DNA of 64,000 nucleotides from the NCBI GenBank assembly GCA_018268355.1, contig JAFDWR010000004.1, positions 372,404 to 436,403 on the forward strand, given 5' to 3'. Origin of the DNA: Armatimonadota bacterium. GTDB taxonomy: Bacteria > Armatimonadota > Fimbriimonadia > Fimbriimonadales > Fimbriimonadaceae. Positions 1-64,000 of this stretch are shown piece by piece; position 1 is the first letter of the stretch; every line of letters starts with the position of its first letter. The notes under the pieces were generated by a model. That model was given only the letters and a program-made list of their open reading frames with translations. It did not search any database and had not been told where the DNA came from. Both the position numbers and the translations under genes were made by a program.

Positions 1-296
1 ATGAGGTCGTGGGTGATCGGGCGGTCGGGGACCCGACCTTCCAGCGGCATGTCAATGGCGTGGGCCTCAAAGGCGCCGATCATGATCGGAAGCTCCCGCC
101 GCGAACCATCGGAAAGGAAGACGTAGCGCTGGATATCGCGATCAGTTTCGGTCTGGTAGACACCCTTGACTTGAACCTGAACCAAAGGCCCGCGCGAAAC
201 CGGCTGCTCCTCTTCGTCGCCGGAATACGGAAAGAAGGCTGGCGGCGTGTCGAGCTCTTCGTCGCCCTCGTTGTGCGGTTCGAAATCTTCCGGCAT
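1..296 (-). CDS. Bifunctional nuclease family protein (DUF151/BFN domain), 3' part cut off by the window edge
   Basis: The reverse strand from an ATG at 294-296 reads an acidic N-terminus of about 35 residues (MPEDFEPHNEGDEELDTPP...). It then enters a typical BFN-domain start: VQVKGVYQTE, YVFLSDGSRRELPIMIG, FEAHAIDMPLEGRVPDRP and ITHDL. The order 'vkGvy ... L.dg....LPI.IG.fEa.aI...leg...pRP.THDL' is the family signature. Members are small cytoplasmic proteins of about 150-200 residues, reported as DNase/RNase or stress-related in plants and Mycobacterium. Only about 98 residues lie in the window and the C-terminus is missing. The gene is divergent from the hydrolase at 341, with 44 bases between them. 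The family call is firm; the biochemical role here is inference. Confidence 0.85.
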   Translation of the reverse strand, partial: MPEDFEPHNEGDEELDTPPAFFPYSGDEEEQPVSRGPLVQVQVKGVYQTETDRDIQRYVFLSDGSRRELPIMIGAFEAHAIDMPLEGRVPDRPITHDL

Positions 297-340
297 CGCT
301 CGTGAGATTACCAGCCCAAATTCGGCATAGAATAGGGGCG

Positions 341-1108
341 ATGAAGTCGATCTTTTTCTTTGCTATGGCGTTGGCATCTGGCCTTGCGGTGGCCAAACCG
401 GTGGTGGACAGCGTGAACTATCGTGACGGCGAAACCAAGCTGCAAGGCTATTTCGTGTACGACGACGCGATGAAGGGCCGACGGCCCGGGGTCGTCATCG
501 TCCACGATTGGGCGGGCGTGAAGGAGTATGAGGTCAATCGTGCGAAGCAGCTCGCCGCCCTCGGTTACACCGCCTTTGTCGCCGACATCTATGGGGCCGA
601 CGTTCGACCCAAGAACCCAAAGGAGAACGCGGCCAATGCGGGCAAGTACAAGGGTGACCGTCCGCTCTTCCAGTCCCGGCTCAAGGCGGCCTACGACCAA
701 CTCATCGCGCGCAAGGAAACCGACAAATCCCGCGTCGGTGCGATGGGCTATTGCTTTGGCGGAACCGGCGTGCTTGAACTCGCGCGAACCGGCGTTCCCC
801 TCAAGGGCGTGGTGAGCTTCCACGGCGGCCTTGATATCGCCGACCTCGGCAAGGCTAAGTGCGCCTTCCTCATCCTTCATGGCGACGTCGACCCGTTCGT
901 CCCGAAGAAGGACATCGACAATCTGATGGCGATGCTCGACCAGCGAAAGCTCTGGCATAAGCTGGTTCGCTATCCGGGGGCGGTCCACGCATTCACGGTT
1001 CCGACCGCCGGAAATGATCCGTCGAAGGGTGCCGCTTATCACGAAGAGGCAGACAAGAAGTCGTTCGAGGAGATGCGCGGCTTCTTCAAGCAAGTCTTCG
1101 GCCGATGA
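341..1108 (+). CDS. Dienelactone hydrolase family protein, exported
   Basis: An alpha/beta hydrolase of 255 residues. An in-frame GTG lies further upstream at 302, but the ATG at 341 gives a clean signal peptide (MKSIFFFAMALASGLAVA, cleavage near residue 18), so I chose it. The family's cysteine nucleophile sits in MGYCFGGTG (Cys138). Asp184 (HGDVDPFVP) and His216 (YPGAVHAF) complete the Cys-Asp-His triad. The oxyanion region GVVIVHDWAGV near residue 50 is also typical. Family members hydrolyse dienelactones or related esters, but the true substrate cannot be read from the sequence. The stop overlaps the next start by ATGA, so the two genes are probably translationally coupled. Confidence 0.88.
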   Translation: MKSIFFFAMALASGLAVAKPVVDSVNYRDGETKLQGYFVYDDAMKGRRPGVVIVHDWAGVKEYEVNRAKQLAALGYTAFVADIYGADVRPKNPKENAANAGKYKGDRPLFQSRLKAAYDQLIARKETDKSRVGAMGYCFGGTGVLELARTGVPLKGVVSFHGGLDIADLGKAKCAFLILHGDVDPFVPKKDIDNLMAMLDQRKLWHKLVRYPGAVHAFTVPTAGNDPSKGAAYHEEADKKSFEEMRGFFKQVFGR

Positions 1109-2352
1109 GTCGGCATGTCCTCGTCGTCGGCGGAGGGGCAGCAGGCACGCTTGCTGCCCTTCGCGCTGCTGAGGTCGGTGCCAAGGTCACCCTTCTTGAA
1201 AAGAACGACCGCCTCGGGATCAAGATCCTGATCTCGGGCGGCGGCAAGTGCAACATCACTCATGCGGGGACGGTCAACGAAGTCCTCAAAGGCTTTCGGC
1301 ATGACGAGGCGAGGTTCCTGCGGCGGTCGATGTATCGGTTTGACAATCACGCGATCATGTCGATCCTCGAAGGTCGCGGCCTTGAGTTGATGGTGCGCGA
1401 GGATGGCCGAGTTTTCCCCGTCGAGGGTTCGGCGAAAGACGTCGTCGAGATCCTCCGCCAGCTGCTCGTCGAAGCGGGGGTGGAGATTCGCTATGAGTCA
1501 CCGGTGGCCGAAATCCTCTTCGAAAACGAAGAGGTGCAGGGGGCACGGCTTCAATCGGGCGAGGAGATCCGTGCCGACGCGACGGTGGTTGCGGTGGGCG
1601 GCTCCAGCTACCCGAAAACGGGGGCGACCGGCGACGGCTACCCGTGGATGAAGGCGGTGGGCCATACCGTGAAGCGGATCATGCCCGCGCTCGCTCCGAT
1701 CTACTTGCAAGAAGCTCCGACCTGGGCCGAGGAGCGATCCGGCGTGGCCTTGCGCGGCGTTTTGCTGAAGGCAAAGGCCTCGAAGGAACTCGCCCGGTGG
1801 CGCGGCGACCTCCTCTTCACCCACCACGGCGTGAGCGGACCGACCGTCCTCGGGGTGAGCCGCGAAGTCGCGGAAAGCCTGCCCGGCGACGTGAAGCTGA
1901 CGGTCGATCTCTTGCCCGACGTCAGCTATGAGGACATGAAGGACCGCTTTGTGAAGGCGACCCAGGCGCATCCGAAGCGCACCGCCCGCTCGCTCGTCGA
2001 GGGCGTCGTGCCGTCGCGGCTGGAAGTCTGCGTGGTCGAGGATGCCGCCGTTGACCCCGCGACCCCGCTTTCCACGCTCACCGCTAAAGATCGCAATCGC
2101 TTGATCGAGACCCTCAAGGGCTGGGAAGTCGGCCGAGTTCGCGCGGTCCCGCTCGAACGGGGCGAAGTGGTGGCGGGAGGGGTGGCGCTCGACGAAGTGG
2201 ATTCGATCACGATGGCTTCGACGAAGGCAGCGAACCTTTTCCTTTGCGGAGAGATTCTTGATATTGCAGGTGCGGTAGGTGGCTACAATCTGCAAGCGGC
2301 CTTTTCGACCGGCTATGTCGCGGGCGAAAGTGCAGGAACTGGATCATGCTGA
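1105..2352 (+). CDS. NAD(P)/FAD-dependent oxidoreductase, HI0933/YhiN family
   Basis: A 415-residue flavoprotein. The N-terminal Rossmann motif VLVVGGGAAGTLAA (residues 5-18) ends in the acidic LLEK. It is followed by the family-specific ILISGGGKCNIT, which separates HI0933-like proteins from other FAD reductases. The C-terminal FAD contact is FLCGEILDIAGAVGGYNLQ. Length is normal for the family (about 400). The physiological substrate of this family is not established. The start overlaps the hydrolase stop (ATGA), and the end overlaps the next gene by seven bases, so the three form a tight operon. Confidence 0.9.
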   Translation: MSRHVLVVGGGAAGTLAALRAAEVGAKVTLLEKNDRLGIKILISGGGKCNITHAGTVNEVLKGFRHDEARFLRRSMYRFDNHAIMSILEGRGLELMVREDGRVFPVEGSAKDVVEILRQLLVEAGVEIRYESPVAEILFENEEVQGARLQSGEEIRADATVVAVGGSSYPKTGATGDGYPWMKAVGHTVKRIMPALAPIYLQEAPTWAEERSGVALRGVLLKAKASKELARWRGDLLFTHHGVSGPTVLGVSREVAESLPGDVKLTVDLLPDVSYEDMKDRFVKATQAHPKRTARSLVEGVVPSRLEVCVVEDAAVDPATPLSTLTAKDRNRLIETLKGWEVGRVRAVPLERGEVVAGGVALDEVDSITMASTKAANLFLCGEILDIAGAVGGYNLQAAFSTGYVAGESAGTGSC

Positions 2353-2834
2353 ACGAGCAACAAGAGAAAGCAAGGGTCAACCGGTTTGCTTGGATGATCT
2401 ATGGCGGCATCGGGGCGGTGGTTACCGGGATCCTTTGCATCGGCCTCGGCTTTATCCTCTCGCCGCTTTTGGCGCTTGGGTTCATCCTCCTCATCGGCGG
2501 CGTCATCAGCACGGGCGCAGGTCTGGCTCTCGGCGTTTTGGGCGAGCAGAACGCGCACACGGGTCCGGTTCAATCGGCAACGGGCGTGCGGGTGGTCAGC
2601 CGACACATTTTTGACAACGGCAAGGTGATGGAAGAGTGGATGCTCGAAGGGGCGGACGATCCGAAGTACTTCGTGAAGATCGAACTCGCACCCAACAACC
2701 GAATTGAGTTCCAAACGAGCGACGAAGTGTATTGGCAATGTGGCGAGGGCATGATCGGCGATGCCTTCTTCCAAGGGAAATGGCTAGGACGCTTTGTGCC
2801 GACCATTGGGGCGGGAAATCCTCATCGCCTGTGA
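2346..2834 (+). CDS. Small membrane protein, DUF2500/DUF7489-like
   Basis: 162 residues. Residues 14-65 hold two closely spaced hydrophobic helices (FAWMIYGGIGAVVTGILCIG and LLALGFILLIGGVISTGAG). A soluble beta-rich tail of about 90 residues follows, with VRVVSRHI, YFVKIEL, RIEFQTSDEVYWQCGEG and FQGKWLGRF. The tail pattern (tyr-val-x-phe/ile-glu, arg-x-glu-phe, tyr, glu-gly, phe-gln-gly, phe) recalls DUF2500-type proteins of unknown function. It overlaps the upstream flavoprotein by seven bases and is probably its operon partner. No catalytic residues are recognisable. The family label is tentative. Confidence 0.72.
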   Translation: MLNEQQEKARVNRFAWMIYGGIGAVVTGILCIGLGFILSPLLALGFILLIGGVISTGAGLALGVLGEQNAHTGPVQSATGVRVVSRHIFDNGKVMEEWMLEGADDPKYFVKIELAPNNRIEFQTSDEVYWQCGEGMIGDAFFQGKWLGRFVPTIGAGNPHRL

Positions 2835-2933
2835 CAAGTGCGAGGTCCTTGCGGTTTTTCGCATGGAAGTGCTGAAGAGGAGGGCTAAGGTCACGCGCGA
2901 CGAGAACATTGTCGACCGGACCTCGTCGAAAAG

Positions 2934-4388
2934 GTGGAGTCGAATCCGTTGAAAATTCTGTTTGTTTCCGTTGAAGTTTCCCCATTTGCCAAGGTCGGCG
3001 GCCTTGCCGACGTGGCGGGCTCGCTTCCCAGCCAGCTGGCCGCTCTCGGCCACGACGTGCGCGTCGTTTGTCCGCGCTACCGGATCATCGAAGAGGACTC
3101 CCGGTTCGACCTGAAGCCCGCCAGCGGCCCCTTCAACGTTCGGCTGAACAAGAATTGGAACGTTCAGGCGACAGTGGAAACGACCGTCCACGATGGCGTT
3201 GAGCATTGGTTTATCGACGGCGACGACTTCTTTGCGAGCGCGACCTCCAGCGCGACTATTTATCAGAATGGGGTGGAGAAGTACCTGTTCTTCAGCGAGG
3301 CGGTGCTTGCGGCGACCCAGGCGATGCACTGGACGCCCGATATCATCCACGCCAACGACTGGCACACCGGCCTCATTCCGCTCCTCATGCGCGCCCGCCA
3401 CGGCCGCACCTGGGAGAACACGGTTTCCGTCTTTACGATTCACAACTTTGCCTATCAGGGTGAGTTCGGACCCGAGATCCTCGACATGCTCGAGCTCTCT
3501 CGCGCCCATTTCAACCACCACGAGACCGAGGCCTATGGCGCTCTGAACTTCCTCAAAACGGGCTGTGTCTTCGCGGATATGGCGACCACGGTCAGCCCGC
3601 GCTACGCCCAAGAGATTCAAACCCCGGAGTTTGGCAACCGGCTGGAAGGCCTGATGCGCCACCTCTCCGAGGAAGACCGCCTTGCGGGCATCCTGAATGG
3701 CATCGACCAGCGCGAGTTCAACCCCGCCGCCGACCGGCGACTCGCAAAGGCCTTTGATGCCGCGAACCCCTCGGGTAAAGCCGACTGTAAACGCGCTCTG
3801 AGAGAGCGACTTGGGCTCGCCGAAGGCGACAAGCCGATCATCGGCGTCGTCAGCCGCCTCAGCCACCAGAAGGGCCTCGACGTGCTTGCCTCATCGGCCA
3901 AGCACCTCGTCGAGATGGGCTTCCAGCTCGTTGTCCAAGGCCTGGGCGATTCCAACCTTGTCGATGCCTGGCGCACCCTCGCCGCCGCAAACCCCGACGA
4001 CATTGGCTTTGTCGAAGCCTTTGACGAGACGATGGCGATGTCGGTTTATGCCGGGTCGGACTTTTTTGCGATGCCGAGCCGATTTGAGCCTTGCGGCCTG
4101 GGCCAGATGATCGCGCTGCGCTACGGAACGCTGCCGATTGTCCGACGCACCGGCGGCCTTGCCGACACGATACGCGAAGGCAAGAACGGCTTTGTCTTCC
4201 AGCAAGCCGAGCCGGTGGACCTGATCAACGCCTGTCAGCGAGCGCTGGAGGTCTATCGCTCGCCGGAATGGCCGGAGTTCGTGGTGAAGGCCCTCAGCGA
4301 AGACTTTGGATGGACGGAAAGCGCGAAGCAGTACAGCGCGCTTTATCAGCGCATGCTCAATCAGCGGCGCGAAGCCATTTGTGCCTAG
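2934..4388 (+). CDS. glgA: Glycogen synthase (ADP-glucose type, GT5)
   Basis: 484 residues starting at GTG 2934. It catalyses transfer of glucose from ADP-glucose to the non-reducing end of alpha-1,4-glucan. The GT5 start ILFVSVEVSPFAKVGGLADV contains the KVGGL nucleotide-sugar-binding motif (residues 20-24). DWHTGLIPLLM, FTIHNFAYQGEF and the C-terminal PSRFEPCGLGQMIALRYG (catalytic/donor glutamate region) followed by TGGLADT are all present. Length matches bacterial GlgA (470-490). No other glycogen gene lies beside it, but a starch-type locus is found 30 kb away. The GTG start puts the first residues directly before the beta1 strand, as expected. Confidence 0.96.
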   Translation: MESNPLKILFVSVEVSPFAKVGGLADVAGSLPSQLAALGHDVRVVCPRYRIIEEDSRFDLKPASGPFNVRLNKNWNVQATVETTVHDGVEHWFIDGDDFFASATSSATIYQNGVEKYLFFSEAVLAATQAMHWTPDIIHANDWHTGLIPLLMRARHGRTWENTVSVFTIHNFAYQGEFGPEILDMLELSRAHFNHHETEAYGALNFLKTGCVFADMATTVSPRYAQEIQTPEFGNRLEGLMRHLSEEDRLAGILNGIDQREFNPAADRRLAKAFDAANPSGKADCKRALRERLGLAEGDKPIIGVVSRLSHQKGLDVLASSAKHLVEMGFQLVVQGLGDSNLVDAWRTLAAANPDDIGFVEAFDETMAMSVYAGSDFFAMPSRFEPCGLGQMIALRYGTLPIVRRTGGLADTIREGKNGFVFQQAEPVDLINACQRALEVYRSPEWPEFVVKALSEDFGWTESAKQYSALYQRMLNQRREAICA

Positions 4389-4445
4389 TAGACTTGGCAC
4401 GAAACCTGCCTCGTGAACCATCGGTCGGTCGCCGACCGCACCGCT

Positions 4446-5528
4446 ATGTCGCAAGAAAACGCCGCGCCTTCAAAGGGATTTCACATTCCATCGCTCGATG
4501 GGATTCGCGGCATCTCGGTGATGATCGTCTTCTTTGCCCATGCGGGGCTTGAGAAGATCATCCCCGGCGGCTTTGGCGTCACGATCTTCTTCTTCCTCAG
4601 CGGCTACCTCATCACGACGCTTCTGCGGCTCGAGTTTGCGAAGAACGGGAAGATCAGCCTGCCGAACTTCTACATGCGCCGCGCCTTGCGCATCTTCCCG
4701 CCGCTGTATCTCACCGTCATCGTCAGCGTGATCCTCGGCCTTGCGGGGCTGCTCCACGATCGCTGGAACTGGGAAGGGGTCTTTGGCAACTTCGCCTTTC
4801 TGACCAACTACATGGGCAACTGGGATTGGGTCGGCTCACCCGGTACGGGTCCGATGTGGTCGCTCGCGGTGGAGGAGCACTTTTATCTCATCTTCCCGGC
4901 CGTGTTCGCCTTTGGACTCGCGAAGATGCTGCCCAAGAACCGTGGCATCGCCTTGCTCGCCTTTTGCGCCCTAACGCTCGGATGGCGGCTGGTGCAGGCT
5001 TACTACCTGGGCTACGCGAACGTTCCCCAGGGCTTTGATCCCCGCATGTACGTCGCCACCGACAGCCGACTCGACAACATCGTCTTTGGCTGCATCCTCG
5101 CCCTTTGGGGCAACCCGATGATCGACGAGGATGCGAAGGCAAGGCCCATGCCTTGGGTTTGGATCGGCGTTGGCTTTGCGGGTCTGATTGCGATGCTCGT
5201 GCTGTTCCGCGGCGACAACGCCTTCCGCCATTCCTGGCGCTACACGATTCAGGGCCTTTGCTTGATTCCGGTGTTCAGTGGCGCGATCGGCCGGCACAAG
5301 GAGATCCCGTTCCGCTGGCTGAACGCGAAGTGGCTGCGCTGGGTCGGACTGATGTCTTACACGATCTACCTGGTCCACCTCATCGGCTTTGACCTCGTTG
5401 AGGAGCACATTACCAAGAGCTTCATGCCCAAGCTGCTCATCACGATGCCGCTCGTGCTGCTCTACGCGTGGTTGATGTATCGACTCGTAGAAAAGCCGAT
5501 GGCGTCGCTCCGTAAGCGCTACAACTAG
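4446..5528 (+). CDS. Acyltransferase 3 family membrane protein (OafA/WbpC-like)
   Basis: 360 residues from ATG 4446. A GTG at 4413 is also in frame, and neither has a clear ribosome site. The protein starts FHIPSLDGIRGISVMIVFFAHAG, the family's active-site histidine region, followed by GGFGVTIFFFLSGYLI and FYMRRALRIFPPLYL. The middle shows PMWSLAVEEHFYLIFP, another family hallmark. About ten hydrophobic segments follow, ending in LVEKPMASLRKRYN. These inner-membrane enzymes O-acylate surface polysaccharides, lipids or peptidoglycan; the acceptor here is unknown. The stop overlaps the stop of the convergent phosphatase gene. Confidence 0.92.
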   Translation: MSQENAAPSKGFHIPSLDGIRGISVMIVFFAHAGLEKIIPGGFGVTIFFFLSGYLITTLLRLEFAKNGKISLPNFYMRRALRIFPPLYLTVIVSVILGLAGLLHDRWNWEGVFGNFAFLTNYMGNWDWVGSPGTGPMWSLAVEEHFYLIFPAVFAFGLAKMLPKNRGIALLAFCALTLGWRLVQAYYLGYANVPQGFDPRMYVATDSRLDNIVFGCILALWGNPMIDEDAKARPMPWVWIGVGFAGLIAMLVLFRGDNAFRHSWRYTIQGLCLIPVFSGAIGRHKEIPFRWLNAKWLRWVGLMSYTIYLVHLIGFDLVEEHITKSFMPKLLITMPLVLLYAWLMYRLVEKPMASLRKRYN

Positions 5529-6277
5529 GAAGTTCGCAGGATGACGCCGACCGTGATGTCGTCGCCGCTGCCTTGATCGCTCGTCTGGCGGAGCCAGCCT
5601 TCGAGCTCGGCCTCCACCACTTCCGGCCCTTGCTGGCGAGCGGCTTGATAGAGGTCACTCGCGACGGCGAGGAACCCGGCTCGATCTTGGAACGACTTCG
5701 CGTAACCGTCCGTGCTCGCAAAGAGCATCGTCGGCTGCCAGTGATCAATCGGGTGATCGACGATCTGGAAGAGGTTGGCCGCGTTCTCGGTGCAGAGCGA
5801 GTTGGTGTCGTCGCCGAGGTCGGCGTTCCCGCTCTCAAAGAGGTCGATCACCTGCCCGGCTTCCGAGACCGCGAGGACATCGCCGTCGCCGAGCCGATAG
5901 GCAAAGATCCGCTCCGGGGTCACCGCCACGCCGAGCGCGGTGGAACCGAAAGGAATGGGGTCGTCGCCGAGTTCGCTGACCGCGGCACGCCATCGTTCGA
6001 CGAGCTTTTGGCCAAAGTTGTCCACGGATCCGCCCGCAAGGATGTCGAGGAGGAGCTGGCCGGCACATTCGACCGCCGCGCGCGCGCCTTCATCGCTCCG
6101 GGTGTAGCGTTCGCCACCATGACCGTCGGCAAGGGCGACAAAGCCCGCCCGGGTGCCGTCACGACCCATCATCAGGTCATCTTGATTCGGCTTTCCCTTG
6201 CGGATGTGGGTTGCCCCAATCACGGTCGAGCCAAAGAGGATCCACTGCGGCTCCTTTCGGCGTCGAAACCAGCTCAT
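5525..6277 (-). CDS. PP2C-type serine/threonine phosphatase
   Basis: 250 residues. It carries the metal-binding motifs of the PP2C fold: PNQDD (residues 30-34), ALADGHGGERYTRSDEGA (Asp51, Gly52), the LGDGDVLAV strand and a late SGDDITVGVIL. It is a soluble protein that dephosphorylates Ser/Thr residues using Mn or Mg. It lies nine bases downstream of the vWA gene on the same strand. A Ser/Thr kinase of unusual type starts 3 kb away on the other strand. The grouping of TerY-like vWA, PP2C and kinase is the 'TerY-P' type triad described for tellurite/stress-linked systems, so the phosphatase probably opposes the kinase at 9315. Confidence 0.93.
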   Translation of the reverse strand: MSWFRRRKEPQWILFGSTVIGATHIRKGKPNQDDLMMGRDGTRAGFVALADGHGGERYTRSDEGARAAVECAGQLLLDILAGGSVDNFGQKLVERWRAAVSELGDDPIPFGSTALGVAVTPERIFAYRLGDGDVLAVSEAGQVIDLFESGNADLGDDTNSLCTENAANLFQIVDHPIDHWQPTMLFASTDGYAKSFQDRAGFLAVASDLYQAARQQGPEVVEAELEGWLRQTSDQGSGDDITVGVILRTS

Positions 6278-6286
6278 GCGTGCCCC

Positions 6287-7048
6287 TTACCAAACGTCGG
6301 CGTCTGCCATCGGTGAGGGAGGCGGAGCAGGAATCGCGACGGGCTGCCAAGCGGGTTGGGGCGCAGGTGCCGGTGCAGGCGCGGCGGCCTGTGGCGCGGG
6401 CGCGGGTGCAGGAGGCGGCGCGGCCTCAGGCATCGCAACCGGTGTCGAAGCGGCCTTCAGCACGGCCGTGGAGGCCCACTTGATGTGCCGAATGAGCGCT
6501 TCGGGGTTGTTGGCGCGGAGCGGGCGAAGCTGGTTGCTGCCGATGAACTTTTGGAGCGACTCGTGGTCGGCGTCGGCGCCAATCGCGATCGCAACGCGGA
6601 CTGCCTTTTGGCCCCAGGGTTCCTTCATCAGCGCGGCGAGGCCGGCATCAAACTCGTCGGTGGGCTGGCCATCCGAGAGGAGCACGAGGACGGGCGGCAG
6701 CGCGCGGGATTCCATCGGAGGAACGCGGAGCTGGTCGGCGACCATGAAGAGGGCATTCCCGAGGTCGGTGACGCCATCGGCGCGAACGTCTTGCCACTCG
6801 AATTGCTCGACCGGGGTCGCCTTGGGCACGTTCCACTGCGCACCGGTTGCAAACGTGATCGAGCGGACAAAGACCTGGGCGTTCGGGTTCTCGTCGGCGG
6901 CATCGCGCATGTGCGGGATGGCCTCACGGATCGCGTTGTTGAGCGCCTGGATCTTGCCGTCATACGACATGGAACCCGAGGTGTCCACGATCCAAATGAA
7001 GTGCAGAGGGCGGTTGGCAATCGCTCCGCCAGGCATCTTGAGTGACAT
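6287..7048 (-). CDS. TerY-like von Willebrand factor A domain protein
   Basis: 253 residues from ATG 7046-7048. The upstream in-frame extension was rejected because the family begins directly with RPLHFIWIVDTSGSMS. A complete metal-ion site is present: DTSGS (Asp22, Ser24, Ser26), GVTDLG (Thr94) and LLSDGQPTD (Asp126). The later PWGQKAVRVAIAIG is also TerY-like. After residue 200 the zinc-ribbon found in some TerY proteins is absent. Instead there is a tail of about 40 residues made almost only of Pro and Ala, probably a flexible linker. It is cytoplasmic and co-transcribed with the PP2C gene (nine-base gap). By family precedent it is an adaptor or substrate-presenting partner for the kinase/phosphatase pair. 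Confidence 0.93.
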   Translation of the reverse strand: MSLKMPGGAIANRPLHFIWIVDTSGSMSYDGKIQALNNAIREAIPHMRDAADENPNAQVFVRSITFATGAQWNVPKATPVEQFEWQDVRADGVTDLGNALFMVADQLRVPPMESRALPPVLVLLSDGQPTDEFDAGLAALMKEPWGQKAVRVAIAIGADADHESLQKFIGSNQLRPLRANNPEALIRHIKWASTAVLKAASTPVAMPEAAPPPAPAPAPQAAAPAPAPAPQPAWQPVAIPAPPPSPMADADVW

Positions 7049-7165
7049 AGTTCTGCGCCTAGTGTAGCAACTCTCGAACCTGGCCCGGTGAAAGTTGAGA
7101 ATTTTTAGGTCTTCTTGCGTTAGAACAAGCAGCGCGATGGCGCGAATGGAGAAAGGAAAACAACG

Positions 7166-7450
7166 ATGTTTCGAAGAATTTACTGGGTGGTTGAGAATGG
7201 TTCGTCGGCGGAGAGCCGCACCGTGAAAGGCGTCTACACGTCGATCCCTGATTTGCTCAGCAAGGGCATGCATCACGAACGATCGGGGACGCGGTTGACC
7301 CTGGTCAAGCTCGATGCAGAAGAGGCCGTGCTCGGCACGTGGGACGGCCCCACGTTCTCGGGCGTGGTCGCGGGGATTGAGCCGTTTGTCAGCTCCGGGG
7401 AGATTCCGCGGGACCATCTGGATCAATTGACCCATGCACTAGGTCTCTAG
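7166..7450 (+). CDS. Hypothetical protein, 94 residues
   Basis: A good ribosome site (GAAAGGA, 8 bases before ATG 7166) supports this small gene. The product has no signal peptide or membrane segment: MFRRIYWVVENGSSAESRTV, GVYTSIPDLLSKGM, TRLTLVKLD and a Trp-Asp-Gly-Pro turn. The alternation of short strands suggests a small alpha/beta protein. It is divergent from the vWA gene (117-base gap) and followed 37 bases later by another small gene. I do not recognise a family. Confidence 0.7.
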   Translation: MFRRIYWVVENGSSAESRTVKGVYTSIPDLLSKGMHHERSGTRLTLVKLDAEEAVLGTWDGPTFSGVVAGIEPFVSSGEIPRDHLDQLTHALGL

Positions 7451-7487
7451 GCGCATCGTCCATTTCGATTTGGGGCAGACTGAGGGC

Positions 7488-8000
7488 GTGGAACCGATTC
7501 GGTATCGACCCTCAGATGCCCTTCGTTGGCTCGAAGATGGGGCCTCGGCCTCGCGTGAGCGGGCGAAGTCGAACTTCCGGAAGCTCGCGGACCTCGACCC
7601 CGGAACGGTGGTCGATAAGGTCGGCCAAGGCTTCAAGAAGGCAACGAGTGCGGTCATCGACTTTGGCAAGGGCGCGATGGCAGACCAGGCCGCCCGCAAG
7701 GCCGCCCTCGTCGAGTACGTCCTTCTCGACGACCGGATCGACATCGTGGAAGGGGCAACGATTCGCTCGATCCCGTATCGCGACGTCGTCGAATTCCGCG
7801 AGAAGGGCGACCGGATCACCGTGATCCTCCGCAAGGGGACCTACACCATAAAGCCGCTTGGCACCTTGGTCGCGGGCCGGGTGAAGGCAGTCATTGGCTG
7901 GGAGCGCAACGGCCTCGATGCGCCGTACCGACTGCTCGCCGAAGAATGGGCCGCGCGGTGTGGCCTCGACCTCGGCGAAGAGACCCCAAACCCAGGATAA
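7488..8000 (+). CDS. Hypothetical protein with a PH-like beta domain
   Basis: 170 residues from GTG 7488; TTG 7470 is an alternative. The first 75 residues are charged and helical. Residues 75-130 read YVLLDDRIDIVEG, TIRSIPYRDVVEFREK and DRITVILRKGTYTIKP. This is the strand pattern of bacterial PH-like domains, where 'iPY.dI..i....d.i.i......y.l' is typical. The C-terminus ends in LLAEEWAARCGLDL. The stop is ten bases before the spermidine synthase start, so the genes may be co-transcribed. The function is unknown. Confidence 0.72.
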   Translation: MEPIRYRPSDALRWLEDGASASRERAKSNFRKLADLDPGTVVDKVGQGFKKATSAVIDFGKGAMADQAARKAALVEYVLLDDRIDIVEGATIRSIPYRDVVEFREKGDRITVILRKGTYTIKPLGTLVAGRVKAVIGWERNGLDAPYRLLAEEWAARCGLDLGEETPNPG

Positions 8001-8010
8001 TCGAAGGCCT

Positions 8011-8838
8011 ATGGCCGAGAAGTTCTTCACCTTCCCGATTCGAGGAGAGAAGCTCAGCATGACGGTTGAGGTGGAGAATTGGGTCCACACGCGTCAAACC
8101 GAGTTCCAGCGGATCGACATCCTCGACACGCTCGCCTTTGGCCGCATCCTGCTTCTCGATGGCCATATCCAGCTCGCCACCCTGGACGAATTTGCCTATC
8201 ACGAGGCCCTTGTCCAGATGCCGATGCTCTCGATGGCAGCCCCGAAGCGCGCGCTCGTGATCGGAGGCGGTGACGGCGGCGTCCTCCGCGAGCTGGTGCG
8301 CCACTCGTCGCTCACCCACATCGACATGGTGGAGATCGACGCGGGCGTCGTTGAGGCGAGCAAGGAGTTCTTGCCGACCCTGAGCGCGGGTGCGTTTGAT
8401 GACCCCCGCGTCCACCTCCACATCGCGGATGCCTTCCCGTTTGTGAAGTCGATCACCGAGCCTTACGACCTCATCGTCGCCGATTCGACCGACGTTTATG
8501 AGGGCGAGGACGGCAACCTCAGCGAGATGCTCTTCACCCAAGGGTTCTATGAGGACTGCAAGCGCGCGCTCTCGAAGGACGGCTTCCTCGTGACCCAAGC
8601 CGACAACATCGTCTTTTGCCCCTACTCGGTGGAATCCATCCTCGAGCTGTTCGGCAAGGTGTTCCCGAAGGTTGGCCACTATGCGGGCATGGTGCCATCG
8701 TTTGGCGGCTATTCAGGCTATGCGTGGGCGAGCCATGGGGCGACGATCCGCCCGGATCTGGAACGCGCGAAGTCGCTCGGGTTGAGGTACCTCAACCCGG
8801 CAACCATTGGTCTCGCGGAAGCGAATTGGCCGTTCTAG
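8011..8838 (+). CDS. speE: Polyamine aminopropyltransferase (spermidine synthase)
   Basis: 275 residues starting at ATG 8011 after GAAGG. It transfers the aminopropyl group of decarboxylated S-adenosylmethionine to putrescine. Typical signatures are QRIDILDTLAFGRILLLDG, DEFAYHEALVQMPM, the nucleotide site VIGGGDGGVLREL, VEIDAGVVEASKEFLP, and the catalytic region IVADSTDVYEG (the usual form being DSTDP.G; here Val-Tyr follows). The longer open frame upstream overlaps the previous gene and is not needed. The partner enzyme SpeD is encoded 10 kb away, at 18851. The 3' end overlaps the convergent GNAT-like gene by four bases. Confidence 0.95.
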   Translation: MAEKFFTFPIRGEKLSMTVEVENWVHTRQTEFQRIDILDTLAFGRILLLDGHIQLATLDEFAYHEALVQMPMLSMAAPKRALVIGGGDGGVLRELVRHSSLTHIDMVEIDAGVVEASKEFLPTLSAGAFDDPRVHLHIADAFPFVKSITEPYDLIVADSTDVYEGEDGNLSEMLFTQGFYEDCKRALSKDGFLVTQADNIVFCPYSVESILELFGKVFPKVGHYAGMVPSFGGYSGYAWASHGATIRPDLERAKSLGLRYLNPATIGLAEANWPF

Positions 8839-9248
8839 GCCGAGCGTAGGCCCGCAGTGAGCGACTTCGACCAGATTCGGTTTTCGGTCGCCGTGTAGCC
8901 GAGGCGGTGCGCGATTCGCATGCCGACCTCGGTGGTCGGGCTCAGCTCTGCGGTCTGGCAGCGGCTCTTTTCGAGCTCACGCTCGAGCATGTGGATGATG
9001 AGCGAGGCCATCTCCTCGGAGAAGGGAAGCGCGGACGACCAGATCGCGTCGATACGGCCCCAACTGCCGCTCCAATAGGCCGTGCCACCGGCGATCAACA
9101 CGCCTTTGTCGCTTCGACCGAGCACCGCGACGTTGCCCCACTCAGGGCTCCGCTCGCCAGGGCTGAAGTCTTTCGACTCTTGGCGAATGCATTGATAATC
9201 AACAGGATCAAGCTCACGAGAAATAAAAAGTGAATAGCCAGGATGCAT
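8835..9248 (-). CDS. Putative GNAT-fold N-acetyltransferase
   Basis: 137 residues from the ATG at 9246-9248, which is preceded by GGAG at a good distance; an in-frame TTG lies 12 bases further out. The C-terminal half (FSEEMASLIIHMLERELEKS, then EVGMRIAHRLGYTATENRIW) looks like the last helices and strands of a GNAT protein, with the 'A..lG.......W' ending. The centre (WGNVAVLGR, GVLIAGGTAYWSGSWGRID) would be the beta strands before the acetyl-CoA loop, but a clear Q/R-x-x-G-x-G/A loop is not visible. The call is therefore moderate. It is divergent from the kinase at 9315. Confidence 0.6.
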   Translation of the reverse strand: MHPGYSLFISRELDPVDYQCIRQESKDFSPGERSPEWGNVAVLGRSDKGVLIAGGTAYWSGSWGRIDAIWSSALPFSEEMASLIIHMLERELEKSRCQTAELSPTTEVGMRIAHRLGYTATENRIWSKSLTAGLRSA

Positions 9249-9276
9249 GGAAAGCTCCAACCTTCATGGTCGGAGA

Positions 9277-9305
9277 TTCACAGGGAATCTCTAGGCCGAT
9301 ATACT
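9277..9305 (+). promoter_or_regulatory. Promoter of the kinase gene with overlapping inverted repeat
   Basis: TTCACA (9277-9282), a 17-base spacer and TATACT (9300-9305) make a good sigma70-type promoter. Transcription would start near 9312, only a few bases before ATG 9315, so the mRNA would be almost leaderless. The inverted repeat GAGATTC-5-GAATCTC (9273-9279 and 9285-9291) covers the -35 box and could be an operator. Confidence 0.6.
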
Positions 9306-9314
9306 GTTGAGGAA

Positions 9315-10610
9315 ATGGCGCTAGGTCAGTTGTTCCAGGAACAAGAGCAGATTCCCTTTGGGGCGACTGGTCTTCGGATCATTCGTTTGCTTGGAGCAGG
9401 TGGCCAAGGCGAGGTCTATGCCGCCGATGTTGGCGGTGAGGTGCTCGCCCTGAAGTGGTACTACCCCGCCTCCGCGACGAAGGAGCAACGCGCCGCCCTC
9501 CAGACCCTCGTTCGCAAGGGGTCGCCCGACGAGCGGTTCCTTTGGCCGATGGCAGTGGTCGAGGCGAAAGGCAAGGACGGCTTCGGCTACCTGATGCCGT
9601 TGCGACCGGCGCGCTTCAAGGGCCTTGTCGAGCTGATGAAGCGAAAGGTTGATCCGACGTTTCGCACCCTCGCGACGGCCGGATTTCACCTCGCCGACGC
9701 CTTTCTGCGACTCCACGCGCTGGGCCTTTGCTACCGCGACATCTCGTTTGGCAACGTTTTCTTTGACCCCGAGAATGGCGACGTCCTGATCTGCGACAAC
9801 GACAACGTGGCGGTCGACGACGGCAAGCTCCGAGGCGTCCAAGGCACCATGGGCTTCATGGCCCCCGAGATCATGTCGACCGGAGTTGCGCCAAGCACGC
9901 AGACAGACCTCTGGTCGCTCGCGGTGTTGCTGTTCCACATGTTCTGCTTTGGCCACCCGCTGGAAGGTGAGCGCGAGTTCGTCATCGAGTGCCTTGACCT
10001 CGAGGCGCGGCGCACGCTGTACGGCACCGACGGGCTCTTCATCTTCCACCCCGACGACGTCTCAAATCGGCCCAACCCGGAAGCCCACCCGAATCCGCTC
10101 GCGTTTTGGCCGCTCTACCCTGAGTTCTTCCGAGAGCGGTTCATCCAGACCTTTGTGAAGGGCCTGACGTCGCCCTATGCGCGGACCCGAGAAAGCGAGT
10201 GGAAGCTCGCCCTCATCCGTCTGCGTGACTCGATTGTGTATGGCCCGAGCGGCGCGGAGAACTTCTTCGACCCTGCCGAGCCGAGCCGCGACGACTGGGC
10301 ATCGGGTCAGCCGATCCAGTGGCCGCCGCGCCTCCACATTGGCAAGATCGACATCATGCTCAACTCCGATTGCGAGCTCTTTGCCCACCACGTCGATCCC
10401 GCGAAGCTTTACGAGTTCGGCGACCCGGTGGGGATCGTTGCCCAGCACCCGACGATGAAGGACCTTTGGGGCCTAAAGAACACCTCATCGACCTCGTGGA
10501 CGGCGAGCCTCAATGGCACCTCGCGCGAGGTGGAACCGGGGCGGTCGGTCACGATGGTCGGGGGTACCGAGATCAACTTCGGCAGCCAGATCGGCGTCAT
10601 TCTGGCCTAA
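9315..10610 (+). CDS. Atypical protein kinase with C-terminal FHA-like domain
   Basis: 431 residues. The upstream ATG at 9243 was rejected because a good promoter lies at 9277-9305, inside that extension. The kinase fold spans about residues 15-320. The Gly-rich loop is LGAGGQGEVY (26-35) and the lysine is in LALKWYY (Lys47). The catalytic loop is CYRDISFGNVFF (Asp142, Asn147), with Tyr in place of the usual His. The metal loop is CDNDN instead of DFG. MGFMAPEIMSTG is the APE motif, followed by TDLWSLAVLLFHM. Residues 370-431 form a beta-rich module (VGIVAQHP, WGLKNTSSTSW, EVEPGRSVTMVGGTEINFG) that is also present in two membrane proteins of this window. It is a soluble protein, probably paired with the PP2C and TerY-like genes at 5525-7048. 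Confidence 0.88.
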   Translation: MALGQLFQEQEQIPFGATGLRIIRLLGAGGQGEVYAADVGGEVLALKWYYPASATKEQRAALQTLVRKGSPDERFLWPMAVVEAKGKDGFGYLMPLRPARFKGLVELMKRKVDPTFRTLATAGFHLADAFLRLHALGLCYRDISFGNVFFDPENGDVLICDNDNVAVDDGKLRGVQGTMGFMAPEIMSTGVAPSTQTDLWSLAVLLFHMFCFGHPLEGEREFVIECLDLEARRTLYGTDGLFIFHPDDVSNRPNPEAHPNPLAFWPLYPEFFRERFIQTFVKGLTSPYARTRESEWKLALIRLRDSIVYGPSGAENFFDPAEPSRDDWASGQPIQWPPRLHIGKIDIMLNSDCELFAHHVDPAKLYEFGDPVGIVAQHPTMKDLWGLKNTSSTSWTASLNGTSREVEPGRSVTMVGGTEINFGSQIGVILA

Positions 10611-10622
10611 AACACTTGGGGC

Positions 10623-11768
10623 CTAGAACATCTGGGTTTCTTCTTGTCGACGGATCGAGAGCAACAGCCCGACGCACGCCATGCACAGCCACAAGGCCGT
10701 GCCTCCCGCGCTGAAGAAGGGCAGCCAAAGGCCGACCACGGGAACGAGGCCCATCACCATCGCCAAGTTCACCCACGTGTGGAAGGCGAGGAGTGAGAGC
10801 ACCCCCGCCGCCGCATAGCGGCCAAATGGATCTTGGGTGCGCAGGATCACTAGCCACACCCGGTAGAAGAAGAATCCAAACACCGCGAGCACGAAGGTCG
10901 CGCCAACCAGGCCGCCTTCTTCGCCGATCACGGTGAAGATGAAGTCGTTGTATTGGAACGGGACAAAGTCGCCCGCCTTTTGTTCACCCTTGAGGAGTCC
11001 CGAACCCGAAATGCCGCCGACACCGAAGGCGATCTCGGCCCGCCAGGTTTGGTAGTTCGCGTCCTTCTTGGTGGTCACGTCGTTCTTGGAAATCAGGCCG
11101 AGCATGCGCTCAATCTGGTATCCCTTGAAGACCTTCTCCCGCAGTTTGGGCACCGCGACGATGGTGCCGAGGGCGAGGACGCCGGCGAGGGCGGTCACCC
11201 ACAGGAACTTCGACGGGAAGTTCGCCACGAGGCACATGCCAAACCAGATCACCAGGATCGTGCTCATGCCGCCGAAGTGGGGCTGCGCGAAGATCAACAG
11301 GGCGGGCACCATGACGTGGATCAGCGACAGAAGGTAGGTCGAGAGCTCCTTCAGCCGGTCGTGGCGCATTGCGAGGAACGAAGCGAGAGTGAGAATCGTG
11401 AAGAGCTTGCCGAGCTCCGAGGGTTGGAGCTGGATTGGCCCCAACTGGAGCCAGCGGGTGGCGCCGTACTTCGAAACGCCTTTCACGAGCACCGCCAGGA
11501 GCAACAGCAGGTTGGTTGCGTAAATCGCAGGGGCGAGCCGGATCCACGTTCGCGACCGAACCGCGAGCATGACGAGGAACGGACCGAGGCCAATCGCCGC
11601 GTTCATCAACTGCTTGTTGAACTGGCTATCGCGCTTGCCGTAGCCTTGGCTGTAGAGCGAAAGCAGCCCAAAAAGAAGGAGCAGCAGGGCACTGAGCAGG
11701 AGCGGGTAGTCGAAGCCGCCCTTGGCGCGGGCAGAAGTGGATCGGCGGTCAACCGTGAGGCTTGACAT
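10623..11768 (-). CDS. rodA: RodA/FtsW-family cell-wall polymerase (SEDS)
   Basis: 381 residues with about ten membrane helices. SEDS glycosyltransferases polymerise lipid II. The signatures are GATRWLQLGPIQLQPSELGK, IFAQPHFGGMSTIL, NYQTWRAEIAFGVGGISGSGL, DFIFTVIGEEGGLVGA and the C-terminal GLWLPFFSAGGTALW. The catalytic Asp region (FVPFQYNDFIF) is intact. It resembles RodA more than FtsW in length and loop content, but no penicillin-binding protein or mreBCD gene is beside it. It is the last gene of a five-gene minus-strand run starting at 15077; the gap to the preceding lipoprotein gene is five bases. Confidence 0.92.
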   Translation of the reverse strand: MSSLTVDRRSTSARAKGGFDYPLLLSALLLLLFGLLSLYSQGYGKRDSQFNKQLMNAAIGLGPFLVMLAVRSRTWIRLAPAIYATNLLLLLAVLVKGVSKYGATRWLQLGPIQLQPSELGKLFTILTLASFLAMRHDRLKELSTYLLSLIHVMVPALLIFAQPHFGGMSTILVIWFGMCLVANFPSKFLWVTALAGVLALGTIVAVPKLREKVFKGYQIERMLGLISKNDVTTKKDANYQTWRAEIAFGVGGISGSGLLKGEQKAGDFVPFQYNDFIFTVIGEEGGLVGATFVLAVFGFFFYRVWLVILRTQDPFGRYAAAGVLSLLAFHTWVNLAMVMGLVPVVGLWLPFFSAGGTALWLCMACVGLLLSIRRQEETQMF

Positions 11769-11773
11769 CGGGC

Positions 11774-12424
11774 TTACTCCGCCGCGTTCCGCTCACTTGA
11801 ACCAAACTTTCGTTGAATCACGCCATGCCCGGGGGCGCACCAGTAAATCAGGGTTCGCTTGGCAGGATTGGGTCCGCCGCTTTCCATCGCGAGATCGACG
11901 TCAACGCGAATGGCGTCCACGCTGCTCGTGGGGAGTTCAACGCGGTCGGCTGAGGTCTTGATCGTTGCCGTCGCGTTGCGCACGGGGCCGCCTTCGGTGA
12001 CCGTCCCTTTCCAGGTCCAAGAGTCCCCGACTGTCATCGGCGCCTTGAGCAAGGTGATCGGTGGAACGAATTCCGAGCCAAGGGCAGCGGTCGCGCCAAG
12101 TTCATTGGGCGTTCGCTTATAGCTCTCGCGCTCGAGTTCCACATCGTCACGGGAGATCACGAGCTCTTCAAGCTGGTTCTCGGAGATGAGCTTGATCTTC
12201 ACCTCGAGCTCAGCGCCCGCGATCTTGACCTTTGCGGTGCCGTCTTTGCCGACCTTGCCGAGTGCGGTGAGGTTTTCCAGCCGGATGGGCCGGCCTTGAA
12301 CCGCAACGGGCATCGCGCTGCCAGCGGGGGAGTTCGACGATGAGGGATTCATGGCCGTCGTCGGCTGACATCCGCCGATGGCGAACGCAAGAGACCCGAG
12401 CAGGACGGCACTACTGATTTTCAT
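11774..12424 (-). CDS. Putative lipoprotein, member of a local three-gene family
   Basis: 216 residues with a lipoprotein signal ending in FAIGGC (Cys19), then a Ser/Pro/Asn-rich linker. The folded part contains GDSWTWKGTVTEGG, SSVDAIRVDVDLA and YWCAPGHGVIQRKF. The same sequence of elements (G-x-x-W/Y-x-W-x-G, a strand pair, then a 'W/Y...G.G.V...' ending) recurs in the next two upstream genes. The three are therefore probably diverged duplicates, resembling the DUF3108-like beta proteins of envelopes. The neighbours are RodA downstream and the second lipoprotein four bases upstream. Function unknown. Confidence 0.75.
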   Translation of the reverse strand: MKISSAVLLGSLAFAIGGCQPTTAMNPSSSNSPAGSAMPVAVQGRPIRLENLTALGKVGKDGTAKVKIAGAELEVKIKLISENQLEELVISRDDVELERESYKRTPNELGATAALGSEFVPPITLLKAPMTVGDSWTWKGTVTEGGPVRNATATIKTSADRVELPTSSVDAIRVDVDLAMESGGPNPAKRTLIYWCAPGHGVIQRKFGSSERNAAE

Positions 12425-12428
12425 CGAA

Positions 12429-13178
12429 CTACTTTTCTTTACGCTCTTCGATCACCATTGACGTTGCGAGCTTGCCATTCTTGGAGAGTTTGATCTCCTG
12501 CCGCACCATACCACGATCCTTCACGTACCAGGCCTTCGTGACCATGTCTTGCGGCTTGTCCTTCGGCTTGCCGAGATCGGCGATCGTTCCAGTACCCGTG
12601 ACGACCATCGCGTCGGCATAAGTGCCCACTTCGGTCTTCACGGTCTCCTTACCGGCGATCTTGAGCGCGATGATCTGTCGGATCTCTTGGCCGCCATAGG
12701 TGTACTTTACGTCGGTCTTCCAGGTCTTGCCGACTGGCGTCGCGAGGGGCATTTCAAGGTTATCACCCGTGAATTCGCCCTTCGTCATTTTCACGTTGTG
12801 AAGGCCGGTTTCGTCGAGCTCATAGGTTGTCATCCCAAGAAGAGGCGACAGGTCCCCCGTGTAATTCACTTCGAACCGCGGCTTGCCGTTTTCCAGGCCG
12901 ACAAAGGTGAGCTCCGAACCGCCGAGCTGGACGTTGTTCTGCTTGCCGTCGCTCTGGGTCATCTTCAGCGCGATCGGCTTGGAGTTGCCGAGGCCGAAGT
13001 AGGCATAGGCGTCGCTCGACTTCAGGTTCGCGGGGATCGAGTTGACGTCCGGCTTTGGCGTCGGCGCGGCCGAAGACGAAGCGGAGGGCTCAACCTTGGC
13101 ATTGGGGACCTTCGAATCGTTGCATCCGACGAGGCAGAGGCCAACGGCCGACAGGACAATCAGGGTCGTGGGTCTCAT
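12429..13178 (-). CDS. Putative lipoprotein, member of a local three-gene family
   Basis: 249 residues, with signal MRPTTLIVLSAVGLCLVGC (Cys19 lipid site). The second half holds GKTWKTDVKYTYGGQEIRQI, EVGTYADAMVVTGTGTI and AWYVKDRGMVRQEIKLS. These are the same late motifs as in the flanking lipoproteins, and in this copy they are closest to the common 'GTy.da..v.g.g...yw...GvG.v' pattern of substrate-free beta lipoproteins. The start overlaps the stop of the upstream gene by four bases (ATGA), so the two are translationally coupled. Function unknown, envelope-located. Confidence 0.77.
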   Translation of the reverse strand: MRPTTLIVLSAVGLCLVGCNDSKVPNAKVEPSASSSAAPTPKPDVNSIPANLKSSDAYAYFGLGNSKPIALKMTQSDGKQNNVQLGGSELTFVGLENGKPRFEVNYTGDLSPLLGMTTYELDETGLHNVKMTKGEFTGDNLEMPLATPVGKTWKTDVKYTYGGQEIRQIIALKIAGKETVKTEVGTYADAMVVTGTGTIADLGKPKDKPQDMVTKAWYVKDRGMVRQEIKLSKNGKLATSMVIEERKEK

Positions 13179-13909
13179 AGGCCTGAAGTGGATTTGAGTC
13201 GAAGCTTGGCAGATCGAAGGATGTTGCCGAACTTAGTGACTTCCGAAAGGCGGACGACGCCCGATCCCGGTCGAATCCAGACCGCGAGTCGCGATTCACC
13301 AACGGTGCCCTTGCTCTTGAGAACGGTCGCCGATTCGATCATCAGCGCCTTGGTTTGGCCCTGCTCGGTGTCCACGATTCGGTTGCCTTTGACCTCGTAT
13401 TGCGTGGTCATGTCGGCCACGTTGTCGCCAATCGTTCCCTTGCCCGTCCAGGTGTACTTGTCGCCCGTCTTCACCGGGAATCGGCAGATGGGCTGGGGAG
13501 GCGTGAGGGCGTTGAGCTTGAGTCCGGTGGCGAGCTGGAAGATGCCTTCCTTGTTGATGCCCCAGATCTGGCGGTTCGAGACCTTGCCGCCGGTCATCAT
13601 TTCGATGGTGACCTTTTGGCCGCCGCCCCACGGTTCGACCTTGCTCATCTCAAAGATGACGTCGCTGTTGCCGCGCGCTTGGCCGCCAGGTCCAGCCACG
13701 GCCTCTTCAGTTGCAAAGGTCCAGCGGGCACCCTGCTTGATCGGCAGCAGGCTGGCTTCGTCGCCGGGCTTGACCTCGACATCAGCAATGCTCGTGGCGA
13801 GCTGAGTCTTCGGGTTGGTCGTGGAACCCGAAGCGGTTTCTTCGGGCTTGCCACACCCAATCAGGGCGAGGGCAGCAAGGGTCAGGGTTAAGGTGAGGGT
13901 GGGTCGCAT
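13175..13909 (-). CDS. Putative lipoprotein, member of a local three-gene family
   Basis: 244 residues; lipobox ALIGC (Cys19). Two WTFATEE/YTWTGKG-type units are visible: QGARWTFATEEAVAGPGGQA and GDKYTWTGKGTIGDN. The late motif VWIRPGSGVVRLSEVTKFG matches the other two copies. The first unit suggests that this longer protein carries two copies of the domain. It lies seven bases downstream of the membrane-anchored protein at 13917. Function unknown; the whole set is probably one envelope operon. Confidence 0.77.
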   Translation of the reverse strand: MRPTLTLTLTLAALALIGCGKPEETASGSTTNPKTQLATSIADVEVKPGDEASLLPIKQGARWTFATEEAVAGPGGQARGNSDVIFEMSKVEPWGGGQKVTIEMMTGGKVSNRQIWGINKEGIFQLATGLKLNALTPPQPICRFPVKTGDKYTWTGKGTIGDNVADMTTQYEVKGNRIVDTEQGQTKALMIESATVLKSKGTVGESRLAVWIRPGSGVVRLSEVTKFGNILRSAKLRLKSTSGL

Positions 13910-13916
13910 AGAGGTC

Positions 13917-15077
13917 TTATCTCCGTGTTGATTTCAAGTCGTTGACGGCTTGGACGAATTCATCCACAAGGTTTTTGTCGTGAAGCTGGGTGATGCTGAG
14001 TTCGGACTGAGCGAGGTCATGTTGGATGATGGGGGCGGCGACGGCAACGCCGTCGTTGATCACGAGCAACTGCGCACCCGTGCGTCCTCGGCTGTACTTC
14101 CAAAGTCGCTTTCGACCCTCGTCCGTGAGCTGAAGCGTGATCGTGTAGCTGCGCTTCTTGCCGTCGTAGCTGGCGTCCTCTTCCTTCGCCGAAGCGGAAA
14201 CGATGAGGTCGTCATTCACGAGGACTTCGGCGGCTTGGAGCACTTCTTGGGGTCGCGTCGAAAGTCGTTCGGCCCGGCTGCTTGAGAGGAGCTCTTCAAT
14301 CGAGGCCTTGATGTTCTCGCGGCGCACGCCGCCTTCGACCTTCTCGCCCTTTTCGCCGCGGAGCATCGTGTCCGCGAGGAGGCCATAGGTGTCAGCGAGC
14401 ATCTGGACGGTGAGGCCGGCCTTTTCCTTCACCTTCGATTCGAGGGTTTGGATGAAAACGGGTCGGTAGGGCGACTGGACCTTGCCGGTGAGCTTGGTCT
14501 GCTTGCCGCCGAGGTTGATGAGAACGCGGACCGGGACCTCGACGATGATGCCGTTGCTATAGGACGACATCCGGAACTTCTGGAGCGGCGTTCCGTCGAG
14601 CTTCATGTTCAGGTCTTGCTCGAGCTGCTCGGTGAGCTTGGGATCACTGCCGTCGAGGGCCTTTTTCAGCTTTTCGGCGGGCCAAACGTTGCGGATGGGA
14701 GGCCAGTCGTCGGTTTCACCGGCGTCGTTCATCACCATGATGAAGCGGCCGAGCGCCTCCTTGTTGCCTTGAAGGCTCTGGAGTAGTTCGCGCATCGGGA
14801 TGCGCTTTGCATCGACTCCCGACATTGGGCCGGCATCTTCTTTCGAACCCGGATCAAAGGATGAGCCCTTGCGTTCGACGAGCTGGGCAACGTCGTTGCT
14901 GATCCGGATTCCGTAGGCGTCGGACTGGATGCCAACGATGTTGAGCTTGCCGGGCTTGAGAGGCGGCGGGTTGAACGAACTCAGCTGCGAGCTCAAATAA
15001 AGGAAATACCCCAATTTGGCGCCAAGACCGAGAACGATGGCACCGATAGCGATCTGAGTCGACTTCAGAACTTTCAT
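13917..15077 (-). CDS. Hypothetical protein with N-terminal membrane anchor
   Basis: 386 residues. Residues 8-28 (QIAIGAIVLGLGAKLGYFLY) form a single membrane helix, followed by a Pro-rich stretch and a soluble region of about 340 residues. That region contains VGIQSDAYGIRISNDVAQLV, a helical KALDGSDPKLTEQLEQDLN part, and a beta-rich end with RSYTITLQLTDEGRKRLWKY and LLVINDGVAVAAPIIQHDL. The 'TDEGRKRLWKYSRGRTGAQL...' passage recalls SecD-type periplasmic P1 head motifs (T.eGa..f...T....G..laI.lDg.v.saP.I), which suggests a related fold. It is first in the operon leading to the three lipoproteins and RodA. Confidence 0.75.
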   Translation of the reverse strand: MKVLKSTQIAIGAIVLGLGAKLGYFLYLSSQLSSFNPPPLKPGKLNIVGIQSDAYGIRISNDVAQLVERKGSSFDPGSKEDAGPMSGVDAKRIPMRELLQSLQGNKEALGRFIMVMNDAGETDDWPPIRNVWPAEKLKKALDGSDPKLTEQLEQDLNMKLDGTPLQKFRMSSYSNGIIVEVPVRVLINLGGKQTKLTGKVQSPYRPVFIQTLESKVKEKAGLTVQMLADTYGLLADTMLRGEKGEKVEGGVRRENIKASIEELLSSSRAERLSTRPQEVLQAAEVLVNDDLIVSASAKEEDASYDGKKRSYTITLQLTDEGRKRLWKYSRGRTGAQLLVINDGVAVAAPIIQHDLAQSELSITQLHDKNLVDEFVQAVNDLKSTRR

Positions 15078-15161
15078 GGGATGTGGACAATAACGAAGCG
15101 AATTCGTGCGGAGTTCCGCCGCAAGCTCCGAGCCTATTGTACCGGTTGCCCAAAATCCCGG

Positions 15162-16865
15162 TTATTCTGCGGGGTTCAGATTCGCATAGAGTCTCGCGGC
15201 AAAAAGCATACAAACCCACGCGCCGACGACCGCGAACGCCCCGAACAACAGGACGATCACTGGCAACGGTGCTCCAATGGCCACCGCCGCTATCGTGACC
15301 AGAACGGACGGGAACAGGCCGATCGCCCACCCGAGGGTGGAAACCAACCCGCGAAGTCCGCGCTGAGTTGCATCGTCGAGGTCTGGAAAGAGGAGCGTGC
15401 TCGCCAAGGTCACGGCGTTCAAGTTGGCGCACACCGGGATGCTTGCGACAAGGCAAACCAACCCGATCAACGCGAAACGAGGCGCGATGATGCTCGCCGC
15501 GGTCACGCCGATGAACACCGGCACCACGCTCACGATCGTCTTGGCCATCAGCTCACCGAGGATGACCTTGAACGGCGTGAACGGCAGCGGCTTCTGGAGG
15601 TCAATCCGGCGAATCAGCTCGACAAATGCGACCTGGGACATCGTCGGGCCAACCATGAAGCACGACGTTGCTGCCATCGCCACGAAGAACGCGTTCATCC
15701 CGGCATCCGTGCGCAAGGACCGCGACTTCGTCGGGATTCCCGCGAAGGTGGTGATCAGGGCGGGCATCATGATGATCGCAACCGTCACCACCGCGAGCAA
15801 GATGATCGTTGCGCCCAACCCACGCCAAGTAAGGAGGACATCCTTCCACGTGAGGGCCCAGAATCCATGCACCCGCAGGCGGGTGAACCAGGTCTCCTTT
15901 CGCGCCTTGCGCTTTCCGGATCGCGCCCTCTCGGCGGCAATTCCAATGAGGTCGCCTTGCTTTTGGAGCGAGCGCAGGGTGGTGGCGTCGTTTCCTCGGC
16001 TGGCCGCTTGGTCATAGACCCAACCGACCTGACGGGCGGTCGCGAGATAACCGACCACCGAGAGCCCGACGAGCAACAGGATGCCACTCACTAGGAGCAG
16101 GGGTTGGCCGCTCGCCGCGCCGGTGACGATCCAGGTGCAGAACGTTGCGGGGAAGAGCAGGATGCGCAGGATGGGCTGGGACATCGCGCGGACGAAGTCA
16201 TTGACCGAGGCGACATCTTTCGCCGCCATAAAGGCCACCGCAAACAGACTCAGGAGGAATCCGATGATCACGAAGCGCATGATCTTTCGGTTGCGCTCGC
16301 TCGCGAGGTCGGACCGGTTGGTCCAAATCGACACCGCGTAGCCCACGTTCACGAACATCAGTGAGGTGAGAACCCAGGCGACGGTGGCCATCCGAAGGGT
16401 CTGTTGGAGCGCGACCGGGTCGGCAGCCTTGAGCGCGGAGTAGCCGGAGGACAACGGCCGGTAGGCCATGAGTCCAAAGAACAGCGGGAAGAGGAGCGTG
16501 ATGAGGTAGTCCCGCACCACGCGGAAAATGACGACGTAGCGCGGCTCAATCGGAGTCGGGAAGAGAACGTCGACATCAGCGGGGCGGAATGAACCCTGAT
16601 AGCCGGTGATTGAGACCATCATGAAAATCGAAAGCAGGCCGAACGCGCCAAATGAGAACGCCTCGATCCACTCAGGCTTCAGCGAGTCGAGCTTGATGTT
16701 GCCAAAGGCCGCCGTGGATTTGCCGCTCGATCCAAAGCCTCGCACAAAGGCGCCGTAGTACCAGAGCAGCAGAAACAGGACGGGCAACAGCCGCCGGGGC
16801 GTCGTAAACGCTCGAACGAGACCGTTCCGAATCGATTTAAGCGTGAGGAATAGTAGTGGCTTCAT
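15162..16865 (-). CDS. ABC exporter permease (putative ABC_export family)
   Basis: 567 residues with about twelve hydrophobic helices, some very long. It starts MKPLLFLTLKSIRNGLVRAF, typical of ABC-2-like exporter subunits. WYYGAFVRGFGSSGKS, SITGYQGSFRPADVDVLFPT and the 'sp/tPieprYVVIFRVVRDYL' passage match the PF16962-type family, where 'dVdfLFpaPfs.r.ll.yk..r' is diagnostic. The start overlaps the ATPase gene at 16837-16865 by 29 bases on the same strand, so the two are one transporter. The substrate is unknown. Confidence 0.85.
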   Translation of the reverse strand: MKPLLFLTLKSIRNGLVRAFTTPRRLLPVLFLLLWYYGAFVRGFGSSGKSTAAFGNIKLDSLKPEWIEAFSFGAFGLLSIFMMVSITGYQGSFRPADVDVLFPTPIEPRYVVIFRVVRDYLITLLFPLFFGLMAYRPLSSGYSALKAADPVALQQTLRMATVAWVLTSLMFVNVGYAVSIWTNRSDLASERNRKIMRFVIIGFLLSLFAVAFMAAKDVASVNDFVRAMSQPILRILLFPATFCTWIVTGAASGQPLLLVSGILLLVGLSVVGYLATARQVGWVYDQAASRGNDATTLRSLQKQGDLIGIAAERARSGKRKARKETWFTRLRVHGFWALTWKDVLLTWRGLGATIILLAVVTVAIIMMPALITTFAGIPTKSRSLRTDAGMNAFFVAMAATSCFMVGPTMSQVAFVELIRRIDLQKPLPFTPFKVILGELMAKTIVSVVPVFIGVTAASIIAPRFALIGLVCLVASIPVCANLNAVTLASTLLFPDLDDATQRGLRGLVSTLGWAIGLFPSVLVTIAAVAIGAPLPVIVLLFGAFAVVGAWVCMLFAARLYANLNPAE

Positions 16866-17586
16866 CGCCTTCCTTCGTGAGCTTCAAGAAGACCTCTTCG
16901 AGGCTCTGGCCCTCCATGTGCGTGTCGGATTGGAGTTCGGCCAGCGTTCCTTCGGCGATGTTCTTGCCCTTGTTGACGATCAGGACGCGGTCGCAGAGCT
17001 TTTCCGCGGTGTCGAGAAGGTGGGTGGAGATCAGGATGGTCCCACCGGCATCCCGCTGGCGGATGATCTCTTCTTTCAGCTCGCGGGCACCGGAAGGGTC
17101 CACGCCGATGAGCGGTTCGTCGAACAGGAAGACGTTGGCCTCGTGGATGAGAGCACAGGCGACGCTGAGCTTTTGGCGCATGCCCTTACTGAGGGTCGCG
17201 ACGAGTTCGTTCTTCTTTTCCAGGAGGTGGAACCGGTCGAGGATCGCCTCACCCTGTTGGTCAAAGATGTCGAGCCGGTTGAAGCACATCGCGATGAACT
17301 TCAGGTGCTCTTGCACGGTGAGAAGCTCATAAAGCGAGGGCACCTCGGGGACGAAGGCGAGCCCCGCCTTGGCCTTGGCCTGGTCGGTCTGGATGTCCGC
17401 GCCGTTGATGCGGATCGTGCCGAAGGTCGGCTTGAGGATGCCCGCACAACAGCGCATCGCGGTCGTCTTTCCCGCGCCGTTGGGCCCGAGCAACCCGACG
17501 ATCTCCCCCGGGCGGACGAGCATATCGAGCTCATTCACCGCGACGAAGTTCTTGTATTGCTTGACGAGACGCAAAACTTCCAGCAT
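16837..17586 (-). CDS. ABC transporter ATP-binding protein
   Basis: 249 residues. The nucleotide-binding domain is complete: Walker A GLLGPNGAGKTTAMR, Q-loop FVPEVPSL, signature TLSKGMRQKLSVACAL (LSKGM variant), Walker B VFLFDEPLIGVDP and switch histidine STHLLD. The sequence is of the CcmA/ABC-2 exporter type. It is encoded directly before its permease at 15162 with a 29-base overlap. It is divergent from the MoxR gene, with a 65-base space between start codons. Confidence 0.93.
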   Translation of the reverse strand: MLEVLRLVKQYKNFVAVNELDMLVRPGEIVGLLGPNGAGKTTAMRCCAGILKPTFGTIRINGADIQTDQAKAKAGLAFVPEVPSLYELLTVQEHLKFIAMCFNRLDIFDQQGEAILDRFHLLEKKNELVATLSKGMRQKLSVACALIHEANVFLFDEPLIGVDPSGARELKEEIIRQRDAGGTILISTHLLDTAEKLCDRVLIVNKGKNIAEGTLAELQSDTHMEGQSLEEVFLKLTKEGDEATTIPHA

Positions 17587-17651
17587 GGACTGAATTAATC
17601 TACCGATTTTCCTCCAGAACGGTTTGGGACCTTTGTTGTATTCTGATCCCC

Positions 17652-18599
<948 letters not shown>

Positions 18600-18776
18600 T
18601 TACTTCTTGTCGTCGTCTTTGGGGCCGCCCTCCAGGGGGCGCCAGAAGCCGTCGTGGCGGTTGTTGCCGTCGAAGACCCAGGTTTGACCGGACTCTTTGT
18701 CGAGCAGGAAGCTCACTTGGTTTGCACCCATGTGGCCTTCGATGATTTCAAACTTGTTTGCGTCCATCGCGCTCAT
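18600..18776 (-). CDS. Hypothetical protein, 58 residues
   Basis: From ATG 18774-18776 the product reads MSAMDANKFEIIEGHMGANQ, then VSFLLDKESGQTWVFDGNN, then a Trp-Arg-Pro segment and a DDDKK end. A TTG start at 18803 would fall inside the terminator stem of speD and was rejected. The 'f.lDk.tG.tWv.' strand pair is common in short beta proteins of unknown function. It lies downstream of speD past a strong terminator, so it needs readthrough or its own promoter. It ends one base after the MoxR stop. Confidence 0.55.
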   Translation of the reverse strand: MSAMDANKFEIIEGHMGANQVSFLLDKESGQTWVFDGNNRHDGFWRPLEGGPKDDDKK

Positions 18777-18790
18777 GTAATCACGGATGG

Positions 18791-18833
18791 TGAGAAATAA
18801 CAAGGCCCCTGCAGAAACTGCAGGGGCCTTGTT
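18791..18833 (-). terminator. Rho-independent terminator of speD
   Basis: A perfect 16-base stem (18799-18814 with 18818-18833, AACAAGGCCCCTGCAG / CTGCAGGGGCCTTGTT) has an AAA/TTT loop. On the minus strand it is followed by ATTTCTC, a weak U-rich tail. It starts 17 bases after the speD stop. Confidence 0.8.
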
Positions 18834-18850
18834 AGGTTGATGTTAACGAT

Positions 18851-19447
18851 CTAGCGTCGGTCGACTTCGCTCTGGAGTCCGCGTCGGACGACCATGAACT
18901 TGGTTCGAGTCGGCTGGAAAGCCTCTTCGAGGAGTTCAAGTGCCTTGTGGACCTTGATCGTTCCACCGCAGTAGAACAGGTCGATCGCAGCGTAGCCGTG
19001 CTCGGGCCAGGTGTGAATCGTGTAGTGCGACTCCTGGATGATGACCGCGCCGCTCACGCCGTAAGGCTTGAACTCGTGGAACGACGTCTCCACGATGGTG
19101 GCTTCGCTGATCTTGGCGGCTTCGACCATCGCCTTGCCAACCGTCCGCTCGGCTTCGAGAAGCGAGCCATGACAGCCGAACATCTCGACGAGCAGGTGGG
19201 AGCCAAGGGAGGGTTCTTCGTCCTCCATGAACGGGAAGCCTTCTTCGTCGCGTCGAACCCACTCGTTAAACGTCGAGGGGTCATCGCTTCGGATGAGCGT
19301 CCAGCCTTCTTCACGCGTCACGACAGGTGCGGCAGTTGCCGGCTGTGCTTTGCGTCGAAGGAAGTTTCGAATGCGACCCAGGGGTCGGGTGGGAGCGGCA
19401 ATTGCTGCCGCGAGAACTGAGCTAACAAGGATGTAGATGCTGGCCAC
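18851..19447 (-). CDS. speD: S-adenosylmethionine decarboxylase proenzyme with N-terminal membrane anchor
   Basis: 198 residues from GTG 19445-19447 with GAGG nine bases upstream. The enzyme makes decarboxylated SAM for SpeE. The self-cleavage site is in IIQESHYTIHTWPEHGYAAI: cleavage between Glu139 and Ser140 would create the pyruvoyl group. His145 and Cys160 (DLFYCG) are the usual catalytic pair. Ordinary bacterial SpeD has about 120-130 residues with the Ser near 63-68, so this one carries about 75 extra residues. The first 20 are hydrophobic (IYILVSSVLAAAIAA), followed by basic RPLGRIRNFLRRK, which predicts a membrane-tethered enzyme. It has its own promoter and terminator. Confidence 0.94.
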   Translation of the reverse strand: MASIYILVSSVLAAAIAAPTRPLGRIRNFLRRKAQPATAAPVVTREEGWTLIRSDDPSTFNEWVRRDEEGFPFMEDEEPSLGSHLLVEMFGCHGSLLEAERTVGKAMVEAAKISEATIVETSFHEFKPYGVSGAVIIQESHYTIHTWPEHGYAAIDLFYCGGTIKVHKALELLEEAFQPTRTKFMVVRRGLQSEVDRR

Positions 19448-19669
19448 TCACGTTTACCTCACTATAGAACCGTGCGCAGACACAAGATTTGCTCTTGCGC
19501 GAGAAACCCAACGAGGGGGAAAGACAGGACCGATTAGACGCGACGAGTCGCGGCATAGCCGCGCTTTCTAGAACCGAAATTCTCTCGTCTCTCTGCATCG
19601 TTCTGCCTGGATCTCTCCTAAGGCCGTCCTCACGGACGACGATTAGCCACCACGGTCCGCCCGTGACGC
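19448..19669 (-). promoter_or_regulatory. Long structured leader of speD
   Basis: About 220 transcribed bases separate the predicted start site from the speD GTG. Several stems are visible on the minus strand: CGTCC-GTGA-GGACG (GNRA-type loop), CGCGGC-TAT-GCCGCG overlapping with CGCGA-CTCG-TCGCG (mutually exclusive), and GCGCA...TGCGC enclosing CAAGA-GCAAA-TCTTG. An open frame of 58 codons starts at 19598 (minus) and ends at 19422, out of frame inside speD. No known riboswitch consensus was found. Together this looks like a regulatory leader, but its class is unknown. Confidence 0.5.
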
Positions 19670-19675
19670 AGGGGG

Positions 19676-19704
19676 AAGATACCAGACCTACCCCCCTTTG
19701 TCAA
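19676..19704 (-). promoter_or_regulatory. Promoter of speD
   Basis: On the minus strand, TTGACA (19699-19704), a 17-base spacer and TATCTT (19676-19681) give a near-consensus sigma70-type promoter. A start near 19669 follows. The spacer contains a run of six G. Confidence 0.75.
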
Positions 19705-19785
19705 TCTTTTCAGGTTGCGTTTGGACCGTTTCTCCTCTGTGTTTCGTCTTTTCCAGGCGAAATCCTCAGAGGACAGGAGGGTTAG

Positions 19786-19807
19786 ACCCCCGAAATCGTC
19801 CGGGGGT
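19786..19807 (-). terminator. Hairpin downstream of the trypsin-like gene
   Basis: Stem ACCCCCG / CGGGGGT (19786-19792 with 19801-19807) and an 8-base loop lie 23 bases after the stop of the protease gene. No U-run follows, so it may be a weak terminator or 3' end stabiliser. The remaining bases between 19705 and 19829 show nothing else I can name. Confidence 0.45.
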
Positions 19808-19829
19808 TCCAGGGTTTTAGGTTCAAAAT

Positions 19830-21191
19830 CTAGCGAATCACGGTGATATCCCAGCCTTTTTTCCACTGGGCTTTGATCCACTCCTCCGGATAGACATTTC
19901 CGAAGGTAACGCTCTGATCTTCGATCTCCGGATCGCGGGCAAAGACGAGCAGCCAGTCGCCCTTGAAGTTGTGAACGGAGACGAGGAATTCCTTCTTCTC
20001 CTTCTTCTCGCGGATCTGCTTTTGGTCGATCTGGGTGGCGGTTGTCCAGCTCGTGTCCACGCGGGCGTCGGACTTTTGGTCCATGAGGTGGATGATGTTG
20101 GGCCCCGAGGTCTCCAGCGTGGCGATGGTGAAGCCGTCGGCCCACTTCTTCTGGACCCACTCCTTGTCATAGACCGAATTCACGTTGTACGACTGGTTCT
20201 TGAACTCACTCGACTTGGTGAAGACGATGTTCCAGGCGTTGGTTCCATAGACGCAGGTCGTCACGTAGTAGCCGTTCGACCATCGCTTCTTGATTTCGTC
20301 GGTGGGGAAGGTGGTGCTGCGGAAGAGCTGCTGCTCGCCGTAGTTGATGCCCTTGGCATAGAGCACGACCCAGCGGTTGGTGCCCTCGGCAAGGTTGGTG
20401 ATCCTCCACCCGTTGTCGAGTCGCTCCTGGATCTCCTTTTTGGCTTCCATCAGGTTCTCGCCGCGGTAGATGACGTAGGCCTGGTCGGTGAGGGGCTTCT
20501 TTCGCTTCGAGGAGACGACAACCCAGCGCTCGGTGCCCGTCTGGCGCTGGATGGTGAGCATCGATTTCACTTCGTTGATCGCGACCGCGAAGTTGAGGTT
20601 CTCGCCCTCTTTGCGCTTGAAAACGTTGACGCCAATGACATTGCCCTTCAGGTCGAAGAGCGGTCCGCCGGAGTTTCCGGGCGAGATCGCCGCGCTGAAC
20701 TGGATGTAGGTTGGCGGGGTGCCCTTGGGCAGCATCTTCTGCCAATCGAGGGGGCGGCGCGCACTCACAATGCCGATCGTCGACGTGAAGGCGAGGCCAT
20801 AGGGCGAACCGATCGCGAGGACAGTGTCGCCGTCGCGAAGGGTGTTCGAGTCGCCGAGGGCACAAGGCTTGTAGGTGCCAGGCTCGAGCTTGAGGATGGC
20901 GATGTCGCGCTCGGCGTCGACGTATTCGACGGTCGGCACCTTCTTCTTGGTGCCGTCATCAAAGGTGGCTTCGATGGATTGATATTTCTCGACGACGTGG
21001 GCGGCGGTGACCACCCGTCCGTCGGTGGAGACGATGAACCCGGTGCCGGTGGACATCATCTTGTCGTCGACGTCGACCCTTAGGCTCACCACCGACGGCT
21101 TCACCTTTTCGATGAGGTCGGGCAGGTTCGGCGGGCTTCCTTGGCCACCACGAAGGGCCACCAGGCAGGTCAAAGTCGCGAGCAAAGGCAT
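19830..21191 (-). CDS. Exported trypsin-like serine protease with C-terminal tryptophan-rich repeats
   Basis: 453 residues. A signal-like start (MPLLATLTCLVALRGGQG) precedes a DegP-type protease domain with TAAHVV (His65), ERDIAILKL (Asp96) and SPGNSGGPLF (Ser174), so the triad is complete. Instead of PDZ domains, residues 215-453 carry about five repeats of some 45 residues. Their form is 'eW/I...w..Gw.It.l..g...Wvvv', for example IQERLDNGWRITNLAEGTNR, IKKRWSNGYYVTTCVYGTNA and WIKAQWKKGWDITVIR. These resemble the DUF7477-type repeats known from some kinases, but that link is tentative. The repeats probably bind a target outside the cytoplasm. Confidence 0.88.
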   Translation of the reverse strand: MPLLATLTCLVALRGGQGSPPNLPDLIEKVKPSVVSLRVDVDDKMMSTGTGFIVSTDGRVVTAAHVVEKYQSIEATFDDGTKKKVPTVEYVDAERDIAILKLEPGTYKPCALGDSNTLRDGDTVLAIGSPYGLAFTSTIGIVSARRPLDWQKMLPKGTPPTYIQFSAAISPGNSGGPLFDLKGNVIGVNVFKRKEGENLNFAVAINEVKSMLTIQRQTGTERWVVVSSKRKKPLTDQAYVIYRGENLMEAKKEIQERLDNGWRITNLAEGTNRWVVLYAKGINYGEQQLFRSTTFPTDEIKKRWSNGYYVTTCVYGTNAWNIVFTKSSEFKNQSYNVNSVYDKEWVQKKWADGFTIATLETSGPNIIHLMDQKSDARVDTSWTTATQIDQKQIREKKEKKEFLVSVHNFKGDWLLVFARDPEIEDQSVTFGNVYPEEWIKAQWKKGWDITVIR

Positions 21192-21291
21192 CGTGTCTCT
21201 ACTTTATCAAATGTTGGGCGGCGCTGGTGGGCCGACCGGCCCGAGGCCTCTCCCGTCCCGGCTGCGCCGGGACCCGCCCCCGGTCGGCCAG

Positions 21292-21945
21292 CTACCGGGT
21301 CTCAACTCGCTCCACACGGCCCTCGTGGAGGTGAAGCACCCGATCGGCCGCTTCCAGCATCGTCGGGTCGTGGGTGACCATCACGAGGCTGCCCTCGCCG
21401 CGATGCTTGTTCAGCAGCTGCACCACCGCAAGGCCGTTCGCATGGTCCAATGCCGCCGTCGGCTCGTCGGCAAAGATCACGTCCGGCGACCCAAGGATCG
21501 CCCGCGCCACGCAGACCCGCTGCTTCTCACCGCCGCTCAACTCGTGGGGCCGCCGAAGCATCTTTTCACCGAGTCCAAGGTCAGCGAAGAGGGGGAACGC
21601 GCGGTCCAACTCTCGCTGGCTTGACCCCACAAGGGCGTTCTCCACCGCCGAAAGGTAGCCAAGCAAGAACGGCTGCTGGAACACAAACCCAAAGGTGCTG
21701 AGGCGGAGCTTGGCGCGCTCGGCGTCGGTCATCTGCCCCATGTCCTGGTCGTTCACAAGGACGCGGCCCGAGGTTGGGCTCTTCAGGCCGCTCAGAAGGT
21801 AGAGCAGCGAACTTTTGCCAGAGCCCGACGGACCCAAGATGCCAAGAAACTCGCCCTTTTGAACCTCAAGCGAGACCGCATCGCAGGCGACGACCTCGCG
21901 GCCGTGGTCGACGTAGCGCAGGCTCGCCGCATCGGAACGGATCAA
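21292..21945 (-). CDS. ABC transporter ATP-binding protein (LolD/MacB-type)
   Basis: 217 residues starting at TTG 21943-21945, preceded by GGAGG at the right distance and overlapping the permease stop (TTGA). Motifs are Walker A GILGPSGSGKSSLLYLLSGL, FGFVFQQPFLLGYLSAVEN, signature ELSGGEKQRVCVARAI, Walker B VIFADEPTAALD and MVTHDP. This is the LolD/MacB/FtsE group that works with FtsX-like permeases. It is the last gene of the overlapping operon beginning at 25586. Confidence 0.93.
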   Translation of the reverse strand: MIRSDAASLRYVDHGREVVACDAVSLEVQKGEFLGILGPSGSGKSSLLYLLSGLKSPTSGRVLVNDQDMGQMTDAERAKLRLSTFGFVFQQPFLLGYLSAVENALVGSSQRELDRAFPLFADLGLGEKMLRRPHELSGGEKQRVCVARAILGSPDVIFADEPTAALDHANGLAVVQLLNKHRGEGSLVMVTHDPTMLEAADRVLHLHEGRVERVETR

Positions 21946-23090
21946 ACCAGCCTCCGTTCCACGACGCCCACCGGGTCGAACTTTCGAAATCGGAGCAGCA
22001 CGGTGAAGGTCGCCACGATGAGGATGGCGATCGGCACCGGGACGGTGTAGGCGAACGCCATCTTGTCGAAGGCAAGCAGCGCCCAAGCGTTCGGGTTCAT
22101 GAGCTTCGCCTTCACGCCAAGCAGGGCGAGGTAGGCCATGCCGATGCCAAGAATCCAGCCGATCGCGATGAACCACGCGCTTTCGAGGATCGTCCGACGG
22201 ATGAGCTGCCGCTTCGTGAACCCGAGGGCTTGGAGCAGGCCAAATTCGATCAGGCGCTGGCCTTGGTAGATGTTGATCAAAAGCCCCATCATCAGCGTGA
22301 TGACCACGACGAGGGTCGCGATGATGACGTTGAGGATCGCATAGAGCACCGCGAAGTTCTTCGAGGTGTCCTTGTCGAGCTGGGCAAAGGTGTAAATCTG
22401 GGCGCGCTTGCCCTTGAAGTGCTTCACCGCCCAGGCGTCGAGCTTTCGTTGGTCGTCGGGCGTCGCCGCGTAGGCCATCGCGAGGTCAACGGGCGGAAAG
22501 TGGTTCGCCTTCTGATAGTCGATGTCGCCGATCATGAGCCAGCGGTCGGTCTGGGCGATGCCGACGACCTTGACCGGAAAGGGCGAATAGCCGTCCGGGT
22601 TGGTGGGGCTCTGGAGATTGGAACCGAGCTTGAGCTTAAGGTTGCGGGCGACGGGCTCGGAGATCACCGCCTCGGGTTTGCCCGATTCCGGCATCCTCCC
22701 GATCAGCTTTTCCACCTTTTGGCGCTTGAGATAGAACTCGGCGTCCTCGCGGTTGAGGCCAAGGACAACAAACGGCCACGGCCCGACGATGCTCCGCACC
22801 ATGCAACCCGAGGCGCGGCAGACCACCATTCGCTCGATAGGCACCGGCGCGTTCTGCTTCATGTCCTCGATGTAAAGCGGAGTCTGGGACGTGTCACCGC
22901 GCGGGGTGACGCCGAGGTATTCCGCCGTGCTCGAATAGATCGTCCGGATGCTGAGCGGGATCGAGTTGAGCAGGGCGACGATGCTGGAGATCAGCAGCAC
23001 GGCAAGGACGATAACCGCGACGAGCGGGATGGTCTTGCCGATGTTGCGCCGCAGATAGACGTCGGCGGAGAGCGGCGAGCGGATCTTCAA
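21942..23090 (-). CDS. FtsX-like ABC transporter permease
   Basis: 382 residues. One membrane helix near residues 18-42 (IGKTIPLVAVIVLAVLLISS) is followed by a large extracytoplasmic domain of about 200 residues. Three more helices follow near the C-terminus (NVIIATLVVVITLMMGLLIN, WFIAIGWILGIGMAYLALLG, VPIAILIVATFTVLLRF). This is the FtsX/MacB topology. The LIEFGLLQALGFTKRQLIRR segment is the cytoplasmic coupling helix of such permeases. Stop and start overlap both neighbours. The substrate is probably a lipid, peptide or small molecule moved within the envelope. Confidence 0.9.
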   Translation of the reverse strand: MKIRSPLSADVYLRRNIGKTIPLVAVIVLAVLLISSIVALLNSIPLSIRTIYSSTAEYLGVTPRGDTSQTPLYIEDMKQNAPVPIERMVVCRASGCMVRSIVGPWPFVVLGLNREDAEFYLKRQKVEKLIGRMPESGKPEAVISEPVARNLKLKLGSNLQSPTNPDGYSPFPVKVVGIAQTDRWLMIGDIDYQKANHFPPVDLAMAYAATPDDQRKLDAWAVKHFKGKRAQIYTFAQLDKDTSKNFAVLYAILNVIIATLVVVITLMMGLLINIYQGQRLIEFGLLQALGFTKRQLIRRTILESAWFIAIGWILGIGMAYLALLGVKAKLMNPNAWALLAFDKMAFAYTVPVPIAILIVATFTVLLRFRKFDPVGVVERRLV

Positions 23091-23752
23091 CGTGCCCTCC
23101 GGTAGCGTAGGAATACTTCGTTGTCGTGGGGGACGCAGGAGATGAGGTCGTACTTCCGAAGGTCGGCGCGGGGCAGGGGCTCGCCGCCGCTGATTGTCGG
23201 GACGTCTCGGCCTGACTTCACCTTGGGCGCGAGGGTGAGGAAGAATTCGTCCACCGCGTCGATGGCGAAGAACTCAGCGTTGAGCTCGGCCCCGCCCATC
23301 AGGTGGAGCCGCTCGATCCCGATCTGCCGCAGGTGCGCGAGCAACGCGGGAAGGTCGAGGGCCTCCTCGCCAAAGGCAAGCCGCTGAACGTGGTCGGGCA
23401 ATGCCGCGGTTGACCGCTTCGACGAAGCGACATACGACGTTCCACCCCGAAAGAAGGCGGCGTCGTAATTCAAGTTGCCCGACTCGGAGACCGCGATTCG
23501 GATGGGGCTCTTGGGGTCCCAGGCGGGCGGGTTGGCGCGGGCAGAACCGCCGCCGAGGATCACCGCATCCGCGGCAAATTCGAGCCGGTCCATGAGCATG
23601 TGATCCGTTTTTGACCCGAGATCGACCACGTGTTCATGCCGATCGCCGGAAAGGATCTTTCCATCGAGCGTGCTCACCATGTTCAGGTACACGAAGGGCC
23701 GCGACGGCGGTGCCGGCGGAAACTCGAGGTCAGTGTAGAACGATTCGATCAC
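23087..23752 (-). CDS. RibD C-terminal-like / dihydrofolate-reductase-fold protein
   Basis: 221 residues. The fold is recognised from PFVYLNMVSTLDGKIL, VDLGSKTDHMLMDRLEFAADAVILGGGSARA, LHLMGGAELNAEFFAIDAVDEFFLTLAPKV and a GGEPLP segment near the end. These are the RibD_C family motifs (an NADPH-dependent reductase acting on pyrimidine intermediates or related substrates). The deaminase domain of a true bifunctional RibD is absent, and no riboflavin gene is nearby, so the substrate is open. It overlaps the permease gene by ATGA. Confidence 0.88.
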   Translation of the reverse strand: MIESFYTDLEFPPAPPSRPFVYLNMVSTLDGKILSGDRHEHVVDLGSKTDHMLMDRLEFAADAVILGGGSARANPPAWDPKSPIRIAVSESGNLNYDAAFFRGGTSYVASSKRSTAALPDHVQRLAFGEEALDLPALLAHLRQIGIERLHLMGGAELNAEFFAIDAVDEFFLTLAPKVKSGRDVPTISGGEPLPRADLRKYDLISCVPHDNEVFLRYRRAR

Positions 23753-24360
23753 GCAGGATGGGTGAGGTTTTGGAGCGCTTCGCGAAGGACCGAAGTGGGC
23801 TGCTCGGCATAGCGGGCGTCGCCAATAAAGAAGGTCGGTACGTTGTAGACCCCGCTGGCATAGGCGTCGTCATCGAACATGACAACCTGATCGAGGCCAA
23901 CTTTGTTCCGCAGGCTCGCGATAAGGGCGGCCGGGTCGGGGACATGGGGCAGCGCGAGCCGAACGACCACGTCCTCGTCATCGAGCCGCAGGCCCGCTTC
24001 CCAGTGCGCCTTGTAGTAGGCCTCCACCAGGGCGTCTTGGGTTCCGAACGCCTTGGCGTGCTCGACCGCGAGGTGGGCAAGCCGCGTGCGGACGCGCTTG
24101 GGTCGATCCGGGAGGATCGGGGGTTCACCCTCAAGAAGCCGGAAAAACTCGAACCGCGAAGGCGTTTTCGGCTTGTTCTCGGGTGCGGGGGCGGCGTTGC
24201 TCGGCTCGGGCCAGGCGAGTTCTTCTGGCCAAAGCTCGTAGCCGCGCCAATCGATGGTCAAACCGAATTCGAGGGCGAGCTCCTTCGCCTGCCGGAAGCC
24301 GATGAGGCACCACGGGCAGGTGAAGTCGTGGGCAACTTTGAGCGTTTTGGCGTCGCTCAC
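23749..24360 (-). CDS. DsbA-family (FrnE-like) oxidoreductase
   Basis: 203 residues without a signal peptide. The active site is FTCPWCLIG (CPWC, near residues 14-17). The thioredoxin-fold cis-proline is in GVYNVPTFFIGD. The helical insertion between them, with ELWPEE and RTRLAHLAVEHAKAFG, is typical of the 2-hydroxychromene isomerase/FrnE branch of the DsbA family. It is cytoplasmic and probably reduces or isomerises disulfides or thiol substrates. It overlaps both neighbours by four bases in the operon. Confidence 0.9.
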   Translation of the reverse strand: MSDAKTLKVAHDFTCPWCLIGFRQAKELALEFGLTIDWRGYELWPEELAWPEPSNAAPAPENKPKTPSRFEFFRLLEGEPPILPDRPKRVRTRLAHLAVEHAKAFGTQDALVEAYYKAHWEAGLRLDDEDVVVRLALPHVPDPAALIASLRNKVGLDQVVMFDDDAYASGVYNVPTFFIGDARYAEQPTSVLREALQNLTHPA

Positions 24361-25586
24361 TTAAGGATCATCTCCTTCGTGAGGACCGCGACCGGGGTCG
24401 CGAGCTTGATGTGCTCCTCAAGCGCGTCGGAGATGCCATCGAGCGAGGGCTCGTTCTTGCTCATCGCGAGTCCCGCAACAAGGTTGCCGGCGGCATCGGC
24501 GTAAAGGTCGACGAACTCGCCCACATCGGGTGTGCCAAACGACTTCACGACGGTTCCGCGGTCGGGGTCGCCGCGCAGGATCATGTGGTCGTCAAAGAGG
24601 TCGCTCCAGAAGTAGGGGATGCGCTCGAAAGTTTCGCCCGCGCCCGCCATGTTCCGGCCCGCCTGGTGGCCTTCCCACTTCGCGTGAAGGTGGTGCTCGG
24701 CGTGCCATCGGCGCGCCCCCATCATCGCGTCGGGGAAGTTGGCGACGTCGCCGGCAGCGAAGATCGCCGGATCGCTCGTGCGAAGGTGGGCATCGACAAT
24801 GATGCCGTTTCCGTTTTCGACCTCCAGGCCACTGCTTCGAGCGAGCTCGTCGTTGAGGGCGACGCCGACGCCGAAGACCACATGTCCGACCTTCAGCTCT
24901 TCGCCCGAGGAAAGGACGATGGAGCTGACGTGGCCATCACCTTTGAGGGTGAGGAGCGAGTGGTTGAACCGCATCTCGGCACCGTTGGTGACGAACTGGC
25001 CGCGAAGGTAGGAACCAGCGTGGCTGCTGGCGAATCGTGCCCAAGGATGCGCACCTTGCTCGACGATGATCACCTTGCTGTGGTGGGCGAGGATCGAGGC
25101 CGCGAGCTCGGCGCCGACGTATCCCATGCCGACAAGGGCGATCGTCTTCTTGGCCCGGATGGCCTCACGAAGCTGGATCATGTCGTCCATCGTACGGAAG
25201 GTCTGAACGCCTTGGAGGTCGCTGCCTTCGACACCGACCTGGACCGCGTGTGAACCGGTGGCGAGGAGCAGCTTCTCGTAGCCGACCGTCTCGCCGTTGC
25301 TGAGTTGGACCGTCTTGGCGTCGCGGTCGATGGATTCGACCCGGACGCCGCTCATCAGCGTGACGCCTTGGTCCTCATAGAAGTTGGGGAACTTGGACTC
25401 CGGCTCATCGAGGCCGAGGTCGAGGTTGGTCAGCATTTTCTTGCTGAGGGGAGGGCGATCATAAGGCGGATAAGCCTCTTCACCCACGAGGAGGATGCTT
25501 CCTGCCGGGTCGATTTCTCGGATTCCGATGACTGCGTTGACGCTCGCGACGCCACCTCCGACAAGAACATAATTGAACTGGCTCAT
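24357..25586 (-). CDS. FAD-dependent NAD(P)H oxidoreductase (ferredoxin-reductase/AIF-like)
   Basis: 409 residues. The FAD site is YVLVGGGVASVNAVIGIREI. PPYDRPPLSKKML is the signature of the rubredoxin/ferredoxin reductase group. The NAD site is IALVGMGYVGAELAASI, and IFAAGDVANFPD is the second FAD contact. A reductase C-terminal domain follows (YFWSDLFDDHMILRGDP). Such enzymes move electrons from NAD(P)H to ferredoxin- or Rieske-type partners, none of which is encoded nearby. It is first in the five-gene overlapping operon 25586 to 21292. GGAGGAG lies 5 to 11 bases before its ATG. Confidence 0.92.
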   Translation of the reverse strand: MSQFNYVLVGGGVASVNAVIGIREIDPAGSILLVGEEAYPPYDRPPLSKKMLTNLDLGLDEPESKFPNFYEDQGVTLMSGVRVESIDRDAKTVQLSNGETVGYEKLLLATGSHAVQVGVEGSDLQGVQTFRTMDDMIQLREAIRAKKTIALVGMGYVGAELAASILAHHSKVIIVEQGAHPWARFASSHAGSYLRGQFVTNGAEMRFNHSLLTLKGDGHVSSIVLSSGEELKVGHVVFGVGVALNDELARSSGLEVENGNGIIVDAHLRTSDPAIFAAGDVANFPDAMMGARRWHAEHHLHAKWEGHQAGRNMAGAGETFERIPYFWSDLFDDHMILRGDPDRGTVVKSFGTPDVGEFVDLYADAAGNLVAGLAMSKNEPSLDGISDALEEHIKLATPVAVLTKEMILK

Positions 25587-25681
25587 GTGATTCTCCTCCT
25601 ATCTACGGCCGATCGCTGGGCGATGGCGCGGAGGCCCCAAGGGGTGAGGAATCCACGCAAAACGACCGAGATTAGTGTTGA

Positions 25682-25725
25682 GTTTGAACGATTTCGTTTG
25701 AACTCGACCGACAGCTGGTTTGAAC
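25682..25725 (+). repeat. Three direct GTTTGAAC repeats upstream of the G5-3D gene
   Basis: GTTTGAAC occurs at 25682-25689, 25696-25703 and 25718-25725 (start spacing 14 and 22), in a 235-base gap between divergent genes. A GGCTCCC..GGGGGCC hairpin (25730-25749) and TTT follow. The repeats could be binding sites for a regulator of either gene; nothing else is recognisable in the gap. Confidence 0.5.
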
Positions 25726-25755
25726 TCAAGGGCTCCCTCCGAGGGGGCCTTTGAC

Positions 25756-25785
25756 TTGATTTCGGGGCAGCTTTTCGGTCATACT
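25756..25785 (+). promoter_or_regulatory. Putative promoter of the G5-3D gene
   Basis: TTGATT (25756-25761) and CATACT (25780-25785) are separated by 18 bases, about 36 bases before ATG 25822. The match is moderate. Confidence 0.4.
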
Positions 25786-25821
25786 GGCACTTCGCAGCTA
25801 AGCAATAGGAGGTTTATCACT

Positions 25822-26478
25822 ATGCGAAACTGCTCGCACATCGTGAGCTCTGCGGCTCTGTTGAGCCTGGTCACCCTGAACGGGTGGGCAAGGCAAGACG
25901 AGCCCAAGAACGAAAATCAAAGGGTCGAGACCCGCGTGGAAACTACCAAGATTCCCGCGCCCGTTCAATACGAAATGTCTCGCTTGGCAACTGGTGGCCG
26001 AATTGAACTCGGTCAGCGTGGTCAAGAAGGATCGGTCACTCGGACCTTCGAGCTGATCTTCGATGCAAACGGCAAGCTCGTTGCAAAGAAGAAGGTGAAG
26101 GAAGAGCGAGTCGCACCCGTTCCCACGATTTACTACATGGGTCAAGCGTCACACGCATGGCAGCCCTCCCGCGGTTCTTTCGTTCGCGGTCGAGTGTTGA
26201 CCATGGTGGCAACGGCCTATACCGCCCATCCTTCCGAGAACGGAGGCAGCAACCTGAGCCGAACCGGCCAGCGCCTTCGAACCGGATTTGTGGCGGTCGA
26301 CCCCCGCGTGATTCCCCTCGGTTCGCTGGTGTACGTCGAAGGCTACGGTATGGGCCTCGCTTGTGACACCGGAGGAGCGATCAAGGGCAATCGCATCGAC
26401 CTGTTGATGGCGAGTTCGTCCCAAGCCAATGCCTGGGGCCGACGCAAAGTCGTGGTTCACGTTCTCAAACGACGGTGA
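25822..26478 (+). CDS. Exported G5 and 3D domain protein (cell-wall hydrolase-like)
   Basis: 218 residues from ATG 25822, behind a strong ribosome site (TAGGAGG, 9 bases before the start). A signal peptide covers about residues 1-27 (ending NGWARQ). Residues 30-95 are a G5 domain (TRVETTKIPAPVQYE ... GQEGSVTRTFELIFDANGKL). Residues 125-215 are a 3D domain: MVATAYTAHP, SRTGQRLRTGFVAVDPRVIP, GSLVYVEGYG, CDTGGAIKGNRIDLLM, with the three Asp of the name. These proteins are YabE/Rpf-like muralytic enzymes. The gene overlaps rsmA (GTGA), reproducing the yabE-rnmV-ksgA neighbourhood of Firmicutes without rnmV. Confidence 0.92.
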   Translation: MRNCSHIVSSAALLSLVTLNGWARQDEPKNENQRVETRVETTKIPAPVQYEMSRLATGGRIELGQRGQEGSVTRTFELIFDANGKLVAKKKVKEERVAPVPTIYYMGQASHAWQPSRGSFVRGRVLTMVATAYTAHPSENGGSNLSRTGQRLRTGFVAVDPRVIPLGSLVYVEGYGMGLACDTGGAIKGNRIDLLMASSSQANAWGRRKVVVHVLKRR

Positions 26479-27296
26479 ACTTGACCGAGCCGGGAGTCCT
26501 CAAGGGGCTCCTCGCGAAGCACAATCTATCAGCAAACAAGGGCCTGGGGCAGCATTTTCTCTGCTCCGGGCCCATTGTTTCTAAGATTGTCGAGGGTCTT
26601 GCCGGTTCGGCATCGGTGCTCGAAGTTGGTCCCGGCCCAGGAATCCTCACCGGTCCCCTTTCCGACGCATTTGCCGAGGTCGTCGCGCTCGAGATTGATG
26701 AGCGAATGCCATCGGTGCTCGCCGAAAGTGCTCCCAAAGCCAAAGTGGTGCTCGGCGACGTCCTCGAAGTCGACCTTCGCAGCGTGCTCGAACCCCTGTC
26801 AGCCCCTCGCGGGTTCGTTTCCAACATCCCGTACTACATCACCGGGCCGATCCTCACCAGGGTGGCTGAGTGCGCCGACCTCATCGAAGGCGCGGTGCTC
26901 ATGATGCAGCGCGAGGTCGCCCAGCGCATCCTCGCCCCGGCCGGAAACTCTGATCGAGGCTCGCTCAGCGTTTTCCTGCAATCCCATTTCACGATCAGCA
27001 AGGTCTGCGATGCGCCGCCCGGCGCATTCATGCCCCCGCCCAAGGTGCAAAGTCAGGTCCTCAAACTGGTCCCGCGGGCACTTCCGGTTGAACCGGAAGA
27101 GAAGGACCGCTACTTCCGGCTCATCAGAGGATCGTTCGGCCAGCCGCGCAAGACCCTCGCCAACAACCTGCGGGCGGGAATGAGCCTCAGCAAGGAAGCG
27201 GTCGATGAGGCGCTAAAAAAGGCCGGATTCGACGAGCGAATCCGGCCTTTCCAGTTGACCGAAGACGAATGGGTCCGTCTTCTGCGCTCTATTTAA
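26475..27296 (+). CDS. rsmA: 16S rRNA (adenine1518/1519-N6,N6)-dimethyltransferase
   Basis: 273 residues from GTG 26475, which overlaps the upstream stop. It methylates two adjacent adenines in helix 45 of 16S rRNA. The family motifs are NKGLGQHFL, VLEVGPGPGILTGPL, ALEIDERM, the catalytic NIPYYI and the C-terminal RGSFGQPRKTLANNL. Length is standard. The 3' end overlaps the convergent protease gene by eight bases. Confidence 0.97.
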   Translation: MNLTEPGVLKGLLAKHNLSANKGLGQHFLCSGPIVSKIVEGLAGSASVLEVGPGPGILTGPLSDAFAEVVALEIDERMPSVLAESAPKAKVVLGDVLEVDLRSVLEPLSAPRGFVSNIPYYITGPILTRVAECADLIEGAVLMMQREVAQRILAPAGNSDRGSLSVFLQSHFTISKVCDAPPGAFMPPPKVQSQVLKLVPRALPVEPEEKDRYFRLIRGSFGQPRKTLANNLRAGMSLSKEAVDEALKKAGFDERIRPFQLTEDEWVRLLRSI

Positions 27297-28401
27297 GCGC
27301 AAGTCCGTCGCACTCGGTTCCGGGCAAGAATCGCTTCCGGACCTCGTCAATCGAGATGCCGTAGTTCAAGCCAGTCACCGCTTGGAACTGCCCCTTGGCG
27401 ACTTCAAGGTCGCGGTAGATCAGCCGGGTCACCGCAACGACATCGCCGTTGGCATTCACCATCGCGCCGCCCGAGTTGCCGTGGTTGACGTTGGCGTCGG
27501 TCTGGAGGATCTGCGACCCTTCATAGCCCTTGATGCCCAGCGGGCCAAAGACCTGATTCACGTCGCGAAGACCGGTGTAGACGCCCTTGGCGACCGACGA
27601 TTCCACCTTCGAAACCTGACCACCGAGCGGGTAGCCGATGGTCCAAATCTCTTCGCCGATCTTCAGCTCGCTCGGCGAGACCATCTTAAGGAAGACGCCG
27701 GTCGTCTTTTCGACCTTGATGAGCGAAACGTCGAGGGTTGCGTCGGTCTTTAGGACTTTGGCGGTCGTTTGGGTGCCACCGGGGAGCACGACGGTGACGG
27801 TTTCCGCGCCCATCGTGACGTGGTTATTGGTGAGCGCATGGCCCTGATCGTCGATGAAGAAGCCGGAGCCTTCACCCGCTTGCTGGCCCACTTCGGCGTG
27901 AATCAGGAAGACCGCCTTTTGGGCGCGGTTGACGTTCTCGATCGACTGCGCGGTGGTGTCGGGGGTCTTCTTCATCAAGGCGAAGGCAAGCGCACCGATG
28001 AGGAGCAACCCGATCACCGACATGAAGATCGTTCGACCCTTGCTCGCGAGGAAGGCGGCTCCCGACGAAAGCGGTTGGACCTGGGCCTGCGATTGGGCCG
28101 AGAAGTGAACGACCATCCCCGGGACGAGTCGAACGCTCTTTGACGGTTCGATCGTCAGCTGACGACCGTCGGGCATCACGGCGTTCCAAGTCGTCTTCGA
28201 GCAATTCGTTAACCCGATGACATTTCGATCTTGAGGACTTTCACGCACGACGGCCACGGCAGGGTCGCCCGTTGAAGGGAAAAGCTCAGGAATGTCATCT
28301 CGGAGGAACTTCCGCTCCTTGAGGAGGGGAACCGATTTCCCGTTTCCGAAGACTAATTGCAAGGGACCGGTCGGAGCTTGTGGCGTAGGCGAGGGTTGCA
28401 T
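27289..28401 (-). CDS. Membrane-anchored trypsin-like protease with N-terminal FHA-like domain
   Basis: 370 residues. Residues 13-110 form a beta-rich FHA-like module (LQLVFGNGKSVPLL, VVRESPQDRNVIGLTNCSKTTW, GRQLTIEPSKSVRLVPGMVVHF). Residues 125-143 are one membrane helix. Residues 160-370 are a DegP-like protease with His194 (LTNNHV), Asp224 (ATLDVSLIKV) and Ser310 (NHGNSGGAM). The likely topology is cytoplasmic FHA-like domain and external protease. A membrane protein joining an internal phospho-reading-type module with an outer protease could carry kinase signals across the membrane. It is divergent from the vWA-like genes at 28454 and 29839. AAGGA precedes the start. Confidence 0.88.
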   Translation of the reverse strand: MQPSPTPQAPTGPLQLVFGNGKSVPLLKERKFLRDDIPELFPSTGDPAVAVVRESPQDRNVIGLTNCSKTTWNAVMPDGRQLTIEPSKSVRLVPGMVVHFSAQSQAQVQPLSSGAAFLASKGRTIFMSVIGLLLIGALAFALMKKTPDTTAQSIENVNRAQKAVFLIHAEVGQQAGEGSGFFIDDQGHALTNNHVTMGAETVTVVLPGGTQTTAKVLKTDATLDVSLIKVEKTTGVFLKMVSPSELKIGEEIWTIGYPLGGQVSKVESSVAKGVYTGLRDVNQVFGPLGIKGYEGSQILQTDANVNHGNSGGAMVNANGDVVAVTRLIYRDLEVAKGQFQAVTGLNYGISIDEVRKRFLPGTECDGLALK

Positions 28402-28412
28402 CGTCTTATTCC

Positions 28413-28441
28413 TTGCATCATACTGCGTAGTCCGTTATTGT
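28413..28441 (+). promoter_or_regulatory. Promoter of the vWA-like membrane gene
   Basis: TTGCAT (28413-28418), a 17-base spacer and TATTGT (28436-28441) lie just before ATG 28454. The predicted start near 28448 leaves a leader of only a few bases. Confidence 0.5.
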
Positions 28442-28453
28442 GCTAGGTAGAGA

Positions 28454-29761
28454 ATGAAACCCGTTTGGCGAGGCGTGATATGGACCCTCTTTGCCGCTAT
28501 CGTGAGCGCGGCCGCCATTCTCGTCGAATCATGGCTTGCGCCAAACCCGGTTGCCAAGGTCGAGCCGCTCAGTATTGTCGTGCTCGTTGACCTTGCGGAG
28601 AACCAAAAAGACTGGACCGCGCTGCCTTCTCGCTTTGCCACCGCCGCGAGCCGAAAAGGCTATGTCGTCTGGACTGCTGGGTTCAATTCCGATGTTTCCC
28701 CGGTGGACCTCAACACTCTCCCGACCGTGAGAGTCTCCCCTGAACAACCGGGCGGGCTCGAGCGCGGACTTGAGGCGGCCCAGACCGCACTCGGCGCGAC
28801 GAACGGGCCGAAGCTGATGACGATCTGGCTCAACCGTCGCCAAATCACCACCGAGGAGCGACGGCTCGCGGGTCGGCTCACCCGAGAAGGTTGGCTCGTC
28901 GCGGTTTATGGCAGCCAGGAAGCCTATCCGGCAAATCTGCGGCTGCTCGCGAGCGGCGATGAACTCGCCTTCCGCGAGAACGAACTCGGCCCCGACCGCG
29001 TGTTGCGACGCGCGCTTGCCGATCTTGACCGCAGCGCGGCCCGACTCGAAGGTGCGTTCCAAGGCTACCGTCCTCCGCGAAAGGGAGCAATCCAGCTCGC
29101 GCTGACCACGTTGCTCCTCACCCTCGGGATTGGGGCGTTTCAGGTTCGGCGAGTGGGTCTGCGGCTCAACCCGGTTTGGGTGGGAACCGAGGTGCTGATC
29201 AGCTTTGTCATCGGGTTCCTTACGCTCATTTTCAATTTCGAGACGATGTTGCCGTTTGTCGGGCTTATGGTCGCCCTGAGTGTGAGTTACCGGCAGCGCA
29301 ATCCACATTGGACGGCTCTTTTCGTGCTCGGTGGCATCGGGTTGCCGATGCTCGGCTACCTGCATTCTTTGCGCGGCGACCTCCTGTTCGTCCCTGCGAT
29401 TATCGTCTTCGTTGCCGCGCTCGCCTTGGTCGATTGGTGGCCGGGCCGCAACTACGTACAGCTGAGTTGGCGAGGCCAGACCGAGGCCTTCCGTCTCGGG
29501 CGAGATGACATTCGGGTGGGTTCGGCCGAACCGAGCGATTGGGCGGTCGAGGGGATGCCAGATCGGCTCGGCATCATCCGCGTGCGTGGCCAAGTGGCCG
29601 AGATGCTCGTGGAGGGCCGAAAGGACGTGGTCCCGCTCTACGCGAACCACCAACAGTGGGTGGACGCGCTGAATATTCGCCTGGTTGGGGACTATTTGGC
29701 CCCTCGCGGCGTTGCAGTGGTGGAAGTCGAAGAGGCGGCGCGACGGATTGGGCTTCACTAG
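28454..29761 (+). CDS. Membrane protein with degenerate vWA-like and FHA-like domains
   Basis: 435 residues. A helix at residues 5-27 is followed by a vWA-like alpha/beta domain (about 35-200: LSIVVLVDLAENQKDW, GGLERGLEAAQTALG, GPKLMTIWLN, EGWLVAVYGSQEA). In it the metal-binding DxSxS is replaced by DLAEN. About five more helices follow (212-340). The end (EAFRLGRDDIRVGSAEPSDW, MPDRLGIIRVRGQ) resembles the first half of an FHA domain. The same architecture occurs in the next gene, with VGS, LGR and a M.D.LG.....GQ core conserved between them. It is therefore a paralogue pair, co-oriented and 77 bases apart. The family has no name I know. Confidence 0.8.
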   Translation: MKPVWRGVIWTLFAAIVSAAAILVESWLAPNPVAKVEPLSIVVLVDLAENQKDWTALPSRFATAASRKGYVVWTAGFNSDVSPVDLNTLPTVRVSPEQPGGLERGLEAAQTALGATNGPKLMTIWLNRRQITTEERRLAGRLTREGWLVAVYGSQEAYPANLRLLASGDELAFRENELGPDRVLRRALADLDRSAARLEGAFQGYRPPRKGAIQLALTTLLLTLGIGAFQVRRVGLRLNPVWVGTEVLISFVIGFLTLIFNFETMLPFVGLMVALSVSYRQRNPHWTALFVLGGIGLPMLGYLHSLRGDLLFVPAIIVFVAALALVDWWPGRNYVQLSWRGQTEAFRLGRDDIRVGSAEPSDWAVEGMPDRLGIIRVRGQVAEMLVEGRKDVVPLYANHQQWVDALNIRLVGDYLAPRGVAVVEVEEAARRIGLH

Positions 29762-29838
29762 CCCGGTTTTGGTTGTCCGTTCGACCTATTTCGCCCCCAA
29801 TTAGATGCCAGTTTGTGGCACTATGAAGGTTCTCTGTC

Positions 29839-31626
29839 GTGACCGGTTTTCGCATCAAAAAGATCCTTTGGTTTGTGGTCGTGGGGGCCCTTTGTGCCGT
29901 TCTCGGTCGCGGGCTTGCTCGTTTCCTCCCCAAGTCGTGGTCGGAGAAGCAGGCGAAGTCCGTCACGGTTGCCGTTCTGCTCGATACGGGTTCGTTTGAC
30001 AACAACCAGTGGGAGCGAGAGAGCCCGATTGCCCGCGCGGCGTATGAGTTTTCCCGGCGCGTGAAGGCGGAAGGCACCCTGAAGCGAGACGTCTGGGGTT
30101 GCACGTTCAACGACATCGCCCAGGCCACGCCGATCACCAAGTTCAACCCGATCATCACCGTCCCCGCGATCAACGGAGGCCTCGAACAGGCGATCAAGCT
30201 CGCGAAGACGACCCTCGGGTCGAAGCCGGGCGCGAAGTACCTCGTGATCTTCCTCAACCGGCCGAGCGTGAGCTTTGAGGCGACGGAAACCGCGCGCTCG
30301 CTCCGCGAGCAGGGCTGGATGATCATGGTTTATGGCGCGCCGAAGTGCAATGCCAACTCCATCCGTCAGCTCGTGGAACCGGCAGAACGTGCCTTCCGCG
30401 TGGAATCGAGCGCAAAGATGCCGGACATGGCGAATCGCGCCGTGCAGCAATACCTTCGCGCGGAGCCGACCCTGGTGGAGTCCGGACTCGACAATTCTCC
30501 CCTTGGCGGCGCGCTGAAGAAGGCGATTCTCGGCTTGCTGCTTGCCCTCGGCCTCGGACTCGTCGAATGCCGGATGAGCCGGACGAGTTGGATCCCCTCG
30601 ATCTATGCCGGGCTCGTCGCGGCGTTGCTTGCCCTCGCGGCAGGTCTCTTTCTGGGGCCGCTCGGCGCGGGACTCTGGCTTTGGGGCGTGCCTGCGGTGG
30701 TCGCGGTGCTCTTTGCCCAGCCAACCAAGATTCTCGCGGGAACGGTGGGCGGCTTTGTGCTCTGGGCGCTGATCGGCATCATGCCGATGGCGGACAAGTG
30801 GCAGGTCTTCTTGTTCCTCGGCGCCGCGCTTGGGTTCCTCCTTGGTGTCGGCCAGTTTTTTCCATTCGGACCGACGGTCTTCGTGAAAACCGGAAGCGCT
30901 GAGACGTGGTTCAAGCTGGGCCGGAAGCCGGTCGAGGTCGGCTCGGGACCCGATGCCGACGTTCATCTCCCGGTGATGGCGGACTCGCTGGGCAGCTTCT
31001 TCGCGAAGGGGCAGACGCCTTACTTCCTCGACGAGATGACCAAGAAGATCTCGACCCTGCCGACGCCCGGGAAGCTGACGCTTGGCGTGCTTGAGGTCGA
31101 ATCAAGCGGATTGCCGCCCGTTTTTGCCGAGCCCGCGCAAGAAGCACCTGCCGCCGCGCCCGCTCCCGAACCCAAGAACCCGTTCAGGTCAGTTCCAGAG
31201 TCGTATGCGGAGGCACCCGCCCCCGAACCCAAGCAACCAGAGGTTCCTGCCTTCATCGCTGGTCCCGCCCCAACCGCTGAATCAACGACCGATTCGACCC
31301 TGATTACACCCACCGGTCCATTGGGGCTCGCGATGGAAGGTGGGCTGGTACGGCTCGATGTGGGCACCGAACTCACGATGGACAACTGTCCGTCGGCCTT
31401 TCCGGGCCCCGGAGGAGCGGTCGGGATGGTCCTTCCGCATCCAACCCTCGAGGGCACGATGGGCATGCAAAACCGATCGGGCGCATCCTGGATGGTGCAA
31501 ACGCCAGAAGGTCGAACGCTCACGGTGGCAGTCGGCAAGACGATTCGCCTCATTCCAGGTTCGATCATCTCGTTCGGTCAGGGCCGCGCGACCGTCGTGG
31601 AAATCGGCAAACCCGGCGAAGACTAG
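29839..31626 (+). CDS. Membrane protein with vWA-like domain and two FHA-like domains
   Basis: 595 residues from GTG 29839 (GAAGG upstream). Helix 10-30 precedes a vWA-like domain (38-210: SVTVAVLLDTGSF, NGGLEQAIKLAKTTLG, KYLVIFLNRPS, EQGWMIMVYGAPKC) with a DTGSF variant of the metal site. Helices span about 215-330. The first FHA-like module (about 355-400) contains FKLGRKPVEVGSGPDADV. A Pro/Ala/Glu linker (430-490) with the repeated AEAPAPEPK-like units follows. The second FHA-like module (526-590) contains GMVLPHPTLEGTMGMQNRSG, AVGKTIRLIPGSIISFG. The last module matches those of the kinase at 9315 and the protease at 27289. It may be a membrane receptor or scaffold of the same signalling system. 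Confidence 0.82.
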   Translation: MTGFRIKKILWFVVVGALCAVLGRGLARFLPKSWSEKQAKSVTVAVLLDTGSFDNNQWERESPIARAAYEFSRRVKAEGTLKRDVWGCTFNDIAQATPITKFNPIITVPAINGGLEQAIKLAKTTLGSKPGAKYLVIFLNRPSVSFEATETARSLREQGWMIMVYGAPKCNANSIRQLVEPAERAFRVESSAKMPDMANRAVQQYLRAEPTLVESGLDNSPLGGALKKAILGLLLALGLGLVECRMSRTSWIPSIYAGLVAALLALAAGLFLGPLGAGLWLWGVPAVVAVLFAQPTKILAGTVGGFVLWALIGIMPMADKWQVFLFLGAALGFLLGVGQFFPFGPTVFVKTGSAETWFKLGRKPVEVGSGPDADVHLPVMADSLGSFFAKGQTPYFLDEMTKKISTLPTPGKLTLGVLEVESSGLPPVFAEPAQEAPAAAPAPEPKNPFRSVPESYAEAPAPEPKQPEVPAFIAGPAPTAESTTDSTLITPTGPLGLAMEGGLVRLDVGTELTMDNCPSAFPGPGGAVGMVLPHPTLEGTMGMQNRSGASWMVQTPEGRTLTVAVGKTIRLIPGSIISFGQGRATVVEIGKPGED

Positions 31627-31645
31627 GCTGAATTTCGCCGACCCC

Positions 31646-31674
31646 TTGCACTCACGAGAGCAAGAAGGTATAAC
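31646..31674 (+). promoter_or_regulatory. Promoter of tRNA-Gly
   Basis: TTGCAC (31646-31651), a 17-base spacer and TATAAC (31669-31674) sit 16 bases before the mature tRNA. This is a strong sigma70-type promoter. Confidence 0.75.
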
Positions 31675-31689
31675 TTCTCTCACTCGCGA

Positions 31690-31764
31690 GCGGGCGTAGC
31701 TCAGTGGTAGAGCATCTCCTTGCCAAGGAGAGGGTCGCGGGTTCGAATCTCGTCGCCCGCTCCA
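31690..31764 (+). tRNA. tRNA-Gly (anticodon GCC), CCA encoded
   Basis: The acceptor stem GCGGGCG / CGCCCGC (31690-31696 with 31754-31760), D arm GCTC-AGTGGTA-GAGC, anticodon stem TCTCC / GGAGA with loop TTGCCAA (anticodon 31722-31724), variable loop GGGTC and T arm GCGGG-TTCGAAT-CTCGT are all present. The discriminator is T31761, followed by genomic CCA. Confidence 0.98.
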
Positions 31765-31773
31765 ATCCTTCAG

Positions 31774-31794
31774 TCGCCGTCCGGCGATTTTTTT
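31774..31794 (+). terminator. Rho-independent terminator of tRNA-Gly
   Basis: A TCGCC-GTCC-GGCGA stem-loop is followed directly by seven T (31788-31794), ten bases after the tRNA. Confidence 0.85.
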
Positions 31795-31807
31795 GTGTCT
31801 GAGGGTC

Positions 31808-33112
31808 TCACTCCGTACCGTCGAGGGTCATGACGGTCTTCGTGTGCTGGGTCGGGCTGTACGATTCAAAGTAGACCATCATTCCCATTCGGGTGTCATA
31901 GCCGATCTTCGTTTCCTGCGAACCGTTCGTGTGCTCGATAACGACAAACGACCCGTTATTCCCTTGCTGGACCCCTACCACGCGCACGACCATCTTGGTG
32001 TACTCGTCGGTGTCGATGGTTTGACCAGCTTGGAGTCGACCAAGGGAGGCGGGCGAGATCCACAGCGGGTCCAGCCTCGTCGGAGTCGTGATGAAGGGCA
32101 TCGGTTGACCGGCAGTGGGGTCGACGCCATCAGAGGAGATCACCTTCTTCGTCATTCGGATCCAGCCGGTGCCTCGCTCATCCACCGTGAACTTGAGCTT
32201 CGAATTGGTAGGAGGAAGGGGAGCCGCTCCGGCGAGCCCAAACTGCGAGCTGACGGAATAAGTGGCCGACTTGAAGTTCGATGCCCACTCGGGCTCCGGA
32301 TCACCAGCCCAGGGGATGTTCAGGGGTCGCGCCCCGACCGCGACTGTGCTGACGAGCATGGTGCTGCCGGTATTCGTTTCGCCCGGCGCGGTGTATTCCG
32401 AAGGAGGCCCTTGCGACGAGATGCTCGATTCGATCATCAGTCCCGACTTGAGGTCATAGGCATAGAAGCTCTTGTTGGTCGGCGAGTAGTCGAACATCGT
32501 GATCGCGTCGGTCATGCCATTGCCCATGCGCCATTGACCACGAACAATCCGGCGCGTAGGTTCGACGACGGTCGGGAGGTTGTTGAGGGTGTCGGTGTTG
32601 GCCCAGATCATCGTCCCGTAGCCGGGAGTTCCTGTCATGTACATCGTGACGCCGGACGACGATGGGGAGGCCAGATTCGGGCTGATCATGAAGGAGTTCT
32701 TCACGAGAACGGACTGCTTGTCGTCGATCGCAATGAGGTCGTACTGCTCGAACGTGTCTGAACTGCCACCGCCCTCCTTCTTGGTGCGGTCGAAGCGATC
32801 CCCTTTCGAGTTTTCCCAGACGCCTTGATCATTGGGGGTCCACGTTGATCCTTCTCCCGCGAGGGTCGCCGACATCATTCGATAGGTAAAGCGCGTGCCT
32901 GCCTTCGCGATCTCGGGGGGAGCTGCGTTCACCGCGTCGGGCGCGAAGTTGAGAACGATGCTCCCGTCACCAGCTCCTCCGCCACCACCGGAGGCGGGTT
33001 TGCCAATCTGTCCAAAGCGCGTGCTAACACGCGGCGGCTGTTGGCAGCCGGAGAGCCAGAGGGAAAGGCCAAGGGTGGCGATGACGGCGGGGAAAAGGCT
33101 TGAGGGCTTCAT
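31808..33112 (-). CDS. Putative lipoprotein, 434 residues
   Basis: The signal ends in LSGC (lipid Cys near residue 23), followed by a Gly-rich linker. The rest is beta-rich without recognised catalytic residues: AGTRFTYRMMSATLAGEGST, QYDLIAIDDKQSVLVKNSFM, FYAYDLKSGLMIESSI, GTGWIRMTKKV and the closing TRMGMMVYFESYSPT. Two halves look similar in pattern (an 'f.yrm' strand early in each and a 'd.r.GmmvyfeSy' ending). This suggests an internal duplication of a beta domain comparable to the smaller lipoproteins at 11774-13909. It is envelope-located, and its function is unknown. It is divergent from the LacI gene. Confidence 0.75.
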   Translation of the reverse strand: MKPSSLFPAVIATLGLSLWLSGCQQPPRVSTRFGQIGKPASGGGGGAGDGSIVLNFAPDAVNAAPPEIAKAGTRFTYRMMSATLAGEGSTWTPNDQGVWENSKGDRFDRTKKEGGGSSDTFEQYDLIAIDDKQSVLVKNSFMISPNLASPSSSGVTMYMTGTPGYGTMIWANTDTLNNLPTVVEPTRRIVRGQWRMGNGMTDAITMFDYSPTNKSFYAYDLKSGLMIESSISSQGPPSEYTAPGETNTGSTMLVSTVAVGARPLNIPWAGDPEPEWASNFKSATYSVSSQFGLAGAAPLPPTNSKLKFTVDERGTGWIRMTKKVISSDGVDPTAGQPMPFITTPTRLDPLWISPASLGRLQAGQTIDTDEYTKMVVRVVGVQQGNNGSFVVIEHTNGSQETKIGYDTRMGMMVYFESYSPTQHTKTVMTLDGTE

Positions 33113-33288
33113 AGGTGCCTGAGACGTTCAGGTCCCACCATCATAAGGGAAACTCCCGCACCCCGTAGGTGAAAAGTCCTCTGGGGATGCCAATCCGGAG
33201 GGTGAGGCGCCAGCCGGTAATTTTGCTGGAATCAGGGCGCCAAAAGTCCAGTTTTGAGTTGAGCGCGCAACTTTTCTGAAAATTACTG

Positions 33289-33317
33289 TTGCAGTTTGGC
33301 CCAATGCCTGATAGAGT
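33289..33317 (+). promoter_or_regulatory. Promoter of the LacI-family gene
   Basis: TTGCAG (33289-33294), a 17-base spacer and TAGAGT (33312-33317) lie directly before the palindromic operator. Confidence 0.55.
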
Positions 33318-33319
33318 GT

Positions 33320-33343
33320 GAATACGTATTCGTATACGTATTC
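33320..33343 (+). promoter_or_regulatory. Near-perfect 24-base palindrome, probable LacI-family operator
   Basis: GAATACGTAT-TCGT-ATACGTATTC: the 10-base arms are exact inverted repeats around a 4-base centre, and a shorter perfect palindrome GAATACGTATTC lies within. It covers the predicted transcription start of the regulator, so binding would block its own promoter. Confidence 0.7.
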
Positions 33344-33353
33344 CAGGGTGCCA

Positions 33354-34379
33354 ATGAGGGTAACTCAAGCGGATATTGCAAAGATCGCAAACGTCAGTCA
33401 GGCCACAGTATCGCGGGTCTTGGCAGGCGATGATCATGTCGAACCCATCCTCCGCGACAGAGTCCTCCGCATCATGCGGGAAAAGAACTACCGTCCCGAC
33501 GTCCGCGCCCGGAGCCTGCGACTTCAACAGACAAACCTGATCGGTCTCGTGCTCAAACGACCGCGCGGAGCTCTCGTCGACGATCCGTTCTTTGCTGCGC
33601 TTACTTCTGGAATCGTCGACGCTCTCGCGGCCAAGCCGTACCACCTCTGCCTCGACTACGTTACGGACCAAGCGTCCCAAGAGCACGTTTACGACGAGAT
33701 GCTTCGCTCGCGCCGCGTCGATGGCCTCATCCTCGTCGAGCCGACCGCTCGTGACGAGCGCGTTGAGCTTCTCCAGAGGGACAAGTTCCCGTTCGTCATC
33801 ATCGGTAATCCCCACAACGACGAGATCGCGAGCATCGACAACGACAACGTCGTGGCGGGTCGGATCGGAACCGAGCACCTGATCTCCCGCGGGTATCGAA
33901 AGATCGTTTTCCTTGCCGGTCCCGAAGGATTTGTCTTCTCCGACGACCGCGTTGACGGTTATGTCCAGGCGATGGTCGATGCCGGCCTGCAGCCCCGCGT
34001 GGTCCACTGCGCCTTTGGTCTTGAGGCGGCGCGCGATGCCTCGCTTGCGCTCTTCGACGGTCCGGATTGTCCGGACGCGATGCTTGTCCTCGACGATTTT
34101 ATGGCTTACGGCACCTACATGGCGGCCCGAAGCCGCTACATGGAAGTGCCGGATGAGCTCGGCATCGTTGGCTTCAACGACTCGCTGCTCTGTCGAATGG
34201 CAGAAGGCGGCCTGACCTCGGTGAGCTTGAACCTCGACCTCATGGTTCGCCGGGCGGTGGCCAAGCTCCTCGACATCATCGAATCGGGTCAAGTCACGAC
34301 CCCGGCCCGCGAGATCGTGCCGTGTGCGATTTCGGTGCGCGGTTCATCGTCGTCCGCGCGAGGTGTGGTGCAGAAATGA
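33354..34379 (+). CDS. LacI-family transcriptional regulator
   Basis: 341 residues from ATG 33354 (AGGGTG upstream). A GTG at 33318 falls in the operator and was rejected. The helix-turn-helix is VTQADIAKIANVSQATVSRV (residues 3-22), followed by the hinge-type segment NYRPDVRARSLR. The periplasmic-binding-like ligand domain contains LIGLVLKRP, DGLILVEPTA, FPFVIIGNPH, IVFLAGPEGF and ELGIVGFNDSLL. The stop overlaps the GH13 start (ATGA). The context (glycoside hydrolases and sugar transporter) predicts control of oligosaccharide use, with a maltodextrin-like inducer. Confidence 0.94.
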   Translation: MRVTQADIAKIANVSQATVSRVLAGDDHVEPILRDRVLRIMREKNYRPDVRARSLRLQQTNLIGLVLKRPRGALVDDPFFAALTSGIVDALAAKPYHLCLDYVTDQASQEHVYDEMLRSRRVDGLILVEPTARDERVELLQRDKFPFVIIGNPHNDEIASIDNDNVVAGRIGTEHLISRGYRKIVFLAGPEGFVFSDDRVDGYVQAMVDAGLQPRVVHCAFGLEAARDASLALFDGPDCPDAMLVLDDFMAYGTYMAARSRYMEVPDELGIVGFNDSLLCRMAEGGLTSVSLNLDLMVRRAVAKLLDIIESGQVTTPAREIVPCAISVRGSSSSARGVVQK

Positions 34380-36529
34380 TCTTGCTCGCCCTCGCCCTGC
34401 AATCGCTTGATCTGGTGGACGTGGACTTCACGCTCACCCTCAATCAAGAGGCGAAGCAGGTGTCGGTGGCGGGTACGTTCAACGGCTGGCAAGCGGGCAA
34501 GGACCTGCTGGTCAAGGATGCGGACGGTCGAACCTGGCGTGGCCGCCTTCGCATGAACCCGGGCAAGATTTACTACAAGTTCGTGGTCGACGGAACCTGG
34601 ATCGTTGACCCGGCGAACGCCCAGCGCGAAGACGACGGCAACGGCAACGTCAACAGCTTCCTCTTTGTCCAACCGCGCGGATTCGAGAAGCCGGGCAAGG
34701 TGGGCGACGGACTCGTCACCCGCGAAGCTCTCAAGCACCAGGCGACGATTCCTGACCTGAACTACGATCGCGGCAGGCTCATCTTCAAGCTCCGCGCGCG
34801 ATCGGGCGACGTCCAGAACGTTCGCGTCATCGTCAATGGGGCGAAGCCGATCAACATGGTGTCAGCCGCCGACGACGGTACGTTTGCAACGTACGAAGGC
34901 TCGATCGAGTGGTCGAAGAAGAGCGACCTCAGCTACCACTTTGAGGTCGTTGACGGCACGACCGCGGTGAACTATCCGACGAGCAGCGACTTTGTCTGCC
35001 GCGCGAAGGAGTTCCGCTCGTTCGAGACCCCGAAGTGGGTGGAGCGCGCGGTCTTCTATCAGATCTTCCCCGACCGGTTCATGAACGGCAATCGGGAGAA
35101 CGACCCGAAGGACGTCATGCCCTGGGATGGTCAGCCGACCTGGTTCAACCGCTTCGGCGGCGACCTCGCTGGAGTGGACCAGCGGACGCCCTACCTCCGC
35201 TCGCTCGGCATCAGCGCGATCTACTTCAACCCGGTCTTCAAGAGCCCGAGCAACCACCGCTACGACACGTCGGATTACTTCCAAGTGGACCCGCAGCTGG
35301 GTTCAAACAAGGATCTTGCGCGACTCGTCGCAAAGTTGCGCGGACAAGGGATCAAGGTCGTTCTTGACGGGGTCTTCAACCACACGGCGACGGATTTCTT
35401 CGCCTTTGACGACGTGGTCAAGAAGCAGGCGGCATCGCCCTACACCCATTGGTATCGATTCCACGGATTCCCCGTGGTTCGCGAGCCGAAGCCGAACTAT
35501 GAGGCTTGGGCTGGTTTCGGCTCGATGCCCAAGCTCGACCTTTCGAACAAGACGGTTTCCGATTACATGCTCAGTATCCCCGAGTACTGGCAGAAGCTGG
35601 GTGTCGCGGGATGGCGTCTCGATGTGGCCAACGAGGTTGATCCTGCTTACTGGGTCAAGTTCCGGGACAAGGTCAAGAAGATCGACCCCGAGGCCTACAT
35701 CGTCGGCGAAGATTGGGGCGACCGCACCGTTTGGCTCCGTGGCGACCAGTGGGACGCGAAGATGAACTACCTCTTCCGGTCGGCGGTGCTGAAGTTTGTG
35801 GGAACCCGCGGTTCTGGCAAGCCTTCCGACTTGTTGAACGGCCTATTTAACGCCTACGCCAACTACGCTCCGCAGTCGTCCCGCGTGATGTTCAACATCC
35901 TAGGCAGCCACGACACCCCTCGCATTCTCCACGAAGTCGGAGACAAACCGGCATTGGCCAAGCTCGCCGCGATGATTCAGTTCACCTGGGTCGGCGCGCC
36001 GTCGATCTACTACGGCGACGAGATCGGCATGACGGGCGGCGGCGACCCCGAGAATCGCCGCGGCATGAACTGGGACCTCGTTTCGCCGGGCAACGACATT
36101 CTTCTCACCTACCGCAAGCTCGTTCGGCTCCGACGAAGCAGCACCGTGCTCCAATCGGGTGATCCCGTTCGACTTGAAGCCCGCGACGGCGACGGCATCG
36201 CCAGCTTCGCCCGGACCTATGAAGGTGCCTCGGCGGTGGTCGTGTTCAACCGCAGCTCCCAGCCGAAATCAATCCAGCTTTCGCTCCCCACCTCACTCCG
36301 CATCGACGACATGACCCAAAAGCAGGGCTTCGTTGACGGAATGACCCAACGACCGATCCCGCTCAAGGGTCGGACACTCGATTTGACGGTTCCCCCTGCG
36401 GGCGCGGTCATTGCGATCCCCGCACGCGAGGGTCGAATTCTTGCTCAAGACCGGACCAAAGAGGTCGCGATCCTCGGCAAATCTTCATCATCAATCTCCG
36501 AAAGGTTCACAACAAACAAGCTGCCATGA
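34376..36529 (+). CDS. GH13 alpha-glucan hydrolase (neopullulanase/cyclomaltodextrinase-like)
   Basis: 717 residues from ATG 34376; the longer frame overlaps lacI. The N-terminus is hydrophobic (MILLALALQS) and may be a short signal. Residues 15-95 are a CBM48-like domain (KQVSVAGTFNGWQAGKDLL), followed by a second beta domain (110-215) typical of neopullulanases. The catalytic barrel includes VFYQIFPDRF, LDGVFNHTA, GWRLDVANE (nucleophile Asp416), IVGEDWGD (acid Glu445) and GSHDTP (Asp513). The tail of about 35 residues (EGRILAQDRTKEVAIL...) is an unusual extension. It cleaves alpha-1,4 and possibly alpha-1,6 links. It is coupled at both ends: ATGA with lacI and with the pseudopilin. Confidence 0.93.
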   Translation: MILLALALQSLDLVDVDFTLTLNQEAKQVSVAGTFNGWQAGKDLLVKDADGRTWRGRLRMNPGKIYYKFVVDGTWIVDPANAQREDDGNGNVNSFLFVQPRGFEKPGKVGDGLVTREALKHQATIPDLNYDRGRLIFKLRARSGDVQNVRVIVNGAKPINMVSAADDGTFATYEGSIEWSKKSDLSYHFEVVDGTTAVNYPTSSDFVCRAKEFRSFETPKWVERAVFYQIFPDRFMNGNRENDPKDVMPWDGQPTWFNRFGGDLAGVDQRTPYLRSLGISAIYFNPVFKSPSNHRYDTSDYFQVDPQLGSNKDLARLVAKLRGQGIKVVLDGVFNHTATDFFAFDDVVKKQAASPYTHWYRFHGFPVVREPKPNYEAWAGFGSMPKLDLSNKTVSDYMLSIPEYWQKLGVAGWRLDVANEVDPAYWVKFRDKVKKIDPEAYIVGEDWGDRTVWLRGDQWDAKMNYLFRSAVLKFVGTRGSGKPSDLLNGLFNAYANYAPQSSRVMFNILGSHDTPRILHEVGDKPALAKLAAMIQFTWVGAPSIYYGDEIGMTGGGDPENRRGMNWDLVSPGNDILLTYRKLVRLRRSSTVLQSGDPVRLEARDGDGIASFARTYEGASAVVVFNRSSQPKSIQLSLPTSLRIDDMTQKQGFVDGMTQRPIPLKGRTLDLTVPPAGAVIAIPAREGRILAQDRTKEVAILGKSSSSISERFTTNKLP

Positions 36530-37332
36530 AAACTCTCAAGAAGGGCTTTACGCTCATTGAACTTCTGGTCGTCATCGCGATCATCGCGATTCTCGCGGCC
36601 ATTCTCTTCCCTGTGTTTGCCTCTGCGAAGGATGCCGCTAAGAAGGCTGCCTCGATTTCGAACCTGAAGCAAACCGTGATGGGCTCGATCCTTTATATGA
36701 CCGATGCTGACGACAAGCTCACCGTCACCCAATGGCCTTCGTGGTACATCAACGTGGCGCGCGAACAGGCTTACGTCAAGAATCGCGACATGTACAAGGC
36801 AGCCAACTCGCCCTGGAAGCAGGGTGCGATGCAGCGCCGAGAAGCCGACAACGGTTCGGGCAACTACATGTTCGACCCGGTGGACGGATGCGTTGGCCTC
36901 CAGCCTTCGACGGCCGGTCTCCCCTACTACCAGGATGTTTATCCGCCTCTCGACTACGAAGCCAACAGCTCGCTCTTCAGCTGGACTCAGACCAACTGTA
37001 CGGGTCGATGGTGGCCGAGCGGTAACGGCGGCGTTCAGCAGGGCAAGACCCAGAACGACGGTGAAATCACCGACATCGCCAAGGTTGTCCTTTGGATCCA
37101 GTTCCCGCAGGCCTTCTTCCAATGGCCGGGCGGCACTTCGGGCCCGTCGGCTGCCTTCTGGGGCGCCAACTTCCGCGGTTACCACGCTGAGGGTAGCGTC
37201 GTCGGTCACTTCGACGGCCACGCCAAGTACTACAAGTTCCAGAAGCTTCTCCCGCGAGGCGTGGAGTGGAGCGGTGCGAACGTTGAGTGGAAGGCTTGGG
37301 GCTTCAGCTGGGGCGATCCTTCGGTCCAGTAA
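36526..37332 (+). CDS. Type II secretion-type pseudopilin with prepilin cleavage motif
   Basis: 268 residues. KKGFTLIELLVVIAIIAILA gives the prepilin peptidase site after Gly and the N-terminal helix. FPVFASAKDAAKKAASISNL continues it as in the armatimonad/planctomycete pseudopilin families. The C-terminal part contains HAEGSVVGHFDGHAKYYKF, a variant of the 'H..G.nv.f.DGH.k' ending of these proteins. The start overlaps the GH13 stop by ATGA, so it is translationally coupled to the enzyme. Such proteins sit in a pseudopilus or at the surface; a role in starch binding or enzyme export is inferred only from position. Confidence 0.92.
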   Translation: MKTLKKGFTLIELLVVIAIIAILAAILFPVFASAKDAAKKAASISNLKQTVMGSILYMTDADDKLTVTQWPSWYINVAREQAYVKNRDMYKAANSPWKQGAMQRREADNGSGNYMFDPVDGCVGLQPSTAGLPYYQDVYPPLDYEANSSLFSWTQTNCTGRWWPSGNGGVQQGKTQNDGEITDIAKVVLWIQFPQAFFQWPGGTSGPSAAFWGANFRGYHAEGSVVGHFDGHAKYYKFQKLLPRGVEWSGANVEWKAWGFSWGDPSVQ

Positions 37333-37342
37333 GAACGAGTCT

Positions 37343-37370
37343 TGGGGCGGCGGAACCTTCCGCCGCCCCA
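37343..37370 (+). terminator. GC-rich intercistronic hairpin
   Basis: TGGGGCGGCGGAA-CC-TTCCGCCGCCCCA, 13-base arms, ten bases after the pseudopilin stop. No T-run follows, so it is more likely an attenuator or mRNA stabiliser than a full terminator. Confidence 0.6.
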
Positions 37371-37380
37371 GCCTTAACGC

Positions 37381-37611
37381 ATGAGAGCTATGAAATACCT
37401 TGCATTAGTCGCCGTATTTTCCGGTCTGACCCTCGTTGGATGTCATGGAGCCGGTGATCCGGGTCCTGGCGTCGATGGAAAGACCATGGTTCAGCAGATG
37501 AACAAGGAAGAGTACATCGACTTCATCAAGCGATCGCCAATGCCTCAGTCCGAGAAGGACAAGATCATCGCAAAGGCGGAGGCGGGAGACTATCCGGGCG
37601 CCAAGAAGTAG
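37381..37611 (+). CDS. Small lipoprotein, 76 residues
   Basis: A signal ending in LTLVGC gives a lipid-modified Cys near residue 21. The mature part of about 55 residues is charged and helical: GKTMVQQMNKEEYIDFIKRS, PMPQSEKDKIIAKAEAGDYP. ATG 37381 and ATG 37390 are both possible. No family recognised. It lies after the GC hairpin behind the pseudopilin gene, and genes of this size after pseudopilins may be accessory envelope proteins. Confidence 0.72.
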   Translation: MRAMKYLALVAVFSGLTLVGCHGAGDPGPGVDGKTMVQQMNKEEYIDFIKRSPMPQSEKDKIIAKAEAGDYPGAKK

Positions 37612-37796
37612 GCGGTTCGGGCAATAGCTAACGATTTCGGGAGGCCTTGGGCGATCTGATGGATCGATCCGGGCCTCGACGAGAAAAGTGTCGACTCGAC
37701 GAGAGGGCTCCTTTGGAGCAACCTTGACGAGGAGTCAAATGGAATCTGTCATGGGGCATGATGCCCATTCTGTGGAGGAAACTAGAGAACGTGAAA

Positions 37797-38708
37797 ATGA
37801 ACAAAACGCTCATGGTTCTGTCCCTTGTCGTTGTGAGCGGTGCTGCATTCGCTCAGAGCGTCACGGTGGACGGAACGGCTGAAGCCGGCTACGGCTCGGC
37901 CCTCTTTACGCAAAACATTCAGACCCAGTTCGGCGATTCGAATCTCGGAGCGCAGGACCTTGCCAATGGTTCTGAAATCGACCAGGTCTTCGGCCTCAAT
38001 GGTCCTTCGCGACTCGCGATGACCGTCAGCGGCAACCTCGAGACGAACTTCAACAAGCTCGTGCTGTTCATCGACACCGGTGTTGGTGGCGTGAACACGA
38101 TCGGCAACGACAACGTGTCGTCGACCGACTTCGGCTTTGCGAACTCGCTTGCAGGTCTGACCTTCGACTCCGGCTTCAACGCTTCGCACATGCTTTGGGC
38201 ACGCGGCGGCGACACCGGTGGCGGCAACTTCCAGTGGTTCGTTAGCCTCGCCAAGCTCGGCAACGCCGGCCAGGGCGGCGCGGACCTCTTCACCGTGAAC
38301 ACGGCTCGAAACACGGGTCTCGCTTGGACGGGCAGCGACGCGGGAACGTCTTCGGACTTCGCGCTTAACAACGTGAACAGCGCGGGCGTCACCGGCGGTA
38401 CCGGCGCAGCGAGCGGATCGGGTGTCAACACCGGATTCGAGTTCTCGATGCTCCTAAGCACGCTTGGACTCAGCTCGTCGGCACCGATCAAGGTCGCTGG
38501 CTTCATCTCGGGCGGTAACTTCATCTCGAACCAGGTCATTGGCGGTCTTCCTTCGGGAACCGGCAACCTTGGCAATGCATCGATGCCGAACTTCACTCAG
38601 TTCGCTGGCGAGCAGTTCGTCACCGTGAACCCGGTTCCGGAGCCTGCAACCATGGCCGTCCTCGGCCTCGGCGCAGCAGCCCTGATCCGACGACGAAAGA
38701 AGAACTAA
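37797..38708 (+). CDS. PEP-CTERM sorted exported protein
   Basis: 303 residues from ATG 37797; in-frame starts at 37758 and 37791 are possible. The signal peptide is MNKTLMVLSLVVVSGAAFAQ. The mature part is Gly-, Asn- and Thr-rich with few charges (GGNFQWFVSLAKLGNAG, GTGAASGSGVNTGFEFSMLL). The C-terminus is the classical sorting signal: VPEPATMAVLGLGAAAL plus RRRKK. Such proteins are processed by exosortase-type machinery and displayed at the surface. The position between starch genes suggests a surface role there. A terminator follows directly. Confidence 0.92.
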   Translation: MNKTLMVLSLVVVSGAAFAQSVTVDGTAEAGYGSALFTQNIQTQFGDSNLGAQDLANGSEIDQVFGLNGPSRLAMTVSGNLETNFNKLVLFIDTGVGGVNTIGNDNVSSTDFGFANSLAGLTFDSGFNASHMLWARGGDTGGGNFQWFVSLAKLGNAGQGGADLFTVNTARNTGLAWTGSDAGTSSDFALNNVNSAGVTGGTGAASGSGVNTGFEFSMLLSTLGLSSSAPIKVAGFISGGNFISNQVIGGLPSGTGNLGNASMPNFTQFAGEQFVTVNPVPEPATMAVLGLGAAALIRRRKKN

Positions 38709-38726
38709 GACCCCAGGGTCTTTTTT
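38708..38726 (+). terminator. Rho-independent terminator of the PEP-CTERM gene
   Basis: AGACCC-CA-GGGTCT followed by a T-run (38721-38726); it overlaps the stop codon of the upstream gene. Confidence 0.75.
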
Positions 38727-38738
38727 GTCCAAATCTAT

Positions 38739-38769
38739 CTGGGTTCGTTCATTCTTTGAACGAACCCAG
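38739..38769 (+). promoter_or_regulatory. 13-base inverted repeat before the sugar transporter gene
   Basis: CTGGGTTCGTTCA-ttctt-TGAACGAACCCAG: perfect arms at 38739-38751 and 38757-38769, fifteen bases before ATG 38784. No T-run follows. It is either an operator or a 5' mRNA hairpin of the transporter operon. It does not match the palindrome at 33320. Confidence 0.6.
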
Positions 38770-38783
38770 CTTGTTCCGCTAGC

Positions 38784-41207
38784 ATGGTTGCGATGCGCCG
38801 ACTTAAATCCATTTTCCTTGCGCTGACAGGTTGTCTGGCTGGACTTGCCTCCGCGCAAAACGCGTCCCAACAGATTGTCATCTGGGGGCGTGCCCTCGGT
38901 CCTGACCAAAAGGGCCTTGAGCGCGTGATTCGCGAATTCGAAGGGCGCAATCCGGGCACGAAGGTTCGAGTGCTTGGCATGGGCGCGGGTGAGATGAACC
39001 CGCAAAAGCTAATGACCGCGATCGTCGGCAACGTCGCTCCCGACGCCGTCTATCAAGACCGATTTACGATCTCCGACTGGGCCTCGCGCGGGGCGTTTCT
39101 CAACCTCGACGACTTCCTCAAGCGCGACGTCTCTGACCCCTACTGTCCGAAGAAGGACGACTACTATCCCGCGACCTGGAACGAGGTCGTCTATGACGGC
39201 AAGGTTTACGGCATCCCCACCGGCTGCGATGACCGCGTCTTGTATTACAACAAGGAGATCTTCGCCCGGCATGCCGCCGAACTGAAGGCCGCCGGTCTGG
39301 ACCCCAATCGCCCCCCGCAGACCTGGAGCGAGGTCCTCAAGTACAGCGAGATTCTCACCGAGCGAAACCCCGACGGCTCGCTGAAGTGCGCCGGCTTTTT
39401 GCCCAACTTCGGCAACAGCTGGCTCTACCTTTACGCTTTCCAGAACAACGCGTCGTTCCTTTCGCCCGACGGCAGGAGGTGCACCCTCAACACCCCCGAG
39501 TCGCTTGAGGCGCTGAAGTTCATGATCGACGGTTACAAGATCGTCGACGGCTACGCCAAGGCGAAGGCCTTTGAGCAGGGCTTCCAGGCCGACGCCAACG
39601 ATGCCTTCATCGTCGGCAAAGTCGCGATGAAGATCGACGGCGACTGGATCATCAACAACCTCGCCCGGTACGCGCCGAACCTCGACTTTGCGACTGCCCC
39701 CGCGCCCTCACCCGATGACCGCGTGGAGGGTAAGGGCCGATTCCAAGGTGAAAAGGACAAGTTCATCACCTGGAGTGGTGGGTTCAGCTACGCGATCCCG
39801 CGCGGCGCCCGCAACCCCGAGCTCGCATGGAAGTTCATCAAGTTCGCGACGAGCCTGGAAGGGCGGCGCATTGAACACCTGGGTCAGCGCGACGCCGAGC
39901 GGCGTGCGGGCCGAACCTACGTGCCTCGACTCGCGGCCTCGAAGTCCGGCAACGACTTGATTCTTAAGGAGTTCATGCCCGCCGATCCGCGGACGGCCGG
40001 TGCGCTTCGCCAGCACATCGAGATGATCCCGTTTGCGAAGTTCCGGCCGGTCACCTTTGCCGGTCAGGTGCTTTGGGATGCCCACGTGAAGGCGATTGAA
40101 ACGGCGTGTTTGGGCGAGAACCCTTCGTCCGCGCTCACCAAGAGCCAGAACGACGTCCAGCGCGAACTCGACGCGGTCTTTGGCCAAGAGAAGCACCCCA
40201 AGGTCAATCTGAACATCGCGATCTACCTTGGTTTGGGACTCCTCGCGCTCCTGATTGGACTCGCGGTCCGCACCTACAAGAAGGCACGGATGGGCAACCT
40301 CGCGAAGACGGAATCGAAGTGGGCCTACCTGTTCATTTCGCCCTGGGTGATCGGCTTTGTCGTGTTCACCCTTGGCCCGATGATCGCCTCGCTGTTCTTC
40401 TCGTTGACCCAATACAATGTGCTTCAGGATGCCCGCTGGGTCGGAACGCAGAACTACCAAGACCTCTTCGGTGCCGATCTTGACCGGGTCAAGGCGGCAT
40501 TCCTCAACGCGGCTTACCTCGGCGGACTTGGCGTTCCGCTGGGCATCTGCACGGGTCTTGCGATCGCCGTGCTGCTGAACTCGGCGGCGAAGGGCCTCCG
40601 GTTCTACCGAACCGCGTTCTATGTCCCGAGCATCTTCCCGGTCGTTGCGAGCGCGGTGCTTTGGTCGTTCGTTCTCAATCCCGATCCCGCCAAGGGCCTT
40701 TTCAACGCCTTCTGGAAAATGACGCTGGGCGCGTGGTTGAAGATAGATCCGCCGGGCTGGCTCACCGACCCCGCCTTCACCAAGCAATCGCTCATCATCA
40801 TGGGCCTTTGGGGCGCGGGCGGCGGCATGCTCCTCTGGCTTGCCGGACTCAAGGGGGTGCCCAAAACGCTCTACGAGGCCGCGGAGATCGACGGCGCCTC
40901 GCCGAGGCAACAGTTCTGGAAGGTCACCTTGCCCCAGTTGAGCTCGCTGATCTTCTTCAACTCGATCGTCGGCCTCATCGGTGCGATGCAGGAGTTCGAG
41001 AGGATCTACATCCTCGCGAACGGAACCTCGGGCCCGAACGACTCGCTGCTTTCGCCCGCCATGCACCTCTTCAACAACGGGTTCAAGTACTTCAAGATGG
41101 GTTATGCGAGTGCGCTCGCCTGGCTGATCTTCCTCGTCATCGCGGTGCTCACGTTTATCCAATTCCGCGTGAGCCGCAAGCTGGTTTATTACGAGAGTGA
41201 GCGATGA
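38784..41207 (+). CDS. Fused sugar-binding protein and ABC permease (MalE-MalF type)
   Basis: 807 residues; ATG 38793 is an alternative. Residues 1-25 are a signal peptide (FLALTGCLAGLASAQ). Residues 30-460 are an extracellular solute-binding protein of the CUT1 sugar type (IVIWGRALGPDQKGLERVIREF, NPGTKVRVLGM, VYDGKVYGIPTGCDDRVLYY, FAIPRG-like SYAIPRGARNPELAWKFIKF). Residues about 475-495 are a membrane helix. Residues 510-807 are the MalF-like permease with five to six helices and the coupling motif EAAEIDGASPRQQFWKVTLP. Normally these are two genes. The stop overlaps the next permease (ATGA). No ATPase gene is present in the locus. Confidence 0.93.
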   Translation: MVAMRRLKSIFLALTGCLAGLASAQNASQQIVIWGRALGPDQKGLERVIREFEGRNPGTKVRVLGMGAGEMNPQKLMTAIVGNVAPDAVYQDRFTISDWASRGAFLNLDDFLKRDVSDPYCPKKDDYYPATWNEVVYDGKVYGIPTGCDDRVLYYNKEIFARHAAELKAAGLDPNRPPQTWSEVLKYSEILTERNPDGSLKCAGFLPNFGNSWLYLYAFQNNASFLSPDGRRCTLNTPESLEALKFMIDGYKIVDGYAKAKAFEQGFQADANDAFIVGKVAMKIDGDWIINNLARYAPNLDFATAPAPSPDDRVEGKGRFQGEKDKFITWSGGFSYAIPRGARNPELAWKFIKFATSLEGRRIEHLGQRDAERRAGRTYVPRLAASKSGNDLILKEFMPADPRTAGALRQHIEMIPFAKFRPVTFAGQVLWDAHVKAIETACLGENPSSALTKSQNDVQRELDAVFGQEKHPKVNLNIAIYLGLGLLALLIGLAVRTYKKARMGNLAKTESKWAYLFISPWVIGFVVFTLGPMIASLFFSLTQYNVLQDARWVGTQNYQDLFGADLDRVKAAFLNAAYLGGLGVPLGICTGLAIAVLLNSAAKGLRFYRTAFYVPSIFPVVASAVLWSFVLNPDPAKGLFNAFWKMTLGAWLKIDPPGWLTDPAFTKQSLIIMGLWGAGGGMLLWLAGLKGVPKTLYEAAEIDGASPRQQFWKVTLPQLSSLIFFNSIVGLIGAMQEFERIYILANGTSGPNDSLLSPAMHLFNNGFKYFKMGYASALAWLIFLVIAVLTFIQFRVSRKLVYYESER

Positions 41208-42928
41208 CGGCTGAACTGATTTACGTCCTTGGAACTGCGCTTAGCTGGGTTGGTCTCGGCTTCCTCATCTCGGCGATTGTCCACCTCAGCGCCAAGCAGC
41301 ACCTCGGGTTCACGCCGGTGGCGATTCGTGCCGGAGTGGGCGCGGCTTTCCTGGTTGTCGGCGGACTGTTCTCCCATTCGATTTCGAAAGATGGCGGAGC
41401 TTTCCTTCCCCTCACGTGGGTGGTGATGCCGTTCGCGGGTTGGGTTTGCACCGTCTCGGCGGTCATGGTGGGTACGCGGAGCGTCCAATCGATCACCGCA
41501 ACCGCGCCCGAAATCAAGAAGGCTCGACTGACGGCGGCAGGAATCTGGGCGGCGGTGGCCGCGCTCTTTGCCTTCCTCTGGTTCCAGAAGCCCGACACCG
41601 GACCCTACGAGCCCCTCAAGGTGCTCAAGGGTGGCATCCCGATGTCGTGGCCGATTGCGCTTGGCCTGCTCGCGCTGGTGATCGCAGCGGTGAGCGCGAT
41701 GGCGTGGTCCGGAACTCGTCTGAAGTCATCGGGCAAGAGCCGCGCGGTGGTCATCCAGGGCATGCTGATCCTCGGCACTGTGATCTTCGGCGTGCCGTTC
41801 CTTTGGCTGCTCATCACGTCGTTCAAGGAAGACCGCGACATGGTCTCGGCGAACGGCATCATCTGGGTCCCGAGGGTCCAGGAGACGGTTCCGTACCTCA
41901 ACAAAGAAGACCCGATGTACGAAGGCAGCTTCGAGGGTCGAACGGTCCGCGGCACCGTGATCAGCAAGGAGCCGGATGGCCGTGTGCAGATTCAGGTCGA
42001 CCGACCGAAGTCGCTGCTCGGACTGAGCTACTTTGCCCGGATGAACGAGCTGAAGGTCGTCCCGCGCGATGCGCCCGTCTGGACCGGCAAGATCGGGGAC
42101 GTCGCGGTGAAGGGCTTCGTGGTGAGGGAGATCGAAGACGGTCGCAAGCAGCTCGAAATCCTTGAACCCGCGTCCATGAAGGGCAAGGTCGAGACGTTCC
42201 TGCCTGCGAACCTGGAGCCAGTCCGCCACATTGGACTGCGAACCCAGAACTACTCGGAGGCGCTCGACTACCTCCCGGCGGAGACCAACAACGGCCTCGT
42301 CTATCTGAAAAACACCCTCGTCTTGGTGTTCTTCTGCGTGGTCGGCACGTTGCTCAGCTCGTCGGTGGTGGCCTACGCCTTCGCGCGGATGAACTTCCCC
42401 GGCAAGCGGGTGCTCTTCAACATCCTGCTCGGCACGATGATGCTCCCCGGTGCGGTCACCCTGTTGCCGAAGTTCCTCATCTTCCGGTCGCTAGGTTGGA
42501 TCGACTCGCTGTATCCCCTTTGGGTGCCCGCGTTCTTCGGATCGGCGTTTAACATCTTCCTGCTCCGGCAGTTTTTCATGAACGTGCCCAACGAGCTTGA
42601 GGATGCCGCGAAGGTCGACGGCTGCGCGCCGCCCAAGATCTTCTGGTCGGTGATGCTGCCGCTCGTGAAGCCAGCCCTCGCTGCAATCTCGATCTTTGCG
42701 TTCATCGGGGCTTGGAACAACTTCATTGACCCGCTGATTTACGTTTCCACACCGGAGAAGATGCCGGTGAGCTATGCGCTCCAGTTGTTCAACGGAGCGA
42801 AAAGCGGTGAGCCTGGGCTCCTGATGGCGGCGGCGACGCTGACCATCGTTCCCGTGCTCATTCTCTTCTTCTTCACCCAGCGGTACATCGTGGAAGGTGT
42901 TTCGCTCAGCGGTTTGGGGGGCCGTTAA
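41204..42928 (+). CDS. Carbohydrate ABC permease (MalG type) with extra N-terminal helices and an insertion
   Basis: 574 residues, about twice the usual 280. Residues 1-180 hold about five additional helices (ALSWVGLGFLISAIVHL, VGAAFLVVGGLFSH, IWAAVAALFAFLWF, PIALGLLALVIAAVSAMAW). The MalG core begins at about 185 (MLILGTVIFGVPFLWLLITS). It is interrupted by about 130 residues of beta-rich sequence (215-345: RTVRGTVISKEPDGRVQIQV, GKIGDVAVKGFVVREIEDGR), then continues with NYSEALDY, NTLVLVFFCVVGTLLSSS and the coupling motif EDAAKVDGCAPPKIFWSVML. The insertion lies in the outer loop facing the binding protein. It pairs with the fusion protein at 38784. Confidence 0.92.
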   Translation: MTAELIYVLGTALSWVGLGFLISAIVHLSAKQHLGFTPVAIRAGVGAAFLVVGGLFSHSISKDGGAFLPLTWVVMPFAGWVCTVSAVMVGTRSVQSITATAPEIKKARLTAAGIWAAVAALFAFLWFQKPDTGPYEPLKVLKGGIPMSWPIALGLLALVIAAVSAMAWSGTRLKSSGKSRAVVIQGMLILGTVIFGVPFLWLLITSFKEDRDMVSANGIIWVPRVQETVPYLNKEDPMYEGSFEGRTVRGTVISKEPDGRVQIQVDRPKSLLGLSYFARMNELKVVPRDAPVWTGKIGDVAVKGFVVREIEDGRKQLEILEPASMKGKVETFLPANLEPVRHIGLRTQNYSEALDYLPAETNNGLVYLKNTLVLVFFCVVGTLLSSSVVAYAFARMNFPGKRVLFNILLGTMMLPGAVTLLPKFLIFRSLGWIDSLYPLWVPAFFGSAFNIFLLRQFFMNVPNELEDAAKVDGCAPPKIFWSVMLPLVKPALAAISIFAFIGAWNNFIDPLIYVSTPEKMPVSYALQLFNGAKSGEPGLLMAAATLTIVPVLILFFFTQRYIVEGVSLSGLGGR

Positions 42929-42957
42929 CCTCTTTCCCCCATTTGCTTCGGATGACC

Positions 42958-45900
42958 ATGAAAGGACCCCAACTTCGCACCTTTGCCTTGGCCGCGCTCG
43001 CCCTGATGGGAGCCCGGTTCAGCCACGCTCAAGCGCTCGACTGGGTCGGCAACACTTCGCTGACTGCTGCCGTGCCGGGATCGCCGAATTCAACGTTTGG
43101 CGGCCTCCCTCGTCGCGGCGGCTACCTGAGTTCCGGACAGCAGCTGACGGTGGTCGCGGAGACCTTCCCGATCAGCGCGGGGCAGACGGTCAACGTGGTT
43201 TACACCACGAACAATTGGATCACCACGACGACGCTGCCGATGGGGTTCCTCCAGAACGTCGGGAACAACACGCGCTGGCGGGTCCAGGTGCCGACCCTCA
43301 GTCCGGGCACCGAGGTCCAGTTCTACATCCAGGCGACCTCGACGGGCGGCAACGTCCGGTTTGACAACAACAACTCGGGCAACTTTGGCGCGGTGTATCG
43401 GTTCACGCCCAAGCAGCGGCGCGGCGCGATCCTCCAGTGGTTTGCCACCGATTATGCGACGATCATTCGCCGTCTGCCGGAAGTGGTCCAAGCCGGCTAT
43501 TCCGCGCTTTGGCTTCCGCCACCCCAAAAGTCGGCGGGCGGCGGCTTCAGCGTCGGTTACAACCCGTTTGACCGGTTCGACCTTGGCGATCGACTCCAGT
43601 TCGGCACCGTGCGCACGCGCTACGGCACTGCGCAGGAACTCCAAGACCTCATCAAGGTTGCTCACCGCTTTGGTCTCGAGGTCTACGCCGACCTCGTCTT
43701 GAACCACAACGCCAACCGGGCCGAATCGCCGATCGACGGTTATCCGGGCATGATCCCCGAGGACTTCCACATCTTCGGTACCTCGAACACGGGCAACAAC
43801 GAAGTCAACTTCAACGGGGACACGTCACCGTTCTCGAACAACCTGCTGAACAACGACCTCGTCGGCCTCACCGACCTTGCCCAAGAGGACGGCAACGCGG
43901 TCGCGGGGACCAACCTCTCGCTGCCAAGCTGGGCGTCGTTTGGACCGGGCGGCAAGCCGCGCTTTATGCGCCAGCCCGAGTGCGCGCAGTACTACCCCTC
44001 GCTCCGCACCCGCGAGGACGACATCCGGGCCTACCTGCGCCGATGGGGCTGGTGGCTGACGCTCGGGATTGGCTTTGACGGCTATCGCCTCGATGCGATC
44101 CGCCACATGACGCCGAGCTTCTTTGGGCAATACACCGACCAGCGCGGGCCTACCGATAGCGCGAGCAACTGGATCACCTACATGAACAACCTCAAGCCGG
44201 GGATGAACATCTTTGGTGAGGACTTCACGACCGACGGTTACGAGCTCCGCGAGTTCGCGAAGACGGGCATGAACATGCTCGACTTCAACCTGAAGTCGCA
44301 GATCGACAACATCTTCAATTCGAACGGATTTGGCTCGCTGACCGCCTTTGCGAACGGCTACGGCATCGACTCGAACACTGGCCTGTCCTACCAGAACGGC
44401 GGCCTTGCCGAAGATGTCGGCGTCTCGTTTGTCCAGTCCCACGACCAGGCGCAGCCCGTCTCGAACAACCTCGCCCATGCCCTGACTCTCACCCGCCCGG
44501 GACAGACAATCGTTTATTACGACGGCAACAACCTCGATCCGAACAACTTCAATCAGTTCCCGAAGCCGGGCCGGTTTGATGCTCTCGGCGCGGGCGGCGA
44601 CACCGTGCTTCGCCTTGTCGATGCGCGGGCGCGATTTGCCCGCGGCCCGATCTTCAACCGATGGGTCGAGGACAACATCTACATCTATGAGCGCCACGTC
44701 AATGGCCAGGCGACGATGCTCGTTGGCCTCAACATTCGCGGCGATCTGACCTCGCTCACCCGGACGGTGGACACCGCGTTTGTCGCGGGCCAAGTGCTGG
44801 AAGATCTCACCGGCCAACAGCCGAACGTCACCGTTGGGAGTGATCGGAAGGTGACGATCACGGTTCCGCCGAACAGCACGTCGGGCAACAACAACAACGC
44901 GCGCGGGTTCGTGGTTTACGTTCCGAAGACGGCCGCTCCGCGGGCAGGCGTTGAGCCAGTGACCCTTCGCAATGCGACCACGAACCAGGACCTCGTCCTC
45001 GCGAACACGGTGACCCCGGGCGGCATCTATGCGGGCGGCGGCTCGTATCGCGTGGCGACTCTCGATGGCGGTCGACTCTCGGTGCAGGTGGAAACCGATT
45101 CGCTGGGGGCAAACGCCTTCATTTCGATCGACAATGGTGCGTTCCTCCCGGGTCTGAACAACCTCTTCAACACGCCCGAAGGGCTGACCGACGGCTTCTT
45201 GCCGATGGCTTCGAGCGGGGCAGGATCGTTCTCGATCAACAACCTGGACCTCTCGAACCTCGACGATGGCCTCCACATGGTCCGCGTGCGAGTGTTCAAC
45301 GCGAGCTCGGCTGACCGGCCCCCGCTCTACCGAGAATTCGTCCGCTTCTTGCAGCTCAACCGAACCGGCATCAGCGCGGTGAATGGCGACCTCCAGAAGT
45401 ACGGCGCGGCGAACGCCTTCCAGCTTCGCAATCCGAGCTCGAATTCGAACCGGATCGACGCGCTTTACGTGCGCAACGACGATACCAACCTCTACATCGG
45501 CCTTGCCGGTAACGTGGACGTCTCGGAAGGGCTGACCAACGGCATGGTGCTTTGGCTCGACACCAAGACGGGCACCGGAATGAGCCAGCTTGAAGTTCTC
45601 GCCGATGACAGCGGCCCAGCAACGCGGCTCCTCAGCAACGCGCTCGTCACCGCGCCGCCGAACTTCCTCGCGACCCACGGCCTTGCCGTCTTCCGGCGCA
45701 CGCCCCACAGCGCATCGCCCGGCACCGGCATCACGGGTAGTCCGGCGGTGCCGTACTTCTGCGGCGCGGCGGCAGGACTCTTCGAGATCAACCCGAACCG
45801 CATCAACATCCTGCGCGGCTTGCCTTGCTCAATTGCTTGGAAGCCGCGCGTGAATCGCTCGGATGCGGCGGCGGGCCTTGAGGCGGCGATCCCGCTCCGA

Positions 45901-46467
45901 ACGCTCTATCCGAATGGCTCGCCGAACCTCGGCTCCCTGTCGATGTTCGGCTACCTATGTTCGACGGGTGAAGCGGGCACCGTCCTGAGACGAAACGATC
46001 CGCTGCGCGTTCAGGGCAACCGACCGCGCGCGGTGTCGTGGATTTCGAACCAGTGGATTCCGACCCAAAGCACAGTGGTCAATGACCCTGGTCAGACCTC
46101 GGTGACGGCCAGCTCGGCTTACACGTTCAACCTCAGCTATGCGGCTGCGCCGCCGAGCGGGGTTGATCTCACCGTCAACGCACCGACCGGAGCCGGTTCA
46201 GCTTGGAATCAGACGGTCACGATCACCAATAATTCGGCGAGCCGCGTGGAAGGTCCGTTCTACGTGCGGGTCGACCTTGGCGGGCCGTTGCTCCGATTCC
46301 CGAACGCGACCGGGTTCAGCACCCTCCAGCCGTTCACCGGCTACTTTAAGGTTTCCGCTGGACTCGACGCGGGGGCTTCGACCACGGTCACGCTGAACTA
46401 CACTTGGCTCAGCTCGGGCACGCCGTCGCCCAACGTTTCGCTGCTCGTAGGCTCGGGGATCCTATAA
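42958..46467 (+). CDS. Large secreted GH13 alpha-amylase-type enzyme
   Basis: 1169 residues (ATG 42952 is equally possible). The signal peptide is TFALAALALMGARFSHAQA. Residues 30-145 are an N-terminal beta domain. The catalytic barrel (about 150-600) shows YADLVLNHNAN, GFDGYRLDAIRH (nucleophile Asp379), IFGEDF (acid Glu421) and FVQSHDQ (Asp496). It has a large Asn/Gly-rich insertion NTGNNEVNFNGDTSPFSNNL. The remaining half is a series of beta domains with Asn-rich loops, probably starch-binding or surface-attachment modules. A domain near 810-960 looks DOMON/CBM9-like (DALYVRNDDTNLYIGLAGNV). It is the likely extracellular starting enzyme of the pathway. Confidence 0.92.
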   Translation: MKGPQLRTFALAALALMGARFSHAQALDWVGNTSLTAAVPGSPNSTFGGLPRRGGYLSSGQQLTVVAETFPISAGQTVNVVYTTNNWITTTTLPMGFLQNVGNNTRWRVQVPTLSPGTEVQFYIQATSTGGNVRFDNNNSGNFGAVYRFTPKQRRGAILQWFATDYATIIRRLPEVVQAGYSALWLPPPQKSAGGGFSVGYNPFDRFDLGDRLQFGTVRTRYGTAQELQDLIKVAHRFGLEVYADLVLNHNANRAESPIDGYPGMIPEDFHIFGTSNTGNNEVNFNGDTSPFSNNLLNNDLVGLTDLAQEDGNAVAGTNLSLPSWASFGPGGKPRFMRQPECAQYYPSLRTREDDIRAYLRRWGWWLTLGIGFDGYRLDAIRHMTPSFFGQYTDQRGPTDSASNWITYMNNLKPGMNIFGEDFTTDGYELREFAKTGMNMLDFNLKSQIDNIFNSNGFGSLTAFANGYGIDSNTGLSYQNGGLAEDVGVSFVQSHDQAQPVSNNLAHALTLTRPGQTIVYYDGNNLDPNNFNQFPKPGRFDALGAGGDTVLRLVDARARFARGPIFNRWVEDNIYIYERHVNGQATMLVGLNIRGDLTSLTRTVDTAFVAGQVLEDLTGQQPNVTVGSDRKVTITVPPNSTSGNNNNARGFVVYVPKTAAPRAGVEPVTLRNATTNQDLVLANTVTPGGIYAGGGSYRVATLDGGRLSVQVETDSLGANAFISIDNGAFLPGLNNLFNTPEGLTDGFLPMASSGAGSFSINNLDLSNLDDGLHMVRVRVFNASSADRPPLYREFVRFLQLNRTGISAVNGDLQKYGAANAFQLRNPSSNSNRIDALYVRNDDTNLYIGLAGNVDVSEGLTNGMVLWLDTKTGTGMSQLEVLADDSGPATRLLSNALVTAPPNFLATHGLAVFRRTPHSASPGTGITGSPAVPYFCGAAAGLFEINPNRINILRGLPCSIAWKPRVNRSDAAAGLEAAIPLRTLYPNGSPNLGSLSMFGYLCSTGEAGTVLRRNDPLRVQGNRPRAVSWISNQWIPTQSTVVNDPGQTSVTASSAYTFNLSYAAAPPSGVDLTVNAPTGAGSAWNQTVTITNNSASRVEGPFYVRVDLGGPLLRFPNATGFSTLQPFTGYFKVSAGLDAGASTTVTLNYTWLSSGTPSPNVSLLVGSGIL

Positions 46468-46527
46468 TTCCCGGGCTTTTGGGCATATTCGGACCTTCTT
46501 GCAGGTCAAAATAGAACTTCGTTTCCT

Positions 46528-48858
46528 ATGTTTTTCACTAAGTTCCCTCACCCGGCCAACTTTGATTTTGCGACCTCGTTCGACTCCAACACGGGGGAAC
46601 TGAACTTCGGCAATCGTCGTGCGACGATGAAGCTGGACCATTTCGAAGGCGGCCTCAGCCGCCTTTCCATTGAGGATTCGGCCTGGTGGCCCGAGAACCG
46701 CAGCCTTGCGCCGGTTTTCCCTCCGAAGGCTTCTTCTAGCGGTGCGGTGAAGGCCGGTAAGGGCGCGGACCTCGAGGTCACGCTCGGCAAGGGCAAGCCG
46801 CTCGCCAAGGCTGCCGCGGGTGAGGCGATTGGCGTGAGCCAGGCCGCCTGCATGTTCCGGTTCAACCTCGGCCCGGACGTCAAGTTCTATGGCCTCGGCG
46901 AAAAGACCTTCAACAAGACCGAGCTTTCCGGCGTGCGAAGCCGGTTCTGGAACACCGACGTTTGGAGCGATTTCAGCTGGACGCAGTGGGGCGAACATCC
47001 GACCGATCCGAGCTACTTCACGACCCCCTACGTCGCCGCCCAGACCCCGAACGGCTGGGTTGGATTCCTCATCCACAACCCGGGCCAGACCTGGATCGAA
47101 ACGCCCGGCAACGACAGCACCCGCGTGTTTGTGGAGTGGCAGCGCACGTCGCCGACGCTCATTTTGGGTTCGGAACAGGGCCAGCCGTGCCTTTGGATCA
47201 TCACTGCGCCCAGCCTCGCCGAGCTCACCCGCAAGTTCCAAAAGCTGATCGGCCCGACCCCGCGCCCGCCGCTTTGGAGCCTCGGCTATCACCAGTCCCG
47301 ATGGGGCTATGGCGGCCACGATGACCTCCTGGAGCTCGACGCCGAGTTCACCGAGCACAAGGTGCCGTGCAGCGGCCTTTGGCTCGACCTCGACTACATG
47401 GACGGCTATCGCATCTTCAAGACCGCGAAGAAGATGTTCCCGAAGGGGGCCTCGGTCACCGCAAAGCACCTCGCCGGGAATGGTCGACGGATTGTCCCGA
47501 TCATCGATCCGGGCGTGAAGTCGGAGAAGGGCTATTCGGTTTACGACGAAGGTCTTAAGGCCGATGTGTTCTGCAAGAACCCGAACGGCAAGCCGTACAT
47601 CGGGCTTGTTTGGCCGGGCGAAACCGTTTTCCCTGACTTCACCCAGGCGAAGGCGCGCGATTGGTGGGCGAACCACGCGGCGGCGTTCCGAAAGGAGGGC
47701 TATGGCGCGTGTTGGGTCGACATGAACGATCCGAGCACGGGCCCGGTTGATCCGACCGACATGCTGTTTAATGATGGCAAGGAGTCGCACGGCATGCACC
47801 GCAACCAATACGCGCTCGGCATGCAAATGGCGACCTTTGAGGGCTTCCTCAAGCACTCCCCGAACGAGCGACCGTTCATCCTTTCGCGGTCGGGCATGAC
47901 GGGTTCGAGCCAATTCAGCGCGATCTGGACCGGCGACAACGTTTCCAACCGCTTCTACCTGCAGGTCTCGATCCCCACTGCGATCGGGATGGCTCTCTCG
48001 GGCCATTCGTTCAACGGCCCCGACATGGGCGGCTTTGGCGGGGACGTCACCCCCGAGCTCATGGCCGATTGGGTTCGCGCTGGCTTCCTGATGCCGTTTT
48101 GCCGCAACCACAGCGGGTTGAACTCGCGCCAGCAGGAGCCTTGGGCGCTGGGCAAGCGAACCGGCGAGGTCATGCGGCGTTACATCCAGCTGCGCTACCG
48201 GCTGCTGCCTTATCTCTATCAGGTCTTCATCGACCACGAGGAGAACGGCAACCCGGTGCTCCGGCCGCTCATGTACGACTTTGAGGCCGAGGGCCACGGT
48301 TCGGTCGCCGACGAATTCATGATCGGCCCCGCGATCCTCCAGGCCCCATTCCTCGATGAATCGAGCGTGCGCAAGGTCATCCTCCCCGGCACCGCGCCCT
48401 GGTTCGATGCTTGCCACGGCGAATGGGTCAGCGCGGGCACTCACGAGGTCGCGCGGCTGAAATTCGGCACACCGCTTTACGTTCTCGAGGGATCAATCAT
48501 CCCGATGCGCAGCGGCAAGCCCGAAGTCACCGAGACCGACCTGCGCAAGGTGGCCTTCCACCTCTTCCCGCACCAGACGGACGGCGAATCGGTCCTTCGC
48601 TACGTTGCCGACGACGGCCTGAGCTACGACTATCGCAAGGGTGGCCAAACCGAAGTCTTCGTCTCGATGAAGAAGAAGGACGGCGTGATCCACCTTGATG
48701 TCGATACCCCGAACCTCGGTTATGGCCCGGTTCAGGCCCAAGTGGTGATCCACGGCGACGACTCACCGGTGGTCCTAAACGGCACGAGCGTAGCCTCGGA
48801 AGAACGCGAGTTCAGGTTTGCGGGCAAAACTTATCGGGTCCGTCGCCTCGTCCAATAA
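46528..48858 (+). CDS. GH31 alpha-glucosidase
   Basis: 776 residues without a signal peptide. The family motifs are FYGLGEKT, PPLWSLGYHQSRWGYG, LDLDYMDGYRIF, the nucleophile region GACWVDMNDPST (Asp398, Met-Asn-Asp instead of the common Met-Asn-Glu) and the acid in IWTGDN (Asp470). The C-terminal part has the beta domains RYRLLPYLYQVF and LYVLEGSIIPM. It would release glucose from imported oligosaccharides in the cytoplasm. It is the last enzyme of the carbohydrate locus, 60 bases after the secreted amylase. Confidence 0.95.
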   Translation: MFFTKFPHPANFDFATSFDSNTGELNFGNRRATMKLDHFEGGLSRLSIEDSAWWPENRSLAPVFPPKASSSGAVKAGKGADLEVTLGKGKPLAKAAAGEAIGVSQAACMFRFNLGPDVKFYGLGEKTFNKTELSGVRSRFWNTDVWSDFSWTQWGEHPTDPSYFTTPYVAAQTPNGWVGFLIHNPGQTWIETPGNDSTRVFVEWQRTSPTLILGSEQGQPCLWIITAPSLAELTRKFQKLIGPTPRPPLWSLGYHQSRWGYGGHDDLLELDAEFTEHKVPCSGLWLDLDYMDGYRIFKTAKKMFPKGASVTAKHLAGNGRRIVPIIDPGVKSEKGYSVYDEGLKADVFCKNPNGKPYIGLVWPGETVFPDFTQAKARDWWANHAAAFRKEGYGACWVDMNDPSTGPVDPTDMLFNDGKESHGMHRNQYALGMQMATFEGFLKHSPNERPFILSRSGMTGSSQFSAIWTGDNVSNRFYLQVSIPTAIGMALSGHSFNGPDMGGFGGDVTPELMADWVRAGFLMPFCRNHSGLNSRQQEPWALGKRTGEVMRRYIQLRYRLLPYLYQVFIDHEENGNPVLRPLMYDFEAEGHGSVADEFMIGPAILQAPFLDESSVRKVILPGTAPWFDACHGEWVSAGTHEVARLKFGTPLYVLEGSIIPMRSGKPEVTETDLRKVAFHLFPHQTDGESVLRYVADDGLSYDYRKGGQTEVFVSMKKKDGVIHLDVDTPNLGYGPVQAQVVIHGDDSPVVLNGTSVASEEREFRFAGKTYRVRRLVQ

Positions 48859-48938
48859 AGATAACTCGACTTCGGGCGCCCGTCTTGCCGGTAACATAGT
48901 GGACAGACGGACGTCCTATTTTTGGTTCGCACAACGCT

Positions 48939-50741
48939 ATGATCCAGTTTATCTTTGCTCAGATGGTCCTTGGACAGGGTGGCAAGAAGCCGCCGGCGCC
49001 CAAGCCAACACCGGTCACGATTTCGATCAACGCAAAGGACGGCTCGACCGTTCAGGGCGTGGTGAACTTCCGCGTGCGCGTCGATTCGGAGATGATGGTC
49101 TCCGGCGTCGAGTTCTATGTCAATGGAAAGCTCCGAGCCACCGACGACAGCTCGCCCTATGACTTTCAGATCGACACGCTGAACGAGGCCGACGGCCCGA
49201 TCAAGCTCAAGTTTGTCGCCTTCACCGCCAAGGGTTCGCGCAACGAAAAGCTGCTCACGCTGACGGTGGACAACAAGGTTTCGGGTGGTCCGGACATCCA
49301 CGTCACCAAGGCGGGCGAGTTCATCGCCTCGGGTGAGTGGGAGAAGGCGATCTATGAAGGCCGCATTGCGCTCAAGGCAAAGCCGAACTACGTGCCTGCT
49401 CGCATGATCCTTGCCCGCGCCTATGCCGGCAAGAAGGAATTCGATAGCGCGCTCGCCCAGGCTTCGGAAGCGGTCGCCGTCGAGCCGAACAACATCGCTG
49501 CACTTGACCTCGTCGCGAGCCTCCAGGTTCGACAGGTCTTCGGCGCTTACCTTCGGGGTGGCGAAAAGGAGCTCATTGAGCTTGGCAAGACGATTCGCGA
49601 GTCGCTGAGCAATGCCGCTTCGATGCGCCGCAAGTCGCTCGATGCCCGCGTTGACGGCTTCACCTCGGTCACCAAGGACAACCTGATCGACTTTGCCGAC
49701 ACCGCGATTGGTGCCGGCCGCTATGGCGCGGCGATCATGCAGCTGCAAAAGCCGTTCGAGGCCGACCAGCGCCGCATCGACATCGCCAACCGACTCGCCT
49801 TCGCCCAGCTTCGCGCGGGTCGCCTCAACGATGCCGACCGAACAGTCTCCCTTGGAATCCGCTATGGCAAGCCCGACGCCTACACCTATGCCCTGAAGGC
49901 CGTGGTGGACTACGAGCGTGGCCGTGGTGACTCCAGCAAGGAGGCGATGAAGAACGCCATCCTCAACGACTCCTCGAACTCGGGTGTGCGCACCGCGCAG
50001 GTTTATCTCGCGGTTCGCCAGGGCCAGTGGGACACCGTTCGCAGCCTCGGCTCCGACCTCGTCAAGGACGAGGGCCAGCGGGCGGAAACCAACTTCTACC
50101 TCAGCGTGATGCAGGATCGAACGCGAAACTTTGCGGATAGCCGCAAGTTCATGGAGGCCTGCCTCCTCGCCGAACCGGCTAGCGTTGAGATGTACTGCGA
50201 ACAGGGTCTGCGCGCGATCTCCATCGCAATGACCCCGAACATGGTCAAGAAGTTTGTCGATATGAACCTGGAATCGGCGAAGGGCTACTTTGAAGTGGCT
50301 CGAACCGCGCGACCGGATTCGGCGCAGGCCCTTACCGGTCTCGCTCTCGCCGCGTTCTTCCAAGACAAGGACCTCGATGCGATGAAGTTCGCTGAAGCGG
50401 CGGTCGCGGCGGGTCCCGGCTATGCCGCTGGACTCTTCACTTACGCCGGCATCCTCCAAGAGCGCGTTCAAAGCCTCCAAAGGGCAGCGACGAACAAGCT
50501 GGCCGAGGCGGGCAAGATCGGAAACACCAACCCCGCAGAGGCCGAAAAGCTTCGACGCGAGTCGGCTGAGATCGAGAAGAAGACACGCGAGTACCTCCAG
50601 GTTTCGCAGGCCTTGCTCAACCGAGCTGCTGACCTGGACCCCGATGGCCTTGGATTCCGACAAGCCCCGAGCGCGAAGAAGGCGTATGACTACTTCCTTC
50701 GCCGCGGACTCGTGCCCTACTTCGCACCGCCCAGCCGCTAA
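48939..50741 (+). CDS. TPR-like repeat protein with N-terminal Ig-like domain
   Basis: 600 residues. The first 12 residues are weakly hydrophobic (MIQFIFAQMVLGQG), perhaps a short signal. Residues 25-115 form a bacterial Ig-like domain (TVQGVVNFRVRVDSEMMVSG, VEFYVNGKLRATDDSSPYDF). After that come helical repeats of the TPR type (FIASGEWEKAIYEGRIALKA, YAGKKEFDSALAQASEAVAV, ARTARPDSAQALTGLALAAF, AEAAVAAGPGYAAGLFTYAG). A charged coiled-coil stretch (about 515-560) and an RGLVPYFAPPSR end follow. It is an assembly or scaffold protein of the envelope by type. A strong terminator follows. The partner is unknown. Confidence 0.85.
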   Translation: MIQFIFAQMVLGQGGKKPPAPKPTPVTISINAKDGSTVQGVVNFRVRVDSEMMVSGVEFYVNGKLRATDDSSPYDFQIDTLNEADGPIKLKFVAFTAKGSRNEKLLTLTVDNKVSGGPDIHVTKAGEFIASGEWEKAIYEGRIALKAKPNYVPARMILARAYAGKKEFDSALAQASEAVAVEPNNIAALDLVASLQVRQVFGAYLRGGEKELIELGKTIRESLSNAASMRRKSLDARVDGFTSVTKDNLIDFADTAIGAGRYGAAIMQLQKPFEADQRRIDIANRLAFAQLRAGRLNDADRTVSLGIRYGKPDAYTYALKAVVDYERGRGDSSKEAMKNAILNDSSNSGVRTAQVYLAVRQGQWDTVRSLGSDLVKDEGQRAETNFYLSVMQDRTRNFADSRKFMEACLLAEPASVEMYCEQGLRAISIAMTPNMVKKFVDMNLESAKGYFEVARTARPDSAQALTGLALAAFFQDKDLDAMKFAEAAVAAGPGYAAGLFTYAGILQERVQSLQRAATNKLAEAGKIGNTNPAEAEKLRRESAEIEKKTREYLQVSQALLNRAADLDPDGLGFRQAPSAKKAYDYFLRRGLVPYFAPPSR

Positions 50742-50765
50742 GCTGGCTCGTAGTAGCGAAGACTA

Positions 50766-50799
50766 AGAAGAGGCGCCTAGAGCGCCTCTTCTCCTTTTT
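50766..50799 (+). terminator. Rho-independent terminator after the TPR gene
   Basis: AGAAGAGGCGC-CTAGA-GCGCCTCTTCT followed by CC and five T. The loop contains the stop codon of the convergent PII gene (50777-50779), so both genes share this hairpin. Confidence 0.85.
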
Positions 50800-51127
50800 C
50801 GAGGGTGCGAATGCGGAGTGAATCTTCGATCGGATAAACGAAGATCATCCCGTCGCCCGAGTCGCCGGTGCGCGCCTGACTGATGACCGCTTGGATCGCG
50901 GGCTCCACCAGCTCGTCGGGGAGGACGATCTCGACGCGGCTTCGCAGGCTGAGCGGGATGACATTTGGGATCGTCTGCCTTTCGGGCGAACGGCCGTGGC
51001 CGCGACATTCGCCCACCGAGAGTCCCGACCCGCCGAGGTTGGCGAGCGAGGTCTTCACCGGCTCCAGCGAGTGGGGGCGAATATAGGCGACCACCTTTTT
51101 CACTTCTCCATCGTACAATGTCGCCAT
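50777..51127 (-). CDS. PII-family signal protein with shortened T-loop
   Basis: 116 residues from ATG 51125-51127. It aligns with GlnB/GlnK: EVKKVVAYIRPHSLEPVKTSLANLG, GLSVGECRGHGR, RVEIVLPDELVEPAIQAVIS, the B-loop ARTGDSGDGMIFVYPIED and RIRTLEKGEEAL. The T-loop (about residues 43-58) is shorter than usual and lacks the YRGAEY segment with the Tyr51 uridylylation site. Control by GlnD is therefore unlikely, and interaction with AmtB/glutamine synthetase may differ. It is a single gene sharing a hairpin with the TPR gene. Its start codon overlaps that of the divergent gene in a CATG. Confidence 0.92.
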   Translation of the reverse strand: MATLYDGEVKKVVAYIRPHSLEPVKTSLANLGGSGLSVGECRGHGRSPERQTIPNVIPLSLRSRVEIVLPDELVEPAIQAVISQARTGDSGDGMIFVYPIEDSLRIRTLEKGEEAL

Positions 51128-52226
51128 GGGGGTTGTGCTTGCGGCTTGGATCATTGCTCACCGGCAAGACGCCCTCGAACGCTGGGTGAAGTTCGACTTT
51201 CGCACGGAGCTGATCCGCCCTGCCGAGCTCCAGGGCCAAGGCGTGCAAGACCTCATGCTCATTCGCGGGGTGCTTTGCGGGAAGCGCGGTCGCGTGTTCC
51301 GCAATCCGGCGATCCAAGAGGTCCTGAACAGCCTGAGCTGGTACAAGGGTGACCCCGACTACTCACCGTCGCGACTTTCGGCCACCGAGGTGAAGAACCT
51401 CGACCTCCTGCGCTCGAAAGAGGCTTCGCTGCGCCCTGCGCCCGTCCTTGGCGACCTTCGGTGGTGGACCAACCGCCGCATCACCCAAGACTCGGTCGCT
51501 GACGCGAGCGCGGATGAGCTGCGGCTGATGCGAGCGGAGATCCTTGCCGCCCATGGCGCGGAGTTCAAGGCCGAACCCGACATCCGGGCCTACCTCGACG
51601 AGCGGTATTGGTATCGCCCGTCCGCGACGACCACGCCCTTCACCAAAACGGAGGAAGAGAACGTGCGCTCGCTCGCCGAATGGGCGCGCGCCAAGCGCCC
51701 AGCCACCGTGCTCCCCGGAGAGCTTTCCACCCTCCCCCGAGGCCCGATTAAGCTCAAGGGCACGACCCTTCGAGAGCTGCGCCTCATGCGCAACGAGCTG
51801 TTTGCGCGCAATGGCCACGTCTTTTCGGCGGAGTGGTTGAAGGCCCACTTTTCCGCCCAGGAATGGTACTGCCCGATGGGCGAAGAGCGACCTCTCACCG
51901 GGCCGGCGGCGGCCCTCGCCGTCACCCTTGCCGAAGAGGAATCGAAGCGGCTCAAGGAGCTCCAAACGACCAACCTTGCCCTCGACGACTGGCGCGAGGT
52001 GAGCGCTACCGAGCTCAAATTCTTCCGGGCCGAGATCGAGGCCCGAAAAGGGAAGCGGTTTGCGGTGCCCGCTTTGAGGACCTACTTTGAGGGCCAATCC
52101 TGGTACAAGCCGATCGACGTCTATTCCGACGACCTGCTCTCACCAGTCGAGAAGGCCAACCGCAGTCTCCTCTTCGACCTCGAAGGTCAAGCGGCGGCAA
52201 AATGGGAGCGATTCGAGGGAGATTAG
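51126..52226 (+). CDS. Protein with four YARHG-type repeats
   Basis: 366 residues. Four repeats of the YARHG family are visible: LMLIRGVLCGKRGRVF...LSWYKG, LRLMRAEILAAHGAEF...RYWYRP, LRLMRNELFARNGHVF...QEWYCP and LKFFRAEIEARKGKRF...QSWYKP (starts near residues 44, 137, 219 and 303). The domain (about 70 residues, 'R.eifArhG..F....l...f....WY.p') is common in secreted or envelope proteins of unknown role. The N-terminus (GVVLAAWIIAHRQDALERW) is a weak membrane segment. The start overlaps the PII start on the other strand, so a later GTG or TTG start is possible. Confidence 0.82.
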   Translation: MGVVLAAWIIAHRQDALERWVKFDFRTELIRPAELQGQGVQDLMLIRGVLCGKRGRVFRNPAIQEVLNSLSWYKGDPDYSPSRLSATEVKNLDLLRSKEASLRPAPVLGDLRWWTNRRITQDSVADASADELRLMRAEILAAHGAEFKAEPDIRAYLDERYWYRPSATTTPFTKTEEENVRSLAEWARAKRPATVLPGELSTLPRGPIKLKGTTLRELRLMRNELFARNGHVFSAEWLKAHFSAQEWYCPMGEERPLTGPAAALAVTLAEEESKRLKELQTTNLALDDWREVSATELKFFRAEIEARKGKRFAVPALRTYFEGQSWYKPIDVYSDDLLSPVEKANRSLLFDLEGQAAAKWERFEGD

Positions 52227-52242
52227 TCGCTAGACTGTAAGG

Positions 52243-52914
52243 GTGAAACCCAAACTCCTTATTTTTGCTGGCCTCGCCTCGGTTGCAGCGATGGCGTTGG
52301 CCCTCCAAAGCGGCAAGTCGGTCTATGTGAACGGCAAGTACGCGGGAACTTCGATTGAAAAGAACGGCGTCACCTATGTTCCGCTCAAGGACATGGCGTC
52401 GGCCCTCAATCTGACCGTCTCGAAGACCTCGCGCGGGATCGAACTCTCCGCGCCGGGCGGCGGAGCCAACCAAGTTGAGGGGATCAATGGCAAGGTGGGT
52501 CAGGTGCTCTTCAATGGCCTTGTCCGGCTTGAGGTGACCTCGGTTTTCCGGGGAAGCAAGTACACCAACAAGTTCTCGGGCGACAACCAAGAGATCACTG
52601 CCTATCCGGAGAACATGGACCTCCTCGTGGTCACGATGCGCATCCGAAATGGCACCAAGGCGAAGGAAACCGTCTTCCTGCCCGGTGGCGGCGTCTCGGG
52701 TCTCGCCGACGACAAGGGTCGATCACACGCCTACCGTACGGGCCTCAGCATCGACTGTCCCACGCGCGGTGCGGAGCTGCTCCCCGGCGCGGCGGTTGAG
52801 TTTGCGCTGACCTTCGATATCCCGAAGGACGCCAAGGGTCTCAGCCTCGTTTACGAGCCGTACTGGACGGGCAAGGCGGGCAAGGCCCCGTTCCGCGTCG
52901 ACCTCGGCCAATAG
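52243..52914 (+). CDS. Exported protein with copper-amine-oxidase-N-like and DUF4352-like domains
   Basis: 223 residues from GTG 52243. The signal is LLIFAGLASVAAMALAL. Residues 25-70 match the copper amine oxidase N-terminal repeat (KSVYVNGKYAGTSIEKNGVTYVPLKDMASALNLTVS), which binds cell-wall material in other families. Residues 85-223 are an Ig-like domain of the DUF4352 type (MDLLVVTMRIRNGTKAKETV, LLPGAAVEFALTFDIPKDAK). It lies 16 bases after the YARHG gene and is likely in the same transcript. Envelope function inferred. Confidence 0.85.
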   Translation: MKPKLLIFAGLASVAAMALALQSGKSVYVNGKYAGTSIEKNGVTYVPLKDMASALNLTVSKTSRGIELSAPGGGANQVEGINGKVGQVLFNGLVRLEVTSVFRGSKYTNKFSGDNQEITAYPENMDLLVVTMRIRNGTKAKETVFLPGGGVSGLADDKGRSHAYRTGLSIDCPTRGAELLPGAAVEFALTFDIPKDAKGLSLVYEPYWTGKAGKAPFRVDLGQ

Positions 52915-52918
52915 GCGC

Positions 52919-54424
52919 TTAGTCGCCGTGTTGCTCGCTAGAGGGCCGGGTTCTCATCTCGGCCCACTCGCGTAGGTGACCGATTTCTTCCTTCATCATC
53001 ACGCTGAGCGGGACGACGGCCTTGGCCTCTTCGAGCATGTCCTCTTGGCTCACCTCGCGGCCCGCATCAAAGGCGGTGAAGAGGGCCCCGACGATGACCT
53101 GCTCGATTTCCGCACCCGAGAAGCCTCGCGTGGCGGTAGCGAGTGCCTCGAGGTCGAAGTTCGCCGGGTCGCGGTCGCGCTTCCGAAGGTGAATCCCGAA
53201 GATCGAGACGCGCTCTTCGCGGTCGGGCAGGTCGACAAAGAAGATCTCGTCGAAACGGCCCTTGCGGAGCATCTCGGGCGGTAGGGCGGAGACGTCATTG
53301 GCGGTTGCGATGAGGAACACGGGGGCGGTCTTTTCCTGCATCCAGGTGAGGAAGGTGGCGAAGACGCGGGCGGTGGTTCCGCTGTCGCTCACGCCGCTTC
53401 CGCCGACTCCGGCGAAGCCCTTTTCGAGTTCATCGGCCCAGAGAACGCAAGGCGCGACGGATTCGGCGATCTTGATCGCCTTGCGAATGTTCTCTTCGCT
53501 TTGACCGACGAGCGAGCCGAAGATCCGGCCGACGTCGAGCTTGAGCATGGGCAGGTTCCATTCCGCCGCGACCGCCTTGGCGAGGAGCGACTTACCGCAG
53601 CCCTGGACGCCGAGGAGGAGAATGCCGCGCGGGGAAGGCAGGCCGAAGGCCTTGGCCTCTTGGGTGAACGACTTGGCACGGCGGTCGAGCCATTCCTTGA
53701 GCAGTTCCATGCCGCCGACGTCCTTGATTCGGTCCATCGCGGGATAGAACTCAAGCAGGCCTGTCTTGCGGATGATGCCCTTCTTTTCGTCGAGGATCGC
53801 CTCCAGGTCAAAGGCCCTTTTCTCGACGAGCGAGCGGGCAAAGACGGATTCAACCTCTTCGAGGGTGAGGCCCTGGGCCGATTGGATAAGGCGCTCGCGA
53901 AGGGCGGGCTCGACCTTGGCGTTGACCTTGGGGTTATCGCGCACAGAGTCGATCGCCTGGTCTAGGATCGCTTCGATCTCCTCGGGGCCGGGGAGGCCAA
54001 AGTCGACGACCGTGATGTCCTTTTCAAGGTCCGAGGGGAGGTTAAGGGTGGGCCCCATGATGACCATCGTGGTCGCCTTGCCGCGAAGCTGTGCGGCGAG
54101 GTCGCGCAGGAGGCGTACGACCCGGTAGTCCTTCATGTAAGGGTGGAAGTCCTTCAGGAGGAAGATCGATCGCTCGGGGCCTTCGTGAATCTGGGCAAGG
54201 GCCTCAAGTTCGGCGGGGAGCTTGTTGATCGGCTCGCGGGTGCTGGGTGAAGGCTTGAATCCAGCGGTCAGGGTCCAGGAATAGACCGTTCGGCTGAGTT
54301 CGACCCCAATCCGTTGGAGGGCCTGTTCGACCCGTTGTTCTTCCCACGAGACCACGTAGAGAATCGGGTACTTGGCCCGGATCAGGATCTCAATCTCTTG
54401 TGCTGCGCCCACATCCAAGATCAT
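52919..54424 (-). CDS. AAA+ ATPase, Ycf46-like
   Basis: 501 residues. The N-terminal 200 residues are a helical/P-loop-like domain with [20 protein letters not shown] and [15 protein letters not shown], characteristic of the Ycf46 group. The AAA module (about 235-470) contains [20 protein letters not shown] (Walker A), [12 protein letters not shown] (Walker B), [27 protein letters not shown] (sensor/arginine finger region) and [14 protein letters not shown]. The protein is soluble, with no protease domain, so it is not FtsH. Ycf46 proteins are linked to carbon uptake in cyanobacteria; here the role is unknown. It converges with the gene at 52243 (stops four bases apart). Confidence 0.92.
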
Positions 54425-54450
54425 ACCGATCCACGGCGCGGGAGACGGAC

Positions 54451-54487
54451 TTCTGGCCCTCCCAATCGAATTTGGAGAGGGCCAGAA
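54451..54487 (-). terminator. Hairpin downstream of the PEP-CTERM gene
   Basis: TTCTGGCCCTC / GAGGGCCAGAA, 11-base arms (54451-54461 with 54477-54487), with inner CCAA/TTGG, lie six bases beyond the stop at 54494. No T-run follows. Confidence 0.6.
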
Positions 54488-54493
54488 ACCAGC

Positions 54494-55228
54494 TTAGGCC
54501 GACTTTCGTCGTCGGCGAAGGGCAAGCGCGCCGAGTCCAAGCACGGCAAGCGTCGCCGGTTCGGGAACGGCTGCGATTTCGGTGAGGACGAAGTCGCCAC
54601 CCGCTGCGCTCACGAAGTCGACGCGAACGAACTGCACGCTCGAAAGGTCAGCGAAGGAAAGACCACCTCCCGAGAAGGCCGAGTTGACAACATCAACCGA
54701 GTAGGATCCCGGCGTGTTCTGAGCGGCGAGGATGAAGTTGGCGGTCTTGACCGCAGGGCCATTCGACGTACCCACCGTGATCGTTCCCGAGACGGCGAGG
54801 TCAGCTGACCGGTAGGTGATGCGGAATCGATCTTCCGAGTTCAGCAGCCCGTCGGTGAAGCCACCGTTGGGGTTGTTGAACGACGTTCCGCTCATGGTGT
54901 CGAAGCCGTTGTAGTTCAGCGAGAGGATGCCCGCCGATTCAGCGTTCGCGCTGACGACCTGGAACCCGCCGCCCCCGGTGAGGAGTTGAGCGGTAACGGC
55001 AGGAACGAGCGAGAGGTTGTTCTGCGTGATCTGCAGAAGCGCGTCGCGCTGGCCAGTGTAGACGTTGATGGGGGTGACGTTGGTGCCTTGTTGGGCGCCG
55101 ACGATCGAACCCACCGTCGAACTGGAAAGTGTGAAAGAACCTTGATCAAAAGAATCAAGAGTGACAACGGCTTGCGAAGCCGCCGCGGTGACGATCAAAC
55201 CCGATATGATGAAAAGACGAGTGGACAA
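54494..55228 (-). CDS. PEP-CTERM sorted exported protein
   Basis: 244 residues from TTG 55226-55228, which follows AAAGGGGGAA at a good distance; the longer frame to 55528 overlaps the divergent lipoprotein gene and was rejected. The signal is MSTRLFIISGLIVTAAASQA. The body is Ser/Thr/Gly-rich (FTLSSSTVGSIVGAQQGTNV) and ends in the VPEPATLAVLGLGALAL plus RRRRKSA sorting signal. It is divergent from the gene at 55263, with only 34 bases between the starts, so the promoters must overlap. Confidence 0.9.
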   Translation of the reverse strand: MSTRLFIISGLIVTAAASQAVVTLDSFDQGSFTLSSSTVGSIVGAQQGTNVTPINVYTGQRDALLQITQNNLSLVPAVTAQLLTGGGGFQVVSANAESAGILSLNYNGFDTMSGTSFNNPNGGFTDGLLNSEDRFRITYRSADLAVSGTITVGTSNGPAVKTANFILAAQNTPGSYSVDVVNSAFSGGGLSFADLSSVQFVRVDFVSAAGGDFVLTEIAAVPEPATLAVLGLGALALRRRRKSA

Positions 55229-55262
55229 AATTTCCCCCTTTAAGAGACTCAATCTCCTGTCG

Positions 55263-55733
55263 ATGCCTGGGCTGCGATCTGTGACATGGGTGACGTTCAT
55301 CCTGGTGCTTTTGCTAGGCATGGGCTGCTCGGGTACGGCAACCAAGCGCCTGCCGATGGACGAACCGGTGGTGGCGAAGACGAAGGCCGTTCCTGCCCCG
55401 ACGTCAAACCCGCAGCCGAACGACCTTTCGGAGCCGACGATCACCCATCCCGAGATCGGCTTTGCCTCCGCCAAGAAGCTGGAAGAGCACTTCCGCAAGC
55501 ATGGTCGCGAGTTCAGCGCCTCGAGCAAGGAGGCCTACCTTCAACTCGCCCAGGAGATGCGCGATCGGCCGGTGCACGAGCCGCTTCTGGAGGCCAAGCG
55601 TGGCGACGGCGTCACCACCCGCTTCGACCGAGATTCGGGGGCCTTTCTCGCCTTCAACCCCGACCTCACTATTCGCACCTTCTTTCGACCCAACGATGGC
55701 GAGGACTACTTCCGCCGACAACTTGACCGATGA
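55263..55733 (+). CDS. Lipoprotein with putative BECR-fold RNase toxin domain
   Basis: 156 residues from ATG 55263. Residues 5-22 are a lipoprotein signal (FILVLLLGMGC, lipid Cys22), then a Pro-rich linker (30-58). Residues 63-156 match the pattern of BECR (barnase/EndoU/colicin E5/RelE-like) toxin domains: EEHFRKHGREFSASSKEAYL, LLEAKRGDGVTTRFDRDSGAF, LTIRTFFRPNDGEDYF. The candidate catalytic residues are His76, His80, Arg120 and the T-F-F triad near 139-141. The 'H...HG.ef......eY...A....' start and 'r.dG...rfd..sg.f.....d..irTfF.p' end fit known members. The next gene overlaps by ATGA and looks like an immunity gene. The fold assignment is inference from pattern; activity is unknown. Confidence 0.7.
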   Translation: MPGLRSVTWVTFILVLLLGMGCSGTATKRLPMDEPVVAKTKAVPAPTSNPQPNDLSEPTITHPEIGFASAKKLEEHFRKHGREFSASSKEAYLQLAQEMRDRPVHEPLLEAKRGDGVTTRFDRDSGAFLAFNPDLTIRTFFRPNDGEDYFRRQLDR

Positions 55734-56071
55734 AATCTGAACTGAAAGCCTTTTGCCAATCGCGGGGTTACGAACCCGTGCCGATCAACGACCGCCTGGA
55801 GGCCTGGGAATATGCGGCGGAGAACTTCATGGAGGAGTTCGAGCTCGACGACTACCGCAACGACCTCGATGGTCGCCGCATCCTCGACGAGCTGAAGCGC
55901 GCTCAGCTGATGAATTCGACGCAAATCAAGCGATTGGAAAAGGCCGACGAGGCCTTCGCCGCCCTCACCGACCTGACCGACGAGTGCGTCTGGGGCGAGA
56001 AGACGGCCAAGCAAAAGGGGTGGACCCAAGCGACCCACCCCTACTATTTCCGTCACCCGAAGGCTACTTAG
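55730..56071 (+). CDS. Small acidic protein, putative immunity partner of the lipoprotein toxin
   Basis: 113 residues, cytosolic, acidic, helical: MKSELKAFCQSRGYEPVPIN, EAWEYAAENFMEEFELDDYR, GRRILDELKRAQLMNSTQIK, LEKADEAFAALTDLTDECVW. It starts inside the stop of the toxin-like gene (ATGA), so both are made in fixed ratio, as in toxin-immunity pairs. No family recognised. The last eight bases overlap the convergent HlyD-like gene. Confidence 0.62.
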   Translation: MKSELKAFCQSRGYEPVPINDRLEAWEYAAENFMEEFELDDYRNDLDGRRILDELKRAQLMNSTQIKRLEKADEAFAALTDLTDECVWGEKTAKQKGWTQATHPYYFRHPKAT

Positions 56072-57707
56072 TCTTCAGCTTGGTTGACTCAGAACCCTTA
56101 CCGTCCTTCTCATCCTTGCCGTCCTTCGACATCTTGGAGCCGCTTCCAGATCGGAAGTTCGGCGGGAAGGCGTTGAACTGTCGCCAAAGCTCGAAGCCAA
56201 GCGAGACCTTTCCGAGCATGATCCAGCCAGTCGCTTCGGTGCCGGGCCGCAGGATCGCGCTGTCCGGCCAAGGCGGGTCCACGCGGCCATTGGCAAGCGT
56301 GTGCTGGTCGGGGGCGATGACGACGCGGTACTTGCCCGAGCCGTCGTCGAGCGGGTCGATGAATCGCACCTTGCCGCCAAACGTTCCGTAGCTCGGAATG
56401 ATGTCTTGCCAACCCGAGAACTGGAGCGCGGGCCAACCCGCAAACTGTAGGCGGACCTTGTCGCCAGTGCGGAGGAGGGGCACGTCGTTGTCGGTGACCG
56501 TGATCTCGACCACGCGGTCCTCGGTGAGCGGTACCACGCTCGCGAGGACGTCGCCCGCCTTCACCGTCGATCCGGCGCCCACCGTCGTGATGTTCATGAT
56601 CTTGCCCGTCATCGGGGCGATGATCTTGCGTTGATCGCGACGGATGTTGAGGTTGCCGAGATCCATCTCGGTCTTCACGATGTCGGCGTTGTTCTTGTTG
56701 ACCGATTCGCGCGCGGATTCGACGCTCGCGCCGATCGATTCAAGCTGTGCTGCCGTCTCGCGGGTGATCCGGTCTAGGTCCTGATAGGCGGTGTCGATCG
56801 CGCGTTCGCGTTCGATGACCACGCCGCGGGCCTGATCGAGAACCGCCTTCGCCCGAAGGACTTCGATGCGGGCCTGATCCTCACCGAGTCCGCCAAGCTG
56901 CTCGTCCTGCTTGGCGATCTCAACCTGCCGTTCGGCGGCGGTCTTGCCCGCACGAGCGCGGATGAAGTCCTGCTCGGAGAGTTCAACGTCGCGGTTGCTA
57001 ACGAGGCCCTTGCCGAGGAGTTCTTTTTGCCGCTCGTACTGCGTCTTCGCCACGCTGAGCGTGGTATCGGCGGCATCGCGGGCAACTTCGGCCTGGATGA
57101 CGCGCTCGCGAAGCTGGAGCTTGCGCCGCTTGGCGGATTCCACCGCGACCTGGCGGGCGAGGGCGAGCGACTGGTCGGCCTGCCGGACCTGGGAAAGGGC
57201 CACGTTCTTGGCCGCCTTCGCTTGGTCAATGCGCCGCTGGGCGGCGCGGATCGCGCTCTCTCGGGCCTGACCGAGGTCCGACTGCTGCTGCAAGAGCCGC
57301 AGGGCGCGCTGTTCGGCGGCATTTCGGCTTTGGGTGAGGCTGTCGACGGTGTCGCGGTAGCGATTTGCGAGCGACTCATCGAGGAACTTGGAGTCGATGT
57401 CGGCGAGTTCACCGATGACCTGGCCTGCTTGGACGGTCTCGCCTTCTTGGACCGTCCACTTCACGAGGCGACCCGAGATCTGGGCCTCGATCTTCTGCGG
57501 ACGCGACATCGCGTCGAAGATCGTCACCTTGCCATAGCCGGTGACCGACTGCTGCCACGGGATGAAGCACAGCCCGAGGATGATTGACAGCAGGAACAGG
57601 CTGATCGTGATGAAGATCCGACGACCGACGTGCTTGCGGCGCGTTCGCCTCAGGGATTCGAAGTCGGCCTTCTCGACGGAAACCGCTTTTTCAACGTTTC
57701 TTCTCAC
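56064..57707 (-). CDS. HlyD-family membrane fusion protein
   Basis: 547 residues starting at GTG 57705-57707, which overlaps the ABC stop (GTGA); the longer ATG at 57758 reaches 54 bases back into the ABC gene. One membrane helix (about 28-50, RRIFITISLFLLSIILGLCF) is followed by a lipoyl-type half (PQKIEAQISGRLVKWTVQEG) and a long coiled coil of about 240 residues (NRYRDTVDSLTQSRNAAEQR ... ERAIDTAYQDLDR). The second half follows (RKIIAPMTGKIMNITTVGAG) with a beta-barrel. The coiled coil is about as long as in type I secretion adaptors. It is the last gene of the TolC-ABC-HlyD operon. Confidence 0.93.
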   Translation of the reverse strand: MRRNVEKAVSVEKADFESLRRTRRKHVGRRIFITISLFLLSIILGLCFIPWQQSVTGYGKVTIFDAMSRPQKIEAQISGRLVKWTVQEGETVQAGQVIGELADIDSKFLDESLANRYRDTVDSLTQSRNAAEQRALRLLQQQSDLGQARESAIRAAQRRIDQAKAAKNVALSQVRQADQSLALARQVAVESAKRRKLQLRERVIQAEVARDAADTTLSVAKTQYERQKELLGKGLVSNRDVELSEQDFIRARAGKTAAERQVEIAKQDEQLGGLGEDQARIEVLRAKAVLDQARGVVIERERAIDTAYQDLDRITRETAAQLESIGASVESARESVNKNNADIVKTEMDLGNLNIRRDQRKIIAPMTGKIMNITTVGAGSTVKAGDVLASVVPLTEDRVVEITVTDNDVPLLRTGDKVRLQFAGWPALQFSGWQDIIPSYGTFGGKVRFIDPLDDGSGKYRVVIAPDQHTLANGRVDPPWPDSAILRPGTEATGWIMLGKVSLGFELWRQFNAFPPNFRSGSGSKMSKDGKDEKDGKGSESTKLKTK

Positions 57708-59518
57708 GACTTCTTGCCTCCTCGGTTGTTCTGTCGCTTGTCGAGCATCTCTCGCCACCGAACCCAGTCCTCGCGGATCTGGCGAGCGAGAATGGGGAAG
57801 AGATCAGAAAATCCTGGGTTCATCTTCTTGGAAAAGTCTCGCGGTGAGCCGCAGTCCTCGATCTTGCCGCCTTGGAGGAGCAAGATGCGGTCGCTGCGCA
57901 TGACGACATCCGACATGTGCGAGATGTCGAGGATGCTCCAACCGTGGTTGGGGTCAAAGAGGTCATCGAGAATGAGCTCGGTGACGTTCTCGTCAATGCC
58001 GGTGATCGCTTCGTCGAGGATCAGGAGTCGCGGACGACCAGCCACCGCACGGGCGATGAGGATGCGCTGGACTTGGCCTCGGCTGAGGTTCACGCCGCCG
58101 GAAACGACCGTGGTCGCGGTTCCCGCGGGCAGAAGGTCGAGGTCCTCGGTGAGGTGGGCGACGTCGAGGGCCCATCGGAGGTCTTCGCGGGTGATCCACG
58201 AGCGACCGCAGACGATGTTTTCTTCGATCGTGCCGTCGAAGAGCTCGTTCTCGTAGCCGACGAGCGCGATGTGCTGGCGAAGGCTGTCGAGGTCGATCTC
58301 GCGGATTTCGACGTTGTCGATGAGGATCGTGCCGTGGCTGGCCTCTTCGAGTCCGCAAACGAGCGAGACGAGGGTCGATTTGCCCGCGCCGCTCTTTCCG
58401 ACTAGGCTAACGTTCTCGCCGGGCTGAATCGTCATCGTGACGCCGTCGAGGATGAAGTTCTTCCCGCCGTCATAGCTGAACCGAACGCCGCGCAGGTCGA
58501 GCTGAATGCCCTTGCCATCCTGCGGGTCTGCCAGTTCGATGCCGCCTTGTCGCTCCTCGTCGAGGTCGGTCACGTGGCCGACCTTATCGAGACCCGTGAG
58601 GAGGTCGAAGAACTGGTCGGACTGCATGACGAGCTTTTCGACCGACTTGAGAACGCTCGCGACAACGATCTGGGCCGCGACGAGCTGGCCGAGGGTTAGC
58701 TGGCCGTTGATGACGAGCCAGCCTCCCATCGCAAGGACGGAGGCGGTGGCGAAGGCGTCGAACAGGACCACGCCCGCCGCTTGGCGGCGATAGACGCGGA
58801 AGTGGCTCTCGCGAGCGTCGAGGTAGTCCGCCGAGAGCTTGTCCGCGCGGCGTACGAGCCAGAACTTGTCGCCGTGCATCTTCAGGCTCCGGCCACATCG
58901 CGCGAGGTCTTCCAGCCAGTCGGCAACCGCGTACTTCTTCTTCGACTCATAGATGCTGGTCCGGAGGCCGTTCCAGCCGAGCCCGACCGTGAGCAGGACG
59001 AGCGCGAAGAGAATGACGAAGTCGAGGAGCAGGAGGAGCGGGCTATAGAACCCGAGGATGAGCATCCCGACGAGCGCGGTGAGGAGCGACGTATAGCCAT
59101 CAAGAAGGAGCTTGGCGAGCGACTTTTGGATGGTGAGAACGTCGAAGAACCGGTTGACGAGTTCAGGGGTGTAAGTGCCCTGGAGCGCGTTGAGCTTAAC
59201 CGTGGTGAGTCGGCGGGCCATCTTCAGCGAGGTAACCGCGAAGACGCGCTGTTGGAGCCGCTCAACGACGCCAAGCTGGCCGATCTGGAGCAAGCCTGCG
59301 CCAAGCAGAGCGGCACCCGCCATGAGGGTCAGGGTGAAGATCGGTTGAATGAGAAAGCCCGACGCGATCGTGTTGACGAGCGCCTGGGTCGCGAGCGGCA
59401 TCGCTAGCGAGAGGATGCCGATGATCGCGGTGTAGACGAGGATCGTCCACAGGTCGCCCTTTTCGACGCGCAACAGGCGCCAGAAGCGGATGAAAGGATG
59501 AATGGTGGTTGGCGTCAT
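57704..59518 (-). CDS. ABC transporter with fused membrane and ATPase domains (type I secretion-like)
   Basis: 604 residues. Residues 20-290 hold six helices (DLWTILVYTAIIGILSLAMP, VLFDAFATASVLAMGGWLVI). Residues 340-580 form the ATPase domain: SLVGKSGAGKSTLVSLVCGL, VNLSRGQVQRILIARAVAGR (signature LSRGQ instead of LSGGQ), LLILDEAITGID and DISHMSD (switch His). There is no N-terminal C39 peptidase domain, so no leader-peptide processing. It overlaps the TolC gene (ATGA) and the HlyD gene (GTGA), so the three are translated as one unit. Confidence 0.93.
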   Translation of the reverse strand: MTPTTIHPFIRFWRLLRVEKGDLWTILVYTAIIGILSLAMPLATQALVNTIASGFLIQPIFTLTLMAGAALLGAGLLQIGQLGVVERLQQRVFAVTSLKMARRLTTVKLNALQGTYTPELVNRFFDVLTIQKSLAKLLLDGYTSLLTALVGMLILGFYSPLLLLLDFVILFALVLLTVGLGWNGLRTSIYESKKKYAVADWLEDLARCGRSLKMHGDKFWLVRRADKLSADYLDARESHFRVYRRQAAGVVLFDAFATASVLAMGGWLVINGQLTLGQLVAAQIVVASVLKSVEKLVMQSDQFFDLLTGLDKVGHVTDLDEERQGGIELADPQDGKGIQLDLRGVRFSYDGGKNFILDGVTMTIQPGENVSLVGKSGAGKSTLVSLVCGLEEASHGTILIDNVEIREIDLDSLRQHIALVGYENELFDGTIEENIVCGRSWITREDLRWALDVAHLTEDLDLLPAGTATTVVSGGVNLSRGQVQRILIARAVAGRPRLLILDEAITGIDENVTELILDDLFDPNHGWSILDISHMSDVVMRSDRILLLQGGKIEDCGSPRDFSKKMNPGFSDLFPILARQIREDWVRWREMLDKRQNNRGGKKS

Positions 59519-60927
59519 AGAGGTTTGCGCTGAAGTTCCGTGAGGGAGGCCTCAAGAAGGGTCACCGATTGGAAGTAGGCAACAATGGCGTCAATGGCAC
59601 GGCTTTCCGCATCAGCGGTCGCCTGTTCACGTTGGTTGAGAAGGAAGAGGCTCGATCCGCCGAGCTCAAACATGATCCGTTCGCCGTTTTCGACTTGGCG
59701 AAGCTGCTCGACCGCCTTTTGAGCCTCGATGGCGCGGGCGTGGGCGAGCTTCACCGCACCGAGGGCGTCGAGCACCTCGTTGGTGATCTGCTGTCGAAGG
59801 CCAATCTCCTCGGCGGCGAGCTTTGCCAACTTCAGCCGCGCGTTGTCGGCCGCGCCGTCCGCCGTGTTCCAGCGGAGCGGGACCGAGAAGAAGATGCCTG
59901 CCTTGTAGGTGCCGCCGATGCCGTTGGTCCCCGGGTCAACTCCGGGCTGGAGGACGAGGTTCCACTGCGGGCGGCGAAGGTTCTTGGCGAGGTCGAGGTC
60001 GAGCTGGAGGATGCGGCGCGAAATGACGATCGCACCGAGCTCAGGTCGGTTGTCGAGCGCGGTCTTGATTGCGGCTTCGGCCTCAAGCGGGAGCGGTGCC
60101 TCGGGGAGGACGAGCCGTGAGGCTTGATCGGTGATCGGGGCGGATTGCGGCCCGGCCTCGCTCATCCAGAGGTAGGTCTGGAGCTTGAGCGACTTCCCGA
60201 GTCGGTCGCGCTCGGCGACGAGCACGTTGGCCCTGCGCTGGCTCACCTGCGAATCCGCTTCGATGATGTCGAGCTTCCGACGCGAGCCCGCCCGCACGAA
60301 GTCGTCGATCTGAACGCGGCGCGTCGCCGCGAGGTCGACGAGGCTCTTCTGCACCCGCAGCTTGTCCTCCGAACCGCGCCAGTCCCAGTAGCTAAGAAGG
60401 CCGTCGCGCATGACGCTGAGCTGGGTGAGGCTGAACTCGAATTCTGCGAGCGGCTCGCCAAGGATGGCCTGCTTTTCGGCGATCGTCTTTTCGTTGACGT
60501 TTCGGTCGCGGCTGAGCGGGATCTTCACGCCGAAGAACCACTCGCCGAGACCTCCCGCCGACGTATTGGGCGACTTCACGCTGCCATCGTTGAACCGCTG
60601 GCCGAGATAGAACTTTGCGCCCGAGCGGGAAAGGACCTCAACGCTCGTCTCCGTGAAGAGGGTGGTAAGGGCTTTGCCGGGGGTCGAGCTGCTGTTATAG
60701 CGCATCGAATCCGCACCGACGCTGAGAACGGGGTCAAACGCACCTCGCTTCTCGCGGGCCTTGGCGATTGCAGCATCGACCGCGATCCGCATGGCGGCGA
60801 GCTTCGGGTGATACGTCCGGATCGCACGCAAGACATCGGCATCCGAAAGCGGCGGTGACGACTGGGCCAACGCCACGGGGGCAACGCATAACAGCGCCGA
60901 GGATGAGATCAGCCAATTCCAGTTCAT
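59515..60927 (-). CDS. TolC-family outer membrane efflux protein
   Basis: 470 residues from ATG 60925-60927. The signal peptide is WLISSSALLCVAPVALAQS. The mature protein begins SPPLSDADVLRAIRTYHPKL and shows two pseudo-repeats with long helices: LSVMRDGLLSYWDWRGSEDK, VRAGSRRKLDIIEADSQVSQRRANVLVAE and LDALGAVKLAHARAIEAQKA, ENGERIMFELGGSSLFLLNQREQATADAESRAI. The two 'R...G..s...l......' motifs are the TolC fingerprint. It is first in the operon with ABC and HlyD, directly downstream of the manganese-type riboswitch. Confidence 0.93.
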   Translation of the reverse strand: MNWNWLISSSALLCVAPVALAQSSPPLSDADVLRAIRTYHPKLAAMRIAVDAAIAKAREKRGAFDPVLSVGADSMRYNSSSTPGKALTTLFTETSVEVLSRSGAKFYLGQRFNDGSVKSPNTSAGGLGEWFFGVKIPLSRDRNVNEKTIAEKQAILGEPLAEFEFSLTQLSVMRDGLLSYWDWRGSEDKLRVQKSLVDLAATRRVQIDDFVRAGSRRKLDIIEADSQVSQRRANVLVAERDRLGKSLKLQTYLWMSEAGPQSAPITDQASRLVLPEAPLPLEAEAAIKTALDNRPELGAIVISRRILQLDLDLAKNLRRPQWNLVLQPGVDPGTNGIGGTYKAGIFFSVPLRWNTADGAADNARLKLAKLAAEEIGLRQQITNEVLDALGAVKLAHARAIEAQKAVEQLRQVENGERIMFELGGSSLFLLNQREQATADAESRAIDAIVAYFQSVTLLEASLTELQRKPL

Positions 60928-61010
60928 CGTAAACTTTATCAATCTACGCGCGATTGTGGCTGGCGGTGGGCAACTTTGACCTCCGACACAGCCCCAATCG
61001 TCGCGACTGT
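60928..61010 (-). promoter_or_regulatory. Expression platform and leader of the TolC operon
   Basis: 83 bases between the riboswitch aptamer and the TolC ATG. CGCGA-(CGA)-TTG can pair with CAATCGCG further on, and ACAG with CUGU, so alternative stems are possible. No U-run terminator and no clear ribosome site directly before the ATG were found. Regulation is therefore more likely at translation or by a non-canonical platform. A -10-like TGTAGAGAT lies just upstream of the aptamer on the minus strand. Confidence 0.45.
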
Positions 61011-61112
61011 TTCGAAAGGTCTCGCTCTTTGAGCCTGGGCCGGGGTCAAATGACCCGTACTGACGACCTGAGGCACCCCGCAACGCAGGGCGAGCTACTC
61101 CCCTAACCCCAA
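61011..61112 (-). promoter_or_regulatory. yybP-ykoY (manganese-sensing) riboswitch
   Basis: On the minus strand the two invariant loops are present. GGGGAGUAGC (plus coordinates 61094-61103) and GCGAGACC (61018-61025) flank P2 (CCCUGC-GUU-GCGGGG). The three-way-junction arm GGUCGUCAGUAC ... CGGCC (arm core 61056-61067) carries the hairpin GGGUCA-UU-UGACCC. GCUC-AAA-GAGC leads into the second loop. The order and spacing agree with the known L. lactis and B. subtilis aptamers, where Mn2+ joins the two loops. P1 looks weak here (AGG/CCU plus mismatches). It ends 83 bases before the TolC start. Confidence 0.88.
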
Positions 61113-61160
61113 TCTCTACAGCAATTCGGGGAAAAGAGTTTCGTGAAATCGGCACCCTTT

Positions 61161-61199
61161 AACAAAAAAAGTCCGGAGGAATTTATTCCTCCGGACTTT
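61161..61199 (-). terminator. Rho-independent terminator of the amidohydrolase gene
   Basis: AAAGTCCGGAGGAA-TTTA-TTCCTCCGGACTTT, 14-base arms, followed on the minus strand by seven T in TTTTTTTGTT. It lies just beyond the stop at 61213. Confidence 0.93.
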
Positions 61200-61212
61200 G
61201 CAGACGATCCGA

Positions 61213-64000
61213 TCAGGGCTTGATCGTGACGCCCGGACGGCCGGTTTCCCAATAGGCCTTGGGTCGTGGCTTGCGGGTCGGCCAAACCTGGTCCATGTTG
61301 CCGCCTTCGTAGACGAATCCGTCCTTCACGACATAGGCGATGCTCGTCGTGTTTCGGATGTTCTCCAGCGGGTTCTTGTCATAGACCACGAGGTCGGCGA
61401 ACTTGCCCGGCTCAACGCTGCCGAGCTGCTTGTGGAGGCCAATCGCCTCCGCGCCGAAGATCGTCGCGCAGCGCAGGGCTTCCATTGGGGTCATGCCGCC
61501 GCTGACGAAGCTCCAGATCTCCCAGTGCGCGCCCATGCCTTGGAACTCACCGTGGCTGCCGAGGCAAACCCGGCCGCCGGCTCGGACGACCTTGGCGCAG
61601 CTCGCGGCAACCTTGTCGAACACGTACTCTTCGGGCATGAACCACTTGTCGCGGCGTCGAACGAGGTTATCGAGGAGGCGCGGCGGAATGAACTTCTGCA
61701 CCCTCGGATCGTTCGCGGGCAGCTCCTTGTGGAAGTAGTAGTTCTCGCCGAACGGCCCGCCATAGGTGACGAGCAGGGTCGGCGTGTAGTACGTCTTCGT
61801 TCGGGCAAGGAACTGGGCCATGTCGTCATTCAGCGGAATGAGCGGCAGGGCGTGCTCGTGGCCGGAGTAGCCGTCCATGATCTCGGTGAGCGCCATCTTG
61901 ACTTCAAGCGCGCCTTCCGTCGTCGGCGTGAGGCCGAGCTCTTGGCAAGCAAGGGCGATGTTCTGGCGGGCGAGGCGGTCACCGGCAACGTACTCCTTGA
62001 TGAACCACGTCTGATAGGCCTCGCTGTATCGCTTCAGGTAGGTCACCGCTTCGGCCTTGGTGTCCGAAGGGGTGCCGCTGAAGACGCCAGGGCCGGTCGT
62101 GTAGATTCGCGGACCGATCGAGCTTCCACTTTCAATGCTGTCGGCGAACTCATAGATGCCGGTGCTTCCCGATTGAGGGTCGCGGTTGGTGGTGACGCCA
62201 AAGGCGAGGTTGGCGAGGTAGCCCCAGCTTTGCGGATAGCCCAGGGCGTCGTTGCCAAACCAGTGGCTGTGGACGTCGACGTAGCCCGGCGAGATCGTCT
62301 TCCCGCGCATGTCCATCACGGTGGTGCCTTCAGGGACGGCAAACGAACCCTGGGCTCCGACCGCTTGGACGCGGTTGTTGACGACGAGGATGTCGCCCTT
62401 TTCGATGACCTGGTCACCCTTCATCGTGATGACGCGAGCGCCGCGAAGGAGCAGGTTGCCCTTGGCCACCGCGCGGGGCTGTTCGATCGTGATGTCCCAG
62501 ACCTTTGGCTTCTCCTCGTTCAGCGCTTGGCGGAAGAGCTTGGAGCCTTGCGTCCAGTAGATCGCGTCGCCCTGGGCGGACCATTGCGGCGAATCGTTGC
62601 CTTCGGCGGTGATCACCTTGCTGGAGAAGGGGCCGTAGTCGGTCGCGAGCGGGGTCGGACCACCAACCAGCGGTCGGTCGAGCACATAGAGCTTGCCGGT
62701 GCCGGTTGCGGCAAGCACGTGGTTGCCGGTGGGCGAAAGAACGGGGAAGCTGCCGCCGAGCTGCACCTCTTCTCGCCGATCGTAGCCGTCAAGGCGCGCG
62801 CTACCCACTCCCGAGAACGAAGAGTAGTAGAGGCGGTTCGAGCCCTTCACGAAGGTGAATTGTCCGGCGTCCTCAATCGCGATGTCCTGGGGGTCGCCGC
62901 CATAGACCGACATGATCTTGGTTTCCGACGTCCCGATGGGGCCGCGGCCACCGATCTCGCGCAGGCGGTCGGCGAGCATCTCCTCGGGCGACTGCTCAAG
63001 GCACTTGTGGTTATCGATGTGGATGACGGTGTCGAGGCCGTCTTCCTTTGAGCCTTGGGTGAAGATGATCTGCTTGCCGTCGGGCGTGAAGGTCGGAGTG
63101 TTGAAAGTGCCGAGCGCCCAGGTGAGGCGGGTCGTTTCGCCGGTCTCCACATTGGCGCGGTAGATCGCGCCTCCGTTCGGGCCCCACGTTGCATAAGCGA
63201 GGGACTTTCCATCCGGGGACCAATTGGGCGAGAACTCCGTTTGGTCATCCTTCGTCACGCGCACGGGCTTTGCGCCGTCCTTCAGCTCCTGGGTCCAGAG
63301 CCGACCAAAGGCGCGGAAGGCAACTCGGGTGCCGTCGGGGGAGACCACGGCATCGCGCAGGAATCGAGCGCGCACCATCGGCGACTCGTTCACCTTGTGC
63401 TCAAAGTAAACCGAGTCGTTGACGAGCTGGTTGACCTTCGCGCTGAACGGGATCGGCGTGTTTTGGCCCGTCGCGATGTCGATGCGCTGGATCTTGCCGT
63501 GCAGGTTGATGATCAGCGACTTGCCGTCCTTGGTGATCGCGTAGCCGGGGATAGTGTCGCGGGTTGCGCGGGACTCTTGGTCGTCGCGGTCGATCGGGAA
63601 GGCGAGCCAGCGCTCTTCGTTCGTCTTTAGGTCGCGAAGAACGAGGCCGGTTTGGGTCTTCTCGCGGGTGGCATAGATGAGCGACTTGCCGTCGGGCGTG
63701 ATCATCGGGCGCATCGCGCTACCGAGGGCACCCGTGATCGACTTCGACTTTCCGGTCGTGCGGTCGAGCTTGTACACCTGCCACATCGGGAACTGGGCAT
63801 CGTAGGTCCATGCTCCATCGCGCATCGCGAAGTAGATCGAATTGCCGTCGGGCGAGAAGGTCGCGCCCATGCTGTTGGTGCGACCCGAGGGCAGGCCGAT
63901 GGTGGTTCCGGGGCCGCCTTTCGTGTCGATGAAGACCAACTTGTAAATCGGAAGGTAGCCCGAACCCTTGCTCGCCACGACGTAGCGTCCGTCCGGACTC
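61213..64000 (-). CDS. Beta-propeller (WD40/PD40-like) plus amidohydrolase protein, 5' end outside the window
   Basis: At least 929 residues; the frame is still open at the right edge (reading SPDGRYVVASKG), so the start is missing. The N-terminal 500 residues hold TolB-like PD40 units (FSPDGNSIYFAM, MITPDGKSLIYA, WSPDGKSLAYATWG, FTPDGKQIIFTQG, LSPTGNHVLAATG). From about 520 onward an amidohydrolase domain follows: LLRGARVITMKG, GKTISPGYVDVHSHWFGN (HxH metal site), GVTTNRDPQSG and LGSHGEFQGMGAHWEIWSFV. The end has EPGKFADLVVYDKNPLENI. Such fusions are exported metal-dependent hydrolases acting on amide or ester bonds of peptides or related compounds. A strong terminator follows. Confidence 0.92.
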   Translation of the reverse strand, partial: SPDGRYVVASKGSGYLPIYKLVFIDTKGGPGTTIGLPSGRTNSMGATFSPDGNSIYFAMRDGAWTYDAQFPMWQVYKLDRTTGKSKSITGALGSAMRPMITPDGKSLIYATREKTQTGLVLRDLKTNEERWLAFPIDRDDQESRATRDTIPGYAITKDGKSLIINLHGKIQRIDIATGQNTPIPFSAKVNQLVNDSVYFEHKVNESPMVRARFLRDAVVSPDGTRVAFRAFGRLWTQELKDGAKPVRVTKDDQTEFSPNWSPDGKSLAYATWGPNGGAIYRANVETGETTRLTWALGTFNTPTFTPDGKQIIFTQGSKEDGLDTVIHIDNHKCLEQSPEEMLADRLREIGGRGPIGTSETKIMSVYGGDPQDIAIEDAGQFTFVKGSNRLYYSSFSGVGSARLDGYDRREEVQLGGSFPVLSPTGNHVLAATGTGKLYVLDRPLVGGPTPLATDYGPFSSKVITAEGNDSPQWSAQGDAIYWTQGSKLFRQALNEEKPKVWDITIEQPRAVAKGNLLLRGARVITMKGDQVIEKGDILVVNNRVQAVGAQGSFAVPEGTTVMDMRGKTISPGYVDVHSHWFGNDALGYPQSWGYLANLAFGVTTNRDPQSGSTGIYEFADSIESGSSIGPRIYTTGPGVFSGTPSDTKAEAVTYLKRYSEAYQTWFIKEYVAGDRLARQNIALACQELGLTPTTEGALEVKMALTEIMDGYSGHEHALPLIPLNDDMAQFLARTKTYYTPTLLVTYGGPFGENYYFHKELPANDPRVQKFIPPRLLDNLVRRRDKWFMPEEYVFDKVAASCAKVVRAGGRVCLGSHGEFQGMGAHWEIWSFVSGGMTPMEALRCATIFGAEAIGLHKQLGSVEPGKFADLVVYDKNPLENIRNTTSIAYVVKDGFVYEGGNMDQVWPTRKPRPKAYWETGRPGVTIKP

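Follow-up and report, generated by a model that had tools for sequence, protein, structure and literature searches.

The window, as the whole 64,000-nucleotide stretch of Armatimonadota DNA analysed here is called, carries all three members of a TerY-P-type triad, namely a TerY-like vWA protein, a PP2C phosphatase and a Ser/Thr kinase, in two halves with four other open reading frames (ORFs) between them:

5525..6277, minus strand: PP2C-family phosphatase (250 aa; PF13672, E 2.5e-34), second gene of a vWA-PP2C operon
6287..7048, minus strand: TerY-like vWA protein (253 aa; PF00092, E 2.6e-6) with an intact MIDAS (DxSxS...T...D)
7166..7450, plus strand: 94-aa ORF, no family match
7470..8000, plus strand: 176-aa conserved protein, encoded by a core gene of the lineage (16 of the 21 genomes searched have it, its own among them)
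8011..8838, plus strand: speE, spermidine synthase, a core gene (PF01564, 1.1e-50)
8835..9260, minus strand: 141-aa ORF, no family match
9243..10610, plus strand: TerY-P-type kinase (PF00069, E 6.2e-15; family alignments)

The initial annotation had read the phosphatase and vWA genes as a minus-strand operon, in agreement with the gap of nine bases between the end of the vWA gene and the beginning of the PP2C gene. The longest vWA ORF extends to 7435, and the conserved protein begins at the ATG at 7048, as in relatives. The kinase probably starts at the ATG at 9315; residues 1-20 of the longer reading are modelled with pLDDT below 50, and relatives begin near residue 25. From the vWA start to this ATG there are 2,267 bases, so that the distance of 2.3 kb first given for the plus-strand kinase holds, as does the interruption of the triad by speE and small genes. 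In the loci read, relatives of the 176-aa protein lie away from the triad genes, and the protein probably stands outside the system. Orthologues of speE occur in relatives without conserved synteny; the idea that the interrupting genes form a conserved block was rejected, since the surroundings of speE in 14 relatives have almost nothing in common with the window. The triad may have been split by core genes that moved into it, or may have come in as two pieces. A promoter of the kinase's own, also claimed at first, could not be established: one 10-of-12 σ70-like site lies upstream at 9277-9305, and the upstream region holds two σ70-like sites in all against 0.9 ± 1.0 in shuffles.

The triad itself was borne out. 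Family profiles score the window proteins at 275 bits (vWA), 144 (PP2C) and 514 (kinase), values inflated by the presence of these same proteins among the profile seeds. All three ORFs are open and retain their main catalytic and metal-site residues, including the DGHGG, STDG and GDD motifs of the PP2C, where the family columns are conserved, and K71, D166, N171 and D185 of the kinase, as placed by family alignments. In the vWA family the MIDAS D, S, S, T and D columns are each conserved in 73 of 73 proteins. The window's vWA protein continues through a proline/alanine-rich linker to a C-terminal ...DADVW tail, and a tryptophan is found among the last four residues of 61 of 72 family vWAs (at 80% identity, 38 of 49 clusters include such a member).

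Homologues of these proteins form contiguous triads elsewhere, in many phyla by their record titles. Homologous loci numbered 87, and setting aside 13 truncated ones left 74, of which 65 are co-directional within 6 kb, two divergent, one spread and six incomplete; near-duplicates (e.g. L053/L054, L075/L092, L076/L077 and L120/L135) count separately in these figures. The split in the window, with the vWA-PP2C pair on the minus strand and the kinase on the plus strand, is therefore as unusual as had been supposed, and its divergent layout recurs in two Nocardioides loci. Identity to the 22 nearest loci is 43-71% for the vWA protein and 42-53% for the kinase, and similarity to the window proteins is correlated over 68 loci (rho 0.77 for kinase and vWA, 0.82 for kinase and PP2C, 0.74 for vWA and PP2C). 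On sequence comparison, it is well supported that the three proteins belong to one triad family whose members normally travel together.

The kinase gives an AlphaFold2 model (pLDDT 92) with a kinase fold, and consists of the kinase domain, a zinc-ribbon relic (about residues 330-361) and a kinase C-terminal domain, or KCD (residues 362-455; 10326-10607). Its YRD and DND motifs were correctly noted at the outset. Their description as atypical was ruled out as an oddity of the window, both being the norm in the family: all 88 family kinases have Y-x-D, and ICDNDNV is present in all nine sequences (set A1) collected without that pattern. A count of 88 of 88 for D-x-D-N is biased, the collection having used the ICDNDN pattern. 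The ribbon region can still be aligned and has no cysteines here, against at least three in 83 of 88 family kinases, so that in place of a fused C-terminal zinc ribbon there is a cysteine-free relic. The alpha-C glutamate is not conserved (Q87 in the window kinase, E in 23 of 88). By sequence, the best 60 matches listed among solved structures are generic protein kinases only, and a phage collection returned one partial match.

A close kinase occurs, patchily, in eight of 291 phylum genomes and in none of the family relatives searched; the other phylum members that have it show the ordinary contiguous layout where the contig suffices. The proposal of an armatimonad variant is thus not supported as a lineage trait. 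Scattering of the three genes in close relatives, named at first as grounds for refuting the idea, does not apply; those relatives are without these genes. In the family relative G109 there are two vWA/kinase sets, diverged and lacking KCD, of which one is a contiguous vWA-PP2C-kinase set; these are other subfamilies.

Another group of genes, 17-21 kb from the kinase, includes copies of the KCD, as detected by a profile built from 87 kinase tails:

27289..28401, minus strand: KCD-TM-trypsin-like protease (370 aa; PF13365, 4e-27; KCD profile, E 1.8e-17)
28454..29761, plus strand: membrane protein VM1 (435 aa; TM segments), a VM2 paralogue without KCD
29839..31626, plus strand: membrane protein VM2 (595 aa) with a C-terminal KCD (504-586; KCD profile, E 3.3e-12)

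In the protease, the KCD (residues about 16-108) is followed by a TM segment (117-147) and a trypsin domain (178-324) with H, D and S motifs recognised by eye. VM1 and VM2 match each other at a blastp E of 1.4e-13; vWA and FHA domains first read in them by eye failed profile comparison. Relatives of VM2 were found in none of 290 other phylum genomes, nor on plasmids or viral contigs. The protease would be a single-pass protein and VM2 is probably polytopic, with the KCDs of both probably on the cytoplasmic side.

Outside kinases the domain is rare. Among 4,749 ORFs the profile found one further non-kinase match, a decayed-looking kinase copy in L094, and among the 291 phylum genomes strong, intact non-kinase copies occur in this genome alone, where the kinase is also present. 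Weak KCD-like matches in G083 (2.1e-6), G214 (1.3e-5, a kinase-like protein) and G032 (2.3e-5, at the N-terminal end of a transglutaminase protein whose neighbour is a vWA) were not counted as support, and the KCD fragments seen in G025, G076 and G064 appear to come from broken kinases.

FHA domains are phospho-threonine readers with canonical loop residues R, S and N. The model of the protease KCD (pLDDT 89) predicts an FHA beta-sandwich: the VIA list consists of FHA chains throughout (Z 11.5, rmsd 2.2 over 92 residues), and the best Foldseek E is 1.9e-3. By sequence, the Pfam scan of the window proteins gave no PF00498 match on the KCD, and hhalign against the FHA profile returned a probability of 0.9% and no match. 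Since the profile match is lacking and the canonical loop residues are absent at the expected columns (placed by eye), phospho-threonine reading by the KCD is doubtful.

A further domain of about 100 residues stands beside 56 of the 87 triads. It occurs twice elsewhere in the window's genome (AD1 and AD2), both times on TM proteins. All eight phylum genomes that have the close kinase also have this domain, as do 10 of the 283 that lack the kinase (Fisher 3.8e-11, phylogeny ignored). No Pfam match to an effector-associated domain (EAD) was obtained among the neighbour-domain proteins scanned. Trypsin-like neighbours are rare, at two of 87 other family loci (L083 and L121), and only in L083, from Nocardioides, is the trypsin fused to FHA, there of the Pfam type and not KCD. 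At that locus PP2C and vWA diverge from the kinase, and an FHA-FHA-TM-trypsin gene directly follows it, an independent parallel to the KCD-TM-trypsin protease.

Taken together, these features are best explained, with somewhat better than even confidence, as a dispersed, functional TerY-P-type phospho-switch with membrane outputs. The occurrence of the kinase tail domain on a nearby membrane protease suggests control by the switch over what happens at the cell membrane, and the coupling to membrane effectors first proposed is probably right, given the common KCD, the triad-associated domains on TM proteins and the Nocardioides gene. In such a switch the kinase would phosphorylate its partners, perhaps the vWA protein too, and the PP2C would take the phosphate off. 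The vWA protein, with its MIDAS and conserved C-terminal acidic-Trp tail, could act as scaffold or reader, and the FHA-fold KCD of the kinase as coupling domain. Through the copies on the protease and polytopic VM2, the state of the switch might control envelope proteolysis or signalling, with the AD1 and AD2 membrane proteins as conceivable additional outputs. Counting against this explanation are the core genes that separate the halves, the 17 kb to the KCD cluster, the ribbon without cysteines, the missing conserved alpha-C glutamate and the rarity of trypsin-like neighbours.

The same distance of 17 kb, together with the near absence of non-kinase KCDs elsewhere, could mean that an ordinary, if split, TerY-P-type regulator works through AD1/AD2-type proteins, whose domain is the regular triad neighbour, while the KCD protease makes up, together with VM1/VM2, an envelope system of its own with a borrowed tail domain. 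This is rather unlikely, as the sole genome of 291 with intact, strong non-kinase KCDs also carries the kinase, and in view of the Nocardioides parallel.

Known systems bear on a further possibility. In its account of the TerY-P triad, PMC11090510 gives a TerY-like vWA, a PP2C and a Ser/Thr kinase with a C-terminal zinc ribbon, cites Anantharaman et al. 2012, and links the modules to defence, reporting them beside restriction systems. A Prevotella plasmid provides an example, in which genes for a TerY-C protein, a kinase, a vWA and a PP2C follow one another. The window has the same three proteins, homologous to contiguous triads, but differs in its four-gene split, divergent strands, cysteine-free ribbon and missing TerD, and in a kinase tail domain held in common with membrane proteins. 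The frequent, though not obligatory, association with ter genes is missing, as first stated, when judged by TerD (PF02342; no match in the whole genome); for other ter families the statement extends to the window proteins scanned, which yielded none, nor any restriction or nuclease family. The published link and the patchy distribution would suit an antiphage or stress-defence module with the membrane protease as suicide effector. That reading is nonetheless quite improbable beside these empty family scans, housekeeping genes as neighbours, and a PADLOC result for the window of a weak TerY match (0.0077) and kinase-domain matches only. A horizontally acquired triad falling apart, its signalling lost, is more improbable still: the broken operon, cysteine-free ribbon, missing alpha-C Glu and a search of family relatives that gave no close homologue would fit, against which stand the open ORFs, the retained kinase residues, MIDAS, PP2C motifs and DVW tail, and the keeping of KCD copies and two AD proteins in a 2.7-Mb genome.

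For the favoured phospho-switch, other published systems offer partial likenesses. Actinobacterial GAP1-N2 GTPase systems include, in the description given in PMC7159879, an adjoining kinase with zinc ribbon and "beta-strand-rich domain", a PP2C and a standalone vWA. The kinase architecture is the same, by description, and their beta-rich domain probably corresponds to the KCD; in that description it is not placed on a protease or membrane protein. EADs are small non-enzymatic domains on a core component, with more copies on effectors nearby or elsewhere (PMC7159879). The KCD, on kinase, protease and VM2, follows this logic; it differs from the EADs listed there, which are alpha or alpha+beta, in being all-beta and having an FHA fold. 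KKP of Pf prophages, a PP2C with two kinases, one bearing an FHA domain that matters for activity, is likewise a kinase-phosphatase module, with another gene set and no occurrence of vWA in the text searched (PMC11341870).

A bolder version, tentative and somewhat unlikely as a whole, is that the tail of TerY-P-type kinases serves as a coupling domain with a non-canonical FHA fold, and that in this bacterium copies of it came to sit on a trypsin-like protease that spans the membrane and on a polytopic membrane protein. This would give a kinase/phosphatase-gated protease acting across the membrane, with the Asp-x-Trp tail of the vWA protein as the peptide bound by the KCDs or the kinase. In the literature searched, the founding TerY-P paper aside, no account turned up of the KCD as FHA, of a protease bearing it or of the tail on the vWA, and these points are provisionally new. 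While the identity of the triad is well supported, the membrane coupling would follow from the shared domains. With the KCD on both kinase and membrane protease, and a conserved Trp tail on the vWA protein, the outputs of the switch become amenable to concrete binding and cleavage tests.

The window encodes a triad of a PP2C phosphatase, a TerY-like vWA protein and a kinase, which at the level of the protein sequences strongly supports a TerY-P-type system (vWA, PP2C and Ser/Thr kinase). The initial annotation had placed and named these three genes; its positions held, and all three are intact and have Pfam matches.

5525-6277, minus strand: PP2C phosphatase (PF13672, 2.5e-34)
6287-7048, minus strand: TerY-like vWA protein (PF00092, 2.6e-6), starting at 7048, not 7435
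9243-10610, plus strand: kinase (PF00069, 6.2e-15), with its start probably at 9315; its C-terminal domain (KCD) is residues 362-455 (10326-10607)

The two halves of the triad are separated by four ORFs, namely those for proteins of 94 aa and 176 aa, speE and one for 141 aa. Both speE and the 176-aa gene are lineage core genes, and in relatives they are located apart from the window's neighbours. The speE gene (spermidine synthase, 8011-8838) and an S-adenosylmethionine decarboxylase gene (18851-19447), 10 kb off on the opposite strand, are both polyamine genes.

Kinase relatives were drawn from 291 phylum genomes, plasmids, 80 genome_contigs loci and 6 viral-contig loci. Family membership was set at a kinase of at least 200 bits with the family profile, which 87 of 97 loci passed; 13 of the 87 were incomplete (locus end no more than 3 kb from the kinase) and were set aside, leaving 74. 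Kinase, vWA and PP2C genes were co-directional within 6 kb in 65/74 loci. Two Nocardioides loci (L083 and L091) share the window's arrangement, PP2C and vWA being divergent from the kinase, but have no intervening genes. In one locus the triad is spread over 6.2 kb, and in six at least one of the partners is missing. When 68 loci were scored in bits against each of the three window proteins, the rankings agreed (rho 0.77, 0.82 and 0.74), as would be expected if the three proteins travel together, with organism relatedness also contributing. Among the 291 phylum genomes, a kinase at 47–53% identity was found in seven besides the window's own, none of them in its own family. Within that family, one of 84 other genomes (G109) showed vWA similarity (E 2.1e-21); it carries two diverged sets, vWA-kinase and vWA-PP2C-kinase (L036:471-2496, L048:1057-3859), neither with KCD.

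The Y-x-D motif occurs in 88/88 kinases, the window's included, as do D166 and D185 each, with K71 conserved in 87/88 and residue 171 being N in 70/88; no conserved alpha-C glutamate was found in the family kinase alignment. D-x-D-N likewise occurs in 88/88, a biased count because the collection scan selected for it, so that the fair figure is 9/9 in a separate alignment (A1). The vWA MIDAS columns are intact in 73/73 proteins, and the family vWA ends in an acidic-aromatic tail with W within the last four residues in 61/72 (DADVW in the window), compared with 0/86 kinases and 0/67 PP2Cs. At least three zinc-ribbon cysteines are present in 83/88 kinases; the window, L094, L119 and the truncated L137 have none, and L148 has one. 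The window's triad differs from described TerY-P systems in both contiguity and zinc ribbon, and it is therefore classed as a TerY-P variant. That it is a decaying remnant is the least likely explanation, since catalytic sites, metal sites and tail are all intact.

A profile of KCD built from 87 kinase tails was searched against 4,749 ORFs from the loci and the window, and three of its matches fell outside the proteins classed as kinases: the protease in the window (1.8e-17), the membrane protein VM2 (3.3e-12) and L094_8541 (7.7e-12), by eye a decayed kinase copy.

27289-28401, minus strand: trypsin-domain protease (PF13365, 4e-27; H, D and S motifs visible) with KCD and a single TM segment (117-147)
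28454-29761, plus strand: membrane protein VM1
29839-31626, plus strand: membrane protein VM2, with KCD

The decayed-looking copy (L094:8541-9800) lies immediately before an intact kinase and is possibly a pseudokinase partner. VM1 and VM2 are paralogues (1.4e-13), each with several TM segments, and no VM2 relatives were found in 290 other phylum genomes, plasmids or viral contigs. Attempts to confirm vWA-like and FHA-like regions in VM1 and VM2 failed. Across the phylum, KCD is present in 13/291 genomes; strong matches off kinases or broken kinase fragments numbered two, both in the window's own genome, and weak non-kinase matches occurred in G083 and G032. The match in G032 is the KCD-like N-terminus of a transglutaminase-domain protein adjoining a vWA gene (L241:523-2480, 2.3e-5), a possible further carrier.

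The kinase is predicted to adopt a protein-kinase fold (pLDDT 92). The protease KCD was modelled using an alignment of 46 tails (pLDDT 89), and the model matches FHA domains, with a VIA Z of 11.5 and rmsd of 2.2 over 92 residues against 5w7x, FHA chains all through the list and a best Foldseek E of 1.9e-3; FHA is not recognisable in KCD by sequence. In L083, the product of the gene immediately 3' of the kinase gene combines a pair of Pfam FHA domains with a TM segment and a trypsin domain, an independent parallel to the window protease. No trypsin match was found in L091, the other divergent locus, and L121 has a trypsin-PDZ protein close to its kinase. Elsewhere in the window are a second trypsin-like protein (19830-21191), which has DUF7477 in its C-terminal region and gave no match to KCD, a MoxR-type AAA ATPase (17652-18599, PF07726) situated after the triad and before the cluster with the KCD protease, and an apparent alpha-glucan utilisation cluster (33318-48858) of LacI regulator, amylases, sugar ABC transporter parts (one a fused binding protein-permease) and GH31.

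A second domain recurs beside triads. Proteins adjoining them in 56/87 loci carry an N-terminal domain of about 100 residues without a Pfam match, fused to FGE, Lcl_C, WD40, TPR, Sel1, SH3_3, YARHG and others. This domain is absent from the 64-kb window and occurs on two proteins elsewhere in the same genome, distant from the triad and from one another. In both, a linker comes after the domain, then a TM segment and one more region.

L207:7281-8489 and L208:7705-8952: TM proteins AD1 (8.8e-29) and AD2 (1.4e-8) with the triad-neighbour domain

In relatives, a TM segment is predicted after the domain in 19/70 such proteins. Of the 291 phylum genomes, 18 have the domain and eight the close kinase, with both in all eight (Fisher 3.8e-11, a value that ignores kinship, 3/8 genomes being of one genus).

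The TerY-P description in PMC11090510 fits the window triad, as does the account in PMC7159879 of a kinase that carries a zinc ribbon and a beta-rich domain and is encoded next to PP2C and vWA. In the literature covered, which excludes the founding TerY-P paper, we found no account of an FHA fold in the tail, of proteases that carry KCD or of the vWA's terminal tail. Much like the effector-associated domains of PMC7159879 (section 30), KCD and the triad-neighbour domain would provide the coupling, and we infer that the triad likely works as a phospho-switch with membrane-protein outputs.

Follow-up and report, generated by a model that had tools for sequence, protein, structure and literature searches.

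Riboswitches of the yybP-ykoY class are known to act on the genes of MntP, TerC/YkoY-type proteins, P-type ATPases and UPF0016-type transporters, and their crystal structures present a four-way junction with a P4 hairpin. Type I secretion systems, for their part, export proteins that bear a C-terminal signal and whose genes usually lie close by. The classical yybP-ykoY design is a Mn-ON antitermination switch in which the helix P1.1 is stabilised by Mn2+ (PMC6754395, PMC11087558), and an invariant adenosine of loop L3 has been assigned a role in contacting the metal (PMC6754395). The types of bacterial manganese exporter listed in 2026 are CDF, MntP, UPF0016, P-type ATPase and TerC proteins (PMC13274385).

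The element described here, on the minus strand of the window (the whole stretch of 64,000 nucleotides that was analysed), is a real manganese riboswitch of this known class, presumably binding Mn2+, with a new kind of target: the operon of a TolC-ABC-HlyD exporter. This riboswitch, which heads the tolC-abc-hlyD mRNA, probably works as a translational ON switch, and the exporter likely carries a larger product. The coordinates of the features discussed are collected in Table 1.

Table 1. Features of the riboswitch-operon locus and of related sites in the order.
Feature	Position	Strand	Basis or remark
Preceding amidohydrolase gene	61213-63999	(-)	
Terminator of the preceding gene	61164..61199	(-)	AAAGUCCGGAGGAAUAAAUUCCUCCGGACUUUUUUU; hairpin and T run, perfect inverted repeat 61168-61199
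Candidate ECF-type promoter	61116..61142	(-)	GAAAC 61142-61138, 17 nt, TGTAG 61120-61116; weak match, putative
yybP-ykoY (Mn2+) aptamer	61013..61108	(-)	50.4 bits with the covariance model R2 (E 6e-11; model positions 1-90 of 90)
L1 loop motif	61094..61103	(-)	GGGGAGUAGC; columns (nearly) invariant in an alignment of 25 leaders
L3 motif GUCGUCA	61061..61067	(-)	A61061 invariant in the aligned leaders
3′ side of L1, P1.2 and P1.1	61018..61025	(-)	GCGAGACC
Predicted competing hairpin	60978..61021	(-)	GACCUUU 61021-61015 with GGAGGUC 60984-60978; unconstrained MFE fold
Possible 9-codon leader ORF (UUG...UAG)	60944..60973	(-)	read from the sequence; putative
TolC-type outer membrane factor, 470 aa	59515..60927	(-)	ATG at 60927; PF02321 OEP, E 1.6e-27
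ABC exporter (permease and ATPase), 604 aa	57704..59518	(-)	PF00005, E 1.1e-28
HlyD-type membrane fusion protein, at most 564 aa	56064..57758	(-)	PF13437 HlyD_3, E 8.9e-14
HtpX site	L022:607-1452	(-)	
Further HtpX sites	L095, L096, L101, L104, L107, L108, L111, L115, L117, L125, L131, L135-L137, L139, L141, L143, L144, L028, L038		
Zn_ribbon_TFIIB ORF just before terC	L109, L097, L102, L103 and others		

The Aptamer and Its Class

The minus-strand element is a yybP-ykoY aptamer. From 5′ to 3′ it reads GGUUA GGGGAGUAGC UC (P2 hairpin) GCCUCA GGUCGUCAGUACG (P3.2 hairpin) CCGGCC CAGGC UCAAAGA GCGAGACC UUUCG, so that the two loop motifs and the GUCGUCA arm, which the original prediction had recognised with the helices in their proper order, are indeed found where they had been placed. 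The interval 60928-61112 assigned to the riboswitch in that prediction contains the aptamer but is wider than it and also takes in the expression platform. P1.2 joins 61095-61092 to 61027-61024, and P1.1 joins A61104-G61102 to C61019-U61017; in the window this last helix has three pairs only, adjoined by two U-U mismatches. Of the features of membership, L1 with its 3′ side, the L3 adenosine (in GUCA), and P1.1, P1.2, P2, P3.1 and P3.2 backed by covariation are present. We take A61061 to be the counterpart of the Mn2+-contacting A41 of Lactococcus lactis and A48 of Xanthomonas oryzae.

The Rfam model RF00080, for which a score above threshold had been proposed as support, gives the aptamer 14.2 bits against a cut-off of 45; the expected support thus failed to appear, even though this is the model's top match across the whole 2.7 Mb genome. 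An Rfam gathering score is a detection threshold and stands outside the definition of the class. Besides, RF00080 passes its cut-off in none of the 113 genomes of the order, including those in which the aptamer lies directly before TIGR03718 Alx/TerC genes, and the threshold is therefore uninformative here. With a loose sequence pattern, copies turned up in 25 of the 113 genomes, against nine with the reversed control pattern, and many of these copies precede TerC genes (one representative reaches 405.7 bits with TIGR03718 R_switched_Alx, whose cut-off is 246). Since RF00080 passes nowhere and such copies stand before TerC genes, the form of the class in this lineage is a compact one, under-scored by Rfam.

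For this form a lineage-specific covariance model, R2, was built from 20 TerC, HtpX and ATPase leaders, the TolC-operon leaders being excluded from training. It replaced a first model, R1, whose automatic structure had no P1.2 and misdrew P2, by one with an explicit structure. In the window R2 reaches 50.4 bits (E 6e-11 in 171 kb, 9e-10 genome-wide), the sole match in that genome; on all six TolC leaders it scores 38-59 bits out of sample, and its matches in the order number 68, spread over 56 of 113 genomes. The class is thus under-annotated in the order, where the Rfam model passes in no genome at all.

Over 65 distinct aptamers, 94% of the pair cells in the helices are standard and double changes occur in 20 of the 24 pairs; none of 500 shuffles reaches these values, and structures slid along the alignment are 24-50% paired. 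This alignment leans to the model's structure, and the changes in P1.1 and P1.2 are also visible in an unfitted MAFFT alignment. A chance resemblance to the aptamer, to which the sub-threshold RF00080 score could be ascribed, is practically negligible as an explanation: the pattern GGGGAGTAGC / GTCGTCA / GAGACC has a single match in the window and none in 100 shuffles, orthologous leaders conserve the aptamer, and the match to the independent R2 model together with the covariation refutes the idea.

It might also be supposed that the fold is real and that its ligand has changed to another divalent ion or a metabolite, because L3 is slightly unlike the solved examples and because most aptamers of the order, that of the window among them, have no P4 (an extra hairpin is seen in the leaders of G025, G027 and G032 and in the ATPase leader L027). 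Most of L1 and the Mn2+-contacting adenosine are, however, invariant in the set, and Alx/TerC genes are preceded by the same RNA, so that a change of ligand appears very improbable.

The Operon and Its Surroundings

The two flanks of the aptamer had been described correctly: upstream, the preceding gene is closed by a hairpin (61199-61168) and a T run, and downstream the operon encodes a TolC/OEP protein, an ABC permease-ATPase and an HlyD protein. It spans 60927-56064, its genes overlapping end to start, with abc overlapping tolC by 4 nt. The N terminus of the TolC protein is signal-peptide-like, and the ABC protein has no peptidase domain. The true start of hlyD is probably inside the ORF, since the orthologs start later.

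A pattern GAAAC-N15-18-CGTT[AG] resembles an ECF sigma promoter, from which transcription would begin close to the aptamer's 5′ end. It lies just upstream of 9 of 66 aptamers, in the same place before the TolC orthologs of G025, G027, G032, G022 and G023, the last two without an aptamer, and before several HtpX aptamers. The loci with it, besides the window, are L089, L090, L091, L088 and L092, and the HtpX sites L111, L115, L131 and L135-L137. Counting both strands, it has one match in the 64 kb window. Such a promoter upstream of TolC and HtpX leaders would fit an input from envelope stress; in the window it is weakly matched.

The Expression Platform

In the unconstrained fold, the 3′ strand of P1.1 is predicted to pair with a downstream sequence in a competing hairpin that would sequester GGAGG and open P1.1. 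This hairpin has no U run, for which reason a terminator-type platform was rejected for the window leader. Elsewhere in the order, a terminator with a U run overlaps the 3′ strand of P1.1 in 44 of 59 non-TolC leaders (shuffled mean 0.24), but in none of the six TolC leaders; the weak R2 matches L151 and L152, which have no L1 motif, were left out of these counts. In the six TolC leaders, GACCUUU, GACUUU or the continuation of the strand is complementary to a Shine-Dalgarno-like (G)GAGG 43-61 nt downstream. This pairing of P1.1 with GAGG suggests a translational Mn-ON switch in all six.

Without Mn2+, the P1.1 strand GACCUUU would pair with GGAGGUC and the ribosome-binding region would be closed. 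Mn2+ would dock L1 on L3, stabilise P1.1 and free GGAGG, upon which tolC and the overlapping abc and hlyD could be translated. The exporter would then be made under manganese excess, as expected for the TerC/Alx proteins, HtpX and P-type ATPases of relatives. The predicted leader folds have -75.6 kcal/mol when free and -74.0 kcal/mol with the aptamer enforced, close values between which ligand binding could bridge the gap. In the enforced fold most of GGAGG is still paired with other sequence and its accessibility is not clearly raised; this part of the mechanism therefore rests on the conserved complementarity.

The distance to the start codon also deserves attention. In G017 and G024, and likewise in G025, G027 and G032, a UUG start that opens a signal-peptide-like sequence comes 10-11 nt after GAGG, while in the window about 52 nt separate GGAGG from the annotated AUG. 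A possible leader ORF begins 6 nt after GGAGG and ends 1 nt before an in-frame UUG of tolC. Coupling between the two is thus possible and would explain the longer spacing in the window as compared with its relatives.

With a P1.1 of three pairs, and with orthologous operons in G022 and G023 that have no aptamer, it could be argued that the element is vestigial or weak as a switch, having been copied before the operon recently and with a P1.1 too short to regulate. This seems improbable: among the six leaders, which fall into three sequence types, neither loop and no helix has been lost and compensatory changes are seen, and the complementarity of P1.1 to GAGG is kept in every one of them. The leaders of G025, G027 and G032 read GAGUAAC and GUGAGACU, and in P1.1 and P1.2 both sides of the pairs concerned have changed together from G-C to A-U. 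This speaks for selection to keep the fold in the TolC leaders themselves.

Conservation and Origin of the Pairing

TolC-ABC-HlyD orthologs with the same gene order are present in 8 of the 113 genomes of the order, the ABC proteins being 50-54% identical. A search of relatives for the same pairing, which the original prediction had suggested, bore it out: the aptamer lies directly upstream in six of the eight operons, in two genera and three gene neighbourhoods, and not directly upstream in G022 and G023. The upstream neighbour is the amidohydrolase gene in the window and a ClpX-like gene in G017 and G024; in G025, G027 and G032, rhomboid- and nitroreductase-like genes lie upstream and QueC/QueE-like genes downstream (names read from translations, except for the amidohydrolase).

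The ABC family itself is widespread, in Acidobacteria, Bacteroidota, Planctomycetes, Obscuribacterales-type cyanobacterial relatives and Myxococcota. No aptamer was found at 80 related ABC loci from other phyla, nor do the TolC relatives from the phylum's other orders have one. Because G022, G023 and the relatives outside the order do without the aptamer, the exporter works without manganese control elsewhere. The simplest account is that an old exporter operon apparently came under manganese control within Fimbriimonadales, where it captured the riboswitch. As a separate observation, the ABC ortholog of G023 (L088:6228-8018, in an operon without aptamer) starts with a His-rich stretch, MATLHEEHEHLAHDEH, that is possibly metal-binding.

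Other Switched Targets in the Order

The first gene after the 68 sites is TerC/Alx in 30 cases, HtpX in 20, a P-type ATPase in 5, TolC in 6 and another gene in 7, two of these last being doubtful. G017 and G024 each have the aptamer before a TerC operon as well as before a TolC operon; in G000, G025, G027 and G032 the TolC operon is the only R2 match.

HtpX, a M48 membrane protease, is often followed by a Zn-ribbon ORF and TerC, and no listing of it as a yybP-ykoY target was found in the literature searched. It co-purifies with a TerC protein of Bacillus subtilis in MeeF/MeeY pull-downs (PMC10550928), and the link of HtpX with the aptamer and TerC may therefore be functional. Many sites encode a small Zn_ribbon_TFIIB protein (PF13453, about 90 aa), its ORF either separating terC from the aptamer or following htpX; it precedes the TerC/Alx gene at 20 of the 30 TerC/Alx sites and is a possible partner of TerC. 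Single aptamers lie before the genes of a beta-carbonic anhydrase (L146) and a universal stress protein (L132), and before an ion-channel gene that comes after a Zn-ribbon ORF (L110).

Cargo and Function of the Exporter

As related bacteria keep the pairing, the pump is probably part of how the cell responds to manganese excess. Its ABC subunit is nearest to the NCBIfam models NHLM, LssB, HlyB and MsbA, in all cases below cut-off, and the nearest structures are ABCB-type; this ABC type is common to exporters of peptides, proteins and lipids. ABC, HlyD-type and TolC-type subunits are encoded in one operon, as in type I secretion, and the scores stay under the NCBIfam cut-offs of that system (TIGR01846, 211 of 726 bits; TIGR01843, 78 of 209; TIGR01844, 23 of 225). 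The most likely job would be to move a larger product of the manganese or envelope-stress response across both membranes, and the first-choice cargo would be a peptide, a protein or a lipid produced or required in such stress.

Direct extrusion is the main alternative and a possible one: the riboswitch would be the same, and the tripartite ATP-driven pump would export Mn2+ or a manganese chelate as a further class of manganese exporter. The other switched targets are mostly manganese transport genes; the genome of the window has no MntP or UPF0016/GDT1 and a single short TerC, its TolC operon being the sole switched target; and the ORF lists of all eight genomes contain no evident cargo gene beside the operon. 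On the other side, the ABC protein is of the peptide, protein or lipid exporter type, the genome also holds one CDF protein and two E1-E2 ATPases, and the exporter is kept in relatives without the switch. We regard direct manganese export as unlikely on balance, although it is the most serious competitor. A shade more doubtful is the fuller version, in which a Mn2+-induced, ATP-driven pump spanning both membranes moves Mn2+ or a manganese complex, represents an undescribed class of exporter and was recruited by riboswitch capture in Fimbriimonadales. Export of a larger product under control of a translational Mn-ON switch is the preferred reading.

Comparison with Known Systems

That a TolC-ABC-HlyD machine is not among the known targets, as originally proposed, agrees with the literature searched: among mostly open-access papers, none was found in which both yybP-ykoY and HlyD occur, nor any joining Fimbriimonas with a riboswitch, and an earlier mention may exist elsewhere. 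As the Rfam cut-off misses the class across a whole order, the list of known targets is probably incomplete. With this locus, one of the commonest metal riboswitches gains a tripartite ABC exporter among its targets, and the export machine is tied to a defined signal (Mn2+).

Type I secretion systems (HlyB/LssB-HlyD-TolC) and NHLM-type exporters share with this operon the three genes for an ABC protein, a membrane fusion protein and an outer membrane factor, and supply the best NCBIfam models for its ABC subunit; they differ in that the subunits of the window fall below those cut-offs, have no peptidase domain and adjoin no recognisable cargo gene. The TIGR03718 R_switched_Alx/TerC leaders of the order carry the same aptamer family and co-occur with TolC leaders in G017 and G024, but mostly overlap a terminator through P1.1, whereas in the TolC leaders the P1.1 strand can pair with GAGG and the U run is missing. 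With the yybP-ykoY class at large (RF00080; L. lactis yoaB, B. subtilis ykoY, Escherichia coli mntP and alx), the locus has in common the L1 and L3 sequences, the invariant L3 adenosine, the helices P1.1, P1.2, P2, P3.1 and P3.2, the position in the 5′ leader and the use of P1.1 as the switch helix; it differs in its compact form without P4, in its low score on the Rfam model and in its target, a TolC-ABC-HlyD export operon.
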